Part shown: positions 1 through 64,000 of the stretch, in pieces
How positions within the stretch are numbered: the first letter of the stretch is position 1
Layout: each line of letters begins with the position of its first letter
Source: Hyphochytrium catenoides
Lineage: Eukaryota > Sar > Hyphochytriomycetes > Hyphochytriales > Hyphochytriaceae
Length of the DNA: 64,000 bases
Direction: 5' to 3'
Assembly: GCA_900088475.1 (NCBI GenBank)
Contig: FLMG01000265.1
Location: 37,649-101,648 of the forward strand
The notes under the pieces: model-generated
Database searches by the model: none
Told to the model about the DNA's origin: nothing
What the model saw: the letters and a program-made list of their open reading frames with translations, nothing else
Translations under genes and position numbers: made by a program

Positions 1-5
1 CTCTA

Positions 6-44
<39 letters not shown>

Positions 45-92
45 CTTTCTCTCTCTCTCCTTCTCTTTTTGTGTCTCTTTCTCTCTCTTCGA
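1..92. repeat. CT-rich low-complexity tract
   Basis: Nearly pure CT dinucleotides with a CTAT-type interruption around positions 29-40, grading into T/C-rich sequence. It lies at the window edge, so its full length is unknown. The ORFs across it are low-complexity Ser/Leu artefacts. Confidence 0.9.
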
Positions 93-1387
93 TATCTACC
101 TCGCTCTCCCTTTCGGGTCGCCTTGTCTCCCGCCCTATCCCAGACATCTTCAAGAGTTGTCTGCCCTCTCAGATCCACTCCTTGTCCTGCCTAGCAGCTT
201 CAAAATCCCCTCTTAGGACTGCCCTTACCAGTAGCATACTACCTTTACCTTTAGATGAGGAGTTCATGGCTTCATGGCGAACAGAACCGACACATGTGTC
301 GTCCCTCTCATCCTCCTGCCAACACAGCCTTGTCGTCTCCTTGATCTCTCTCAGAGATCTACCGGTACAGAGATAAGAAGAACAGACAGTAGAAATGTCG
401 TCCATTGCGGCTTGAGGAACACGACAAAGATCAAGACGGCACCATCGGCTGGTACTTGTCGGCTTGTCTGTCTGCAAAAGGTATAGTATAGATACAGCAG
501 GATCAAAGATTTTTCATGTCGCTCCACGGTTGTAAACGCGGTGCTCAATAAAGGTACTACTCTCTTCATAGTCTCGACTCTCCTGCTTCTGTCTGCTTTG
601 CGTAGAGCATCGTCAAGCATAGGCATACCAGGAAGGAGCCTCCGTCACTATGCTCTTGGTACTGCTACCTACTCTACTCGTCCACATGCATCCATGAAGA
701 TGGAGATGCAGTGCCGCCCGTCGCTAGCGTACGCTTTGAAAGTACTATTTATTCTGCATTGGTTATTTACTTTTGTGAAGGGACCTATCCTCAGTGTATG
801 AGGCACGGAAAGTCGTTGATCAGTCTCCACATCCTTAGGTGAGATTGTCCTCATCACGTCGCTTCGTTGTCTATTTCAGCTCAGGCAAGGACACTGGCTT
901 CGTGTATACGAGGAGCCTTATTAACAAGACTGTCTTTGTGAAAATTGAAGGGCAGTCCATACTTCTAAGACAGCACGATTCACCTGACACAATTCTAGAC
1001 CTTTCATGCCACGTCCGCCTTCTCCTCTCCCCAAGCTTGGGATTGCTTTCCTCTATTGCGCTAGAAATACGTCATCAATAGTAAGACGGAATGTGATCTT
1101 CTATTCTGCCCCAAGTCCAGATAAAGCAGCGGCATGGGGAAGGTGGACAAGGTGAAAGTCTGAACGCATCTGTCATCTAAACTTTTTCAAGGAAGTATAC
1201 AAAAATTTGGTTTGAACTTTCTAGTGTTGACCGTTCGCGCTTAATGAATGCTTTCTATGTCATGGAGCTTCAGATGTGGGCTGCAGACTCTGCCTGATGA
1301 CAACTGATACTTTGGAGGCGAAGGTTCATTATTACTGGCTGAGAGGACAATGCCCTACAAATATTGACTTTGATCACTGTCATTAAC
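93..1387. other. no recognisable gene
   Basis: About 1.3 kb between the CT tract and the 3' end of the ankyrin/U-box gene. Only short ORFs are present on either strand and none has a domain I recognise. A minus-strand ORF at 169-477 ends in a short stretch that faintly resembles an ankyrin helix, too little to call. It probably holds 3'-flanking sequence of the ankyrin/U-box gene and possibly an exon of a gene lying mostly outside the window. Confidence 0.4.
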
Positions 1388-3774
1388 CTATTCCACATTG
1401 AGGCCGAGCATAGAAATATCATCCCTCTTGGTCCGCTCCCTGTGCTTTGCTCCTTCCTCCTCCTCAACGGTGCTACTAGACTCATGATGGAGATCTTCCA
1501 GCTCTCTATCAGCCACCTGCTTGTCTTTGCCTCCTTTCCCTGGCGACTCTCCTTGCTTTTTCCTTGAAGCCCGACGACCACCACCATCACGCCATGCCTG
1601 CAGTTGTACCAAAAGTCCTTCGTCTGTCTGAAGTTGAGATCTTACTAGGGGTTGACCAGTTACTGGACAACGGTTTCCATACTTTTTAAACCACTGCTCG
1701 ACGGCAGACCTCTCAAAGACCTACGCCACCAGCCCAAGAAGAAGTGATGTTAGATAGACCATATGGAGGTGCATAGACGTAGAATAGAACTTATGAATAG
1801 AACTTATGAAGTATCTTCAGCCCGATGCAGTGCTTCACTATCGTGGAATTCGTTAGAGAGACCAACAAAGATTGAAATAAAGGTTGACTGCAGGTGAGCG
1901 TACGAATCGTGTTTGTCGAAGACATCGTCGGCAATAGACCAAAACCTAAAGGACATAAAAGCAGGACGGTGCTCACTTACGTGGCCAAAGGGGCTTCGCA
2001 CTGGATCTTGGAGCAATTTTTGCGTTAGATCACACTTAAGCTCATCCGGTACCTCGTCCTGATCCGCTCTAGTCCCACCAGTTTCTTCGTTGTTGCGCTT
2101 TGAGGCCCTACTCCGATTGGTGCTTCTCTTATTGAGGTTGCTCACTGTTGGGTCAGAGTAATGAGAACCCTTAAGTCCTGGCCTTTTCTTCTTTTGGTTC
2201 AGGTTGGGAAGATCTCCCAGTAGCTTATACTTTTCTTTGGTAGCTATGAATGCAGGCTCGGATTTCTCCTCTTCCTTCATGAGTTCAATGATCTTTGGCT
2301 CGGCTTTGTGAGCCTCTCTGTCTCTGTTGGTCTCCTCGTCCAAGGTACGGTCAGTCACACCCTCAAATTCTGCTTGGTCAACCTGAGTCCTAAAGACTGC
2401 GTTATGTAGGGTTTCCACCGTGCCATCCGCTTGTGGTTGGGGAGTCTGTGGATCCGACCATTCTTCCGCTTGGCCGCCCATAGCTGGCAAAAGGACAGTG
2501 TACACAGCCTGGCTGCGACAGTAGTCGATGGCCTTGTAACCCTCTTTGTCCTTCTTCATAGGATCTACACCCGCTTCTAATAACATCTGAGGATGATTCA
2601 TCAAGTATATCGTTAGATTATTCAATTTAGACAACCAGGACGTAGGACAGAGTGTAACTTTCCAACCTTGACAATGCCCGGGTGATTTGCCTCTACAGCT
2701 TCATGGAGGCAAGTCCAGCCCTCCTCGTTCACTGCTTGAATATCGGCTCCCAAGTCTATCAGCTTCCGAACGGTATGCTCATGTCTGAAGCGGCACTAAC
2801 AGAGGAACAACATATAGTGAATGGAATGAAGAACAATGAGGTTGAATGACAATGTGGGCATACACTCTCAGCCAGTGGCGTTTGGCCAGGATAGGGGCAA
2901 AAGTTTGAAGCGGGACAGATGTGATTAAGTTCCGCTCCCTTTTGGACGAGTGCGGCTGCGATCTCCGTGAACCCTCTGTGCGCAGCTTCATGGAGTGGAG
3001 TCCAACCAAAGGAGTTCGTAGCGTTTGGATTGGCACCAGCGTCTAGAAGTCCTAACGCTAAGGGCTGGAGCCCATACGCAACTGGAGCCAGTGATTGAGT
3101 GTCAACAGTGACGGGACATGCAGGACGAGAAGTACTAAGAAAAAGTCTTCTACCTGCCATGTGGAGCGGCGTCCATCCTCCGGCCCATTCTCCAGGGCCC
3201 CGAATAGTTTGGTGGTCAATCTTCATATGCTGCTCCTTCATGGCTTCCAGAATTGTTAGCCCTGCCGCGATGGTGACATCACTGTGGCAGCACGCATGCA
3301 AGGGAATCCATCCATCGATATTGGGAACATCCAGCTTGGATTTATCCAGCATGAGTGGAGGATAGCCGTCGACATCTAAAACCAGCTGATGATCTTTGGG
3401 TATTGTCGTAGTGTTTACCGGTAACACATCTTCACTTTGCTCTGTGTCCTCTCCAGCCGCCTGTCGGTGTACCTGTGAAACACGCCGAATGATGATGCCG
3501 TGCTCCGTGGGAATCGCTTCTGTAAGCACTTGGTCGTCCTCCTTAGAGGACCGATCCTCCTCGTCTGGAGCTGCAAAATCTTTGATGGTGTAAACATCTG
3601 TGAATAGCAATATTAACAAAGTATGTCGCAACAGGAACGCCCGCGGCGTAAACCCTTACACGGTGGTCTGAATAAAAGGGGATGAAGCTGTTGCTCCAAA
3701 GCTTGCGAAAGAAAGAAGGCACACATAAGCATTTCGCCAGCCGTAGCGGCTTGGACGGACATGCCGCCACCCAT
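1388..3774 (-). CDS. ankyrin-repeat protein with C-terminal U-box (predicted E3 ubiquitin ligase)
   Basis: Six exons join with consistent phase: 3774-3660, 3597-3154, 3081-2864, 2795-2667, 2586-1981 and 1720-1388, giving 614 residues. All introns are GT-AG (62, 72, 68, 80 and 260 nt). The middle carries several ankyrin repeats with motifs such as GWIPLHACCHS, GGWTPLHMAVAYG, GWTPLHEAAHRG and GWTCLHEAVEANH. Near residue 493 a U-box starts (DELKCDLTQKLLQDPV) and continues in the last exon (FERSAVEQWF, then CPVTGQPL). The U-box is split exactly by the last intron. A Lys/Glu-rich tail follows. U-boxes adopt a RING-like fold without zinc and recruit E2 enzymes; the ankyrin repeats would bind the substrate. 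The start was chosen because ATG 3774 has a good context (ACCATGG) and its frame continues through exon 2. Substrate and process are unknown. Confidence 0.85.
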
Positions 3775-4158
3775 GGTCTTCACGAGGCAATCACTGCGTG
3801 GGGTTGCGAGAATCTGAGGAGCAACAAGGAGACAAGGCTGTGGTTTGTGGCTTGGTGTCTAGTGGCGAGAAATATATAGCTAAGATGCTGTAGAGCGGGT
3901 AAGAAGATATCGTAAAGGCTCGTTTCTCTAGGAAACAGCCAGCTAGCTCGCCCGAGCTGTCGCCGTCTTACAGAAGGATCCTCGTTGTTCACTACATTTA
4001 AGTACGACAAACGAGGAGCTGCGGCGCGGCACCAACGCTATCAATAATATTACCAACAACCTTGGATCTGGAAAGCTTAGCGAAAGAGCAAGTTTGCCCA
4101 TCATCAAGAGGAGAGAAGCAGGAGTAGGGGAAGCTCAGTTCTACAAGGTGGGCAAGGG
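3775..4158. other. intergenic, 5' flank of the ankyrin/U-box gene
   Basis: Contains the upstream region of the minus-strand ankyrin/U-box gene and the region before the small plus-strand candidate gene at 4159, so it would serve as a shared divergent promoter. I see no TATA box or other motif I can support. Confidence 0.4.
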
Positions 4159-4476
4159 ATGGAAGAAAAAAGAAGCGGAAGGGAGACAATTCAAGGAGGA
4201 TCATCCATCAACGTCAAAGTTTGGGCCAGTCAAGTTAACAATAAATTCAAGTCTTTCGAAGCTTTCAAGCTAGAAAAAGACAAATCCCTTCTTGTACTCA
4301 GTGGTAACCAAGGAACACCGTGAAACCTTTCCACAATCGTTTTATTTCTTTCAGATGTAACGGACAAGGCGCTTGGTTGGACAACATGCCAGTCGAAGCA
4401 GCACAGAGCTCCTCTGCCAACAGCGCTTATTAGTCTGCTGGGCCTTAGTCGCAAAGAAGAAGAGGGAAAGGAGTAA
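4159..4476 (+). CDS. small hypothetical protein, two exons
   Basis: ATG at 4159 opens an exon to 4303, followed by a 51-nt GT-AG intron with a clear pyrimidine tract (tttatttctttcag), then an exon 4355-4476 ending in TAA. Joined, it gives 88 residues including VKVWASQVNNKFKSFEAFKL and DVTDKALGWTTCQSKQ. No family recognised. Composition looks like real protein rather than an antisense shadow. The gene may be longer: plus-strand coding-like sequence resumes at about 4560-4619 and 4665-4804, ending with a Lys/Glu-rich stretch (EVEEVEK, WAEARKKRT) and TGA at 4802-4804, but I could not join it in phase. Confidence 0.35.
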
Positions 4477-4797
4477 TGTAGGTTGGAGGTCAGCAGGCTT
4501 ATTTGGTTTATGGCAAACGGAACGAAGGATAATAGCAGCAGGTGTCTGGTTGTGGTCTGCCAGCATACTGAGAGGTTTCCGCTGTTTGAGCTATCACAGC
4601 GACGACCTGATTCGTCAAGGTAATTATGCTTCATAAACGAACCATGAGTCACTCAAGGTTTGAGCCGAGGTGGAAGAGGTCGAGAAGACCAGAACAAGCT
4701 ATCACATGCTCGATTTCAAAGATGCTGAGACACCATGTAAAGAATGGGCGGAAGCGAGGAAGAAGAGGACGAGAGAATGCGACGCAAGGCTTTGGTG

Positions 4798-5261
4798 TCA
4801 TTGAGGGTTGTTGGACCAGCGTAGGATAGCTTCCTCAGTTTCGTGCCATACCATCCTTCGCCCTTCCTTTGCGTTGGCCGCCTGCTGCTTCTCTTTCTCC
4901 ATCAAAAACTTCCAAGAAATAGGCTATCAAAACATCTCATGACTATAATTTGAATCAGTGCATTCTGTATCCAATATCGTTTAACGGACAAAAGACTAAG
5001 GGTGAAGTGTTGGCGCCTAGCGCCCTTCAAAAGCATCACGAAAACCAATGAGCGAGACCAAGCGAGAGCGATGACGGCTGGAGGAGGATACTTTCAGATA
5101 GCCCTCACAAACTTCAGGCACAAAAAGCGGTAGACCTCTCACCTGTACAACTCCACGATTTGGGAGTATCGTGGATCCAAAGCCAAGATCATGGCCGGCG
5201 TCCTTTGAGCATTATGTTCAGGGTTACGAAGTTCATGCAGCAAGCAACGAAGGCATTCAAA
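4798..5261 (-). CDS. hypothetical protein, 3' exons only (partial model)
   Basis: Two coding-like blocks on the minus strand. Block 5261-5143 sits between an AG acceptor and a GTGAGA donor and reads RTPAMILALDPRYSQIVELY. Block 4902-4798 reads MEKEKQQAANAKEGRRMVWH then ETEEAILRWSNNPQ and a stop. The blocks are not in compatible phase without another exon between them, and the 5' exons (in 5262-5900) are unresolved. Family not recognised. Its stop lies about 6 nt inside the end of a plus-strand reading frame (TGA 4802-4804), so the two would be tail-to-tail with overlapping ends. Confidence 0.35.
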
Positions 5262-6560
5262 CTATAAACGAACAATGCCAACTCTGACACGCGCAACGAA
5301 GGGAAGCGCCGGAAAAGGAAAGAAGTTTCCCATTGCAAAAGAGTTCCACAAAGATGGGACTCAGTCGACCTAAACTTATAATGTTCACAAGAAAGTGTTA
5401 AAGTGCGATTCAACATTCCCGAGTTGGGATCTCGTCCCAACACGAAGAATGCTATGCTCTTGCGCTGGCCGTTACGAGGGAGATGCTTGCGACGGACGTG
5501 AAAAGAGCGTTGCGACGATATCTGTGTTTGGAAAAAGTAAAGCCAGCTTTCTATAAGAAGAACCCTTATCCGAACTCCATAGGGACAAAGCTGAGAGAGG
5601 TGACAACCCCTAGAGCAAATAGGTAGTAAAAGGCGCAAAATACTGTTTATCTCTTTATATGGGCAGCTACAGCAATTAATTCGATGGATATCATTACCAT
5701 CTTCCCTCTCTCTGACGTATATGTAGTATATACATATAGAAGTTGTTCTGGAATGGCAAGGCTTTCCCTTGATATCCACGTATCCCTCGGGTGGGTGCTT
5801 CATGACGATTGGGAAGAAGGCCCAAGTGCTTGTCCTAGACTCCTTATCACCATTACAGTTCTTTGAGTTTGTGAGCCCCGTCGCCAAGGAGTGCTGTTTC
5901 TATGAAATGAAAGGCCACTCTCTCTTGGCCCCCACCATCCTAATTACTACTACTACTACTATCCACAGCCCATGCCTAAGGGATGGAGGAACAGCCCTGA
6001 CTAAAACAGTATGACCTACTGCTTAGGTTCCGTACCGTCGAAGGTTGTGCACCCTTCAACCCAGTCCTTGACTATCTTGAGGGTGATGAATGATGAGTGG
6101 CGCGCTTGTCACTTCTCTGTCAGCTATCAAGCGCATCTTCGCATCTTCACAGCATCCAAAGAAATTTCCTGGCTGTCAGTTTTAGGGACCACATAGATAA
6201 TCACAGAAGGTGCAAGATGATAATCACTTAGGGGCCTGCTAGATTCGAAGGCAGGCTTATCCAGAGTATTATCTATAGAAGATCCCCCTTTAGGGAATCT
6301 ACAGTATATTTACGCTCTCTGAATCTTCAGCAAGGAGAAAAGTCCTGGAACCTTGGAAACCTTGGCGGGTATATATTTTTCACTAGTCCCTTGTTCTTCG
6401 TATGGCTTCTGCTCCGTTAAGAGAAAGAAACAAAGCTTCACTGAGTCATAAGTTTTCATATTGGTCATGAGTCACAGGATGAAAAAGACCAGAACGACCT
6501 CGTTTGATGTTGGTGGATGGTTACGCAAGAACCACCCAACATGATCTCTCCTTTCCCTTC
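5262..6560. other. unresolved, no recognisable gene
   Basis: A 232-codon minus-strand ORF at 5189-5887 has an unconvincing composition and overlaps the more protein-like exon 5143-5261 in another frame, so I do not call it. The region may hold 5' exons of the 4798-5261 gene and the 3' flank of the 6561 gene. Short microsatellites (ACT at about 5946-5960) are the only structure seen. Confidence 0.35.
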
Positions 6561-6820
6561 TCATTCTTCAACATTTACCTCTTCATTCGCTTCTTCCAAT
6601 AAATAGCTAGAAGCCTGGCATATCTGTCTCTCACTGGCCATATCTCTAACTAACTCTGTCACTCTTCTGGACTTTCCCCACATGTCGCACCTAAAATAGC
6701 TGGTTTTGTCCATCATCAGACGGAAGACGATCAGATCTGGCTGAGAAATGCTCACGGTTTCTTTAAACCCTTCTTGTCCTGTCGGTCTAGGATTGGGTCA
6801 TACACGTCAAACGCCAGGCA
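6561..6820 (-). CDS. hypothetical protein, last two exons (partial)
   Basis: Exon 6820-6756 follows an AG acceptor and ends at a GTGAGC donor. A 65-nt intron leads to exon 6690-6561 with a TGA stop. The phases agree and give CLAFDVYDPILDRQDKKG followed by CDMWGKSRRVTELVRDMASE and a Glu-rich end. Upstream exons must lie beyond the (GA)n tract, on the minus strand a long CT tract that would sit inside an intron. Family not recognised. Confidence 0.35.
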
Positions 6821-6952
6821 CTTGATTTGGAGTGACGAATATAGAGAGAAGAGAGTAAGACATAGAGAGAGAGACTGCTACATCGAAGAGAAAGGAGAGA
6901 AGAGAGAAACCAGAACGAACCAAAGCGTGAAAAAGAGAGAGAGAGCTGCGGG

Positions 6953-6954
<2 letters not shown>

Positions 6955-7016
<62 letters not shown>
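6955..7016. repeat. (GA)31 microsatellite
   Basis: An uninterrupted GA dinucleotide repeat of about 62 nt, flanked by imperfect GA-rich sequence on both sides. ORFs through it (Arg/Glu or Ser/Leu alternation) are artefacts. Confidence 0.95.
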
Positions 7017-7019
<3 letters not shown>

Positions 7020-7231
7020 CTAGTGAGGAGAGAAAGAGGCACATGACATGACTATTTATCTGCTTTCCTTTCGCTCTTCTTGATGAAGACTGCGGCGGAA
7101 AGTTGATGATGATGACCACAAGAGTCTTGCCTTTGGCCCTCTTGTTGTTTGAGGACAGAGTGGGCTGGGGCAAGATCGACAGCGTACAACGTAAGAAATA
7201 GGAGGAGAGAGCTGGAAGAGAGTGCGGTGCC

Positions 7232-7238
7232 TATAAAA
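7232..7238 (+). promoter_or_regulatory. TATA-box-like motif upstream of the GARP MYB gene
   Basis: TATAAAA inside GCCTATAAAAGGAGAG, about 510 nt upstream of the MYB start codon. It could serve that gene if the 5' UTR is long. The match may be chance; no other promoter element is visible. Confidence 0.3.
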
Positions 7239-7747
7239 GGAGAGAGGAGAGACAAAGAGAGAGGAGAGCGAGGAGGGAAACCTAGAAAGAACGCTGGTTT
7301 GGTCCTGCCCTTAGAAGGCGCAGCCAATGCCGCCAAAGGACTTGTGAGGAAGGGCTTTTTTCATGGTCTACATGCCTACTTCTTTGATCTATTGGCGCCT
7401 TTGAAGCTTTGATTGACAGCGCTGCGCGAGCGACCCCTTCAGAGCATTGAGTCTCAGCTAGCAGCTTCATAGCTCGGGGCTTGGAAGACTAGAGCTTCGT
7501 GGATGCAAAGTTTGTGCTGTCAGGTGCCCGTACAGACCAGCCAAACGTCTACGTTGAAAATGATCGGCAGCGAGATGAATGCTCTAACTCCTCGGGTTCG
7601 AGCTAGGAAAGAGTGTTAGCCTCTTGAAGGATAGCAACCAGAGGAAAGCAGTCCGCGGGTCCTGTGGGACATCGAATCAGACTGTGTCCTACTCTTCTGC
7701 ATCCTCCGTATACTTCAAGCAGGCTTGAGCTTCACAATGGCTATGGA

Positions 7748-9773
7748 ATGGGTTACAGAGCAGCAGCAGACAAAGTAGACCCGCTTCAGGGGCACATGAT
7801 GCAGAAGAGCAAGATCACTGCTACCGAGGAAACTACCCCGCAAGCTAACGGGAGCGTGCCTTCTTTATCTCCGACAGGGGGATACAACGTGGCATCCACC
7901 TCCGCAAAGAAGAGAAAGGCTGAAGATCGTGGCAGCCCGAATGAAGCAGCTGGCAAGAAAGGCAAGCCAAAGAAAGGAAAGCGCTTTTTGTGGACGGAGG
8001 AGCTCCATAGAAGATTTGTTGCGGCTGTCTTTGATGGTAAGTCCTCATTCCGAGCTGGCTTTTCATGTCCTATTGCTAAGCACCCTTCCATCATATCTTC
8101 TCGCAGTCGGCCTCAAACATGCCTCGCCTAAGGCTCTGTATATGGTGAGTTGAGTCCGCGAGCGGTCTTTTAGTTTAGCAACTCCATCCTATTTGTCAAT
8201 GCTCATAGCCCTCTGTCCTACCCTTTGTTATCTACCATCTTCCTTCATAGATCCTTGGTGATGCTGCCGTCCAGAACAAGGTGACGACAGAGCACATCAA
8301 GAGTCACCTGCAGAAGTTCCGACTACATAGTCAGAAGTCCAGGGAACAGTTCTTGAAGTATCATGAGGAGGCCACGGTCCGGGCTCAGGAGATGGGCTAC
8401 GGGACCACATTGACAGTCTACCCAGTGACAAGTAAGTGCCTAACCTCAGGAGGTTAAGTGAAGAATAGAGCCGTAACAAATTTCTGTCTCCTTGATCTTA
8501 GGTAAACCTCCACCAGCGTCTAAGACTGCAGTCACGGGACCTCCACAGACAAACTCTGCCTATCAGAACTATCAGGAAGGCGACGCAGGTGCTTCCTCTA
8601 GTAGTCTCTCAATCCCTACTTTATTTTGTTTCCTGGTTTGTGTCACTGTTCTCCTTGTGACACTTCACTCTGCCGAACCGTCCGCTTGCGCAACAGCCAC
8701 TGCTAAACCCGCATCTGCTTTAGGAAAATTATTTCATAACATCCAGCCCTCTGGACCTCCGCCACGGATTCCTTCTCAACCGCAGCCTGAGGAAGCTATT
8801 CATCACCACAACGCCGGAGCCGATGGCCTTCGACGACAAGTAAGATATTTGCTGGGTTCATTGGACCTGAGCAGCTTTGCATGTTTTTTTGTCTTCACAT
8901 ATTCCCCGCAAAGTGGCTTCATTCTCCTTTTGGTCATGGCGTCCTAAACCAGGATCTTCTCTATCGCCCTAGGTACAAATGCAGGCACGTAGTCTACAGC
9001 TTCAAGCGGAGTACCAGGAAGCCCTTCAGCACCAGCTTCTCGAGCAGCAACGCCTTCAGCAGGAGCTGCAGGAGAAGTTGGCGCTCCTACAGGCTCAAGC
9101 ACAGCTGAACGGAGTTCAGATTCCAGCAGATCCACCAACCACAGTGTCATTAAGTTCCTCCGTATCTGACGGTGTCCCGATGGAAAATAAGACAAGGCTC
9201 CAGATACAATTGGCGATGCAGAGTCAAATGAATATGCATAGACAGGTAAGCGCCACCAAGCCATAAGCAGACAGTGGAATAGGTAGAGTTCTGCCATGAG
9301 AAAGAGAACATGGAGGCGGAAGGGAAGGGGAGAATAGGGTCAATCTTGCAAGGAAGACTCGGGAGGCAAGAATGAAGCAACATCGCGTGGTTCATTAATG
9401 CTCTTTGGCGTGTCTCTTCTAGATGCTGCTGCGCCAGGCAGGTCAAGTGGCCCTACATGGGGGAAGTCTTCCGAACTATAGCGTAGCTGCAGCATCATCA
9501 TCATCGCCAGGCTCACTATCTAGTGAGATGGAGGCCAGAAGAGACAAGCCCCAAAATGACAAACCATCATCGTCGCCAAATAGGAACCTGCAGCCTAGCA
9601 GTGCACCCGTTGGGCCCGACAGTAACGCAGCTCCGCCTTCAGACGCAAGCATGAACTTCACCCCAAGTGGCGACCACTTTCAGAACAATCAAAGTGCCTC
9701 TTCACACAGCAATTTGTTGGAGACTTTTGACTGGACGATGTCGGACGACGAGCTCTTCCAATTTTTGCTATAG
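7748..9773 (+). CDS. GARP/MYB-SHAQKYF-type transcription factor with Gln-rich coiled coil
   Basis: Seven exons: 7748-8036, 8107-8144, 8251-8431, 8502-8588, 8697-8839, 8973-9245 and 9423-9773; 453 residues, all phases consistent. The single MYB-like GARP domain (about residues 75-135) reads RFLWTEELHRRFVAAVFD, VGLKHASPKALYM and TTEHIKSHLQKFRLH; SHLQKF replaces plant SHLQKY. A Lys-rich stretch just before it (KKGKPKKGK) can act as nuclear signal. Residues about 246-300 form a Gln-rich coiled coil (QALQHQLLEQQ-like heptads), a layout like plant MYB-CC factors. The tail is Ser/Pro/Asn-rich and ends in an acidic-hydrophobic peptide (ETFDWTMSDDELFQFLL). Exon 4 ends at a weak GTGCTT donor, chosen because reading through would insert a hydrophobic stretch. 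ATG 7748 is the first in-frame ATG. Role inferred: DNA-binding regulator, possibly of phosphate or photosynthetic genes. Confidence 0.85.
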
Positions 9774-10419
9774 AGTACCCAGGAAACCTGAGGCAAATTT
9801 TTCCAAGCAGCTCGACCAGTCTATTACATTCTTCACTGGCATCCTCAACCTTTCAGGCAGCCCGCTACGTGGAACAGACGAAGGAGTGGTTTATGCTACT
9901 TTTTCTATTGTGTCAATGTACTTCTATTTTTTGCGTTTTACGCTTATCTGCCCATTCTACCGCTGAACTCCTGGGTCGGCGGTGCAGACCTCAAAAGTCT
10001 TGCCCAGATGTGCGATACAACCCTCTACGTCAAACCTCGTCGTTCCCTCAGACTGTTGTTCCGACCTCTTATCTCACTTAACGATGATCGTAGCTGATCT
10101 TGGTGGCGTTTCCTTCCCCTGCCGTCATATGAGTAAGACGTCCCTGCCGAGAGCACTTTCTGAGGCGAAGGTTTAGGATTAACTAGATGCATGACGTTGA
10201 CTCTTCTGCCTCTACTTTTAGAAAGCTGTCACGAACGTTGAAGGGCCCTAAGCTAGAGATTTGGTGACTCCGCAATGTAAAGGTTCAGGGTGGACCGGTG
10301 GCTAGGCATGTCACTGTTGATGGCTCTTGCCTTCATTAGCAAGGGTTAGACGGTAGCACCTGGTAGCAACCATGAACCCACCACGTTAAAGCCAAAGCCG
10401 TAGAGAATTAACGATGATC
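9774..10419. other. intergenic between convergent genes
   Basis: 3' flanks of the MYB factor (+) and the exonuclease (-). T-rich stretches follow the MYB stop. No further gene recognised. Confidence 0.5.
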
Positions 10420-12042
10420 CTATCGCAGGTAATTGTGTGAGAAGAGATATTCGGACTGCGATAGCTGCTCCACTGCACTCCTTAGCTTCCTGAGCTCGTG
10501 CTGCGTTAGAAAAGCAATGAGCTCAGCTGGCACGGCCGCCCTTCGCCTCAGGTCTTCCAAGGGTACAGTTACGAGGGCCTCTCTCTTCGTCTCCTCTGGA
10601 AACTGAATCAATGCCAAGTTCTGAAAGAGGAGATCACGGTCTGTCTCCAGGGCTATACGATATCGCGTCGGCTTCACCTCTTCCAAGCGCTTCAGCAGAT
10701 TATTGATGGTCTGGAACTTCTGAATAAGCAATGCTGCAGTCTTCTTGCCAATACCTGGCACACCGCGAATGTTATCGGACCTGTCACCCATTAAAGCCAA
10801 CAAATGTGGTAGAGCTTTAAGGGAGGGGATAAGAGACAGTGTTAGCTGGAAGCCGAACATTTACTACTTTCCCACTGAGCTAGAGACTCTAACGTTTGAC
10901 CAGGGTCTGTCAAGTCCTCGATTGTCCGTGATGCTGTGCCCTCTCAACAAGCTCTGATCGTAAAGGGCAGCTGAAGTCCTTCTTTTCAGCCCTTACCTGG
11001 CGGCGGCACTCCAAATTCCTCCAGCACAGTGGATTCGTATTGATAGCAAGCCTTCTGTGGGTCATACATTGAGATTGAACCTTGGCCGCCTTGATAGCCC
11101 TTGTTTCGCACGAGTTGGAGCATATCTTTGTCGGGAGAGACCAGAACCACGCGGTGATTCTAAGCAAACAGAAGAGTCAGGAAAATCAGTCTATACACTT
11201 CAGCCGGCTTCTGTTAGAGCAGCACAACGTGCCGTGCATGAGCAAAATGATACGCACTGCCCGCTGACAAGGCTATTCTTTCCCTTCAATCCCTTCTATC
11301 TCTGGTCTGTCCTCGTCGGCACGTCTCACAAATCCATGGACTCCGCAGGCCGTCCACTGGCTAACATGTCTGGTTCCTCTATCCTGAATCAGCTGTTCAG
11401 TTCTTCCCTTCGCCATCCCTCATCTTCTTCGTTTACTATTAGCCTGGGTTTCTCTTCAATCTTCTCTTGGCTACTCTCTCGGGCGATTACCTTCTTCCAT
11501 CCATGGATAGCATAGGCTGCAATAAGGTCATCAGCTTCAAATCCAGGTCCAGGCGCAGTGGCTGTGATGCCCAATGCTTCAGCACTTTCCCGGGCAAGTG
11601 AAAGTTGGAGCTTCAGGTCTGATGGTAAGGAGGTTCTGGCCGCTTTGTAAGTGGGGAGAATCTCTTTTCTGAAGCTAGGACCACTGCGATCAAAGCAGAT
11701 CGTCACATAATCAGGTGCAATGTCCTTCAACAGCTTCATCACCACCTGCATAAAGACTTGCACGGCCCCAATGGCCGTCCCGTCCGACTTCACAAGACTT
11801 GGTCCCCCGTGGTAGCACCTGTGGACGATGGGATTGCCATCGACAACAAGGGTTGTGACTGGAATGCTATCAGCATCCCCAGCTCTTTTGGCGGAGGAGG
11901 CAGACGTAGATCTAGCAGCCACTTTGGATGACCTCGAAGAGAAAGCTCTGAAAAGATATTGGTAATCATTGATCTGCAGAGCCCTACAGGGCGCCTTCTG
12001 CGCAGCCAAAGTGTGGACAAATCTTAACGCCCGCGCCATCAT
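10420..12042 (-). CDS. organelle-type 5'-3' exonuclease (Pol I exonuclease domain only)
   Basis: Exons 12042-11491, 11159-10997 and 10814-10420; 369 residues. The family's metal-binding and substrate motifs are all present: VVDGN (about D68), CFDRSGPSFRKEILPTYKAA, GFEADDLIAAYA, SPDKDMLQLV and the helix-hairpin-helix GDRSDNIRGVPGIGKKTA. The spacing from EADD to DKD equals that of bacterial Pol I, which fixes the first intron (331 nt). There is no polymerase or 3'-5' proofreading domain. The first about 60 residues are rich in Arg, Ser and Ala with few acids, as in mitochondrial or plastid presequences. Known relatives are plant organellar exonucleases and the bacterial Pol I N-terminal domain, which remove RNA primers and 5' flaps. 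Inferred role: primer or flap removal in organelle DNA replication. Confidence 0.88.
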
Positions 12043-13136
12043 TTACCGCTGAGGATGAGACAGAGTGCGTGCCCGCCAATCCCGTGGGATCCTCTTCTTT
12101 GTCCAACACACAGATCTAGCGAGCGATAGTTAGAAACGGACTGCGACAGGCGTGAAGAGAGCAAGAGACGCTGATGGAGCGGGAGAAGGGCGAGGGCGAG
12201 AGACCAGGCTCCCTACGTAGATGATATGATGATGGGGACCCCGCCGTCCTGGGAGCGCCAAAGCAAGCGAGCGGCTGACGAGGAGAAGAGACAGTGAGAC
12301 AGAGAATCAGATGTTCCCTGAGCTCACCAGCCGGTAACTGAAAGTTGATGTTGGTTTTGTTGGGGGTTACAGAGTGGGAAAACAGAGTCCTGTCCCTAAG
12401 TCCNNNNNNNNNNNNNNNNNNNNNNNNNNNNNNNNNNNNNNNNNNNNNNNNNNNNNNNNNNNNNNNNNNNNNNNCTCTCTCACTTCCCCTGCCTCCGAGC
12501 TCTGTGCGTTCCTCTTTCTTTCGTCTCTGCTATCCCACTCATCACACCTTTCAACCTACTCCCGCTTGGCTCGTCTTCCCCCTTGCTTTCTCTACCAGTC
12601 ATCGGTTCAACGCCCTTCTTTCCTGCTCCTTTACGTCGTCCAGCTCTCTCCTCCTCCTCAGCTTCCCGCCCCCTCCGTCACTTTCACTCGTGTTTGTCAA
12701 CCACTTCCTGGTCCTGTCCTGTTCCAGGGCATCGGCTCTCTGCTTAGCCTCTCTGACTTCGGGCTGCCCTCACTCAGCTGCTTTACGAGCCTCGCCTGAC
12801 CTGAGTCATCCCCCTCCGCCTGAGCTACCAACAGAGTTATCTGAAACACGAACTGCCTCCTTCCTCGCTCTATCTTGGGCCGCACCAATTACGTCCTCCT
12901 CCTCTCTCTCTCTCAGCTCTCTTTTCTCCAATCATGCCAAGGCGTTGCGCGAAGCTTCTCTAACCTCACCTTATGCCTTCCCAGCACCCGCGCCTACCGA
13001 TTCTCCCGTCATTTCCTTTAGCCACGCCAGGGGCCGCACTGGCCCCACACTGCCTCTAGTCAGGCCGTGAGCCTAACGTCCTGGGGCGACCTCCCTTACC
13101 AACAGTCAAAAGCGAGTTGATACGCAAGAGTTCAAG
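12043..13136. other. divergent promoter region with assembly gap
   Basis: Between the start of the exonuclease gene (-) and the secreted-protein gene (+). It contains a run of 71 N (12404-12474). Sequence after the gap is C/T-rich, as in a 5' UTR or pyrimidine-rich core promoter. The plus-strand ORFs that cross the N run are artefacts. Confidence 0.5.
12404..12474. other. assembly gap (71 N)
   Basis: Unresolved bases, flanked on the right by C/T-rich sequence, so a collapsed simple repeat is likely. Confidence 0.99.
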
Positions 13137-15306
13137 ATGTTAGGGTCTACAAGGGTGGCTATTCTTTTTACTATCTGGGCCTGTTATATAACTGAATCAC
13201 TGCCTATGGCTTCCCTGCCGGTCCCCTTTTGCCAGAAATACTGCGCTGCAGTCAGGACAAGCCCCCCCAGCGCTATTTGCGCCGTCTTTTCGGAAAGAGT
13301 TCAGCTTCGCTTCTGCTATCAGGGCGCGGAGACGGGTAAATTGGTTGGCTGCGCTCACTGCTGCAGCTCCACCGTCTTCGATTGGCAGCTAGAGTCCGCC
13401 TTACTACTTCGATCCCGACTCGCTTCATGCCGTAACTCTAACTCTAAGTACCAACAAGCTTGTGATACCGGATTCAACTCCGTCGTAGCAGAGATTATCA
13501 AGGCACTGGAGGTCGAGTTTAGGCGACACATCGCAGGAGAAGGAGGCACAGCCCCTAAGGCACAGTTGCCAACGGCAGCCACAGCTGACACCCTCGAAGC
13601 AGCACAACGGGCCGTTGGATCACATAAGCAAGGTCAGCAGGAGCCTATCCAGAAAGATGAGGGTGGAACACAATCAGTTGGTCTTATGGCTATCCACACC
13701 GCGTCCAATCAGATAGAGTTACAACCGGACGACGCTCGGCACATGCTCATTTCTGAAAGCTTGATAAAACAGACCGTCATCACCGCCCATGCTGAAGAAA
13801 TTTCAGAAAGCAGTGCTACCATTATGGTCAATGAGAATGCCCAACCCGCCATTCAGTCTTCAATACCCTCCATGAACACGTCAAGCCCTGGCAGCAATTC
13901 TCTACTAGGGAAGAACTCTCTTGGCTCGGCCCCTTCGCCAATTATTGTCTCTGAAAGTCAAACTCCAGATGCAGCAACCACCGACAAGACAGGCAGTGAG
14001 ATGGCCCAAACAGTGTATCCCGGGAATGCCACTCGAAAAGCGCAATACAGCGAGGACCATGCTGCTGCCCGTCGTCTCCTTTTGACGGTTACGAGCAAGA
14101 CAAAAAAGACCTTGTTCGACGCCGCCACTGAGTTGGACGATCGAGTGAGTTCCTTGACACGAGATACCAGTGTACAGCGTGGAGGAGGATCAAATATGGG
14201 CGACCGATCAGAGAAAAGTCCATTAGAGAGAGTCAAGGGACCAGCCAGTGCGAACGACAATAAAGTTAGAAGGGGGCTGGCCGATATTCCTAGCGCTGCT
14301 TCAAATCTCGTCATGCAATCCAAGCCGGTACTAACAGGTAAGCTTAACACTTGAGGATGCCTCACCACTGCCTTGGAGACTTCACCTCACTTTCCCTGGT
14401 GCTTAATAACATACCTACGCGCTGTTGATCTCTTAAAGGAGGGCGGTCAGAGCATAGAGTCGGGAGCGACGTAGCGGTATCGAGTGACCAATTGCTGGTT
14501 CCCAGTCCGGGAACTCGGAGTCAAGGTAGAGGACATACTCCTCATGTGCCGTGGCTCATAAAGCACTAATAGATGCCACTTTACACCCAGCTGACGACAA
14601 CGGAAGCCTGTCCACCCTTCCGAACGACAGAAATGCTAAGGGGTCGTCCGTTGGAGGTTAGAGCACCCTCAGCTTCAGCAACAAACCCCCAGGGCCATGA
14701 ACTAACTATGCACTGGTGATTGCAGAGAATAACCTCGCAGCAAGCCCGAAGGATCAAGAAGTTAACGTGAACACCGCTAAGAGTTTGACGGCAACAGGAG
14801 ACAATTTTCAGGGTCCTGATAAACAAGGGAGGAGTGGGCTTGTTCCTCCAAGGAGAGGGAAGAAAAGAGTTATCCTTATATCTCTTCACTCCCCCGCAGG
14901 GCTTGATGTTCAATATTCCTACCATGACGGAGAATTGGTGGAAGATTTCGCGACAACAGTATGCGCCGCACAGGGATTCTCGGAGGTGCATGAAGAGTGT
15001 CTCAATCTTGTCAAGATAAGAGTGGAAGGCGCCATCACTGGTGGCTACTGGGAAATTGCCTCTACCGAGAAGAGCGGTCCGACCATATTCCTTCCACTCA
15101 CAGTCGAGGGGCGACGGTTCACTCTCGTCAGTCAGGCAGGGGATGCTGTACGGGGGACCATTGAAAGGTTCTGCTCTCATCTATATGTGGACAGCATGGT
15201 GGACCAGGGAACTTGCCTCCGGCTTCAATATCATCAGACTCTACCCTTGCTGGAGAATCACTTTGGAGCATTAGAAGGCGGCAGGATAATGGATCACAGC
15301 TCATAG
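13137..15306 (+). CDS. secreted Cys-rich protein with C-terminal paired Cys modules
   Basis: Exons 13137-14337 and 14726-15306 around a 388-nt intron; 593 residues. The N-terminus is a signal peptide (VAILFTIWACYITESLPMAS). Residues about 30-125 hold roughly ten cysteines, including FCQKYCAAV and CAHCCSS. A long, weakly conserved Ser/Thr/Gln-rich middle follows. The C-terminal part (exon 2) contains two related segments, VEDFATTVCAAQGFSEVHEEC and IERFCSHLYVDSMVDQGTC, each with hydrophobic-x-x-Cys or Phe, then a Cys about 13-16 residues later. Family not recognised; possibly an extracellular or Golgi-lumen matrix or enzyme-associated protein. Gene structure is supported by phase; function is unknown. 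Confidence 0.7.
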
Positions 15307-15503
15307 TCGAAGTACGACGCCTCAAGTGTACTCTTACCCTATAAATAGATACCGATTGTACAATAAAGGATAAAAGAGTCAGAGATTAGAAAGCGAAAAG
15401 GACTGGAAAGAGAGCCGTAAGGAGGCAGGAAGGAGATGAAAAAGGAATCATCGCACAGCTCATCCAAAGATGTAGCAGGAGTGTAACTCCTCCCTGGGAG
15501 GAC

Positions 15504-16845
15504 CTAAAGGTGAAATTTCCGTCTGGAGGTGTCCATCTCCTTGCGCTTATGAATCCACTCGTACTCCCCATACTTTGTATCGAAAACTCCTTCCTGCAGC
15601 CAACGAAGCTTCATCGTGAAGCGAGGACCCAATTCCTGAAGTCTAGCTTTCTGCAGAAATAGCAGCCCAGTGAGAATTGACCTGAGAAAGGTGTTTAAGC
15701 TAGTTTACCTTTGCGGTGTCAAAGACATAGCGGTGATGTCGTACAAAAATGTAGTCGCGCTGGTTATGGAAGGTTGCAACTTGTCGTCCCTTGAATTCTG
15801 GTCGCTGAAGCAGCCCGTCAGACTCGGGCTTGTGATCCCACAAAACCTATGGACATCACTATCCCTCTCTTTACGTCATAATACACTCTCCCGTCTACGT
15901 AGTCTTGCCCTCTCAGGTAAGTCAGAGTCCTAGCATAGCAGAACTCACATGTGGAAAGAGAGAGCCAACTAGGCGCCCCACTCTGTGGCCCAAGCGCGTG
16001 GTGAAGTTGTTCAAGATCAGCTCTGGGATGTGCTCTGTAACTTGGCCATGGCCCTTTATGTCCCCACCAACAACCACGTTTGAGATTTTAAAGAAGGCTG
16101 TTGGCCCAGCCGGGAGATGTGAGATGATGGCACTGCAACCATAGAAGACAAGTCAAGTTCAACGGGCTGTGTCATCAGAGAGTAACCGTACATGACCCTC
16201 ACCCGTTGCAGACCTTTTCCTTCTCGCTGAGCACAATAAGATGCGTGAATTTCTTGCCGGCTGCATACTTGCAGATCTCCTTGATATCGTAGGTCTTACG
16301 GGGATAATAATATGCATGCGGGATCAGCAGCATCAACTCTTGGATGAACCGGAACAACTCTTTGGAGGGGCGAGGACGAGTGGTAATCATAATCTTTGGG
16401 TCCTAGAGTTGCATGGGAGCCCGAACGCCTTGGTAAGAGAAGAGCTGAGAGTCTAAGACATTGCGCAAGTCTTCGTTACCTGCTCTGCGGAAAAGTATTT
16501 GGCAAACTCGTCAGTAGCTTCATCGTTGAGCACCTCTTCATCGTTAGGGAGGACAGTGGTGATCTCGAGCTCTCGAGTATTATCAAGAGTTCTTGGTTTC
16601 TAGATTTCGAAAGTAGAGAATGAGTCTGGGTATGTCAAGGAGCATGACTTAATATGGTGAATGACCTGCTTCGGCTGCACTTCCTCGCCTAGTTCCTCAG
16701 TTTCAAGCTTTCTCTTCTTCTTCTTGTCTTGCTTCTGCTTCTTTTTCTCTTCTTTGAGCTTCGCATAGACCTGGGTGCGTTTTTGTTTGTTCTTAATCTG
16801 TGAGGGATTCCAAGACGCGCTTTTCTTGCTTGTGGGAGGAGCCAT
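15504..16845 (-). CDS. RPF1: ribosome production factor 1 (Brix domain)
   Basis: Six exons: 16845-16666, 16599-16480, 16402-16203, 16132-15949, 15804-15709 and 15650-15504; 308 residues with all phases consistent. The Lys-rich N-terminus ([14 protein letters not shown]) is followed by a Brix domain: [71 protein letters not shown] and the hallmark [20 protein letters not shown], ending in [14 protein letters not shown]. This matches RPF1 from start to end. In other eukaryotes RPF1 helps assemble the 60S pre-ribosome and process 27S pre-rRNA in the nucleolus. It is transcribed divergently from the SPX gene. Confidence 0.95.
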
Positions 16846-17829
16846 CGCTGCGGTTCCTGCCACTTCGGACCACGCACACACCACCACGGAGCCCTTCGCA
16901 AGAAATCTGGCTCCCAGTTGGAGTTTTCTCTGTCAAATCGACTCCTCGTGAAGATGTACTACTGACTGTCAACTAAGGCTACGCTCAGTAGTCGTCCCCT
17001 GGACCACGGCACACTCTATCCTGTCCCCTTGAAGAAGAGACTCTCATAATAGACACCTCTCATTGCCAAGAGTCTTCATCACATGCAGCTGCGAATCTCT
17101 GTGGCGCGTGTCGCGTGTGTTACGTCCTGTGCCGTACTCTATAAGCACCAGCCATCACTTCTTCACATCATCTTCTTCTAAGAACCGTTCCTGAGAGATT
17201 ATCAAGGTAGGAGAGTCGTAGTAATCATATGAGGATTATCAGTTTAGGGTGAAAAGCGCCTTTCCTGCCTCCCTCTTTCCGACCAAGAAAGAGTGTTCTG
17301 AGATCGTGCAAGTGCGAGTGTCGGAGATGAAGCGTGATGAGCGGAGTGGCCTTCGATGCTTGCTCTACAGGCGCACCGTAACTCGTATGTGCCTGTCTCT
17401 TTGGCCTGACCAAGCGGAGCACATACATCAGCTCTGTACCTTTGAGGTCGCTTGCTAGGCCAACCAGCAGCCATTTGTCCTCGCTTTCTAACAACCACTA
17501 CCCCCCAGTGAGTTGATTGGGCCCATTGCCTGCCCGATGGGCATTTTAGCGGAGCAGCCCCACACTTACCGGCGGCTTCACTGAAGCTGTTAACCTACTT
17601 AGAGCTTACCAGCATACAGCATACCGAGGAAGGGAACCTGCTCGGTGCATGATGCTCAGAGTACGGACCCGTCGCTGCTGACAGTTAGCCTATTGATTAC
17701 CGCTACCGCTGATAGTATCGTCACTGAGAGCCGTGCATCAGGAATCCTGGCCTTAGATGTGTCCGCTTGGTGGTTACGCCCAGCGTCGAGAGGGAGTTTC
17801 CTGAGGTTACGTCTACATTTTGGACCACT
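16846..17829. other. divergent intergenic region RPF1 / SPX
   Basis: 984 nt between the two start codons. No convincing ORF or promoter motif. It must hold the promoters and 5' UTRs of both genes. Confidence 0.5.
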
Positions 17830-19111
17830 ATGAAGTTTGGGAAATCGCTGCTGCAGGTCATTGACTCCTCCAGCCCGAGCTGGTCTGAGTACTGGATCAA
17901 CTATAAAGGCCTGAAGAAGAGTGTGAAGGAGCTGACAAAGCATGATGCTGGGAACACTGGAGATAAGCAGGCTGGGAAAAACGGTGACAGCGCCCCAAAA
18001 CCAGTCACCGATCCCAACAGCATTGGTGAGATCCTGATGTCCTATATCATTCTGGTGCAGTACTAACTGTCGCACCCACAGCAATGTCGCCCCAGGAAGT
18101 TGTGTTCTTCAAGGCTTTAAGGGCTGAACTTCTGAAAGTCTCTAATTTTTTCTCGAGAGAAGAGGCAATACTTGCACAGCAAGTTGAAGACTTCCTTAGT
18201 GAATATGAGACTAAGGTAAGCGTAGACTATTAAAGGACCCGAAACCTAGTCGGTTAAGAGTGACCTTCGCCATGCAGGCAGAAGGCGACGAGCCCGATGA
18301 CGCAAGACAAACGCGGCTCATGGCAAAATGCGTTGATCACTACAAGCAGTTACTACTATTAGAAAATTATGCAGTTATGAACTATTGCGGCTTCTCAAAG
18401 GTTTAACCCGTCTGTCCACGGTTCTTTCTTAACCGCACTGACCCTTGTTTGTGTCTGCTAGATTTTGAAGAAACACGACCGGTGGACCGGTTATGGCACA
18501 CGAGAGAAGTATATGACTCGGATGGTCAATCATCAGAGTTTCACAGTCTATCCGCGCCTTAGAGCTCTGATACAGAAGATTGAGACCGTCTTTGAGCAGT
18601 CCTCCTCCTCCTCGTCGAGCAAGGATATGCGAAGCTCATCCGCGACTGTTAGAGACCCCTCAGAGCAGACGAGAGCAAGGTCAGTCGCCTACAGCCATTC
18701 TCAAAACGAACGTGCCTCATGCTCACCTATGAATGAGGACAGCCCCAGCGAGCCCCGACAGCTGACTCTTGACGCCCTGCAAAGGCTTCACGACAACTCT
18801 AAGAGGTGAGAAACTCAATACATGACTCTCGGGTTGACCAGTTCTAACGACGCTTGCCTTTAAGTATTCAAAAGGATGAGATCGACATTACTAGCAAGAG
18901 ACCACCCCTCGCAGAAGACGGAAGCATTCCGCCAGGTCAGCCAACAAGCCCTAACGACAACGGGGGCGGCGGGACACAGGCGCCGCGGCTCAACTTGAAG
19001 AGGAAACGGGATGATAATGAGAGCGATGTGTACCCATCTAGCCCTGTATCTTATAGCAACTCTCCAAAGCCTCGGAGTCCTAGAATCAGTCTTAGATCCA
19101 TTTTAAATTAG
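17830..19111 (+). CDS. SPX-domain protein (inositol-polyphosphate/phosphate sensor)
   Basis: Five exons: 17830-18025, 18082-18215, 18278-18400, 18462-18805 and 18865-19111; 347 residues. The SPX domain starts at the first residue (MKFGKSLLQVID, then YWINYKGLKKSVKEL), continues with ALRAELLKVSNFF and NYCGFSKILKKHDRWTG, and ends near residue 190. The Lys-rich cluster around the KILKKHD helix and the N-terminal YKGLKK correspond to the basic patch that binds inositol pyrophosphates in known SPX proteins. No EXS, VTC, RING or transporter domain follows. The tail is Ser/Pro-rich with a nuclear-signal-like LKRKRDD. Stand-alone SPX proteins in plants bind and inhibit MYB-CC phosphate regulators; here a GARP factor with a coiled coil lies 8 kb away. 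Exon 3 uses an unusual GTTTAA donor. Confidence 0.9.
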
Positions 19112-19363
19112 AGGCAAGCGACTTTCTGCTGAGGCTTAGGAGCAGTCATGTTCTATATCATTTCATATTCCGTCCATTTGCAGCACTGAATGAAGCTAGC
19201 TGATAAATCATAACTGGCATTGAAAATTCAGCAACGGATGGTTATGAGGATGAACGGTGCTAAGTGAGGGGAGCTGGAGTTATCTGCTGTCGCTAAACTC
19301 GACCGTCCTCTGACAGATTGACACTTCTATTAGAGTTGTCACGTAAAGGTTTAGTAGGTGGCA
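19112..19363. other. short convergent intergenic region
   Basis: 252 nt between the stop codons of the SPX (+) and piggyBac-derived (-) genes. Nothing recognised. Confidence 0.5.
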
Positions 19364-21695
19364 CTACTTGTCACATTTGCGTTTTTTCATGAGGCTTGGC
19401 ACGGGATAGCCGTCACGAATTGATTGTCGCATCGTTTTCTTATCTCCGTCCCAATGATTGTGAAACCTGAAGGAGCATGTAAGATGGTCATTCCATCTGA
19501 CGGTGCGGCACAGCCCGACGTCACATGCTTTGCACTGGTACTTTGTTCTAACCTCCGTCTTGGGCATCAGTGCAGAGCAGACGACGCAGTTCCTCTGACG
19601 AGTATGGCCATGAGCATTCTGTTCGTTCTCCGATAGCTGGTGCTTCATCCGATGGCTCTCACAGGACTCCTGAGTTGGAATGGTGGACCCATCCGACACG
19701 GAACTGCGCCTTGTCCTCAGATGACGATAATTCTCGGCCTTGGTAAGCAATGCTTCGGCTAGGGTACTGACAAACAGCTCTCGGGTCATGTAGTTCATGT
19801 GTCCCTTCGGATATCTCATTTTCCATAGAATGTAGCAGTTAGCGATTACAAGGTCAAGAAGGCCCAGGAACACCTGAATATACCTACAGCGGGTCAGGTC
19901 AGACGGAAGGGTTAACTTACAACTAAGTACCGCGGTTAGCACAAAGCCATACCACTTGTGGAAGGCAAAGATGCCTTGCAAAGAAAAGCTCCCCGCTTTC
20001 ATCTCTTCAAGTCGGTCTGCCGCCCTCATGCCTTGCTTGTACACCTTCAGATTGTGAGTTACGGGCAAACTAGACTTCTGAGCGCTTTTGCCCTCTCCGC
20101 TTACAATAACTCTGTTGGATAGCCCTGTGTCAAGGAAGTTACTAAGCTAGCTTTCCTTGACATAGCGCCTCACAATTACCTGTTGAAAGTAGGTAGGCGG
20201 ATGGCTTTTCTTCCGTCCACGCGACTGCAGACATCGAGGGGATATCAGTGCATCGAGCAGTTTCCAGTGTAGTTCCCTGTAGATCTGTGTTGTCCCTGTA
20301 TCGCAAGATCCTCTCTTTAGGGAATCCTAAGCGCGAAGTCATGATGCTTCCCACAGCATAGAAGCCGATTTTTAGGAGGTGAATGAAGAGGAGGACAGAG
20401 GAGCAGAATCTATCCATGATGATGACGCGCTTCATTCCCTTGCTAGTGGCTCTCAGGTACTTGACGTTTCTCAAGACCGCAGCGGCACCAGCAATCTCCG
20501 GACCATCGGGCTGCCATCTTGTTGGGTGTTTGCCCAAATATATCTCAAAGCGATGGCAAAATGATGTTTCGGCACAACACACCTAGAGACGAATAGAGCT
20601 AGGCTCAGAAGAGTCTTCATTGCGCTATTTCAATCAGCACAAAGGGTTACCATGAACATGGTTGCTCCCCATCTATCTGGTTTCCTGGCGGTGTACAGCC
20701 ACTTTGGATTGTAGAGGGAGTGATGGGGAAGGGAACCCTCAGTGAAACAAACCCGGCCTCCCATCAAATAGGCACGATTAAAGCTTGTATTCAGCGTGTC
20801 CACCACCGGTCGTAACTTCCACAGATGGTCACTATGGCTTCGCGCGTCCTCATTATCGACGAAATGGAGGTATCGGCAAATGTCCAGGAACCTAAACATC
20901 ATATGAGGCCACAGCACTCACGTTTCGTTTGCATCAACACCGAACCTACCTCTTCTCCGGCATATACCTGCCGAACCATCCATCAGGAAGAAGAGAGTGC
21001 GAGGACTTCTGCCAGTGGTGCCGAAGCCCTGTCCTCATGGGCTGCAAAGCGCGACTGATGCAGAGCCCTAAAAAGACGAGCAGCTCTTCGACTGTGACGT
21101 CCCTAAACGGTTCTCGAACCTTTCGTCTTGCGTATCTGTTTGTCTCTGCGGCGACATTCTCCCAGAACGTAATCGGCAGGAAAAATAGGAACAGTGTCAA
21201 CGGATATACCATTGAGTTCGCTGCGGCTTCTGTGAATGAGGGTTCTTCGCTAAAAAGATCTGGGCCGTCCTCTATGGTGTCTCCATCAGGGGAGACGGAG
21301 TCGGCCCATTTGAGGTTCCTCAATTTCTCTGGAGTATTATGCTCCACCAGCAGGGATAACCCGTCAACCTCACGCTGAAGAAGCTCGAAGGTCTGATCAT
21401 TCTCAGGGAGAGCCTCTGAAATACTCGGACCGCAGTCCCTGTCCCATCGATTCACTGAACAGCTATACAGGGTTGTTCGGAATATGGACCTATCCTCTAA
21501 GTTGCTACCATCGTCAGCCATTCCGACACCAAATTCCTCATCCTCTTCTTCATCCGAGCTAACGCAGAGAACATCCAGTGTATCTTCCTCTTCACAGCTC
21601 GGGGGTTCGGGACGGTTGAGTTGCCATTCTCGGTATCTAGCCACCCACTTACTATTCATGGGTCCAGCTTCTTCATCAGAAACTCCGGGAGCCAT
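19364..21695 (-). CDS. piggyBac-derived protein, intron-bearing, catalytic residues lost
   Basis: Four exons: 21695-20950, 20891-20651, 20582-20180 and 20109-19364; 711 residues, phases consistent. Family marks: RYLHFVDNEDARSHSDHLWK, a WKLRPVVDTLN segment, FMVCCAETSFCHRFEIYLGK, RVIIMDRFCSS, GFYAVGSIMTSRLGFPKERI and a C-terminal Cys-rich zinc-binding domain (CVVC, CKAC, HLTCSF). Of the known triad, the first Asp (normally IDE) is Thr in VCFTEGSLP, the second is kept (MDRFCSS) and the third (normally GGVD) is Arg in QGMRAADRL. The acidic N-terminus (SSDEEEDEEFG) is typical of both transposases and domesticated relatives. An intact long frame with spliceosomal introns but a dead triad argues for domestication over an active element. 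No terminal repeats or TTAA duplications were identified. The last exon could hide a 33-nt in-frame intron near 19900. Confidence 0.85.
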
Positions 21696-22412
21696 GCTTG
21701 TTGCGATGACTCCTGCCAGGCAGTGATGTGCAGAGAGTGACTTGAGTATTGCTTGGCCGAAGGAGAGTAAGATAAGGCTTCCCTTTCTGAAGTCACCAAT
21801 GCTGCGACTCCATCAACCACCGTACTCCTCCTCTACCAGCAGAATCCTCCTGCTTAGGCCGACTTCGCCCTGCTATCTAAAGAGCAATAGGAAGCCCAGT
21901 CCTTCAGATAGCAGATAGCAGTCGCAGCGCGCGCATCGTCATTAGCGAAGTAGCTACAAAGGCAGCCGCCTCCACGTGTTAGAACTAGATGCTGCTGACG
22001 GGACTGACGCTGTTGGAGTTCAAAACCCATTCTTTCACCACGAAAAGTGGTCGGAGGATGAACGAGCGCTACTGTTCTGTACCTTGTTACAAGTAGCGCA
22101 CTTGAGCGCACTCTACTTGCGCACATCTGGAGTGCTGCACTATTCAAGGAAGACACATCATCATAATCATCATTCCGCCTCTGTCAACTCCCGCGGCTTG
22201 TCTTCAGACCTTCAGTCATCATCGTACAGAAACGATGATACGGTGGACAGGCAAAGGACAATAGTAGTGTATGTCAGACCGAAGGCTGTCGGTCAGAAAG
22301 GTCTGAGCAATTGGGGAGCCACTGTGTTCCTGACATGGTCTTCCTTCGTGGGAGGGGACACTAATACGCCAAGAGTGCCACTCTAAGGATTGAGAGCCAT
22401 ACGTAGAGTAGT
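21696..22412. other. divergent promoter region
   Basis: 717 nt between the piggyBac-derived gene (-) and ALG13 (+). Short ORFs on both strands lack recognisable content. It contains a small run of CAT/CATCAT repeats near 22150-22170. Confidence 0.45.
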
Positions 22413-23118
22413 ATGGACATGGCACTGTCGAAGACAAAGATCAAGAACAAGGTACTCTTTGTAACGGTGGGCACAACCAAGTTCGATGAGCTCATTGCGG
22501 CACTGGACAGGGCCACGGTCTATCATAATCTAGTTACAATGGGAGTGAGGACCATACAACTCCAGATTGGTCGTGGCAGAGCGTTACCTCACCTGCACTA
22601 TAGAATCTCTAAGCTAATGGAAGATGACTGTTTTGACGGCGGCTGTCCAGAGTTGCCGTCAAAGGAGTCTTGTGGCAATCCCGATAGCCAGATAGAGGTC
22701 AAGTACTATCGCTACAGAGACCGCTATGTTGAAGACTTCCATAATGCGGATCTTGTCATGAGCCATGCAGGTACTGACAAGGGCCAGCTCCCTTCCATTC
22801 TATCTCGTTGGGCGTTTCACTAGACTAAGGTGCCACAACTTTGTGCTTGCGTCGCAACATGCAGGTGCGGGTTCTATTATTGAAGCCCTTAACGCAAAGA
22901 AGCCCTTGATAGTGGTTGCTAATTCAAGCCTTATGGATAATCATCAGCTAGAGCTCTCAGACGAGATGTCCCGACTTGGATACTTAGCTGCCACCAGCTG
23001 CGGCAGGCTAGAAGAAGCACTTCATCTTAACAGACTAGAAAAACTGACAAGCCCTCCCGATAGAGACTATGGGGCCTTTCCGAAGATGGTGGACGACTTG
23101 ATGGCCTCAGAAAGTTAA
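22413..23118 (+). CDS. ALG13: ALG13-type UDP-GlcNAc transferase catalytic subunit
   Basis: Exons 22413-22770 and 22865-23118; 203 residues. It begins with the GT28 start KVLFVTVGTTKFDELIAAL and carries YVEDFHNADLVMSHAGAGSI then IEALNAKKPLIVV and the NHQLELSDEM motif, all standard for ALG13. The intron falls inside SHAGAGS. With the membrane anchor ALG14 (not in this window) it adds the second GlcNAc to dolichol-PP-GlcNAc on the cytosolic face of the ER. Length matches the short fungal and protist form without the deubiquitinase extension of animals. It has an insertion (DCFDGGCPELPSKESCGN) relative to the family. Confidence 0.93.
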
Positions 23119-23303
23119 GATAAGCCGTAAGGATCTTCCATCTATTGAAAATGGCTGCTAATTACCTGTGGACCTTTTACATTCGCAGATGAAGTAGTGT
23201 CGCGACGTGTATCGTTGAGAAGCACGCATATGAAGTGCAAAACGAGAATGGGCCTGCTTTCCTGTCCTTGTGCATGTGCAAACTCCATTTTGCACCAGCT
23301 CTA

Positions 23304-23798
23304 TCACTCATCACTCTCACTAGAGCTGCTATAGTCATCGCCTTCAGAAGAGGAAGAAGAGCTGGAGCTCGTTTCTATCTTGACTTCCATCTGCGCTCGA
23401 AATGCCGCCGGCTTCTTGCCTGCAGCTGGTCTGGGGGAGAGGTGATCGCCTTCCTCTGACTGGCTATCACTTGGTGCTGGCGGTTCTATGTATCGACCAG
23501 CTTCGGGCGGCTCCTCTACGATGCGCTTCTTTCTCGGGGGGTTGAAAACGTGCTTTGTTGTGGGCTGAATGGCGGTGCCCATATCGAATAGTTCGTCCAC
23601 CAAAAACTCATTCTCTTGTCGGATCCTCTTGATTGTTTTCTTGGCGTCGATAAGTTCTCTTATAAGGTTCTGGTTTTCCTTCAGCAGTTCCTGGGCTTGC
23701 CGTTTTAACTCGCAGTATTTTGACTCGGTATCCTCGTCAAGGCCTATCTGTGCGGCATTCTCAAGAACTTTCGATGGGGAAGAAAGCTTCTTCAACAT
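23304..23798 (-). CDS. coiled-coil protein with acidic Ser tail (INO80-subunit-like, tentative)
   Basis: 165-codon frame. A long helix (ESKYCELKRQAQELLKENQN, LIRELIDAKKTIKRIRQENE, FLVDELFDM) resembles the helical domain of TFPT/INO80E-type chromatin subunits, which have a Y-x-x-LKRK start and a F-L-D-x-L end. It is followed by Pro-rich and Ser/Glu/Asp-rich segments (ETSSSSSSSSEGDDYSSSSE). The true start is probably further 5': exon 24268-24157 (TSPCCRLLKIHPPAIKVIRQ, phase 1) can join an acceptor at 23821, and exon 24614 to about 24404 can join before it in phase 0. That would add over 100 residues. The family assignment is weak; the coiled coil and acidic tail are certain. Confidence 0.5.
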   Translation of the reverse strand: MLKKLSSPSKVLENAAQIGLDEDTESKYCELKRQAQELLKENQNLIRELIDAKKTIKRIRQENEFLVDELFDMGTAIQPTTKHVFNPPRKKRIVEEPPEAGRYIEPPAPSDSQSEEGDHLSPRPAAGKKPAAFRAQMEVKIETSSSSSSSSEGDDYSSSSESDE

Positions 23799-24156
23799 CC
23801 TCTCCGTTGCCCGGGTCTGTTCTTACTTGCGCTAAGTATATGAGTTACCCCAACACTGAGTTCTCTTGGTGGCCGCAGGGAGCTATGAGTTAGCTTGGCA
23901 TCAGCCGCCGGTAGGCAAGGCCTATCCCCTGAGTCCTCTGCAAGGGCTCTTGTCGGTTGAATCACTAGTCATGGGTAGACCTCTTCTGCTTATCGCACTC
24001 CGTCAGTGGCCTTGAGGGACGCCACTGACGTAAAGCCAGAGGGATGACTGCGGTCGTAAGGTTCTGTACGTCTGAGCGCCGCAATAGTTTGAGGTAGAGC
24101 GAGACTGTGGCGTAATGTCCTGAGTATCAGTATGTCTGGGCGCCCCGCCACCTTAC

Positions 24157-24614
24157 CTGTCTTACGTCTTGGTTCCACTCCACTTACAAAGCGTCTGCAC
24201 TCCTGTCTGATGACTTTGATGGCAGGAGGATGTATCTTGAGGAGGCGACAACACGGTGATGTTCCTTCCTGCGGCACAGCCCCAACTAACCAACTGATTA
24301 TTTACCAGCAAATATAGAGTGCTGGACATAGTAGGAAACCAAGCTGACGGTGACCAGTAACGGCTCTCTGCCCGTCAAGGTGCCATCGCTTGAAGTCTCC
24401 AAACTTCATGTGATGAAGTGTTCTTCCGTCCAGGCTCCAAGGTGGCTGGAAGATTGGATTGCGTCTCTAATAAAAGAAAGGAGACATATCCTGGAAAGTC
24501 GGTCACTGTGCGTGCCTCATTGGCTGCGCTGTCCTTATCGAGGAAAGGAGTAGTATCGGTAGCCACGACATCAACTACCCTTACTTCAGGGGAAGGCTCT
24601 ACAGATTGGAAGCT
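24157..24614 (-). CDS. candidate upstream exons of the 23304 gene
   Basis: Two minus-strand blocks with splice-site flanks. Block 24614-24375 (acceptor GATAG, open frame, stop at 24375) reads PFLDKDSAANEARTVTDFPG and ETQSNLPATLEPGRK; a GTTTGG donor after SSHE would remove its stop. Block 24268-24157 reads EGTSPCCRLLKIHPPAIKVI and RQECRRFVSGVEPRRKT and ends at GTAAGG. Phases allow both to join the coiled-coil gene downstream. A plus-strand ORF (24418-24690) overlaps and looks less protein-like. Confidence 0.35.
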
Positions 24615-24773
24615 CTATCTCCAAGGTGGAGACTGCCTGCGATACAGCCAGGTGCCATGCCCGGTGCGACAAAGTATTGGCTATACCTGATTACTCGTCC
24701 TGCACAACAGCCGCTTCCTGTTAGTAGTGTGCTCTCGGATAGCTAGGGCTTCCCTTTTCCTTCTTGTAGCATG

Positions 24774-25343
24774 GTGGTAGCTGATTCATTCCCTGCTCTT
24801 TTTTCTTTCCCATTTGCTTTGTTTACTAGCTTCGGCAGTCATTGCTGTCTAGATGGGTGCTTCATGGCGGGAATGGCAATCCCATGTCGTCAACGGACTT
24901 GTAGGTGTAAACTCCACCTGCGTCTTCTCAGGTATATGAGAGATGCCAATGGTGAGGTCGTACAACCGCTTCATCAGCAACTCGTCTTTCCTGCTGAAGC
25001 AGTTCAGTCGTAAGTTATTGAATTCCTTTGGCTACCGTTCGATGTCCCTTCTGCAAGGCTGCATCAACGAGAGCTGTCGCCTAGACGGCTCTTCAAGGAG
25101 GTGGCACTCGAGTTACTTCAGCAGGTAGCGCGCTTACTTCGCATCACTGATGCTCGGCTCCTTTGTTCGCTCGGAATGGAAGCCACGCACTGGCTCAGCT
25201 TTGTCCTTACGGTAGCTCGAGGCGACCGTACTTCTAGTGACCCCATCCAGATCGCCTTGAAAAAAGAGAAACTTATCCATAGCCCTTACCCATTGAATAG
25301 TGAATCAACGTCGTCAAATTCTAGAGTGCCGAGGCAGGCCTAA
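24774..25343 (+). pseudogene. open frame interrupted by one TAA (possible pseudogene or mis-modelled exons)
   Basis: One plus-strand frame reads YMRDANGEVVQPLHQQLVFP then a TAA at 25011-25013 and continues in the same frame as EFLWLPFDVPSARLHQRELS, LFKEVALELLQQVARLLRIT and DARLLCSLGMEATHWLSFVL to a stop at 25341-25343. The part after the TAA is convincingly protein-like (amphipathic helices). An AG acceptor with a pyrimidine tract at 24931 could start the first block. Either the TAA is a real nonsense change, a sequencing error, or an unusual intron removes it. Family not recognised. Confidence 0.35.
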
Positions 25344-25612
25344 TCCGTTGCGGAGCAATTGTCATCTCTGCCCCCTTCTGATTCCGAAGCGTCACTCTGG
25401 CAGCCCCCGTCGTCCGGATTGACAATTCCATGCGGTTTGGCAAGTGATCTCATTTCACGAACTGTGTGGGGCAGCAAGCGGTGGGCGATCAGCATCATAC
25501 TGAAAACCCTGCTGCTTCCGAGCTGCAGCTGGTGTGAAAAAATCCACCCAACGTGCCTTAGTGGTTAGATTCTTGTTTCGTCATCTTCCATACCCTTCTT
25601 CTCGGTGGGCTT

Positions 25613-25840
25613 TCAACAAGACCAGCAGGGTCTTTGTAGTGGTCGGACCGGTGAAGATGCTGCCGCCATCTCTCTGAGTTTATCCGCGACAATAAGAGAC
25701 TTGGGATCCTCAAGTTCGGCAGCATTCGCCTGAAGTTGATCCTGACGACCGCTCAGGATCCTAGTGAGTGTCTTACTCTGGCTTTCCAATTGTGCAGTCT
25801 GGTGGCCCAGAGCCGTCATTCGGGCAGCTCTGACCGGTGA
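25613..25840 (-). CDS. candidate terminal exon, coiled coil
   Basis: Follows the acceptor TTACACACAG and runs 76 codons to a stop: RMTALGHQTAQLESQSKTLT, RILSGRQDQLQANAAELEDP and SLIVADKLREMAAASS, a heptad-like helix. Upstream exons are not resolved. Family not recognised. Confidence 0.35.
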   Translation of the reverse strand, partial: SPVRAARMTALGHQTAQLESQSKTLTRILSGRQDQLQANAAELEDPKSLIVADKLREMAAASSPVRPLQRPCWSC

Positions 25841-25897
25841 CTGTGTGTAAAGCAGGCGGCAGCGCGGATTAGAGCTGGGATGGGTTCGATTGATCAA

Positions 25898-28137
25898 GTC
25901 GGCACTATAGTAGAGACCGAGGACTAATAGTTATCGGCCCGACAAGCTTGCAACAACAACGACGTCAAGGGACCCCAGAAAGGTGGTTTCACAATGGAAG
26001 CCAACAACAGGAGGACCCTTGAAGAGATCGCCAGGCTTCAGTATAGACAAGCACCACGCACAAGCGCGGCAGAGAAAGACTTTGCGGAAGGAGCGCGCAC
26101 AGCAAGTGGCAATATAACTTCCATCTTGACAGAGGAGGTTATTGAACATAAGAGTTGAGGAAAGAGTCCCCCTTGCGCGAGAGAGTGTCTACCTGGGAAT
26201 GCAAAGAAGGAAATTGAAACATGCAGGAAAAATTGAAGGATCAAGCAAGAGGCTATCCTAAGATCATGATGTACTGAGGAAGAAGAGAGCAGCAGAAGAA
26301 ATAAAGAAGGGTAAGGAAAGAGGAACATCGTTCATCAGAGCCATTCGTTCACTCTTTTTAATCGAACTACCCGTCCTACTGAGAAACCCTCAGAGGGCTT
26401 CATCCCCACACACTCGCCGATCCTCATCCAGCTCTGAGTCAAGTGCTCACTTGTTGTTGTCCTGATCAGTAGGCAAAAAATACAGCATGATGCTTTGCTG
26501 CTGTTTCTTACTTCTTCCTTATTAGCTTTTGTTCAAGAATAGTAAGATCTTCTACTGCTACTGCTGTTGGAGGACGAGAAATGTCAAGAGATTGTTAATC
26601 TTTATTCAACCTAATGCAAACGCTACTAACAAGTGCCACAAGTTGTGAGCCATTAGCCGCGTCGCATCATCACCATCAAGAGCATTGAGGAACCTTCATT
26701 GTTCAGCCATAAGTGTTGCCTTCCTTTCAGACACCTTCTTCTTCTTCACCATGGATTTTTGTTTTGCAGTTCAGGCTCCTTCGCATGGAAAGAGCAGAAG
26801 AGTCGCCACCTTTTCCTTTCTACTGAACGACGACGCTAGGTTCTTCATAACATGTCGTGAACGCTCGTCTTATTATTCCCTCTTCTTCGCTCTTTGCCCC
26901 TCAAACTGTTTACAATCCTAGGAGCTGCTACTACGACGTCAAAAAGCCGTGGTGCTTGTGACAGCAGCTGTAGATTAAATCGCAGCAGAGGATCAGACGA
27001 CAGAAGAAGAGGCACATCAAGCTACAACCCCGCATATCCGAGATGATCGTCATGACCGACAACCCGACCGAGTGAGGGGACAAGCTGTAGAGATTAAAGA
27101 AAGATCGGCTCTCCTCCGCTGATGAGCGCCAGGTGTTACTACGACTGTCGCACAATAAGGATGCCCCCTTCTCCTGTTAAGAAGAAGAAGAATCCACCAC
27201 ATCTCTCATAAAATAGAGTTACAGCTGGAACCTCTGTGCAGCAGTAGCGCCACTTAGAATCCATGAAGTGCCATCTTCCTTTGTTGTTTGCTCTTCCTAA
27301 GTTGCCCGTTCTTGTTGTTTGTTATCTTGTTGTTATCTCTCCCACCACAACGTCACCATGTCAGCTGAGAATAATATTATTAGTATTGCAGAAAGTGGTA
27401 GAGGCGTTCTTCACCAACGACTAGCTCTCGTTCCACTCTCCTGCTGCCTTTTCCCTTTGTCGGCGGTCGCTCCGAGGGAATAGATGCAAGTGAGAAAGGC
27501 AGTCTAAGCTCGATAGTAACTTTAGACATAGCCGCTGACCCGCCGATGTAGGAAATAAATGAAGAAATGACTCACAAGCCTCTCTTGGCAGGGCAGTAGT
27601 CTTGGTCTCTGGAGGATGGAAGGCAGTGGTCCGGAGGCGGAGGAGCGAGGAGATGCTGTCCTGAAGTTGTCAAGTGTCCGTTCGATAGACGGAACAATAG
27701 CCGTTTTCGTAATATATGGTATAACAGTCCTGAATATGCCGCTCTGCAAGGGTTCTATCCGGAATAAGGGCAGAAACGAGAAGTGTATACTTGAGCGTAA
27801 CGCCCATGTCACCGTATATGCATCTGTCGATGCTCGATAGTAACTTTAGACATAGCTGCTGACCAGGAAGGACGAAGACTGCTCGTAAAGTCCATGAAGA
27901 AGGAATCAGCTCAGACCGAGAGACCACAGTTGCAGATTCTTCTGTCCATGACATAGATGGTTTTACACGACCCACTGGAAAGCCGTGAAGGAGACGCCCA
28001 CTCTGTTCGTGCACCACTCGTACAGTGCCATTCGTCTCCCGCCCCACCTAAAGGGCTGCTGGGTGCGTTTAACCCTCTTGATCAGAGTATTTTCAGATTG
28101 TCTCTCCACTCTGAAAGCCTCACTCTATCGGGCCAAG
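25898..28137. other. long stretch without recognisable genes
   Basis: About 2.2 kb with only short, low-complexity ORFs on both strands, many A/G-rich or T/C-rich triplet patches (GAAGAA, CTTCTT, CTGCTACTGCTG around 26520-26570 and 27180-27200). It includes a 33-nt direct repeat (27508 and 27832). It may contain UTRs, a non-coding RNA or unrecognised exons. Confidence 0.4.
27508..27864. repeat. pair of 33-nt direct repeats 324 nt apart
   Basis: Positions 27508-27540 and 27832-27864 are identical except for one C/T difference (GCTCGATAGTAACTTTAG at the start of each). They enclose 291 nt of non-repeated sequence. Confidence 0.85.
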
Positions 28138-29078
28138 ATGTTGGTTCGAGAGAGAGCTAACAGCAATCAGAACCGCCGTCAAACCACATTTATTGCCAAA
28201 GGCACTGTTTCAAGACTAATCGACAAGTTCAACTCTACGAACCCAGACTCTGAATGGATCGCCCAAGAGCAAGTTTCAAGGATCTATGATGTCCATCCAT
28301 CTGCATCCAGGCCCCAAGTCGTGACCTTCGAAGCTCTATCTCGCATGGTTTCAAAATGGCAGAAGCTCTCTTCTATCGTAAAGAAAAGGAGAAATCTTCG
28401 CTATCCTTTGTCAGAAGACAGCGTTACCTTAGAAGTTATAGAAGAGAGTCAGCTTTATCATGGCTCAGANNNNNNNNNNNNNNGAGCACAAGTGATAAGC
28501 AGACACAAGAATGCAGCAGTAAGCAGACCCAGCCGGAGCTTGTGGACCAATTGTTGAAGCCCTACGACTCTTACATCAAAGAAGTCTCGGAAGAGAGTCA
28601 AGTGTATGAACTCATGGTCACTGATGATGCTCTGAAAGTTGGGCTGTGCGAAACCGAGGCGCTGCTTCGTTACCGAGTGGTTGATGCCTTCACCTTCCAC
28701 AAACTGAAGTCGATGGTTGAGAAGAGCTTCATGTTCATGCTGAAGCTGGACTCGCTAGCGAAGGAACATAACACCTTACAAGGGACAATCTTTCAGGAAG
28801 TCCTGGCAAGCCTCTCGAGCGGCAGCAAAGGAAAGGGAAGACGGTCGGTGCGGGTACCGGGCAGAGTGCAACTCCCACCCGCTTTGATGGTAGAGCTTCG
28901 AACCTCCGTCGAGGAGCTTATCAGTCTCGTGCGGATCAAGGTTGAAGATGACAAAGACATTGCTCTAGCGAGGAACGCTTTGAAAGAGTGTTTGGTAATC
29001 CTAGATGGCGTTATAAGCTATGCCAAGAGAGACAACCTTGACATCTACACGGCTGTGCAGATTCTCCGTAGGTGGTGA
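28138..29078 (+). CDS. helical protein of unknown function, interrupted by an assembly gap
   Basis: ATG 28138 opens a frame reading TTFIAKGTVSRLIDKFNSTN and SEWIAQEQVSRIYDVHPS up to the N run 28470-28483. After the gap a different frame continues: PELVDQLLKPYDSYIKEVSE, KLKSMVEKSFMFMLKLDSLA and ALKECLVILDGVISYAKRDN, stopping at TGA 29076-29078. The frame change is explained by the unknown true length of the gap. The product is at least 300 residues and mostly alpha-helical. A GTGAGT at the end could also be a donor, so the gene may extend. No family recognised. Confidence 0.55.
28470..28483. other. assembly gap (14 N) inside a coding region
   Basis: Unresolved bases; the reading frame changes across it, so the true gap length is not 14 or is not a simple substitution. 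Confidence 0.99.
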
Positions 29079-29172
29079 GTATCCTATTCTGTGCGTCTCT
29101 CTTAACTCTGGACGCAGAGATGGGTGCTTGTAATTAGAAAAATTGTCCGATGTGCCCTTCCTCGTTCTGGTC

Positions 29173-29703
29173 CTATTGCTCAGACTGCTCTATATCGTTG
29201 AGCTGCCCAAGGACATTTAAGAAGCTCTCCTCAGTCCGTGCAGCCTCCAATAGCATAGACAATAATTTCTCACTGTTGGTAGTGCCGGCGCAACGTTGAT
29301 CTCCGAGAGCCAATTGCTGACTTGGAGCGCACTCCATCGCAGACTTATGTGAGAAGAGATCTTCCTCGAAAGTTTGCCCTGCGCTAGGTGAACAGGTTCT
29401 TCTGCCGCGGAGGACCTCAAACTTGAGCTTATTTAAGCCCATTTCCATCTCCTCAACCTCGGCTCTTATTCTATGCAGTCGTTGCTCGCGCATAGAAATG
29501 AAAGTGCGGACTAGATAGGTGTACTCCAAGGCCGCCTTGACATGATGAGCTAGTAATCCTTTGCGATGAGCATGGTCTGCATCATTGCCCTCGTCTTCAA
29601 GCGCATCCTTAATGTCGTTAATCAGTTCGCGAAGTCGGGAGAGCTCCTCCCAATGATCAGTCCCTCCTCCCAAGTATGACAGCCCTTGCTTGGAGTCTGC
29701 CAT
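29173..29703 (-). CDS. 176-aa coiled-coil protein, intronless
   Basis: A single open frame from ATG 29703. Segments: WEELSRLRELINDIKDALED, GLLAHHVKAALEYTYLVRTF and SMREQRLHRIRAEVEEMEMG, then a polar region and a C-terminal helix ending IEQSEQ. The HH-x(n)-Y-x-x-R...RI pattern is faintly like the first helical bundle of GINS subunit PSF1, but the C-terminal part does not fit. Convergent with the unknown at 28138, 94 nt apart. Function unknown. Confidence 0.6.
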   Translation of the reverse strand: MADSKQGLSYLGGGTDHWEELSRLRELINDIKDALEDEGNDADHAHRKGLLAHHVKAALEYTYLVRTFISMREQRLHRIRAEVEEMEMGLNKLKFEVLRGRRTCSPSAGQTFEEDLFSHKSAMECAPSQQLALGDQRCAGTTNSEKLLSMLLEAARTEESFLNVLGQLNDIEQSEQ

Positions 29704-30348
29704 GTGGAGGCCTTACAAGCAGCAGGAAAGCATCAAATAGAGGCTAAGAGAACAGAGGTTATACCCGCACCCTGAAGGGGGTTCAAGCCTTGGTCCATAG
29801 GTTTCCTGTAGCAGGCATATCATGCAGCAAGCGGGGACGGTGTAGAAGAGAAGCTTAGCGAAAGTTGTTTCCTGCGCAGCAGATCTTTAGGCAGGACGTA
29901 CAAGAACAAACTCCTGGTCCGTCTGAGAGAATCTGGGCTTCGTCTGGACAGATGACCGTCATCAATCTGACCTCACTGATCAATCGGTGTAAGAGCTTGT
30001 GTTGATAATGTGTGTTCAAGCCCAGCTAGTCATCGTAATAGGACCGCAAACGCCGAACTCACCTGTCATGCTTTGAACCCTGCGAACCCTTGTGGTTCCC
30101 AGAGTCATCAAGCAACTCTCACGCCTCCCAAGGCGAGTTGTCATTATCAACGGTGTCCACCGTCACATCACGCCAGTCGAGGATGGAAAGCCGGCTCGGT
30201 TTAGATCTGTGTCATGCAATGCTCAAACGACAGTCTTAATAGGTTGCTCGCATAGCTGCGCTACTACTATCTATATCACCAAACGCGCTTACCGACTTGG
30301 AAGTAGGAGCGTTCTCGCTTGCTGCCAATCTTGAGGTGGTGGGCTAGC
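29704..30348. other. divergent promoter region
   Basis: 645 nt between the 176-aa coiled-coil gene (-) and the acidic 149-aa gene (+). Short plus-strand ORFs at 30010-30334 have no recognisable content. Confidence 0.45.
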
Positions 30349-31164
30349 ATGAAGCGATCTGCAGGTGATTCTCCGACCAGAGCCCCCAAGCCGCGCACTG
30401 GTCAGCTTGGCCTTCAGCATGTTCAGGAGCCTGAGGAGAAAGATGATAGCTCTTTGCTGGCAGAGGAACTGCTAGACGATCAAGACGATGAGATGGATAA
30501 GGATGGTAAGCTGCTGAGTGGTGATAACCTAGTCAATCATGGCTAACTTAAAAAGCAGGCCAGAGTCACGCGAATGGAGACCTTGCTTCGGAGGTAGGGA
30601 GACATCTGAAGAAACCAAAAATACTCTCTGGGTGGCTAAATCGAGAAAATCTATGACGTAGGCATCGACGTGGCAGAGGAATGCAGGCTTAGGAGGCAAA
30701 GACGAGCTCACACTAAGAGTATGATATCACTTATTCCAGTCACCGCCATGACTCTTTACAATCATTTGGTATGGTTCAGACTATCTCCCCTCCGCCAGAA
30801 GAGCTTCCTCCCCGGTTAAGAAGACTCTATAAGTACCTGCAGAGTCAGGATGAAGAAAGCGACTTGGACCAACAAGCGGAAGGTAATCAAGGCTAATATT
30901 GACACAGAGGGGGGGAATTGACCACCTCAAACGTCCCTTGCTTCAACCAGATGTGTTCTTCATGGGAGACAAGCACTTGACTAAGCGCATATTTGAGTTC
31001 GAGAACCTGGCATTCCGACTTAGCCTGGATGAAGGTATTCTGTGCTGTCATCCTAAAGTGGTTCTGACCAACCTCTGACGCACTATCACTTAGCACGAGA
31101 GACGCAACGCGGACAGCTCCTGCACTTGATACCTAAGTCCGGAGGAACAAACAATGGATCATGA
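30349..31164 (+). CDS. 149-aa acidic protein, five exons, function unknown
   Basis: Exons 30349-30505, 30559-30593, 30780-30882, 30951-31034 and 31094-31164; phases agree throughout. The N-terminus is basic (MKRSAGDSPTRAPKPRTG), followed by an acidic stretch (LLAEELLDDQDDEMDKD), SPPPEELPPRLRRLYKYLQS and the best-formed part, FFMGDKHLTKRIFEFENLAF then RLSLDEARETQRGQLLHLI. Acidic/basic layout and size suggest a small nuclear protein. No family recognised. Exon 2 has only 35 nt. The open structure of five small exons joined in frame makes chance unlikely. Confidence 0.6.
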
Positions 31165-31274
31165 GAGAAAGCTTAGCTTCTTTGCTTAAGGTTATCGCCA
31201 TCGTCGGCATTATTTATAAGTAGGTACCACCTAGACACATAAATGTACAGGAATCAAACGCCAGACGAGTAATA

Positions 31275-32516
31275 TCATAAGGTCTGGGCTGGGAGAGACA
31301 GAGTGTCAACGCATTCTTGAGGCAACGCATAGACCGCATTTATGCGTCTGTGCGCGGTGAAGTGGTTGCCTTGGTCAAAATAGCCTAGCAAGCTGAGACC
31401 CGCGATCCCAAAGAAGGTATGGAACACGTCGGCAACATTACCAGGCCGATCGGCTATACCCCCATCGTCAACGTCTTGACACTGCAGAATGAACTTGGTC
31501 TGCAGATAAGGATCGATCAGAGCCGCCCAACGCCGAGTATTACTGAATGATTTACCAGCTTGTCTTGGTCTATCCAATCCATAGTGCGGATGATTGAAAG
31601 GCAAGACAAAATCCACCAGCTGTAACACACATCCGCCTGCTTCTCAGGTCTTCCATTTAGACCTCCAGAATCACATTGCCTTTCGCACAGCCACCATCCT
31701 ACATTATCCCTATCAATGATCTATGGAGCCTAAAGTTAGCGGCTTCCCAATGTCAAAAATATCAGCTTCGACTGACTTTATGGCATACCTCTAACCTGTT
31801 CAGAATGGCCAAGGCACCAATGCAACAGAACATCTGTGCTGCATGGGACTCCCCACCTACAGTTTCATCCTTTCAGCAATCCTTTCATTCAAACACACAT
31901 GTCTCAGACCATGATTGCCCACCTGGTACCGCCCCAAAGCCTCCATCGAAATTGCTGCAGGCCGCGATGAATCGTGCAGCACCATCTTCGTCAATGAGTG
32001 AGGAGTGTCCTAACAATGCCAAGCATGATACAGCGCAGTAGGTGAACTGCGTATCAATGTGGCCCCACTCGTCTCCTGCAAACGATCCATCCTCTTGCTG
32101 TAAGTCCAGGTGGATGACTTAGTTGCAGAATAACAGCAGGTAAGGTTCACGGTATTCTTCTGTCGCACCTGCAGGGATGCCACGTATTGAGCTGTTTTCA
32201 GTTTATCTATCCTATCCAAGCTATTGCACATCACCAGTATCTGAACAGCAGATAACGTGTAGAGCATGTGCGGGTCGTGATCCACGTTTCCCCCGAAGCC
32301 GCCATTTCCTTGACGACAGCTGAGCACCCATTCCACAATATCTTTCAGAGGCATCTCGTTCTCTCTTCCCATCAGAAACATGGCTGTGAGACCCCAATAC
32401 ACGCCACTCATTCTAAGGTGCCCTGACACGACGTATTCAAAGGTCGTTTTGTCGTCTCCCAGAGTGCGAATGTACTTAGCATGCTTCTCCTCACAAAACT
32501 CAGGCGTTATACTCAT
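31275..32516 (-). CDS. RABGGTB: Rab geranylgeranyltransferase (type II) beta subunit
   Basis: Five exons: 32516-32169, 32097-31923, 31856-31796, 31709-31556 and 31499-31275; 320 residues. Prenyltransferase repeats are clear: [80 protein letters not shown] and [15 protein letters not shown]. Zinc ligands are seen as Asp and Cys in ADVCYSWW and His in [10 protein letters not shown]. The [14 protein letters not shown] and ADRPG-x-x-DxFHT forms distinguish this from farnesyl- and type I transferases. With the alpha subunit and REP it attaches two geranylgeranyl groups to Rab GTPases. ATG 32516 is the first clear start; the N-terminus is a little shorter than in animals. Two donors are atypical (GTGCGA, GTTAGA). 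Confidence 0.95.
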
Positions 32517-33079
32517 ACTGGCAGCCCCGGGCAAGCTATGTTGACTTCTACTTTGAGATCACAATCGTGGAGACCGGCTTCAGAGTGGTAAAGCAGGCTC
32601 GTTGGACACACTGAGCTGATGAGTAACTCTCGCGGTTTGAGCTTACACGGGCCCCATCATCCAAGCGAACGCTGGTACTTTGAAGAGCTTGAAGAGCAGA
32701 AAGAAGAGGGAAATCCAATCCTACAAAAATGCCTCCACCTTGTATGCAAAGCAGCTCCGAGGGGAGTCCTGGAGCGTTACTCCATATGACAGGAAAAGTC
32801 ATGATCGGCAGCGCTGAAGGTTTTACTCGGCAGAGAATCAACATGCCACACCAAGCTTGATGCTCGCAATCTCTGTACGTGCGCCTCAAAGAGCTCGAGT
32901 GGTACAGTCCCACAGTCAACGAAGCAGGAATAGTTGACCTGCGCATGGCTACCTGCAGCACACCATAACCAGTACGGTACTGGCATCCTTCCTGCACTGA
33001 GTGGTAGTCACGTTGTGAGCGGCCTTTGGCCTGACAACCAGTACGAAGTTCTCGCCGTGAGAAGTAGCAGAGAACCGCG
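32517..33079. other. divergent promoter region
   Basis: 563 nt between RABGGTB (-) and the NC2alpha-like gene (+). Overlapping minus-strand ORFs here (32548-33374) look like chance frames and conflict with the plus-strand exons. Confidence 0.45.
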
Positions 33080-33892
33080 ATGCAAAGGTACTTACAGCAG
33101 GTAAGAGCCGATAGAGCTTACACTTGTTCCAAAGAACTAGTATGACCCTCTGCGGCAGAGCACGGTGAGACGGATGATGCTGGAGGACAAAGAAGTCGGG
33201 AAGCTTCACAAAGATGTGCCGCGCTTGCTGAGTACGTAAGAATCCCTCACCCCTACTTGCTAGTGAACTCCAAGCGCTAACGGACAGGATACTCTTTCTT
33301 CCTATTCTTGTGTCCAACCTCATGCACAGCGAGGGGTTTGGAGCTTTTCCTAATTGAGCTACTGGCCAGTGCACTAAACCAAGCCCGAAGAAGCGGTGCC
33401 GACGTCCTTGATGGTGCCACTATGTGTGTTTGGCTCAAGCACCTTCTGTTTTGCATTTTACTACCGTGGACTCTGGTGCTGACGCGGTCCGTCCAGCAAA
33501 TCTGTGATAGATAGCGAATCGGAGTATGCATTCTTACGGGAGGCTTTGGCTCAATTCCCCACTGAGCAACTCAAGGCATCTCGTACTGGCAAGAGAAGCA
33601 AAGCAAAATCCGCATGTGACTCTTCAAAAAAGGGGAAGGAACACAAGCACTTAAAGCAGAAGAGTAGAGTGTCAGGGCTCAGGTGAGATGGAGTCAGACA
33701 ATCCTGTATGCCGCCATTTCATTCACAGAAGTTACATGCTACGCTGCACATAGAGAGGTTGTGACATTGGCGGACGATCTTCTTCAAGAAGAAGCAGCGC
33801 GGCCAATGACAGAAACGTTAGGACGAGGATCACTTCACAAAACTCTGACAGAGGACGATAACTATGACTCTTTGTATTCTGAGGATGGCTAA
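33080..33892 (+). CDS. DRAP1: NC2alpha/DRAP1-like histone-fold transcription corepressor
   Basis: Five exons: 33080-33100 (only 7 codons), 33141-33235, 33334-33423, 33497-33682 and 33754-33892; 176 residues. The histone fold follows NC2alpha residue by residue: RRMMLEDKEVGKLHKDVPRL matches the K-I-M-x-x-D-E-x-V-G-K helix, GLELFLIELLASALNQARRS matches ALELFLESLL, and IKSVIDSESEYAFLREALAQ matches the LKQCIE...FLKDLV helix. A basic linker (KRSKAKSACDSSKKGKEHK) and an acidic tail (EDDNYDSLYSEDG) follow, as in DRAP1. NC2alpha/beta clamps TBP on DNA and blocks TFIIA and TFIIB. The first intron is only 40 nt; the start is therefore less certain than the fold. NC2beta is not in the window. Confidence 0.8.
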
Positions 33893-34265
33893 GCCTCGAG
33901 ATTGTAGTGGAATCATGACTAACTCCCCACTCAGTATAGCTCATGGACGTTGAAGGCCTACGCTACCAAGACAAACAACCAGGAGATGGCAGACTACGGC
34001 CTCCACGGGTTGCCTTATGTCGATAGTGGGACACCAAAGCTGACATCAACCTAGTGGCTGGTGGACTGAAGTGCAGCGGCACGGGACTCATACCTTAGAC
34101 ATCCGAATGCGTCTTTCATTGGACTTCAAGTCTTCATCGATAGCAGCATTGAAGTCTTCATCGATAACAGTACTACCGTATCCATAGTCCAAGAAGGGGC
34201 GGTTAGACTTAGGACGGCGTCATCGCAGCATAATATAAATACCGCTGGACGCCGGCCGGCTGCTC
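33893..34265. other. convergent intergenic region with short direct repeat
   Basis: 373 nt. Contains two copies of a 19-nt motif (AAGTCTTCATCGATAGCAG and AAGTCTTCATCGATAACAG) at about 34128 and 34151. No gene. Confidence 0.6.
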
Positions 34266-36929
34266 TTATACAAGCACAGGGTCAGTGGCTCGGCGCTTCC
34301 GAAGGCCCTCTCTTCCAGAGGTCTCACTCTCATGTCCTTTCCTCCTTGTCCCCCTTCGAACTTGAGGCTTAGGCTCATCAGCCGTCGTTTTATTAGCTAC
34401 TTGTTGTAAGGACCCATGCGCTTTCCCGTCTTCTTCCGGTAGTTCGTGCCCGTGCACTCCCTCCACATCTTGAGAAGAAGATGGAGGCTTGGTAACCGCC
34501 CTCTTTGCCTGTTTCCTTGATCTGCTTAGAGTTTCTCCGATTTCCCCCTCTGGCACGTCGGAAAGTGGGCGCTTGCGTGGTCTTCCTGGCCCCCTCTTGG
34601 GCTTCGCCTCTTTAGACTTCGTCTCTTTAGGCTTCGCTTGGGCGTTCTTCGGTGGCCTTCCTCGCTTCTTCTTGTGCTGCCCAGCCGGACCATGGTCACC
34701 AACAGACTGTGCACCTTTCTTGCTAGACGCTTCATCCCCCTTCTTTGACCCAGCCATCTTCCGAGCTCCCTTTCTCTTTATTGACCTCCCAGATGCCACA
34801 ATTCCCTTGGTAGTAGCAGCTGTAGAGATCGATTTCTTCTTGTATTTCGTACCGACTTCATACTTTCGAGGTCGCCCGAGCTTCTTCTTTACAGTGACAA
34901 TTTTGACATTTTCGTTAGCTATCCGTGGCCTGCCCAGCACAGTGTGGACCTCCAAGAGTTCATTCAGAGGAATGTGCTGGACCCGGATCAGCCCTGAGAC
35001 CCCGGATGAGATGACGGTGTCTTTTGCAGTCCAGATGGTCCTGCAAAGGGTCGGATTCTTGTTTGGCTCTAATGGGGACAAAAAGACGTTCTCTCGGTTC
35101 AGAATAGGCTTGTTCCCTACTTGCAGAGGCCTAATGTTCATAGAGAGCTTTAGGTCCACGCCACTAGCCCTTCCGATGGCTGGGACCAGATCGAAGCCTA
35201 GCACTGAGGCATCGAGTTCCGCTCCATTATCCGCTAGAGGCAGAAGACGCAATCTGCCGTCAGCTCCGCAGGATGAGATCACAGGCACCGAAACGACAGA
35301 AGGGTCTGAGACAATGGCTAAATCCCACACTGGCAGTGTGAGGACACTGTGCTCGTACAACCTGCTCGGCACAGACGTAATCAAGTCAAGAAAGACCACT
35401 GCATTCGCGAAACCCGTGAGAAATAAACCTTCGGCATGCGGAGCCCACGCTACCTCAATCACCCCATCGCCAAGTATATCGTGTAGCTTATATTCTGCCA
35501 GAGGAGAGCGCGTATTGTCCCTATGCCATATCCGAACGCACCCGTCATTATGCCCAGAAACGAAAAGTTTTGCATGGTAAGGGCACCATGCGACAACTTG
35601 GGTCACGGTAATCCAAGGTCGCGACCTGTTGCAGGCTGACGATGCTGCTACATACTGGCCTAAAGGGACAGAAGACACCTTTCCTACTTCAGATATTGTG
35701 GTCCAGAGCGTCACTGAACCATCAGTTCCGCCAAGAAGAAATTCGTTTGGGGAATCATAGCCCCAGCGGATGCAGTTGAACTTCGTGGAAGGTAGGGAGA
35801 CAGTCTGGTAAGGTGGAAGCGCAGCAACAGTAACCTCTGCCCTGCTGATGGACTCTTTCTCCCAATGCTTCTCCAAAAGGCTAACCGGAACGTCGAACAA
35901 GGCGACCGAGCCATTCAAATAGACAACCCCAAGAAGCCCCACGCTGTGAGCCCCACACACGAGATCGTTGGCCCACCGAATATCTAAAACATCTCCTAAC
36001 GTCCCAATTGCACCTACCATCTGAGAGCCACCCTTCCCTTGGTCACACTGATCCATGGAGGTCACTCTCCAGAACTGGATGAGGTTGGGGTCTTCTGAGT
36101 ACTCTGTATCATATCTTCGCTCCCATGGAGCCGTAACGTCAACCGAAGGGCCTTGGTCTGAGTCTTTAGGGACGAAAGTCCCTACTGCGAGAAGCGTAGA
36201 GCCATCTATTTGACGAGGACATGCATCCATCGCCCAGACAGGGCCACCTGCATTCATCACAACCCCAGATAGGCTCTTGTTATCTTTGTCGACGTCCTCG
36301 GTGTGGTACTGGCTCGCGAGCTCTATGCTTTGAAAGGGCAAAAGCTCAACATTCCTCACTGGTCGCTGTATGGGATACCTGTCATCTTCTCCACCTTGTA
36401 CCACCGCAAGATTGAAGTGTCGGGTCAGCTTTGTCTGGTCAGGCCACAGCGATGCACTTGAATCCCCGTTACAGTTGTTAAGCCACTCCGGCAGTTGCAT
36501 CGAGCTGAAGTTGTTTGAGGAAGCACAGGAAATCTTATCAATCCTCCGGGAGGCTAGCATGCCTGGTTGACGCTTCTGGAGCCCTGTTTTGAGCTCGTTC
36601 CTAAGGCGCTTCTTGACCTTCGAGTGAGTCCCAATAACTATTGAGCTATCTTTCTTTTTGGCCTCTTTGCGTGCCTCAATGAAGACCAAGATGCGAACGA
36701 TCAAGCCCGACAGCTGAAACCCCAGTTCTCGAAGGTCCTTGTCATTCATCTCAAGTAAGCGATTCAAAGTGACCTAGCGCACCACCGTTAGTCTCTGCAA
36801 GAGATTACCAATTAGGAAGGGGTTCGTCAGCTCTTTTACCTCTTTACTGACCAAGAAATCATACAAAAAGTGCATGTTCTCAGCCCGAAGAGCCTCGAGA
36901 AGAGGCCGATAGGTGGCGTTAACTGGCAT
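34266..36929 (-). CDS. WD40-repeat AT-hook protein (TFIIIC subunit-like)
   Basis: Exon 36929-36840 joins exon 36773-34266 in phase 0; 865 residues. The N-terminus, split by the intron, looks like a SAM-type helical bundle (LLEALRAENMHFLYDFLVSK, LLEMNDKDLRELGFQLSGLI). A beta-propeller of WD-like repeats fills about residues 160-600 (DVLDIRWANDLVCGAHSVGL, FNCIRWGYDSPNEFLLGGTD, VAWCPYHAKLFVSGHNDGCV, VAWAPHAEGLFLTGFANAVV). The C-terminal 200 residues are Lys/Arg-rich with three AT-hooks: KKLGRPRKYE near 661, KKRGRPPKNA near 735 and GPGRPRKRPL near 760. The SNF-like propeller and long basic tail recall plant WD40 proteins and the GTF3C2 (TFIIIC beta) family. Inferred role: DNA-binding scaffold in Pol III transcription or chromatin. 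Confidence 0.8.
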
Positions 36930-37701
36930 GCTCCTTGTGTCTTAGGTGCCTCCCGAATAGCCCCCACTATAAGCTGTGACAGCATCCATGGACGAGATGC
37001 AGAGCTGTCTCCATAGGTGACTTTTAAAACAAGTACTAGGATGTGCCAGCGAAATCAATTCCTCTAGCACTTCTTTCCTACACCAGGATTCTTCACGATC
37101 AGCTTTCCTCGCACATCTGATAAGCCACTAGTCAATGCCATGTGAACCCGGAAAGACGCATGCACTTCATAGCATTTCAGAGCTTCCGACGTATGCTGGT
37201 GCCAAGGCTAAGCAGTTCTGACGACTGTTGTCATCCTTTAATCTGCAAGCTTCACGTAGCAGCTACTGACAAGCCTGTGGAATCTGGCTCTGATCAACAG
37301 ATTTCTTGGGATGTGGTGGACTCTATCATTACGTTCAACGTCCTCGCCTCCAGATGCCAGAGTGCAAGCCGATGTCAGCCGCAGTCGGTGACGCCTATAC
37401 TGTAGGCAGAGCTGCAGGCACCTGGTCTTCTTTCAACAAATCTTTCAATCGTTATTTGCGGGGGAACCAAAGAACTTATTTTCCGCCTAGAGTCACAATA
37501 AAATGGGAAACTTCTCTGGGTCTAGCGTTTTCACAACGCCTACCCCAGGAACAAATAGTTACTTTCGTGTCTCAGTTTGGAGTTTCTTTATTTTCGTGGT
37601 TCTTGGTTTATATTATTTTGAAGTACTTCTCAATGGTAACCTACACCTTTCTCTGTGCTGCTTGGGATCTAAAAGGAACGGCGGCAGATGGAGCGGCTCA
37701 C
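36930..37701. other. intergenic, promoter of the WD40/AT-hook gene
   Basis: 772 nt between the start of the WD40/AT-hook gene and the stop of the giant gene, both on the minus strand. A T-rich patch lies near 37570-37640. Plus-strand ORFs here have no recognisable content. Confidence 0.45.
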
Positions 37702-40700
37702 TCAAAGGTCTTCCTCCTCATTCTCAATCTTCGTTTTGGTGTCATTGAAGGCCCTGGAGAAGGCGCGGTTGATGACCATACGATCTGGCGACTTGCCATG
37801 AGGATCTTTGACATCCGACTCTGCGTTGGTTAGGCTCTGAAGCTGCTTAGCCAACATCAAGGTGGCCTTCGGCCGGGAAGGAGATTGGGTTGGCAAAGGT
37901 GACGGTGAGCCTCTTGGCGGCGATGCGTCACTCGTTGCCCGCTTCGTCGGAGTAGTGGCCCCAGTAGGACTTGTAAGAGGCCGCACCATAACCTTGTTTG
38001 GGCTCAAGGTGGGCTTACTAAGGAATGTTATCCTGGCGGCGAATCTTGCGCCCAGGGTCTTGCATGTGTGCTCTAAAATAATCGGCAGGTCCGACGATAG
38101 AAGAAAGTCTTTGAATGCACCTTGTTCCACGCAACCGATATTCGCCTAGAAGGAGGAGATACGTGTCAGTGAGGATAGAAAAGGGAAAGCAAGGGGCTGT
38201 TGGAAACGAAAAAGTTCAAAACGAGTTGAAGAGAAAAGTAGCGAGGGAAGCTAGACTGAGATGAGGGCTTACCGGATCTAATCGGTTATAGACTGCCTCG
38301 GTGAAGGTCATCATGAACTCGGTCATGTGCCCAGACAGGAGTTGCTTCTCTTCAACTGTTGAGACCTGCGGCGAATTGAGAAGATTAGTATGTGACCGTG
38401 CATCCTTCCTGAGTAGTCATACAGTGACGTCGAGTACCTTAGCCTCGATGCTGTTGCCAATGAGGTCAGCTAGCGCCGACTGGATATGGCTATAATCCAG
38501 GTGAGAGGAGCCTCCGGCGTCCAATCTCTCCACACTGTTGAGCAGACACAAGATGATTTATGGTGGAGCATGGAGATGGGTATTAGACGGAGACGCAAGG
38601 ATTGGGAGCAAAGATGATCTCTTACAGTTCAGAAAGGTGTTCCTCAGAAATCAACAAGCTTAGGTCATCGCCTAATAGCAGTGATTGCAGAACCTCGAAT
38701 GGATTCTGGCGAGACTGTAAGCTGCTGCCTACGGCAACGGGAGGAAGTTCGCCGCCCAAAACTGGAGAAGGAGGCGCCTCTGAGGACCACATGGAGGACA
38801 TCAAGTGGGCTGGAGGGGCCTTTGGAGACAGGAGAGATGCTGACGGATCCATTCCCATGCTGGTCTGTACCCGCTTTGACGGTGAAGTAGGACCAGATGT
38901 CATCGGTCGACCTGCTTCCGAAGCATGAGATGACTTTAGCAATCCGCCCACCGTTGCGGGTTGGCGCTGAACGTACCTTTCTTTCCCCAGCCGCCTGGTC
39001 TTGCGGATTTGTTATAAGGAGAGGGCGCCTGTAAGGAGTGAGAAGGAACATGGCCAATTAGCTCGGAAGATATATATAGAGAGAAGATAGAAATAGGGCC
39101 TACCTTAACAGTGCCCAAGGGCTTTTTGGAGGCAGCGAGCTTGAGCTGCATTATGGCAAGTGATTCCTCCATCTGCGCCTGTTTTGCTTCGTATGACGTT
39201 TGCATTTGACTCAGTTTGGCTGCGGTCTCCTCTGCCATGAGGCGCCGCTGCTCATCCAGTCGCCGTTCCACCTGCATTGGCGTAAATATGCAGGTGTTTT
39301 ATAGTATAAGATGTTCTTATATTCTTACCTCGAGATGCATGCTCATCACCATTTGCTTCTCTAACTCCTGCTTCATCGCCAGTATTTTTCCTTCAGTACC
39401 AGCCGCGGAATGGCTCTCGGCCTTCAAATGTTTAGCTCGTTGTTCAGCTAACTTTCGCGCTTCCTCAGCTCTCGCCAGCTTGACGGCGTATGATTCTCTC
39501 AATTCGTGCAACTCGTTCTCTAAATTAGAAGCCCGGCTATCAGCTTGTTCTCTAGCTCTTTGAACTGCGTTGTCCAGCGCCTTCTGGTATTCCTTCTTCA
39601 ATTCTTCAATTAACGCCTCATGCTCTCGTCGCTGTGCAATCTTCTCCATGTCCTTCTGATCGAGCTAGAGATGGACCAATCAACAAATAAGGGCTTAGTA
39701 TAGAAGAATACAACGCAAAGGCAGACAGGTCAATAGACGGTGAAGCGATAAAGTTGGAAGAACGTTCAAAGGGAGTTAGAGACGATGGAGCCCCCGACAT
39801 GGACAGGTTACATTGGAGTAAGCGGGAATGACGATCCAGTTCTGCTTACCCTTGCTGCCATCTCCTCTATCCGCGCTCTGGAAGCATCCATTGTCTGCTT
39901 CAGCTTTTCGTCCCAATCCTTTCTCTCTTCATCGATTGCCAGCCTAAGCGTCTTCAGCTGTGCTTGAGTCATCGATAGCTCAGCTGTCGACTCAACGAGA
40001 GTCTGATTCTTTTGTAGTGCCAGATCCTTGATAGTACCGATAGACTGTGAGCGAAGGGCAGCCATCTCCTCCTGACCGTGCGCCAATAGCTTTTCTAGCT
40101 TGTAATTCTCATTCTGAAGCTGCAAGCAACGAAGAAGTTAGCCAGTAGACTCCACTGCTGATTCCTATAAGCAACTAGAGGGCTTGATCGCTTCCGTTCA
40201 TATCAGTGGGTAGAGATAATAGAAAAGAACTGTGAGGGACTCAAAACGATGAAGAGAACCTTACCGCAGCAATACCATCCTCCAGCTGCCGAACTCTTGC
40301 CACTTCCATTTGCAAGTCTTCTTCCCAGGCTTGCTTTGTGTTCATGAACTCTGTCTCTCTAGCCTCCCACTCCTGGGAAATGGCCTGTCAGACGTCTCGT
40401 TGGATTCCTAACGTCACCACCGTAAAAAGTCTACCTGCTTCCAGTGCTTATCAGTGTCGTCCTTCTCAAGCTTCATCCTCTCCAACGCTTGTTGATAACT
40501 TTCGTCCATCTCCTTCTGCTTCGACTCTAAGGTTATAATCTTGCTTCGCAACTAGGGATAAAGAATATCGTTAAGGACTGCTATACCAGCCTCATACCAG
40601 GAGAAAACGAACGCTCATGGTAAGAAGTTGACTATAGAAAGCGGCGGGGAAAGCGAGATACACTTTGGGCCCCCTAACGCTAAGTATAGGAAGTCTTCAA

Positions 40701-43700
40701 ACGTACTTCTGTCTCAAGGGTATTCTTTTCCTCTTGAGCAACCTGCAGCTTAGAACGGAAGTCTTGTTCAGAATCTGCCTTGAGTTCTCGCTCATGCACA
40801 AGTGTGAGATTTAGCTGTCCGTGCTGCTCTTGAAGGGCCGCCAATTGGCTATGGACGTCTTCTAGACGCTTTCTCTCCGCTTCTAACTGCTGGTGCAGAG
40901 CTTCTGCGCCGCCTCTAGCCTGTAGACGCCACATTACTATTCGTCCGCTGAACTGCAAGAGCAACTATTATTTGAGGCGCTTACCATGAGGCCATGCTCC
41001 TCAGCAGAGGAGAGCTTTCTCTTCAACTCAAGACTCACTGCTTGGTGCTCGTTCTGAGTAGCAGCCAGCTCTGCTGCCAGAGCTTCAACCTACATAACGA
41101 ATAATTTTTTGCTATTAATGGCTGTAAGGGTGGTGAGACTGCATAGAGAATAATAGTAGAGACCATCATTTAACGCTTAATGACGTAAGTTGTTTTAGGA
41201 TGAGGGGTTTACCTCTTTAACTTTGCGGGACAACTCCACCTCCGTCATTGCGAGCTGACCCTTCGTGCTGCTGAGAGTGAGGTGGTTGCTTGTGAGTAAC
41301 TCTTCTTTAAGCTGCAGCTGCTTTTCGAGCTCTGTCAGTGATGACTGCAAAGTTTGAAGCTCCTGCTGAAGCTTTGATTCTGCCGCAAGAAAAAACAAAG
41401 ATTCAGAGTGCTAGAAGCGATTGAGGGACAAGACTTCTCCTACCGCTATCTTGCAGTCTCTTTATGCCGTCATTGCTCCTTGACAGCTCCTCCGTGGACG
41501 CTTGTAGCATGCCACTCAGCACCGCCTGCTCCTCTTTGCCTTGTTCTATCCTCTTAATAAGCTATGAGAAAAGGGTTAAAAGTTGTATACTGTGACGGCG
41601 CCGTTTGCCCTTCCCTCCGCCGCATTATACTTGTATTCTTTGAGTGCATGGCGACTACTTACGCTTAATAACTCGTCTTGCGCCTTTTGCATCTCTCTCG
41701 CCATCTCCTCTTTCTCTTCGGTAAGCGCCTGGATGTTTGCCTGTAGGCCGTGAGTGCTCATCGCAAACTTCATCGCCTCCGATGCGAAAGTTTTCTCAAG
41801 TTCTCCTAACAGATGTGCCGTCGTCTCCGCTCTGGCAGACTCAAACAATACCCGCCCTGTAGCTTCCTCTAGCCTTTTTTCCAAAGACGCAGACAATTCC
41901 TGTGTCCACCGACGAAGCCTATTAGTTCTTCTTTACATCTTATAATGCTGGCGGCAAGGTAATTGAGCCTAGCGGCCAGGCGTACCTGTTGCTTTGCAAG
42001 CTTTGTCTCCAGATCAACTATGCTCTGTCCGGCCGCCTCGCCCTGTATCCGCAAGTTCTGGACAGCCTCTTCAGCTGTTGACTTTTGCTTGGCAAGCTCT
42101 GCCAGCGCGGCGTCGGAATCCTGCCGTAGTTTGTCGTAGTCAGCCTTTACGACAGAGAGCTCTTGGGAATGCCCTGCCGCCATAGACGATAGCTTTTCCT
42201 CAAGCATAGTGGTCACGGCCTCAAGCTATGGTATCCCGGACCGAAGGTGCCAACAGAAACAAGGACGACCGACGAGGAACCGGACAGAACAAGGGAGGGA
42301 AGGTAGTCAGCTATAACCTGTTAGATGGACTGGGGAGCGTTCCATCTTACCTCAGCTTTGCTCTTGTCTTGGTGGCCAGACAGAAGAGCCTCCAGCTCCG
42401 CAATCCGCTCTGCACTCTTTTGCTGCATGGCCTTCGATTCGTTCTCTAACACAGCGAACGCACCTTTGGCATCGCCTAGAGATGTCAAATTACGTTTAGA
42501 ACACATACCCGGACCAGAATGGTTAGAACCCCTGGAAAAGGAGGGCCCCTCCAACCTACCTTCAGCCTGCTCTAGCGCGGCATACACGTCAGCAATCCTA
42601 TGTGCATAGTCAGCCTCTAAAGTCGAGATTTTTTCCTTGGTCTCGGCGACTTGAGCTTCCTTGGACTCGATGGCAATCTGGAGTGCCACCTGCAACTCAT
42701 TGGCGCGGTCCAGCGCTCTCTGCTCACTGCTACGTAGTGCCTGGACCTCCTTTTGTGCCTCCTACGACCACGGCAAAAGGACTTGAGGTCTACACAGTAG
42801 GGATATATACAGCTCACATCTCATTTCTCACCTCAGCAACCTGTCGAGCAGTCTCTATCTCGGCCTGCATAGCACGAATGCTTCCCACTAACTCAGTTTC
42901 CTGCTTATGTTTGGCAGCGAGTAACTCCTCATATCTCTGGACATGACTTTGAACCTCTCCTTCGAGCACCGAGCAGGTTACTTGCAGGTCCTTAACCATC
43001 TGACTTGCAGCTTCCTCAGCTCTTGCTCTGGCTGACTCAACAGCATTAACGGCCTTCATAGCCTCAATCTAATGGGGATAGATGAATTCAATGAGTTTCC
43101 CGATCCCATCTAGGCAAAGTTCTAAGCCAAGAAAAGCCAAAAGGATATGACAAGCTTGTGTAAAATACCTGCTTTGACTCCATCTCTGCCTTAAGTTGCT
43201 GGCATCTATCTGCATACTCCTTGGCTTCCTTCTCAAGCTTACCCTTTAGTTCTGCCACCTCCACTGCGCTCTGTCTCTCTCTCTCCAATGCGCGATGATA
43301 CTCAGTCTCCAACTGGGACATCTTGGAGTCCACTAAGGAAAGTTTGAAGGCAGCTGCCTCCTGAGAGGCCTTGATGGCATATTCTGCAGAGCTAGATGCA
43401 GCCTTAGATGCACCCGTGGCTGTTTCCAATGCGGCCTTGGCAGCGGAAGCTTCAGCGCTATAGAAGCTAAGTTCTTTCTCTAAAGTTTGAATCCTGCTAA
43501 CGTTAATAGCATCTCGGATGGAGAACTCCGACTTCTCTGTAGCCAATCTCTGCATAGGTAGCAAGCAGAAGCGATCAGTGAGTCAATGTAGAACGTCAGC
43601 TCTTCTTACGGGTTGTCCTCTTTGTTTGTCAACTTCCTCCCATCAGACGATCAGTTTTAGCGTTCCATCCTGCCGGTTCTGGTTGCCATAGTCATCTAGC

Positions 43701-46700
43701 CTTACCTGCTCAACCTCAGCTATCTTTGTTACCCATGATTTATCAATATCGTCCTGAAGTTTGTGGAGCTTGTTTATACTGCTTTCCTTCTCCTCCTGCA
43801 AAAGCTTGGCTGTGATCTCCAACCGCTGAGAGTTGGTGCTCAGCTCAGCCATCAGGCGTTTCACCTCACTCTCCAGCTCCAGAGACTGCAGCTTCTGGCT
43901 GCTGATGACTGACCGTAATTCTTTTGCTTCTTGTTCGGAGCCAGTTAGGCGTGCGGTGACCTCAGCCAATTGCACTGACATCGACTTCATCTCTGCTGCA
44001 TGTGCAAGAGCGACCTCCTCTGCTCTGGTTGCCGCCTGGCTCTGCACCGACCCAATGAGCATGATCAGAGGACACACATTTTCCGTGGTAGACTGGCTAA
44101 GTGGGAAACTTTACCTTAAGGATTTGGACTTCAGCCTGCCACTGGCTGCGGTGAGCATCAAATTGCTTTTCCTGCGCCTCCATCTTGACTTTCAGCTCTG
44201 TTACTGTGGCAATGTGCTCGTGGCCCTCTTTATGCCACTGGTTCTCCCGTTTCTCAAACGCGTCAAGCTCGGTCTGCAATTCCGTCACTCTAGCAGCATA
44301 GAAATCCCTCTTGGCTAAGAAAAGTGAAAGAGGTAAGATTAATGAAGATCGACATCAAGGTGACAAAAGACAATCAATTTATCAGGTCTGGCTCACCTTT
44401 TGCTTGCTCAGCCTCGCACTGTAGGGCACCGATCTTTTCTGCCGACTCAGACATAGAATGCTCCAGTTTTTGCTGCAGTGACTGAAGCTTATCGTCAAAC
44501 TCTTTGCGGTACGCAATTTCTCGCTGCTGTGCAACAGCTAGCTCGCGTTCAGAATCGCGACGGCTCTCCTCAAGCTTCGTTGACTTCAGAGCCGCAGCCT
44601 CGGTGGTAGCCTAAATTTGAAACCGAGGTTCATTGCTAGAGTTAGGCGGCGAACTGCTCTGATAAGCGGGGAGTCGTCTGCAGTATCCATAGCTGGCCAA
44701 AGAGATCGGCCAGAAAGGCAATGACTAAAAGTATAATAAGCAAAAGAACTGTAGCGCCGCAGAAATAGCAACGAGAGGTAGTCGAGTTAGAGCTCATGCA
44801 GATTGAGAAAGCATTTGTAAAGTTGCACCAATTGTAGGCCGTAATGGTGACGCTCACCTTGAAAAAAAGTTCCATACTTGAGGAGGCGGAAGCAGACGCT
44901 CCTCTAGCGGCTTCGACAGCTGCCTGAGCTGCCGTTAGCTGCGTGGACAGTGCCAAATTCTGCTTCTCGAGGGCTAGAATTGTTTCTGTAGCGTGTTTCT
45001 CTTTTACGGCAAAATCAGCTTTGGCCATTGCCAGTTGGCTTTCAACCTGCGCAAGTTTGGCCATCTCCGTCTGCCGCAGAATGGCGTTGCTACTTTCAAC
45101 GTGATAGATCTTTCTATCAAATTCTTGGGCAGACCGTTGAGAAGCTTCATCAACTGCCTTCTGTACTCTGACCTCTGTCTCCTGCACCAACGCCTTATTC
45201 ACACCTCTCAAGTTCTCCACTTCGGCAGACAAGTCCTGAATCTTGCGCCGTAGGTCCTGCTCTAACGACTTTTGAGACTGCATTTGGAGTTCCAATTCAG
45301 CCACACGTCGATAGTCTAGCGCACGTTTTAGGGACGCTTCCTCTTCGTGTTGCTGCAACAGGCACAAGAGACACGGGGTCAGCTGGGGTAGTTGGACCGA
45401 CGAAATAGCGAGCCCCATGGCATCCAATAAGAGAAAAAGAAAGACATACATAACGCACCCCGCTACACCTAATTACCTTTATGTACTCTGTCGTTGAACG
45501 GGCTACACGCTCATTAATGAGCTTTTCTTGTTCAGCTAGCTTCTCTGTGAGGTCAAAAACAAGGGTCCTACTTGCCCGTTCTTCAACAGCTCGTCTGCCT
45601 TCTCGAACATGCATGCGCTGCAGCTCACTCTGTAGTGATGCGATTCTGCGGAGTGCGTCATCTAAAGTTTCAATGTACACTCCTTCTGTTTCAGTGCCTA
45701 TCTCTGCCACCTCTGGCCGTGAATCATGTGCCGCGTCAAAGTCTGGTAGTGCAAAGGCACTGTCGCCATTGATCGGAAGCGGGGTTGGAGGCAACGCTCC
45801 ATCACCGCCCGAAAGCAAGTCCTGATGTCCCTCCTCCCCTGGATTGACGGGTGCTGCTTGAGAAACTTTGAGCTGCGGGACAGAAGCTGGTCGTGGTGTC
45901 CTAGGTACTGCTGTAGTGACCGGCTCGTCCTCCATTTCCTGGTACTCGCTGTTTAGAGTGATGGTACGAGCGTGAAGTAGCTCCGGTGACAACGGATCCA
46001 TTGCTTGTGCGGTCCTCGTAACTGCTGGTGTAGACTGGGATTGAAGTCGAACTTCACCGTCACAAAGAGAAGTAACCGCTTCAGCAAGCGTAGAAGGGCT
46101 CTCAATAGTGGGAATGACGGTGACTCCGGTCGTTGCCGTGGCTCCAATCTCCATCGAACTGGAGATATGCGGCTGAGAGGCTTCAACAGAGGCCTCCAAG
46201 GATGTCGAAGCCTCTAAGAATGTTTGATTCTCAGGACATTTTTCCGCTTCATCCCTCAGGGGGCTCTGGGCGCTTTGTGGACCAGAATTGTCCAGCTGAT
46301 CAGCCAGAATGTTGCTCAATTGGACCGTGTAGATAGTGTTGCCTGACGGGGGATCAACTACTGGTGATGTGCCTGCAGATTCAGCGGACTGAGCCTCGGA
46401 CAATACAGGCTGGGAAACAGGCTTAGATGGTACTAGAGAAGGACCAACTAGATCTGAGGCAGGAGTTGAAGTTACAATCCCATGCTCGGCTGGTGTGCCC
46501 TCGGTTGGATGTTGCTCTAGGATAGACTGAGATGCCTTGCCAACAGGCGCAGTTAGTTCCGGGACGAATGAGATCGTGTCAGTTGGTTCCAAAATGGGAG
46601 TAGGCTCCTCCAACTGAGCGGACCCTGCATCAGGCATTGGTTGGGTAGTATCGCTGGGCTCATGGCTCTGTTTAAGAGCTACCAAAGCGGCGGCCGGCTC

Positions 46701-49700
46701 GACTGCTTGAGCAATACCTCCGATTATTTGAGTATCCGAGGACTGATTGTTTGCCTCTGACGCCTCTCCAGACTGAACCACACGTTCTACGGGATGAAGG
46801 ACCTCCTCAGATACGAAAAGGCCTGCCTTAGCTTGGTCTGAAATGGGATCTGATACTCCCAAAGCAAGTTTTTCTTGGTAAGAGAATGGCTCAAAGGCAT
46901 TGGCTGACATAAGAGCTGGCTGTGCAATAGGCTCAGATGACTGAGGAGGTTCAGGTGCTCCGGAGACAAGCGCGGCAGCCTCAGCCGGTGCGAGCTCTAT
47001 TGAATCCCGCTCAACTGATTCACGGGCGACTGCAGTAGGCTGCGCTGATTCATCGACAGGAGTGGCATGACCAACAGTCGGGTCTGATGGATCCACCCCT
47101 CGCTGGGCATCCTTTGAGGAGGTCTCGGATGGCACTAAGCCGAACTCCGTCATATCAGACGTAGGGGCAGCAGAGTCGCTTGGAGCTTTTACACTTTCAT
47201 CAAGCTGAGAAGGTGCCTCGGATGGTATGGCGCCAGTCTCCTTTGATGACACTGGCTCTGCTGCAAACAGCTGGGACTCGAGTGGCTTGAGGATTGATTC
47301 AGGCGCAACCAAAGGCGAATCTTCTGACAAAAATACAAGGTGGGTTGCTATGGCAGGGGACTCCACTGCATGAGTAGTAGGTTCGGATGCCTGAGAAAGG
47401 ATCTCGGCTGATAGATTATTTTCCTCTACAAAATCAAGCACAGATCCGTCGGACTGGGCTATCTGATTCACAGGTTGAGAGACAAGGTCAGGTTGCAAAG
47501 GTTGTGCCTCAGGCTGACATGAAACAGGATCTGATGCTACCACTGCAGGTTGGGCTGCTTGAACAACAGCCTGAGATGCATCCAGGAGGGAAGCAGCCGG
47601 CTGAGGAATAGGCCCAGATACATCCAAAGCAGCCTCAGTTGCTGGTGCAATGACTGTAGCAGGCGCAGCTGGTGCTGAGGTTTTTGAGGTCATTTCAACT
47701 GGTTCAAGGGCTAGTACATCAAGCGGCTCTGGGTTTGTGGCAGAAACGGTCTGGGTAGCTTGCTCCTCTAATCGAGCCACCCGTACGTGAGCGTCCTTTG
47801 AGAGAGTGTCGGATGGCACGAAGCCCGAGTTCGGTAGAACAGAGGTAGGCGTGCCAGAGTCGCTTAGAGGACTGGCAAGCTCAGCAGGTACAGGATCAAC
47901 TTGGGGTACGATTCTAGCCTCCGTTGATGACACTGGCTCTGATGCAAACGTCTTGGACTCGATTGCCTTAGAAACAGAGCCAGGCGCAATCAAAGTTGAA
48001 TCTTCTGCAATGATTACAGGGTCGGCTGCTACGGCTGGGGACTCCGCTGCAAGATTGATAAGTTCAGTTGGCAGAGAAAGGGTCTCGGCTGATCGATTGT
48101 TGGTCTCTAAAAGATCGAGCACAGATTCGCCGGACTGGGCTATCTGATCCACAGGTTGAGCGACAACGTCAGATGGCAAAATTCCTGCCTCAGATGTATC
48201 AGAAACAGGATCTGATGCTACAACTGCAGGTTGGGCTTCTTGAACAACAGCCTGAGATGCATCCAGGAGAGAAGCAGCCGGCTGGTAGATAGTCGGAGAT
48301 ACGTCCAAAGCAGCCTCACTTGCGGTTGAGCTGACTGTAGCAGGCGCAGCTGATATTGAGGGAATCGAATCCGGATCAGCGGATTCAAGGGTTAGCACTG
48401 CAAGCGGTACTGGGTCAGTAGCAGAAAAGGTCTGAATAGCCTGCTCTGCTGGTTGAAGACTGGATTCTAGTCGATCCAGTTCGTGAGCATCCTTTGAGAG
48501 AGTTTCGGAGGGCACGAAGCCCGACTTTGTCAGAACAGAGGTGGGCGCGGCAGAGTCGCATAGAGGACTGACAAGCTCATCAGGTTGAAGATTGATCCCA
48601 ACTGGTACGATACTAGGCTCCACTAATAACACCGGCTCCGATGCAAATGCCGTGGACTCCAGTGGTTTAGGGACTGAGTCAAGTGCATTCAATGACGGAT
48701 CTCGATTGTTCGCGTCTGAAGGATCGAGCGTAGATTCGCCCGACTGGACAATGGGTTCCACGCGTTGAGCGACAACGTCCCATGGCAAAAGTCCTGCCCC
48801 CAGTGGATCGGGAACAGTCTCTGAAACTACCACTGCGGGCTGGGCTGCTTGGCAAACAGTCTGGGATGCATCCAGGACAGAAGCAGCTGGCTGATCGATA
48901 GGCTGAGATACATCCAAAGCAGCCTCAGTTGCTGTTGAGCTGACTGTGGCGGTCGCATCTGGCACCGGCGTTTTAGAGATCAGCTCAGTCGGCGCAAGGG
49001 TTAGTACATCAAGGGTCACTGGGCTAGTAGCAGAAATAATCTGGATAGTCTGGTCTGTTGACTGAAGATTGGGTTCTAATTGATCCACTTGTTCGTGAGC
49101 ATTCATTGAGAGACTTTCGGATGGCACGAAGCCCAACGAAGTCGGAAGAGAGCCAAGCGGAGCAGAGTTGTTTAGGAGACTGACAGGCTCAGCGGGTGGA
49201 GGATCCGTGCCAACTGGTACGATACTAGGCATCGTTGATGACTCCGATTCTGATGCAAACGCATTGCGCTCGAGTGCTTTGGTGGTTGAGTCAGGTGCAA
49301 TTAAGGGGGAGTCTTCTGAGTTGATGACAGGCTCGACAGCTACGGCAGGGGACTCCATTGTCTGTGAAATGGGCTCGGATGCCTGAGAAAGCGTCTCGAC
49401 TGTTCGATCCCTAACCTCTAAAGATGCATGCGCAGTTTCGCCGTAATGGGCTATGGAGTCGAAAGATTGAGCGACAACCTTCGATGATAAGGGTTCGGGC
49501 TCACCCGAAACTGATATAGGCTCTGATGCTTCCACAGCAGGTTTCGTCAGGTCAACGACCGGCTCAATGACTTCGGTTGAAATAACAGCTGACGGAGAGA
49601 TAGACTGGGATGTGTTCTGAGGATTCTCAGGTGCTCCGGAGACGGGTGCAGCAGGCTCAGCTGGTACGAAGTCTTTTGAGGGCAGCTCCGCTGGTCCCTG

Positions 49701-52700
49701 GATTACAGCAGTAGGCTGGACGGACTGAGTGACAGGAATGACGTGATCAACAACCTCGGCTGAGAGAGGGGTAGGCTCTGATGGATCCAATACTACGTGG
49801 GCATCCTCCGAGAGGCCCTCGGATGGTATGAAGCCTGACTCCGTCAGAAGAGAGGTAGGTGGAGCAAGGCCGATTGTCGGACTGACAGGCTCAGCAGATC
49901 GAGGATCGGTCCCGGCTGGTACGATACGAGGCTCCGTTGGTGATACCGGCTCTGTTGCAGGCGCTGTGTGCTCGCATGACTTAGGGGTTGGATCAGTTAC
50001 CATCAGAGGTCGGGCTTCTGAGTTCATGACAGGTTCGACTGCTACGGGAGGGGACTCCGCTGCTAATGTATTGGGTTCGGATGCCTGAGAAAAGGGTTCG
50101 GCTGATTCGTTTCTGGCCTCTACAGACTCGAGCGCAGATTCATCCGTATGGGCTATGAGTTCTACAGGTTGAGCGGCAGTGTCAGATGGCAAAATTACTG
50201 ACCCAGTTGGACATGAACCACCCTCTGAAGATATCACTGCAGGTTGGTCTGCAGCACTTTCGGGTGCAATCGAAGGAGCGGCAGCTACGTCCAAAGCAAC
50301 TTCAGTTGCGGTTGATATGGCTGTAGCAGGCGCAGCTGGTAGTGAGTCTATTGATGCCGGTTCACCGTGCTCAAGGGCTAGTGCAACAGGCGGCACTGAG
50401 TTGGTAGCAGAGCTAGCCTGGGTATCCTGGTCTGTTGGCTGAGGATCAGCCTCTGATAGATCCACTGCTGCATAGGATTGATCGGAGCGACTTTCGGATG
50501 GTACAAAGCCAGGCTCCGGTAAGACAGAGGTAGGCGGGGCAGTGTCGGTCGGCGGACTGACAGGCTCAGGAGGCCGAGGATCGGCCTGGGGTTCGATGCT
50601 AGGCTTGATACTAGGCTTTGTCGATGATATTGGCTCCGATGTAAACCCAGTGCCCTCGAGTGGCTTATGAGCTGTGTCGGAGGCTGACTGAGTAATAACT
50701 TCATAGGTGACCAAACCAGGCTCGAGCGCTTGGGTTTCGGCGGCACGTTGCAACACAGGCTCCGAAGCTTGAGGGGCAATGTCAGACGGTAAAGTATTTA
50801 GCTCAACCGGATCTAAAACAGGTTCTGATGCTTTCAAAGCAGGTTTGGCAGGACAATCTACAGTCTCCAATGCCTCAAGCACAGAAGCAGTAGATTGTGA
50901 GTTATACCTAGATGCGTCCAGATCAAGCTTGGCGGCTGCATGGGCTAATCCTTCGAAGGCTACTGAAGTCGATTCAGACGGGCTCGGGGCACTTACAGCA
51001 GGCTCTACGCATCGCGTAATCAAGCCAGACTCGATTGTTAGCTCCGTTGGCTGAGGACTGGGCTCTGAGAATCTCGGTGCACTGTCGGAAGGGACAGAGC
51101 CAAGTCCTGACATCACCAGGCTTGACTCCGCCTGATTAGACTCTGGCTGGGTAAGTTCACAATCTTGAGTGACAGGCTTAGCAGGCTTGAAGTCAGCTTC
51201 AGATTTTACGATAACCACCTCAGTCCCTAGTGTAGCACACTCTGCTGTTGGTGAAGTGGGCTCCGCTGGCTGAGGGGGGCTTTCGGATCTATCCAAGGCA
51301 GAATCAGCTGCCTGAATGATAGGTTCGGGTGTGGCAAGAACCGGCTGTACTGACTGTGCACTCGACTCGAAGGTCTCGTCAGCATTCTCGGCTGACCCAT
51401 GCGTGGCCTCCAACAATATGGTTAACGAATTGATGGGACCAGTGGTAGGCTCCGCATAGTGAGAAACAGCCGCGGTTGGGTTGAGAACGGGTTCAGCTGT
51501 ATGCGAGACAGTCTCTGCTACAACCGGGATATTTGGATCCAGGTTGGATACAGCGAGAGCAAACTTAGCTGGGGAGGAGCTAGGGTCAACTGCTTCACGA
51601 AGGGCCTGTATAGGGTCAGCGTTTTCGGAGACTGCTCCACTTGCTTCGAAGGCTAAGGGGTTAGGATTTACTGGCTGGCTTATTGGCTCTGCAGTCCGGG
51701 GAGCTGGCTCGGCTTCGGGAAGATCAGGTAGAAGTGCATCTTTGTGTCCCTCAACTGACACTGGAATGGCTTTTGATACCAGGCTAAAGGGCTCGACCAC
51801 CGGATAATGAGGTCCAGCAGCTTCTGGGGCAGACTGCGTGGTCTTTGTGAGATACCCAGACTCCAGAAAAGACTGGCAAGTAGGCTTTGTCAGATTGAGA
51901 CTGACTGCTTGAGATGTAGGTTGCGCTGCTTCTGGGGAAGCTTCAGCTGAGTGTTGATTAGGCTCGGAAGGTTGAGTAACAGACCCAGCTGGCTGCTGGT
52001 CAGTTTCCGTAGATTGAATAGCAGGCTCGGCTATTGGACTTTCCGGTGTGGACATTCTTGGCGTACCGTCGATGCCTTCAAGAACCTCGGTCTGGTGGAA
52101 AGTAGCCTTTGATTCCAGAACACGTTCCGTTGGCTGAGAAACGGCATCGCATGCGATTGGATTTGTCTTATCTGTCTGTAGAGTAGGTCCTGAAGCGGTA
52201 GTCTCTAGGTCAGTTGATTGAGTGTTTGCCTCTGGTGCCTTAATAATTAATGCTTCATTGAGATGATTTGCTTCAGGTGCCGGAGCAGTGGACGGAATGA
52301 TCTGAGGGTTCGTATCTAATGCTGGGGCAGCAGACTCAGGCAGCTGAAGATTGGAACCTGATGCCGAGACATCTGGCGCAGCAGACTGGGAGGAAGAACT
52401 AACCTCTGGCTTTGACTCTGATTGTGCCAAAGCAGCGTCAATAAAGCGAGGAGTAGATTCAACCGCCAGAATAGCAGGATCTGCTGGCTGTTTATCACGT
52501 TCAGACGCCGCAGGAGCATTTTCGCTCCGTTGAGGGAACGCCTCGTCTGTCTGGATAACCAGCTTTGCGGACTGCTTAACTGAAGCAGTTGACTGACTCT
52601 CGGCTTCTGCATGACTTCGAAAAACTTCCTGGGATCTGAGCGTACTTTCGGATGATTCCGTACCGAGCTCGACTGGTTGAGAATGAGGTAACAGATTAAG

Positions 52701-53504
52701 ACCAGCGTCAGTAGACTGAGGTGTATGCCCTGATGCCATAGCGTCCTGTACTTGAGGATCGGCCTCAACTACACCGATAGCGCACTTGGGAAGCAAATTT
52801 GTTGAGTCGGCGGCGGCCACCTCAGGAATGACCATATCAGGCAAAGCATGGGATTTTGCGGTGAAAGGCTCTCCTGACTGGCCAGGTGGCGGTGGCACCG
52901 AAGTCTGCTCGGATGTCGGGCAAATTGACTGAACAGAACCCACTGCCTGAAGATGACCAAGATTAGCTGCTTGACTATTATGGTGTCTATCCAACAGTGC
53001 GAGGCTATGTTCATCCGTTGGCTGTGGATCCTCTGGCCTAGAAGAAGGGTCCATGGAGTTGCAGCTGTCGCTTGCATTGGAAGTGCTCTCAAGCAACTGA
53101 TTAGCCGAATCCAGGTGGGTTCGTTCGGCGATTCTTAGCAGCTCCACCGGATCGCTGCTCCTACCATCACTGGTCTCATCAATTCTATGGATAGGGGTAT
53201 CCTTTTCGCCGAACGTCTTGCCAGGGAGGTGTTCTGCCAGGATGGCCGTAGCTACGCTTTGTGGTATAACCTCGCTATAAGCTCTCTTCTGACTGATGAC
53301 GCGATCAATTGACTGTCCTATCTCCAATTGGACGGCGTCAACGGAGAGCCGCCTCACGACGCCGGGATAAGGTGACCCGACTTTACTGCCATGAGTTGGT
53401 GGCTCAGTTATTTTGCCGAGAGATGATTCTTCGTGAGCCTCTGAAGAATCAGCTTTCTTTTTATGAGCAACCGAACTCATACCGTTCAGACTCTCCGCAG
53501 ACAT
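37702..53504 (-). CDS. giant repeat-rich coiled-coil protein, about 4,427 residues
   Basis: 25 exons join without any phase conflict. Exon 1 is 53504-45477 (2,676 codons); the rest are 45352-44858, 44610-44397, 44314-44115, 44041-43706, 43549-43169, 43068-42832, 42761-42560, 42475-42351, 42225-41986, 41899-41663, 41561-41444, 41379-41213, 41089-40985, 40919-40707, 40551-40435, 40384-40265, 40119-39850, 39664-39329, 39271-39104, 39028-38977, 38914-38626, 38534-38438, 38365-38273 and 38145-37702. Exon 1 encodes a disordered Ser/Pro/Ala/Glu/Val-rich region with short EPVSQ-like units and six longer repeats carrying SGFVPSETLSKDAH. From about residue 2,600 to 3,950 the protein is heptad coiled coil (LEQDLRRKIQDLSAEVENLR). 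The C-terminus has Ser/Pro-rich segments and a helical end (KQLLSGHMTEFMMTFTEAVY). No motor, GRIP or other known domain. Probable cytoskeletal, centriolar or Golgi scaffold; inferred only. Confidence 0.85.
46980..50530 (-). repeat. six imperfect tandem repeats inside exon 1 of the giant gene
   Basis: The sequence for GFVPSE/LSKDAH recurs near 50494, 49820, 49114, 48498, 47807 and 47119 (spacing about 674, 706, 616, 691 and 688 nt; all code in one frame). Between them recur QPAASLLDASQAV, QAAQPAVVASDPVS and ESPAVA-type segments. Copies are clearly diverged at the nucleotide level (the 47570 and 48251 copies share a nearly identical 30-nt block). Confidence 0.8.
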
Positions 53505-54940
53505 GCTAGGATGCGGTTGCCAGGTAGGGCTACTTAACCGCCGGGAGGCAATCTCGACCTACTTGGGTTGACCTGTTATCAAAAGCATCTTTGTACTTGA
53601 ATCATGGAGCTCGTCTAGTAAGGGCGAGTAAATACAGACCAGGTAATAGGCGATGCCTGTTCGTCGCGGCCGACAGTCTGGGCGCCAGAGATCGAGCTCT
53701 ATTAGTGATCCTAGGATACGTGGGAAAGGCTCACAGACTGCAACCACCTTGGGAAACTCTCTGGGCCAAACCTTGCTTGTCCTGCAGCAGTTTGTGGACT
53801 GTTGGTCATTAGGTTCCTATAGCGCTATTAGCGCTTGCCAGACCCACGTGGCCCTTTGATCTCATGGTCCTATGTTATTTCCACCAGCTCTCAAGACAGA
53901 TACCACCGCGCAAGCTGTACGACGAAGAGCCACGCAGAAAGATCGAGCTCAGACCCAAACGTGTATCTACTCCCCCTTCCTCTGGCTTTCGATGTATACC
54001 TTACGAGGGAGATATCTTGCTCTCAGGCCAGAACGGCCCTTACTCCTGTGGCGAGTAACAAAACACTAGGAGAAAGAAAGAGTTGGAGGTAGAATGTAAC
54101 TCCCGGACACTGCGGGGTGGGGCCGGAGAGTAAAATGACGGCATAACAAGGCAGCGGTTGATTACACTTCAGGTCTAACAATTCCAGCTGAACGGACGTG
54201 ACGGCCCTACGCAGAGTGTCCAACGCGAAGTTTGATAGAAGTACATTTGACACACCTTTTGGAAGAAGGTCATTGTTGAGGTTTTATAACAGAAGCAGCG
54301 AGGATGACACAACGAGAAACAGAGCTGTGCCGTTACTACTTCACTTCACCTTTGGCTTTACTAGGAGTCGCAGCGCTCTTGGTCTCAAGGGTAAATAATA
54401 CGCTGGAGACCTAGGAGAAGGCAGCAAGAGGATTATAAGGTGCCGGTAGGGGCCTGCTTTAACAAAGGTATCCAAGCTCCTTTAACATTTCTTTGCAAAA
54501 GCATACATGATCAGCAGCGAAGTGAGCTTTGTCAAAAAAATCTTCCATCAAGCTAACCTCTTCTGCATCCGACTTCTGTTTCCTCTCAAGGAGGAGAAAG
54601 CAGCAGAAAAACTACAACCAATATCAGGAATGGCAGCAGCCCCTAATGCACAGTACTAATATCCCTCACTTCAAGCAAACCAGCTTCTTCTTGGCAGTAG
54701 AAGAGCTAACCTGCGCCTTAGCAAAATGACGTTATTATTCTCCCGCTCCCGCTAACAGTGGGCACAAGAGTGATGCAGTAGAACTACAGAGGAGTTCAAG
54801 TGCCGACAACATTTTCTTTTGCTTTCGCTGGCGGTATACTCTGCCGCTATTCGCTGAAGCTTCCCAACCACTACCGGGAGTCACATAGTATAGCTATGGC
54901 GCACCCTTGAATCTAATCAACATAGGCAAAAGCGCTAAGT
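53505..54940. other. intergenic, promoter side of the giant gene
   Basis: About 1.4 kb upstream of the giant gene. Many short ORFs overlap in different frames and none is recognisable. Nothing supported. Confidence 0.4.
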
Positions 54941-55168
54941 ATGAACAGTGCTAACTACGCAAAGACTCTGCTTGAGCTGGAGAAGGATATGCTGCGCAGA
55001 GAGGAAGGCACAACTCACGACAAACAGAACCAAGTGCCTCCTCCTCTCAGGCCATGGTTGAAGCTGACCGTGGGGTGGGGCTTGTTTAACGTTGGATCAA
55101 CTCTCCCTAACCTAGTGTTTTCAGAGTTATTGCTGTTGATACTAGTTTTGACCGACAAATCTCTGTAG
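54941..55168 (+). CDS. short hypothetical membrane-type ORF
   Basis: 75-codon ORF from ATG 54941: a charged N-terminus (ELEKDMLRREEGTTHDKQNQ), then a hydrophobic end (LPNLVFSELLLLILVLT). It could be a first exon ending near GLFN at a GTTGGA donor. It may be an upstream gene or a 5' exon of the SERINC gene, but I could not link it in phase. Confidence 0.25.
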   Translation: MNSANYAKTLLELEKDMLRREEGTTHDKQNQVPPPLRPWLKLTVGWGLFNVGSTLPNLVFSELLLLILVLTDKSL

Positions 55169-55673
55169 CGAGGTTGCCGAGCTGCCATTACTTTTAGTAG
55201 TATATGTTATAAACACAATTCGAGGCTACAAGGGGTTTTGAGGCATGGCTGCCGCCAGACCAGGCCATAGCGGCATACAAACACATCTACCAGTCCTGTT
55301 CAGCCAGCCATCTCAGACAAATGGCGCCGCTATGGTTCTGGCCACGCAAGCTCCACCAGTTACCTAGAGCGTCACGAGGAGGTGCATCAAAATTCATTCA
55401 GTCTACGTAACGGATATTGTGGGAATTAGGAATTACGAGGGGCTAGTTACTAGAGCTTCTGCTCCTGCGCTCTACCCTGTTTTCCCTTGCCGCCCTTCGC
55501 TCTTCAGCCATCCAAAGCCTCAATCTGGCTCGTCCCATAGAGTAACTAAGAGTCTGAAGCGGCATAAAGTATGCTTCCATGTCCTCTCTAGTTCGTCTAG
55601 CCTCTCCGCTGCAGCTCAAAAGGTTGGCAAATTCCCTCATAAGAAGCTCACGATTGCCGCCTGTCCGCTCAAG

Positions 55674-57842
55674 ATGGCTACATTGCGGCCCTCGGGCGCA
55701 GTCATCGAGCTTACTATTCCTGCTGAGCATACAACAGAACCTAATGGCCTAGACCTTCCGGAGAAGGCTCAGCTACCGAGAGACAGCCACGGGAACCGAC
55801 CTGAGGGCCACAGCTCCTGGTAATGACCCGTTCATCCACTGGCCGGCATATCGTCTCGAGAATTCTGTAACTAGATTCTGACAGCTGCTGACTCCTTAAT
55901 GCCCAGGACACATTTTCGGGGTCATCTTTGCTGTGGACTTACCTCCGGAGGGGGGGCAAAAGTCTTCTATGTTACACTTCTCTTTTGCCACGTAGTCATC
56001 ACAGCGATGCTTCAGGGCTTCATAGTCGATGGTAACGGTTGACAAACATCACGCTGCACTGTGTATCCTCATTCTGACCTTTCCCTAGAAACCCTTATCC
56101 AATATAGGCTATGGAGGTGTCAGTCTGCCACCAACTCAATCGCTTGCGTCCAGAATCAGATAGCTTACCGGTATCTTGTCTCCCTCAGCCCCATCACTCC
56201 ACCCTACTAATTACCAGAATGGCCTAGGTCGAGCCTTGTACTTGTACTGTTCTTTGGTGGCAATGGAGCGTGGGCTTTTTGGGCGCCGGTAAGTATTAGC
56301 CTAGACTGTCTATGTTAAGCAACTAACAGTTTATTGAGTGGATAGGAAACCCACAGAAGTCATTACCCGCTAAAAAGTCTATGCTATGTATCCCTCGTTG
56401 TATCAGTTATTTTCACACCAGGAGGTAGGACCGCTTCAACTGCGTCTCAAGTTCGCGCTTTCATGCAACTTCTTTCTTCCAGCTGTCTTTGATGTCTACA
56501 TGCAGGTGGCTCGAATTTTCGCGGCGGTTTTTATAGTGATCCAGTTGATCATTATGATCGACTTTTGCTGTAAGCCAGTCACTCTGCTTCGACTCTTATA
56601 TGGAGGACCTTTCATAGTCATGCATTTATGCAGATGATCTTAGCGAGTTTCTTCTTCTGAAGATAGACAAGGAGAAGAGCCAATCATTACTCTGGTGGGT
56701 TCAATCTTCCTTTCAATTAAGAGACCAATCGAGTTTTCTCTAACTAAATCAACGCCAGGAAGGTGATATTTCTAAGTATCGCGTCAGGATCTCTCATCTT
56801 GGCAATATCCGGTTGCGCTGCAATGGTACGAACATCTCAAGAATTTTCCACATAAACTTGGCTAAGTGTACTCTTTTTAGCTCGTAGCTTACACCGACTG
56901 CAGCTCCAATCAGGCTTTTGTCGCTGTTACTCTGTGTGCCGGCCCTCTGCTCTGCATTCTTTCAGGTTTGAGTTGGGCATGAAAGAGATGAATGAGGGTC
57001 TTCTAATGCTGGCTTTGCCCCCCACGACAGTCTTAGACAAGATAGGGACGGGCATCCTTACGCCGTCTGTGATGTTCAGGTGAGAATGCCTGGTGCGTGA
57101 TGCGCCAAAGATGAATTCACACTCACGCCCGCGAAGCTACTGCGTCTATCAGTGTTGGTCTGCCACAAGCCGAAATCCGGATTGTCCGCTTTTCAAAACC
57201 AACAAGGATATAGCATCCACTGTGATTGGGCTATTCATCGCTAGTGCTTCTATCACTTGGGCAAGGTGAAAGCCACTTGACAATCCGCGGGGTATAGTAC
57301 CTCTCAAAAAAAGCATTCTCATTGTTCCTTATGCCCAGCTGGAGAACAGGAAATTCAACAAGTGACTGGGCAAGAGCAAACGCGAAGGTATAATAAAGCT
57401 ATTCTCCTTAGATGATTAAGAGATGTCTTAAACTCTGTCTATAGCAACGACAAGGTCCAAGCAAGAGCGACGAAGATGCGGGGACTAGTTCTAAGCGTGC
57501 TACCTACCTCAAAGTCTACTGGGTATTCCATCTCGTGATGGCGTAAGACCCATTTTCATTTTCCTTCAATTTCTAGCCCATTAACTCAGTCCTTAGGTTC
57601 GGAGGAGCTTATGCTGGTATGGTTCTCACTGCTTGGGGCGATCCTCGGGGGTATGGAACTATTTGAATCGTCTGGGATGAAGGTCGTTCTAATACCTTTG
57701 TGTCAGGAGCTTCAGCGACGATGCTAATGGCTTGGTCAGTATGTGGGTCCAGATAGGAACGCAATGGAGCTGTATGTTACTCTATCTATGGACCATGATT
57801 GCGCCCGTCATATTTCCAGATAGAGACTTCAGTGACTACTAA
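55674..57842 (+). CDS. SERINC/TDE1-family multipass membrane protein
   Basis: Fourteen exons: 55674-55819, 55907-56031, 56089-56170, 56228-56288, 56422-56569, 56634-56694, 56759-56825, 56881-56965, 57031-57079, 57137-57265, 57339-57387, 57445-57542, 57597-57650 and 57707-57842; 429 residues. Family landmarks: CVQNQIAYRSSLVLVLFF (the C-x-G...YR-S helix), VFDVYMQVARIFAAVFIVIQ leading to LIDF-like LIIMIDFCYD, ILTPSVMFSYCVYQCWSA (the TLYxxYLTWSA helix), VYWVFHLVMAFGGAYAGMVL with TAWGD, and the C-terminal CMLLYLWTMIAPVIFPDRDF. About ten membrane helices are expected. SERINC proteins are lipid scramblase-like proteins of endomembranes and plasma membrane. The N-terminal 50 residues are soluble and unlike animal members; the ATG at 55674 is therefore tentative. 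Confidence 0.9.
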
Positions 57843-57901
57843 AGCGATAGTGTATTGTCCCTACCGTCAAGCACCTTCCACTAGCATACGTGACCCCTAA
57901 G

Positions 57902-60900
57902 AAACCCCCTCAAACTTCGATGCTCTCCAGCACATCAGACAGCACGTTGAAAACATAGCCAGTGGTAATAAGGTGGTGCCCCCACTGATGCTCCCCCACC
58001 ATTGTGATAGCCCTGGTTCGACCACCAGATGCTCAACCCCAGTCAGGGCTTTGGACCGAGCTAACCTTGAAATCTGGAGCGAGCTAACTCCTTGCTTTAG
58101 ATTCACCAAGAGGTCGAAGGCAAATCAATCGGATGGAATAATGTGGATTAGTAAATGCCGTAGCCTCCTCGGAAAAGTATCATAGGTGGCAGTGTGGGAA
58201 GTACACATGATGGCAATGGTAGAACATTGGTGCAATGCAGGAGTCGCACTGGCGTTAATGGACTTTTGTTAGTCTACTGCTTTCTGCGTCATCCTTGAGC
58301 AGCGCTTCTAGCATCCTCTTGACGAGATTGAGAAGGGTAACAGCTCTCATTAGCCATAGTAACGGCGCTCAGGCTGTTGTGGAAAGATTTAGGTGCTGGT
58401 AAACCCTGCAGACAGCAGGTTTTCGCTTGAAGCTGGCGGTGCTATGACGGTGTCGCGGATGCTTCTTGAGCTCAAAAGGATCCGCGTTCTGAACAAGGCC
58501 AGTGAGTGTGCATGGTACTTCCATGACGACAGCTATGTGCGCCGCGAGCTGTCTCCTGAACGTTCCACGCTGCTCCTCTTTCCCCGGAAACCACCACTGG
58601 CGGTTTATGGAGTTCAGATTGCCTTCGCTGAGATGCATAGGGTTAATACTCTCACGTGTTTAAAGACTGTGCCTTTCTATACCTAGGCTCTGGAGTAGGG
58701 GTACCAGGTCTTCCGACAGAGCTTCTCGGAAGGGGAATATCTGTCAACTCCTCCATCAGTCGATGTTGCAATCGCCTTTCTGTGACACGGGTCCGCTAAC
58801 TACCTCTAAGTATCATTTACGCGCTGCTTTAACCTCACACTGACCTTCGTATGGCGGTACATTTTTTACCTCACAATGACCTTCATATGGCGGTACATTC
58901 CACTGGAGTTGTCAATGATAATTGCTGCTGCTCATCTTTGACGAGCCAGGATGAGAGTCGAAAGCCGTTCGGCTAAGATGATGTTGTCTGGGCTATGTCT
59001 TTGACTCTTCATCAGCAACAATGAAATGTTGTCTTTGGCAGTGGCCTTGGAGCTTTGGGCTTGCAGATGACGCATGATACACCTGAAAAGTCAAAGAGCC
59101 GCAGTTCGAATCTGGCAGATTGTGTGTATCCCTTGCAGAAGACAGGTGGTTACAGCACTAGCGGGTAACGGCTAGACAAATTAAAACGGTACTGGAAGTT
59201 GTTCATGAGTCAGCGCCTTGGTTCCTCTTGTCCGTCCGAGTTCATTGAGTTCCTTAAAGGTCTCACTGCATTGCGCCAAAGGAAATGGAACTCTCTTCGT
59301 CTCAATAGTTCTGAGGCGGATGGCCGTCGTTGGACAAGTAGCTCCATCGAATTGGATTCTGATCATTGTGTCCAACATCATGCCCATAATAGCTGAAGTT
59401 ACCAATGTGATTGCCCTTTTTGTTGAGCTCTGTCAGGCATGGGAGCAGGAGCCTCCTTTCTTTCCAGCATAGATCCTATAAAGGGGCCTCTGGAAGAGAT
59501 CAGGACACATATTAAAGTTCGTGAGGCCCTTTATGCTCCACTGCGCCGGATTCAGAACTGGGTAACCGTATTAGGCACGATGGGCTCCATGCTTTCCCAG
59601 CCCCATATGCACTGTTATCTAAACCCTATGATGTAACCTAGATCATGCTCAGGAGCTTTTTGTTCGGAACAACGGAGCGGCAACCATCAAAATTGTTCTT
59701 GACTGCTATCAAGATGATCTTGTGCTAGCATTGGACGCATACGTAATCCTCATAGTACCGTTCCTTAACGGTAAGAGATTCTCAAAAACATTTGAACCCT
59801 ACCAGACAGTCACACAGAGCTTATTGGCTTTCCTTATTGGCTTTCCCTTGGACTTGCAGATAGGATCATTGACAGAATTTACAGCTTTGAAGATTATTCG
59901 TACTTCAGCAACGTGCCAGTCAAGGTAAAGGAGGACAAGTATATAGCTGGAGAACTCCAAAGATTTTTCACTAGGATCGAAGGCACGTAGCTGTTACTGG
60001 CGTACTCTAGAAGAGTGATCTCTGATTGTAACGCAGAATATGGGAGTGAAACGATCGCCGTCAGGATCCCAACTATTTTCGCTCACAGCGGCCTGGAAGG
60101 AGTCCTTCGCGTCGCTCGAGATTACTGGAAGATACATCAAGTCCTAGCTTCGGCATTCGGCGTTATGCTTTGCAACCTGTATGAAGGTGGGTCGTTTTTG
60201 TCAAGCATGAAAAGCTGGCTACCCTAGCGGTCCTCAGCATGTGGCATGCCTCTGGGCATGGATTTTTATGATCACAGGAACCCAAGCGGCAACTTTGGAA
60301 CAAGATATTCACAATCATGGGGTCATACCGCTCGTGATGAAGGCCATGATGGAGAACCCAACGAAAAGGCATATCCAGCTCTATGGACTACAGCTGTTAT
60401 CACACTTCGCAGAGAGATGTGAGACTTCGAAACATGGCCAAGAAGGAGTATGCTCTTTGCCTCAAGTGCTAACCAGACTATACGCTCTCTCTTGTAGATG
60501 AACTTGATAAGGCCGCAATCGCAAACTCCGGAGGTCTTTCTGTTGCTATGCAGTGCTTGGACAACTTTCAAGACGATACAGAGGTTGTCGGATGCACTGT
60601 GTGGCTGGTAACAAAGCTCGCGGAAAGACGTACGTATGTCCAGTAGCTAGCATAGAGCCAGGAACAGCCTGTTAACGAGTTCTGTATCCATTTGCAGGAA
60701 AGATTGCACGATCTTTGCTAGAGTCAGGTCTTTGGAGAAAGTTAGAAAGATTGCAAAATACCCCTGGTGTAACGCAACATGCTAAGGCCGAGTGGATACC
60801 CTATAGTCTGAAAAGACTCATAGGAAACGCTACCAATGGACATGATTTCGAAGACTTGAGTTTAGATGACACTGAAGAGATGGAAGAGATTGCTAAAAGA

Positions 60901-61005
60901 GCGGAGGAAGAGATGGCTGCGGAGGCTGATAGGGTGGGGCTAAAGTGGCATGCGAGCACCAGCATTGACGTTGCCAACCTAGCGCTTACTGTTAAGAACG
61001 AATGA
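57902..61005 (+). CDS. ARM/HEAT-repeat protein, many short exons
   Basis: A chain of short plus-strand exons starting just 59 nt after the SERINC stop. Secure 3' exons are 60498-60629 (ELDKAAIANSGGLSVAMQCL, VVGCTVWLVTKLAER) and 60698-61005 (KIARSLLESGLWRKLERLQN, then an acidic helix EEIAKRAEEEMAAEADRVGL). Further upstream come VWEVHMMAMVEHWCNAGVAL, RVTALISHSNGAQAVVERF, ELFVRNNGAATIKIVLDCYQ with DDLVLALDAYVILIVPFLN, RIIDRIYSFEDYSYFSNV, SGLEGVLRVARDYWKIHQVL and QDIHNHGVIPLVMKAMMENP. These are armadillo-type triple helices. I did not resolve every splice site 5' of 60 kb, so the 5' end and exon set are approximate. Inferred role: protein-interaction scaffold; family not identified. Confidence 0.65.
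58832..58899. repeat. two tandem 32-nt copies (36-nt period)
   Basis: 58832-58863 and 58868-58899 differ at two positions; each contains ATGGCGGTACATT. They lie in a probable intron of the ARM gene. Confidence 0.85.
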
Positions 61006-62264
61006 TAGGAACACCGAGGAAGGATAGAAAGCCCTTGCTCTAGACTACAGAGTAAACCTGTGTGTTGTATATACCCTAAAAGGCTCTTAGGACCGATCAG
61101 TGCAAACTGAACCAATACAGGTGTTAGGGTCGGTCAAGTTTGATAATGTTCAATACAGTAGATGAGGAAATAAAAGGAAGGTGCAGAGTCACTCACGGTT
61201 AAGGCTAGTGTACGTGGGATCGCGTATAGTAGAGAACGGGTGATTTCTCCACTATATGGGCTCTCAGATGCCCGCCCCGGGGCGGGAGTACGGTCCAGAA
61301 GGAGAGCTTTAAAGAGTCGTATAGGGGTAGGAGGGTCCTCAGAGACCGGAACTGTGGCAACGACTGTCCCTGCTAGTTGGCTATACCGGCTTCAAGCTAA
61401 TCTCAAAGGTTTTCGGACAGGCCGAGCAATAACGACCCCTGTCACGGCATGAAACGCTTTTATGGCCACCGCCGGTGCCAAAGCTGACAGCAATACACCA
61501 GTATATTTGCGATCGTTTTGTCCAACGACATTTGAGGCTAGGGTCAAGCACGTTGAGGGATGACAACAAGCGGAGGATTCGCGACCGCTCTTTGAGTCCC
61601 GCCTTTGTGCCCCTGCTAGTCCTTACCGGCATGCTACCTAGTCCTTGTGGCATGATACTTCGTCGTTGCCGGCATGGTAGAGCTCCTTTCTTCCGCCAGG
61701 CGATCTTTGATGCCTGCTTTGATGCCTGGTGGCCCAACTCGTATCCGACCTTGATAGAGCCCCCCTCAAACCTTTGAGCGTTCCGTTGTTGCATCTTCCT
61801 AGTTAACTCCGGACGGATGGATCTCTACCTGTCTTCTGGCGGTACCAACGGACAGCCTGTGTCCAGCGGTGGTCGGAGCAATGCTGTCCACATCTATCTA
61901 CTGATGATGCTTAGCCTCGTTCCCTCCTTCGGTGTCTCCATCGCCGCGGTACCCGCCCCCTCTCTTTGTCCCTTTCTCGCCCCCACCAGGATTTTCCGTA
62001 CTACCGTCGGTCCCTCTTAGCCAGCATTGTGCCTAAAGATCACTAATCACACCGCAGCCTCACTTCTCACAACCTCCTCGCTAGGCCTCTTCTTCTTCCC
62101 TTGGTGCCTGCCATCTTCACCTACTTATTGAGGCTTGCACGCGAACACTGAAAGAAGGCAGAGGCAGACTGTCCCCAAGGGGAAAGGAGGCTGAGGATCT
62201 AGGATAGTATCTATAGCTGTATCTATGCTTACTTGGTTCCTCTCTTTGAACATGCTTTGTGTAG
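61006..62264. other. mostly unassigned; may hold 5' exons of the next gene
   Basis: About 1.26 kb after the ARM gene. ORFs on both strands (61381-61794 minus, 61475-61777 plus) overlap and carry no recognisable content. A perfect 16-nt GC palindrome lies at 61271-61286. Exons before 62265 must lie here or be missing. Confidence 0.4.
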
Positions 62265-62614
62265 GTACAGGGGTCAACTACCAGAACTACACACCGGCAT
62301 CGTGCCGACGTGACGGTGGTTGGAATGTAATGACACCATCAAAGGTTAGGGGTTATGAGGAATGTTTGTCAACATGTTGTGGATAATTGCAGATACCACC
62401 GGACGGATTTAGAATAGACATCATGACAAGGCAGAGTGATGCCGTCGACAAGGAGCTGGCATCAGAGTGCTGGTCAGCATCAGTGGGGAGAAGGAAAAAC
62501 GGAGCTTCTCTTGAAGCTGTGCCACGTGCAAAGCCGCTAGCAGCCTTTCTGAAGTTAAACCTCGAACGGCATTTACAGGTGCTCAATCCAACTTTTCTTC
62601 CTGAACTCTCATAA
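62265..62614 (+). CDS. unknown protein, last two exons
   Basis: Exon 62265-62344 (GVNYQNYTPASCRRDGGWNV) joins exon 62393-62614 (PPDGFRIDIMTRQSDAVDKE, LASECWSASVGRRKNGASLE, LAAFLKLNLERHLQ) in phase 0 through a 48-nt intron and stops at TAA 62612-62614. Upstream exons are unresolved. It could instead be a 5' part of the lipase gene if a GTGCTC donor after HLQ is used, but then the phase to the lipase frame does not match. Family not recognised. Confidence 0.45.
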
Positions 62615-62692
62615 GACGGGCTGCTCAGTGTCAGCCGCTAGCTGGGTCACATTCCTTCTTCTCATCCTGCAGAAATTGTACCCATTGCCAGC

Positions 62693-64000
62693 ATGGCAAC
62701 ACCAAGCTCACTGTCTCAGTCAGCCCAAACAGCTGGGGCGCTGCCTTCTGAAGTGCCGATTCCAGGAGGTGGTGACAACCCAGCTACATTCATAACTGAT
62801 ATGCCTGGCCAAGATATCTCAGGTCCTGTCTCTCAACGCATGGCACCGACTTTGTCAGCAGATACTCTGGCGTTGGATTCCGATCTCGCTCACAGCGCTT
62901 TCTTCTCATCGGCTATCAATAATGTTCATTCAGAGGATGATGGAGATTTGTCTGACCGACAAGATGGCGCCGTTGATGGCCTCGTTGATGGCACCGTTGA
63001 TAATGGGCTTCCCATAGCCGAAGAGATCAACGTCTTGGAGGCAGCAGCCATACCGCTAGCTGGTCCATCTGAAGAACAGCAGGAGCCTTCCTCTATGCTC
63101 TCAGAATCCACCGTAGTTGTCCAAAATACTGATGTTCTGGTCACTGGCGAACCTGAGACTGGTGAGGGCGGGAGGGACGGAATTCCCCACAGTGTGCATC
63201 TCAGCATGGCTAAAGACGCTGTCAACATTGGAAACTCTATGGTAAGCTTTGGCTTCCATCTCGCACGTCTTGGAACGGTCCTGGGTTTTGGTATAGCGCG
63301 GACTGTTCTTCAAGCTCCCGGAGCAGCCGCCCGATATTTGGAGGTAGACTCACCGCTGAATCCAGTTACTGCAGCGCTTGCGACTGCAGATATGGCTGTT
63401 GGGTCTGCTCAATTGATTACGTCTAGCAGCTTGGGCGCATCTGAGTTTTTTGCCAAGGGAGCCCTGTCTGTGACTGACCAGGCTCTAGGCGCTGTGGGTG
63501 TGGAGGATGGCGAGCTCTATAGAACGATTGGACGGTACATGGCTGATTCCGAGACTGTTGATGCCGGAGTTCTTGTCATGGGGATCGTCTCGAAATTCCT
63601 GTCAAAGGCCAAGAGGCCCGCCTTCCCAGTCCTGCAGCGCAGTATTACCGCCTTTTCCTACCTTCAACATTACAGTATGAGGCCTCCGCCTGACAATGCC
63701 GCAACCTTCAATGAAGTGGAGGAAGCAAGCGATATTTCACGGGATGTTAGAAGGTATCATAATTTCGTACTGGCGGCGGCTGGTATACCTTCCCTTCGCT
63801 TGCAGGGCCTTCTTCCTTCAGATATAACTCTTGCTTCGGAGGAAGACTGCATTGAGTATTTCACCGGCCTAAAGGATGAAGATATTATTTGCAAGGACTG
63901 GAGCAGCATCGTCTACCGTCCAGGGTTCTACATGGCTCTTGACCACCAGACCTCTTCGATAGTGCTGGTTTTCCGTGGTACTTCCAATGCGCATGATCTA
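62693..64000 (+). CDS. class-3 (DAG-type) lipase, 5' part, cut by window end
   Basis: One frame is open from before ATG 62693 to the last base (about 435 codons) with no stop. The N-terminal about 170 residues are acidic and disordered (MATPSSLSQSAQTAG, then a GAVDGLVDGTVDNG repeat). A hydrophobic, amphipathic part follows (DAVNIGNSMVSFGFHLARLG, ALATADMAVGSAQLIT, VDAGVLVMGIVSKFLSK). Then the lipase-3 core begins: RRYHNFVLAAAGIP, KDWSSIVYRPGFYMALDHQT and SSIVLVFRGTSNAHDL, the last being the strand that carries the oxyanion-hole FRGT of sn1-specific diacylglycerol lipases. The catalytic GHSLG Ser lies beyond the window. Predicted membrane-associated glycerolipid hydrolase. Start chosen for its context (CCAGCATGG). 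Confidence 0.8.
   Translation, partial: MATPSSLSQSAQTAGALPSEVPIPGGGDNPATFITDMPGQDISGPVSQRMAPTLSADTLALDSDLAHSAFFSSAINNVHSEDDGDLSDRQDGAVDGLVDGTVDNGLPIAEEINVLEAAAIPLAGPSEEQQEPSSMLSESTVVVQNTDVLVTGEPETGEGGRDGIPHSVHLSMAKDAVNIGNSMVSFGFHLARLGTVLGFGIARTVLQAPGAAARYLEVDSPLNPVTAALATADMAVGSAQLITSSSLGASEFFAKGALSVTDQALGAVGVEDGELYRTIGRYMADSETVDAGVLVMGIVSKFLSKAKRPAFPVLQRSITAFSYLQHYSMRPPPDNAATFNEVEEASDISRDVRRYHNFVLAAAGIPSLRLQGLLPSDITLASEEDCIEYFTGLKDEDIICKDWSSIVYRPGFYMALDHQTSSIVLVFRGTSNAHDL

Follow-up and report, generated by a model that had tools for sequence, protein, structure and literature searches.

In the window, by which we mean the whole 64,000-nucleotide stretch of DNA analysed here, a long minus-strand frame raises the question of whether an 8-kb exon built largely of repeats, and the many small coiled-coil exons beyond it, belong to one gene, and what sort of protein such a gene might encode. 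The question has a wider bearing: disordered regions align poorly, and what selection keeps in them is rarely clear; six related repeat copies within one gene provide a built-in comparison of kept and drifting features.

Gene model and splice structure

The gene runs from 53504 to 37702 on the minus strand, where a hand-chosen join gives 25 exons in a single open frame; its 4,427 codons, of which the last is the stop, encode a protein of 4,426 residues; the 24 introns of this manual model are all GT-AG and range from 50 to 247 bases. The original prediction, of a 4,427-residue gene with 25 exons joined in phase, stands as regards frame and exon join, with its residue count reduced by one for the stop and with a 23-exon alternative set beside it. 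That the first 2,676 codons form a single exon, as had also been claimed, is borne out by the absence of any stop across exon 1 (53504..45477), where the other five frames of the same DNA carry 95-166 stops each. Codon usage was dropped as a proof that exon 1 is coding, since it scores equally well in two antisense frames. The parts of the gene are as follows.

45477..53504, minus strand: exon 1, 2,676 codons, encoding the disordered acidic half and the first ~79 residues of the rod (one model places the donor 18 bases further on)
39104..45352, minus strand: exons 2-20 of the manual model (sites near exons 6/7, 8/9, 15-17, 19 and 20 less certain)
45352-44858, 44610-44397, 44314-44115, 44041-43706, 43549-43169, 43068-42832, 42761-42560, minus strand: exons 2-8
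42475-42351, 42225-41986, 41899-41663, 41561-41444, 41379-41213, 41089-40985, minus strand: exons 9-14
40919-40707, 40551-40435, 40384-40265, 40119-39850, 39664-39329, 39271-39104, minus strand: exons 15-20
37702..39028, minus strand: exons 21-25, encoding linker, EF-hand-like domain, tail and stop (boundaries of exons 21-23 model-dependent)
39028-38977, 38911-38626, 38534-38438, 38365-38273, 38145-37702, minus strand: exons 21-25 individually
37587..37592, minus strand: AATAAA, a possible poly(A) signal ~110 nt past the stop, spotted by eye

A dynamic-programming splice model, partly trained on the rod, gives 23 exons and 4,363 residues and ends at the stop of the manual model, from which 18 of its exons do not differ. 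A second model, trained on a neighbouring gene only and with its start placed within exon 1, again reaches the stop at 37702 (1,743 codons, score 173.8; the maxima from 20 dinucleotide shuffles were only 180 codons and 5.0). Of the 24 manual-model exons that follow exon 1, it reproduces 13 exactly; it also recovers 19 of their 24 3' ends, with the stop treated as an end, and 17 of the 24 acceptors. The splice models disagree over the donor of intron 1 (by 18 bases), over introns 6, 8 (retained) and 15/16, over the acceptor of intron 18 and over introns 20-23, and in-frame read-through is possible for two of the 24 introns (8 and 20). The gene is firm; its precise exon number and length are less so, because the splice models differ at several sites.

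Exon 1 and the rod are one gene, since a proline-free stretch starts within exon 1 and a predicted helix reaches its very end: the former begins 79 codons ahead of the exon 1/2 junction (manual model), and residues 2614-2675, folded without an alignment, are predicted as a single helix up to the end of exon 1 (block pLDDT 82-97). Composition and intron density do change sharply near 45.5 kb, which might be taken to mark an adjacent pair of genes, one disordered and single-exon, the other a separate coiled-coil gene; we regard such a pair as highly improbable, given that the proline-free predicted helix starts inside exon 1 and reaches its end, and that the frame runs on across GT-AG intron 1 into further proline-free sequence, as expected of the single gene originally predicted.

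The rod, the C-terminal region and the search for relatives

Beyond the acidic half, three features make up the remainder of the protein.

39122..45713, minus strand: rod lacking proline, which in the manual model covers residues 2598-4097 and is encoded from the last part of exon 1 as far as exon 20
38014..38702, minus strand: putative EF-hand-like domain, residues ~4191-4323, exons 22-25 (one weak PDB match and reading by eye)
37705..38013, minus strand: C-terminal tail, residues 4324-4426, with eight SP/TP dipeptides, 15 K+R and 11 D+E

The longest proline-free run is 1,500 residues in the manual model (2598-4097), 1,431 in the 23-exon model (2598-4028) and 698 in the neighbour-trained model, which retains intron 8, such that the 1,500-residue figure is splice-dependent. 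Across those 1,500 residues hydrophobic side chains recur with a period of 3.57 residues (power 23.9), and short-window heptad power is patchy along the rod; we assign a coiled coil from the long proline-free stretch and the hydrophobic 3-4 spacing, helix being predicted only for residues 2614-2675, which supports the helical start of the rod that had been proposed. The 24 coiled-coil exons of the original prediction are accordingly exons 2-20 (together with the ~79 codons that end exon 1), with exons 21-25 falling outside, as these encode a proline-rich linker, the EF-hand-like domain and an S/T-P tail. The textbook helix rise is 0.1485 nm per residue; if unbroken, the rod would be ~220 nm long (1,500 x 0.1485 nm).

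Judged from its sequence, the segment at residues ~4191-4323 may be an EF-hand-like domain: among PDB sequences it matches, up to E 10, radial spoke protein 7 alone (E 0.095, no single stretch reaching significance by itself), and Pfam returned no match up to E 10.

Searches of Pfam with exon 1, the rod and the C-terminus gave nothing above cut-off, and PDB sequences no significant match. Ankyrin repeats, ZU5/UPA, the death domain and myosin or kinesin motor domains found no match in any of the three parts, nor did the intermediate-filament rod domain within the rod; the Rootletin domain PF15035 is absent from the Pfam matches of this protein, and no golgin GRIP-type domain was matched over cut-off (TMF_TATA_bd, 16.2 of 29.1 bits). 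This agrees with the earlier claim that no known domain identifies the protein as golgin, rootletin, myosin or kinesin-like. In a set of 5.8 billion proteins, the exon 1 query gave none at E <= 0.001 (7,986 candidates sharing most words scored), the C-terminal part of a 1,750-residue query none at E <= 1 (7,426 candidates), and the EF-hand-like domain under the full-length query none at E <= 1 (727 candidates). 'Orphan' here means not found in this set, whose holding of eukaryotic relatives is without a positive control; the suggestion of an undescribed structural protein holds in so far as no relatives appear in the sets searched. Among the best candidates scored in its own genome, no paralogs were seen for a 1,081-base repeat piece (four places, all within the gene), the C-terminal domain (four, all within the gene) or the rod start (two, both within the gene).

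The protein might instead belong to a known coiled-coil family and have diverged very far from it; candidates are golgin, rootletin and the centrosomal proteins that combine EF-hand and coiled coil (e.g. ninein). Its general parts are alike in these architectures, flagellar machinery is encoded in the genome (IFT46), and radial spoke protein 7, the one weak match (E 0.095), is axonemal. We nonetheless think this unlikely, as the best rod matches in Pfam reach only about half of their curated cut-offs (TolA_bind_tri 16.5/30.1, Fez1 16.9/34.4 and TMF_TATA_bd 16.2/29.1 bits), and the 5.8-billion set yielded no protein relatives to the exon 1 and C-terminal queries.

The host is probably a flagellated, non-photosynthetic protist: IFT46 was found in the genome, and RuBisCO large subunit and light-harvesting proteins gave no genome match in searches whose controls were prokaryotes. 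Frames resembling cox1, cox2 and atp1 share one 48,127-base contig with further ribosomal-protein frames, all named by eye.

Repeats and the acidic register of exon 1

Exon 1 repeats on two levels. The smaller unit has 7/14 residues; the larger, of 204-234 residues, is present in six copies and a partial seventh.

46755..53504, minus strand: residues 1-2250, degenerate 7/14-residue unit, roughly S-E-P-V-S-Q-P + A-E-S-A-L-D-A, with acids tending to recur every seven residues
47070..51113, minus strand: six higher-order repeat units of 204-234 residues each (residues 798-2145)
46719..47069, minus strand: partial seventh unit, to which unit 3 is closest

The description of exon 1 as repeat-built therefore fits residues 1 to about 2250 and fails for residues 2250-2590, from which the 7/14-residue period is absent; its enlargement by internal tandem duplication is supported by the self-similar units. 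The two-level repeat, the seven-residue acidic register and the C-terminal EF-hand-like domain with its S/T-P tail go beyond what had been noted before. Exon 1 is a several-kilobase exon in a multi-exon gene, and disorder, also part of the original prediction, is predicted for one repeat unit, aligned with the other five full units (mean pLDDT 49.8, no secondary structure), though not by the charge-hydropathy measure, which does not place residues 1-2580 (net charge -260) on the disordered side (H 0.473 vs boundary 0.449).

Divergence between the copies is almost neutral, with dN/dS of 0.72-1.03 across seven pairs of repeat stretches and no significant departure from the neutral rate at 12 of the 14 positions of the 14-residue unit. 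Codon phase is shared by all 6,447 of 6,447 aligned bases in units 2-6 (MAFFT on DNA, codon-blind) and by 6,240 of 6,368 (98.0%) in nine BLASTN self-matches; 35 of the 62 gaps in the BLASTN self-alignments are not multiples of three.

The autocorrelation of D/E is 0.235, 0.203 and 0.172 at lags 7, 14 and 21, against a maximum of 0.072 in 200 shuffles (lags 1-35); that of P and of LIVM is at most 0.055 at lags 7, 14, 21 and 28. Between copies, register acids stay acid in 82.0% of 384 cells (pairs counted in both directions), compared with 44.2% under a neutral or 65.2% under a conservative neutral model; the difference from the latter (0.820 vs 0.652) has a 95% interval of 0.076-0.242, and for state 2 alone the excess is not significant. 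Acids outside the register are kept in 47.0% of 232. A direct comparison of residues in and out of register is biased because the latter are often derived, and we relied on the neutral models instead. Among 19 classes, drawn from six dinucleotides examined, in-register GA at codon positions 1-2 is retained most (0.82, the next being 0.64-0.65). Gains of K/R/H (2.7%) lie below the neutral 8.7% or conservative 5.5%, as do those of F/W/Y/C (1.5%) below 6.7% or 3.8%. These signs of selection come from paralogous, non-independent repeat copies, in units 2-6 only, with the register fitted on the same sequence.

A seven-codon period, taken as the mean z at multiples of seven, shows at codon positions 1 and 2 (1.89 and 3.52) and also at position 3 (1.44), and we rejected the idea that third positions have lost it altogether. 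Within residues 1-797 the third position is no less periodic than the first and second (1.74 vs 1.59 and 1.83), and in the non-periodic stretch 2146-2590 the third-position value is 1.61; DNA-level memory or noise therefore remains, and the case for selection rests on the higher-order units.

Exon 1 could, then, be neutrally growing low-complexity padding, with its acidic period just a dwindling trace of a 21-bp minisatellite and with function left to the rod and C-terminus alone. The dN/dS values, the 12 near-neutral unit positions and the periodic third positions all fit such an account, as does the tendency of tandem repeats and disorder to rise with exon length, described in PMC12457776 and PMC9825244. 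We consider it doubtful, in that acids in the register are retained more often than even the conservative neutral model predicts, basic and aromatic gains fall below its values, and codon phase is retained in 98-100% of aligned bases. Rather more tentatively than for the protein as a whole, we suggest that the acidic half is possibly a selected 'charge ruler': ~2,250 residues in which the chief constraint on side chains is an acid in each seventh place and nearly all the rest drifts, giving a regular anionic lattice for a repetitive basic partner, or setting the spacing of a brush. If true, the sequence of a disordered spacer would here follow a defined code, and the protein would belong to a family so far undescribed. 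SQ/TQ clusters (SQ 22 vs 15.6 expected, TQ 10 vs 8.2) and CK2-like clusters (S/T-x-x-D/E 43 vs 66.9 expected) were each rejected as the meaning of the unit, both counted over residues 1-2250.

A proposed three-part protein and its comparison with known systems

Bringing these findings together, we propose, at roughly even odds (a probability of about 0.5), that the single gene encodes a giant intracellular protein of three parts: a polyanionic disordered spacer, a coiled-coil rod serving as cytoskeletal tether, and, at the C-terminus, an EF-hand-like domain followed by an S/T-P tail. Computation supplies its anatomy, the two-level repeat, the keeping of frame, the acidic register, and the predicted disorder of the unit and helix of the rod start; we infer the order in which the two layers of duplication arose, along with dimerisation, attachment, location and function. 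Residues 1 to ~2600 would be a disordered polyanionic chain, enlarged by tandem duplication of 21/42-bp and ~700-bp units, in which selection would retain the frame and the acids at their seven-residue spacing and would keep basic, aromatic and Cys residues scarce, with most other positions drifting. The rod (residues ~2598-4097) would dimerise and its C-terminal end may attach to a cytoskeletal or basal-body structure, and the acidic half could project as an entropic, charge-repelling brush that separates neighbours or positions basic partners at intervals. Should the register hold in orthologs, the gene would put two things within reach of a test: selection acting on how charges are spaced in a spacer, and enlargement of an exon by duplication in a gene whose coiled-coil half is split into small exons.

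Neurofilament heavy and medium proteins carry a coiled-coil rod and a long charged disordered sidearm thought to act as a brush, and the present protein is alike in combining such a rod with such an arm; here, however, the rod is ~1,500 residues, the arm is N-terminal, and there is no intermediate-filament domain among the Pfam matches. Proteins of the ninein type pair an EF-hand with a long coiled coil, a likeness shared by our putative domain and rod, but that domain is C-terminal, is without Pfam support, and is accompanied by a giant acidic half.

The giant ankyrins G and B (ANK3, ANK2) are alike in having a giant exon within a multi-exon gene for a cytoskeletal scaffold, a single one of 7.8 kb in the neuronal isoform of ANK3 (PMC5422562); the protein described here gave no match to an ankyrin-type domain, and its giant exon is N-terminal and joined to a coiled-coil rod. 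Long repeat-rich exons that encode disorder are already documented, and it is the kept charge spacing that is unusual. Homma, Fukuchi and colleagues found longer internal exons to be richer in tandem repeats and disorder (PMC12457776, in length ranges of up to 540 or 840 nt; PMC9825244), whereas ours is the first coding exon, is 8 kb long and repeats on two levels. In disordered regions selected for bulk features, alignable sequence is poorly conserved and molecular features are preserved (PMC6634968); here, measured between the repeat copies of one gene, it is the spacing (register) of the acids, and not composition alone, that appears to be kept.

Gene structure and splice models

On the minus strand, joining 25 exons picked by hand (the manual model) yields 4,426 residues plus a stop, with 24 introns, all GT-AG and 50-247 bases long. 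Exon 1 accounts for 8,028 nt of this and holds no stop in 2,676 codons, against 95-166 stops per frame in the five other frames of the same DNA. The gene and the other frames seen in the window are:

Window 53504..37702, minus strand: the gene under study
Window 34266-36767, minus strand: intronless 833-residue frame downstream on the same strand, with WD40 and AT-hook matches below curated cut-offs
Window 23307-23822, minus strand: frame with a match to INO80 complex subunit E, at 30.2 bits against a cut-off of 27.8
Window 20949-21812, minus strand: frame that matches the transposase family DDE_Tnp_1_7 (E 4.4e-07), which is of PiggyBac type
Window 10423-12042, minus strand: a pair of frames, one with a match to the N-terminal domain of a 5'-3' exonuclease (E 7.3e-30) and one to its C-terminal domain (E 3.1e-20), presumably one intron-split gene
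Window 12119-12529 (minus strand), 12338-12796 (plus strand) and the frame at 27952-28554: translations with runs of X, i.e. masked or unknown bases

Elsewhere in the same genome, contig C1105 carries a 440-residue cox2 frame with, by eye, a long C-terminal extension; its neighbours are cox1 and an atp1-like frame, and cox1 occurs on contig C402 as well.

A simple splice model based on dynamic programming, with the coiled-coil ‘rod’ that follows the repeats as part of its training data, gave 23 exons and 4,363 residues with a stop identical to that of the manual model, 18 of its exons being found among the manual 25. A second run, trained on the neighbouring WD40-like gene only and started inside exon 1, scored 173.8 over 1,743 codons and again ended at this stop; no score above 5.0 and no length above 180 codons came from 20 dinucleotide shuffles, and the antisense strand scored 2.1. 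Its agreement with the manual exons is partial (13/24 identical; 3' ends 19/24, with the stop counted as one; acceptors 17/24), and the models disagree over the donor of intron 1, the acceptor of intron 18, and introns 6, 8, 15/16 and 20-23. Introns 8 and 20 are free of stops and a multiple of three in length, and so may be retained in the transcript. Nineteen of the 24 manual introns (window 37702-45476, minus strand) are phase 0. The original prediction of 25 in-phase exons and 4,427 residues stands as to the one open frame and the stop common to all models; the length in the manual model is instead 4,426 residues plus a stop, and both length and exon count depend on the model. The gene is real, intact and unusual.

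Repeats and acidic register of exon 1

Exon 1 is repetitive at two levels. Residue identity at an offset of 14 is 0.132 across residues 1-2676 (1,000 shuffles: 0.084, s.d. 0.005, maximum 0.101), and when a cyclic profile is fitted to residues 1-2250, the gain per parameter is largest with 7 states and next with 14, where the consensus approximates S-E-P-V-S-Q-P-A-E-S-A-L-D-A (gain 626.5; one shuffled sequence gave 185.3). Above this period lie six higher-order copies of 204-234 residues each, spanning residues 798-2145, and a partial seventh closest to unit 3 (36.8% over 117 residues). Residue identity is highest among units 4-6 (53-59%) and on average lowest for unit 1 (34-41%), so the array did not arise at one time. 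All nine DNA self-matches of exon 1 begin at whole-codon offsets, which, with the units themselves, bears out the proposed growth by internal tandem duplication; a piece of the repeat searched across its own genome matched no other place. This mode of growth is ordinary in kind; what merits following is the two-level repeat and the conservation of the acidic spacing.

The reading frame of exon 1 is kept despite dN/dS of 0.72-1.03 in seven codon-aligned pairs from the nine self-matches. Codon phase is the same in all 6,447 bases of units 2-6 aligned by a codon-blind MAFFT run on DNA; of the 62 gaps in the BLASTN self-matches, 35 have lengths not divisible by three, yet 6,240 of 6,368 aligned bases (98.0%) remain in phase, so these gaps mostly cancel.

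Acidic residues (D/E) tend to recur every seven residues, in a register falling on profile states 2 and 9. Their autocorrelation over residues 1-2250 is 0.235, 0.203, 0.172, 0.141 and 0.168 at lags 7, 14, 21, 28 and 35 (shuffles: maximum 0.072 over lags 1-35, n=200), whilst that of proline and L/I/V/M is at most 0.055 at lags 7, 14, 21 and 28. Neutral expectations came from a substitution matrix built on the third codon positions of units 2-6 themselves, and the tests covered these units, unit 1 being too diverged and unit 7 incomplete. An acid in register is still an acid in 82.0% of 384 cells (both directions of each pair counted), where neutrality predicts 44.2% at the full pairwise distance, or, as the conservative value, 65.2% at half that distance with every such acid ancestral; the observed share exceeds this conservative value by 0.076-0.242 (95%, resampling of columns), clearly for state 9 alone and not for state 2 alone. 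Acids out of register stay acid in 47.0% of 232 cells, and within the register neither P, S and Q nor the aliphatic residues show a significant excess over the conservative neutral value in units 2-6, with A borderline. In the same units, K/R/H are gained less often (2.7% of 4,125) than either neutral value predicts, as are F/W/Y/C (1.5% of 4,209), and acids are gained more often (5.2% of 3,682) than either predicts (3.6% and 2.3%).

A mutational cause is disfavoured, since GA, the best kept of 19 dinucleotide/phase classes (drawn from six of the 16 dinucleotides) when in register at codon positions 1-2 (0.82; next 0.64-0.65), is kept at only 0.11-0.20 in the other two phases. Third codon positions do carry the seven-codon signal too, over residues 1-797 as strongly as the other positions (mean z 1.74; 1.59 and 1.83 at positions 1 and 2), though it weakens across the higher-order units (0.78; 1.29 and 3.68 at positions 1 and 2). 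We compute a signature of selection keeping the acidic register, against which count this third-position signal, the non-independence of the copies and the fitting of the register on the same sequence.

The rod, the C-terminal domain and relatives

That a single gene joins the repeats to the rod is upheld. In the manual model proline is absent from residues 2598-4097, against 308 in residues 1-2597; the proline-free run is 2598-4028 in the partly rod-trained model, and in both it begins within exon 1. The neighbour-trained model retains intron 8 with its prolines, and its longest such run is only 698. Predicted from single-sequence input of exon 1 residues only, residues 2560-2676 begin unstructured at low confidence and then form a single helix, 2614-2675 (block pLDDT 82-97), up to the exon end; run and predicted helix together indicate that the rod crosses intron 1, and thus one gene, not two. 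The hydrophobic period of the whole rod is 3.57 residues (power 23.9), between the heptad 3.5 and the straight-helix 3.6, and stutters are likely, as periodicity is uneven in 56-residue windows. Of the 24 small coiled-coil exons first proposed, exons 2-20 hold the rod; exons 21-25 are not coiled coil and instead code for a linker rich in proline, then a domain of ~133 residues, then a tail in which SP/TP dipeptides occur eight times.

Pfam gives this domain no match at E 10 or below, and among PDB sequences, with the limit again at E 10, its sole match is to radial spoke protein 7 (E 0.095), in three stretches, none significant alone, two of which resemble EF-hand loops of that protein by eye; we would call it EF-hand-like, not an EF-hand. 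For the protein as a whole Pfam gave nothing above cut-off, and the C-terminal part gave no significant match to PDB sequences. A 5.8-billion-protein set returned no relatives of exon 1, the EF-hand-like domain or the C-terminal part of a 1,750-residue query, which is weak evidence against relatives, as no control proves that the set holds those of this eukaryote.

A proposed role and precedents

When the five other full units serve as its alignment, one repeat unit is predicted with a mean pLDDT of 49.8 and no secondary structure. By a crude charge-hydropathy measure the region does not count as disordered, presumably owing to its high content of A, V and L; the predicted model and a proline content of 11.5% outweigh this, and we favour disorder. 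We favour a protein that would act as a tether at the cytoskeleton or basal body, bearing an N-terminal polyanionic ‘brush’; the anatomy and a signature of selection are shown, and from these we infer that it would dimerise, how it would attach and where in the cell it would sit. As the genome has IFT46, a flagellar or basal-body location is possible.

One narrow phrase query on a seven-residue spacing found no paper in the collection searched, which does not prove that none is in print. Published work describes steric pressure from disordered domains (PMC4515776), diverged disordered regions with features preserved (PMC6634968) and a tendency of longer exons toward more tandem repeats and disorder (PMC9825244). 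According to PMC5422562, ankyrin-G carries one giant exon of 7.8 kb, a precedent within a cytoskeletal scaffold for the single giant exon of 8,028 nt described here.
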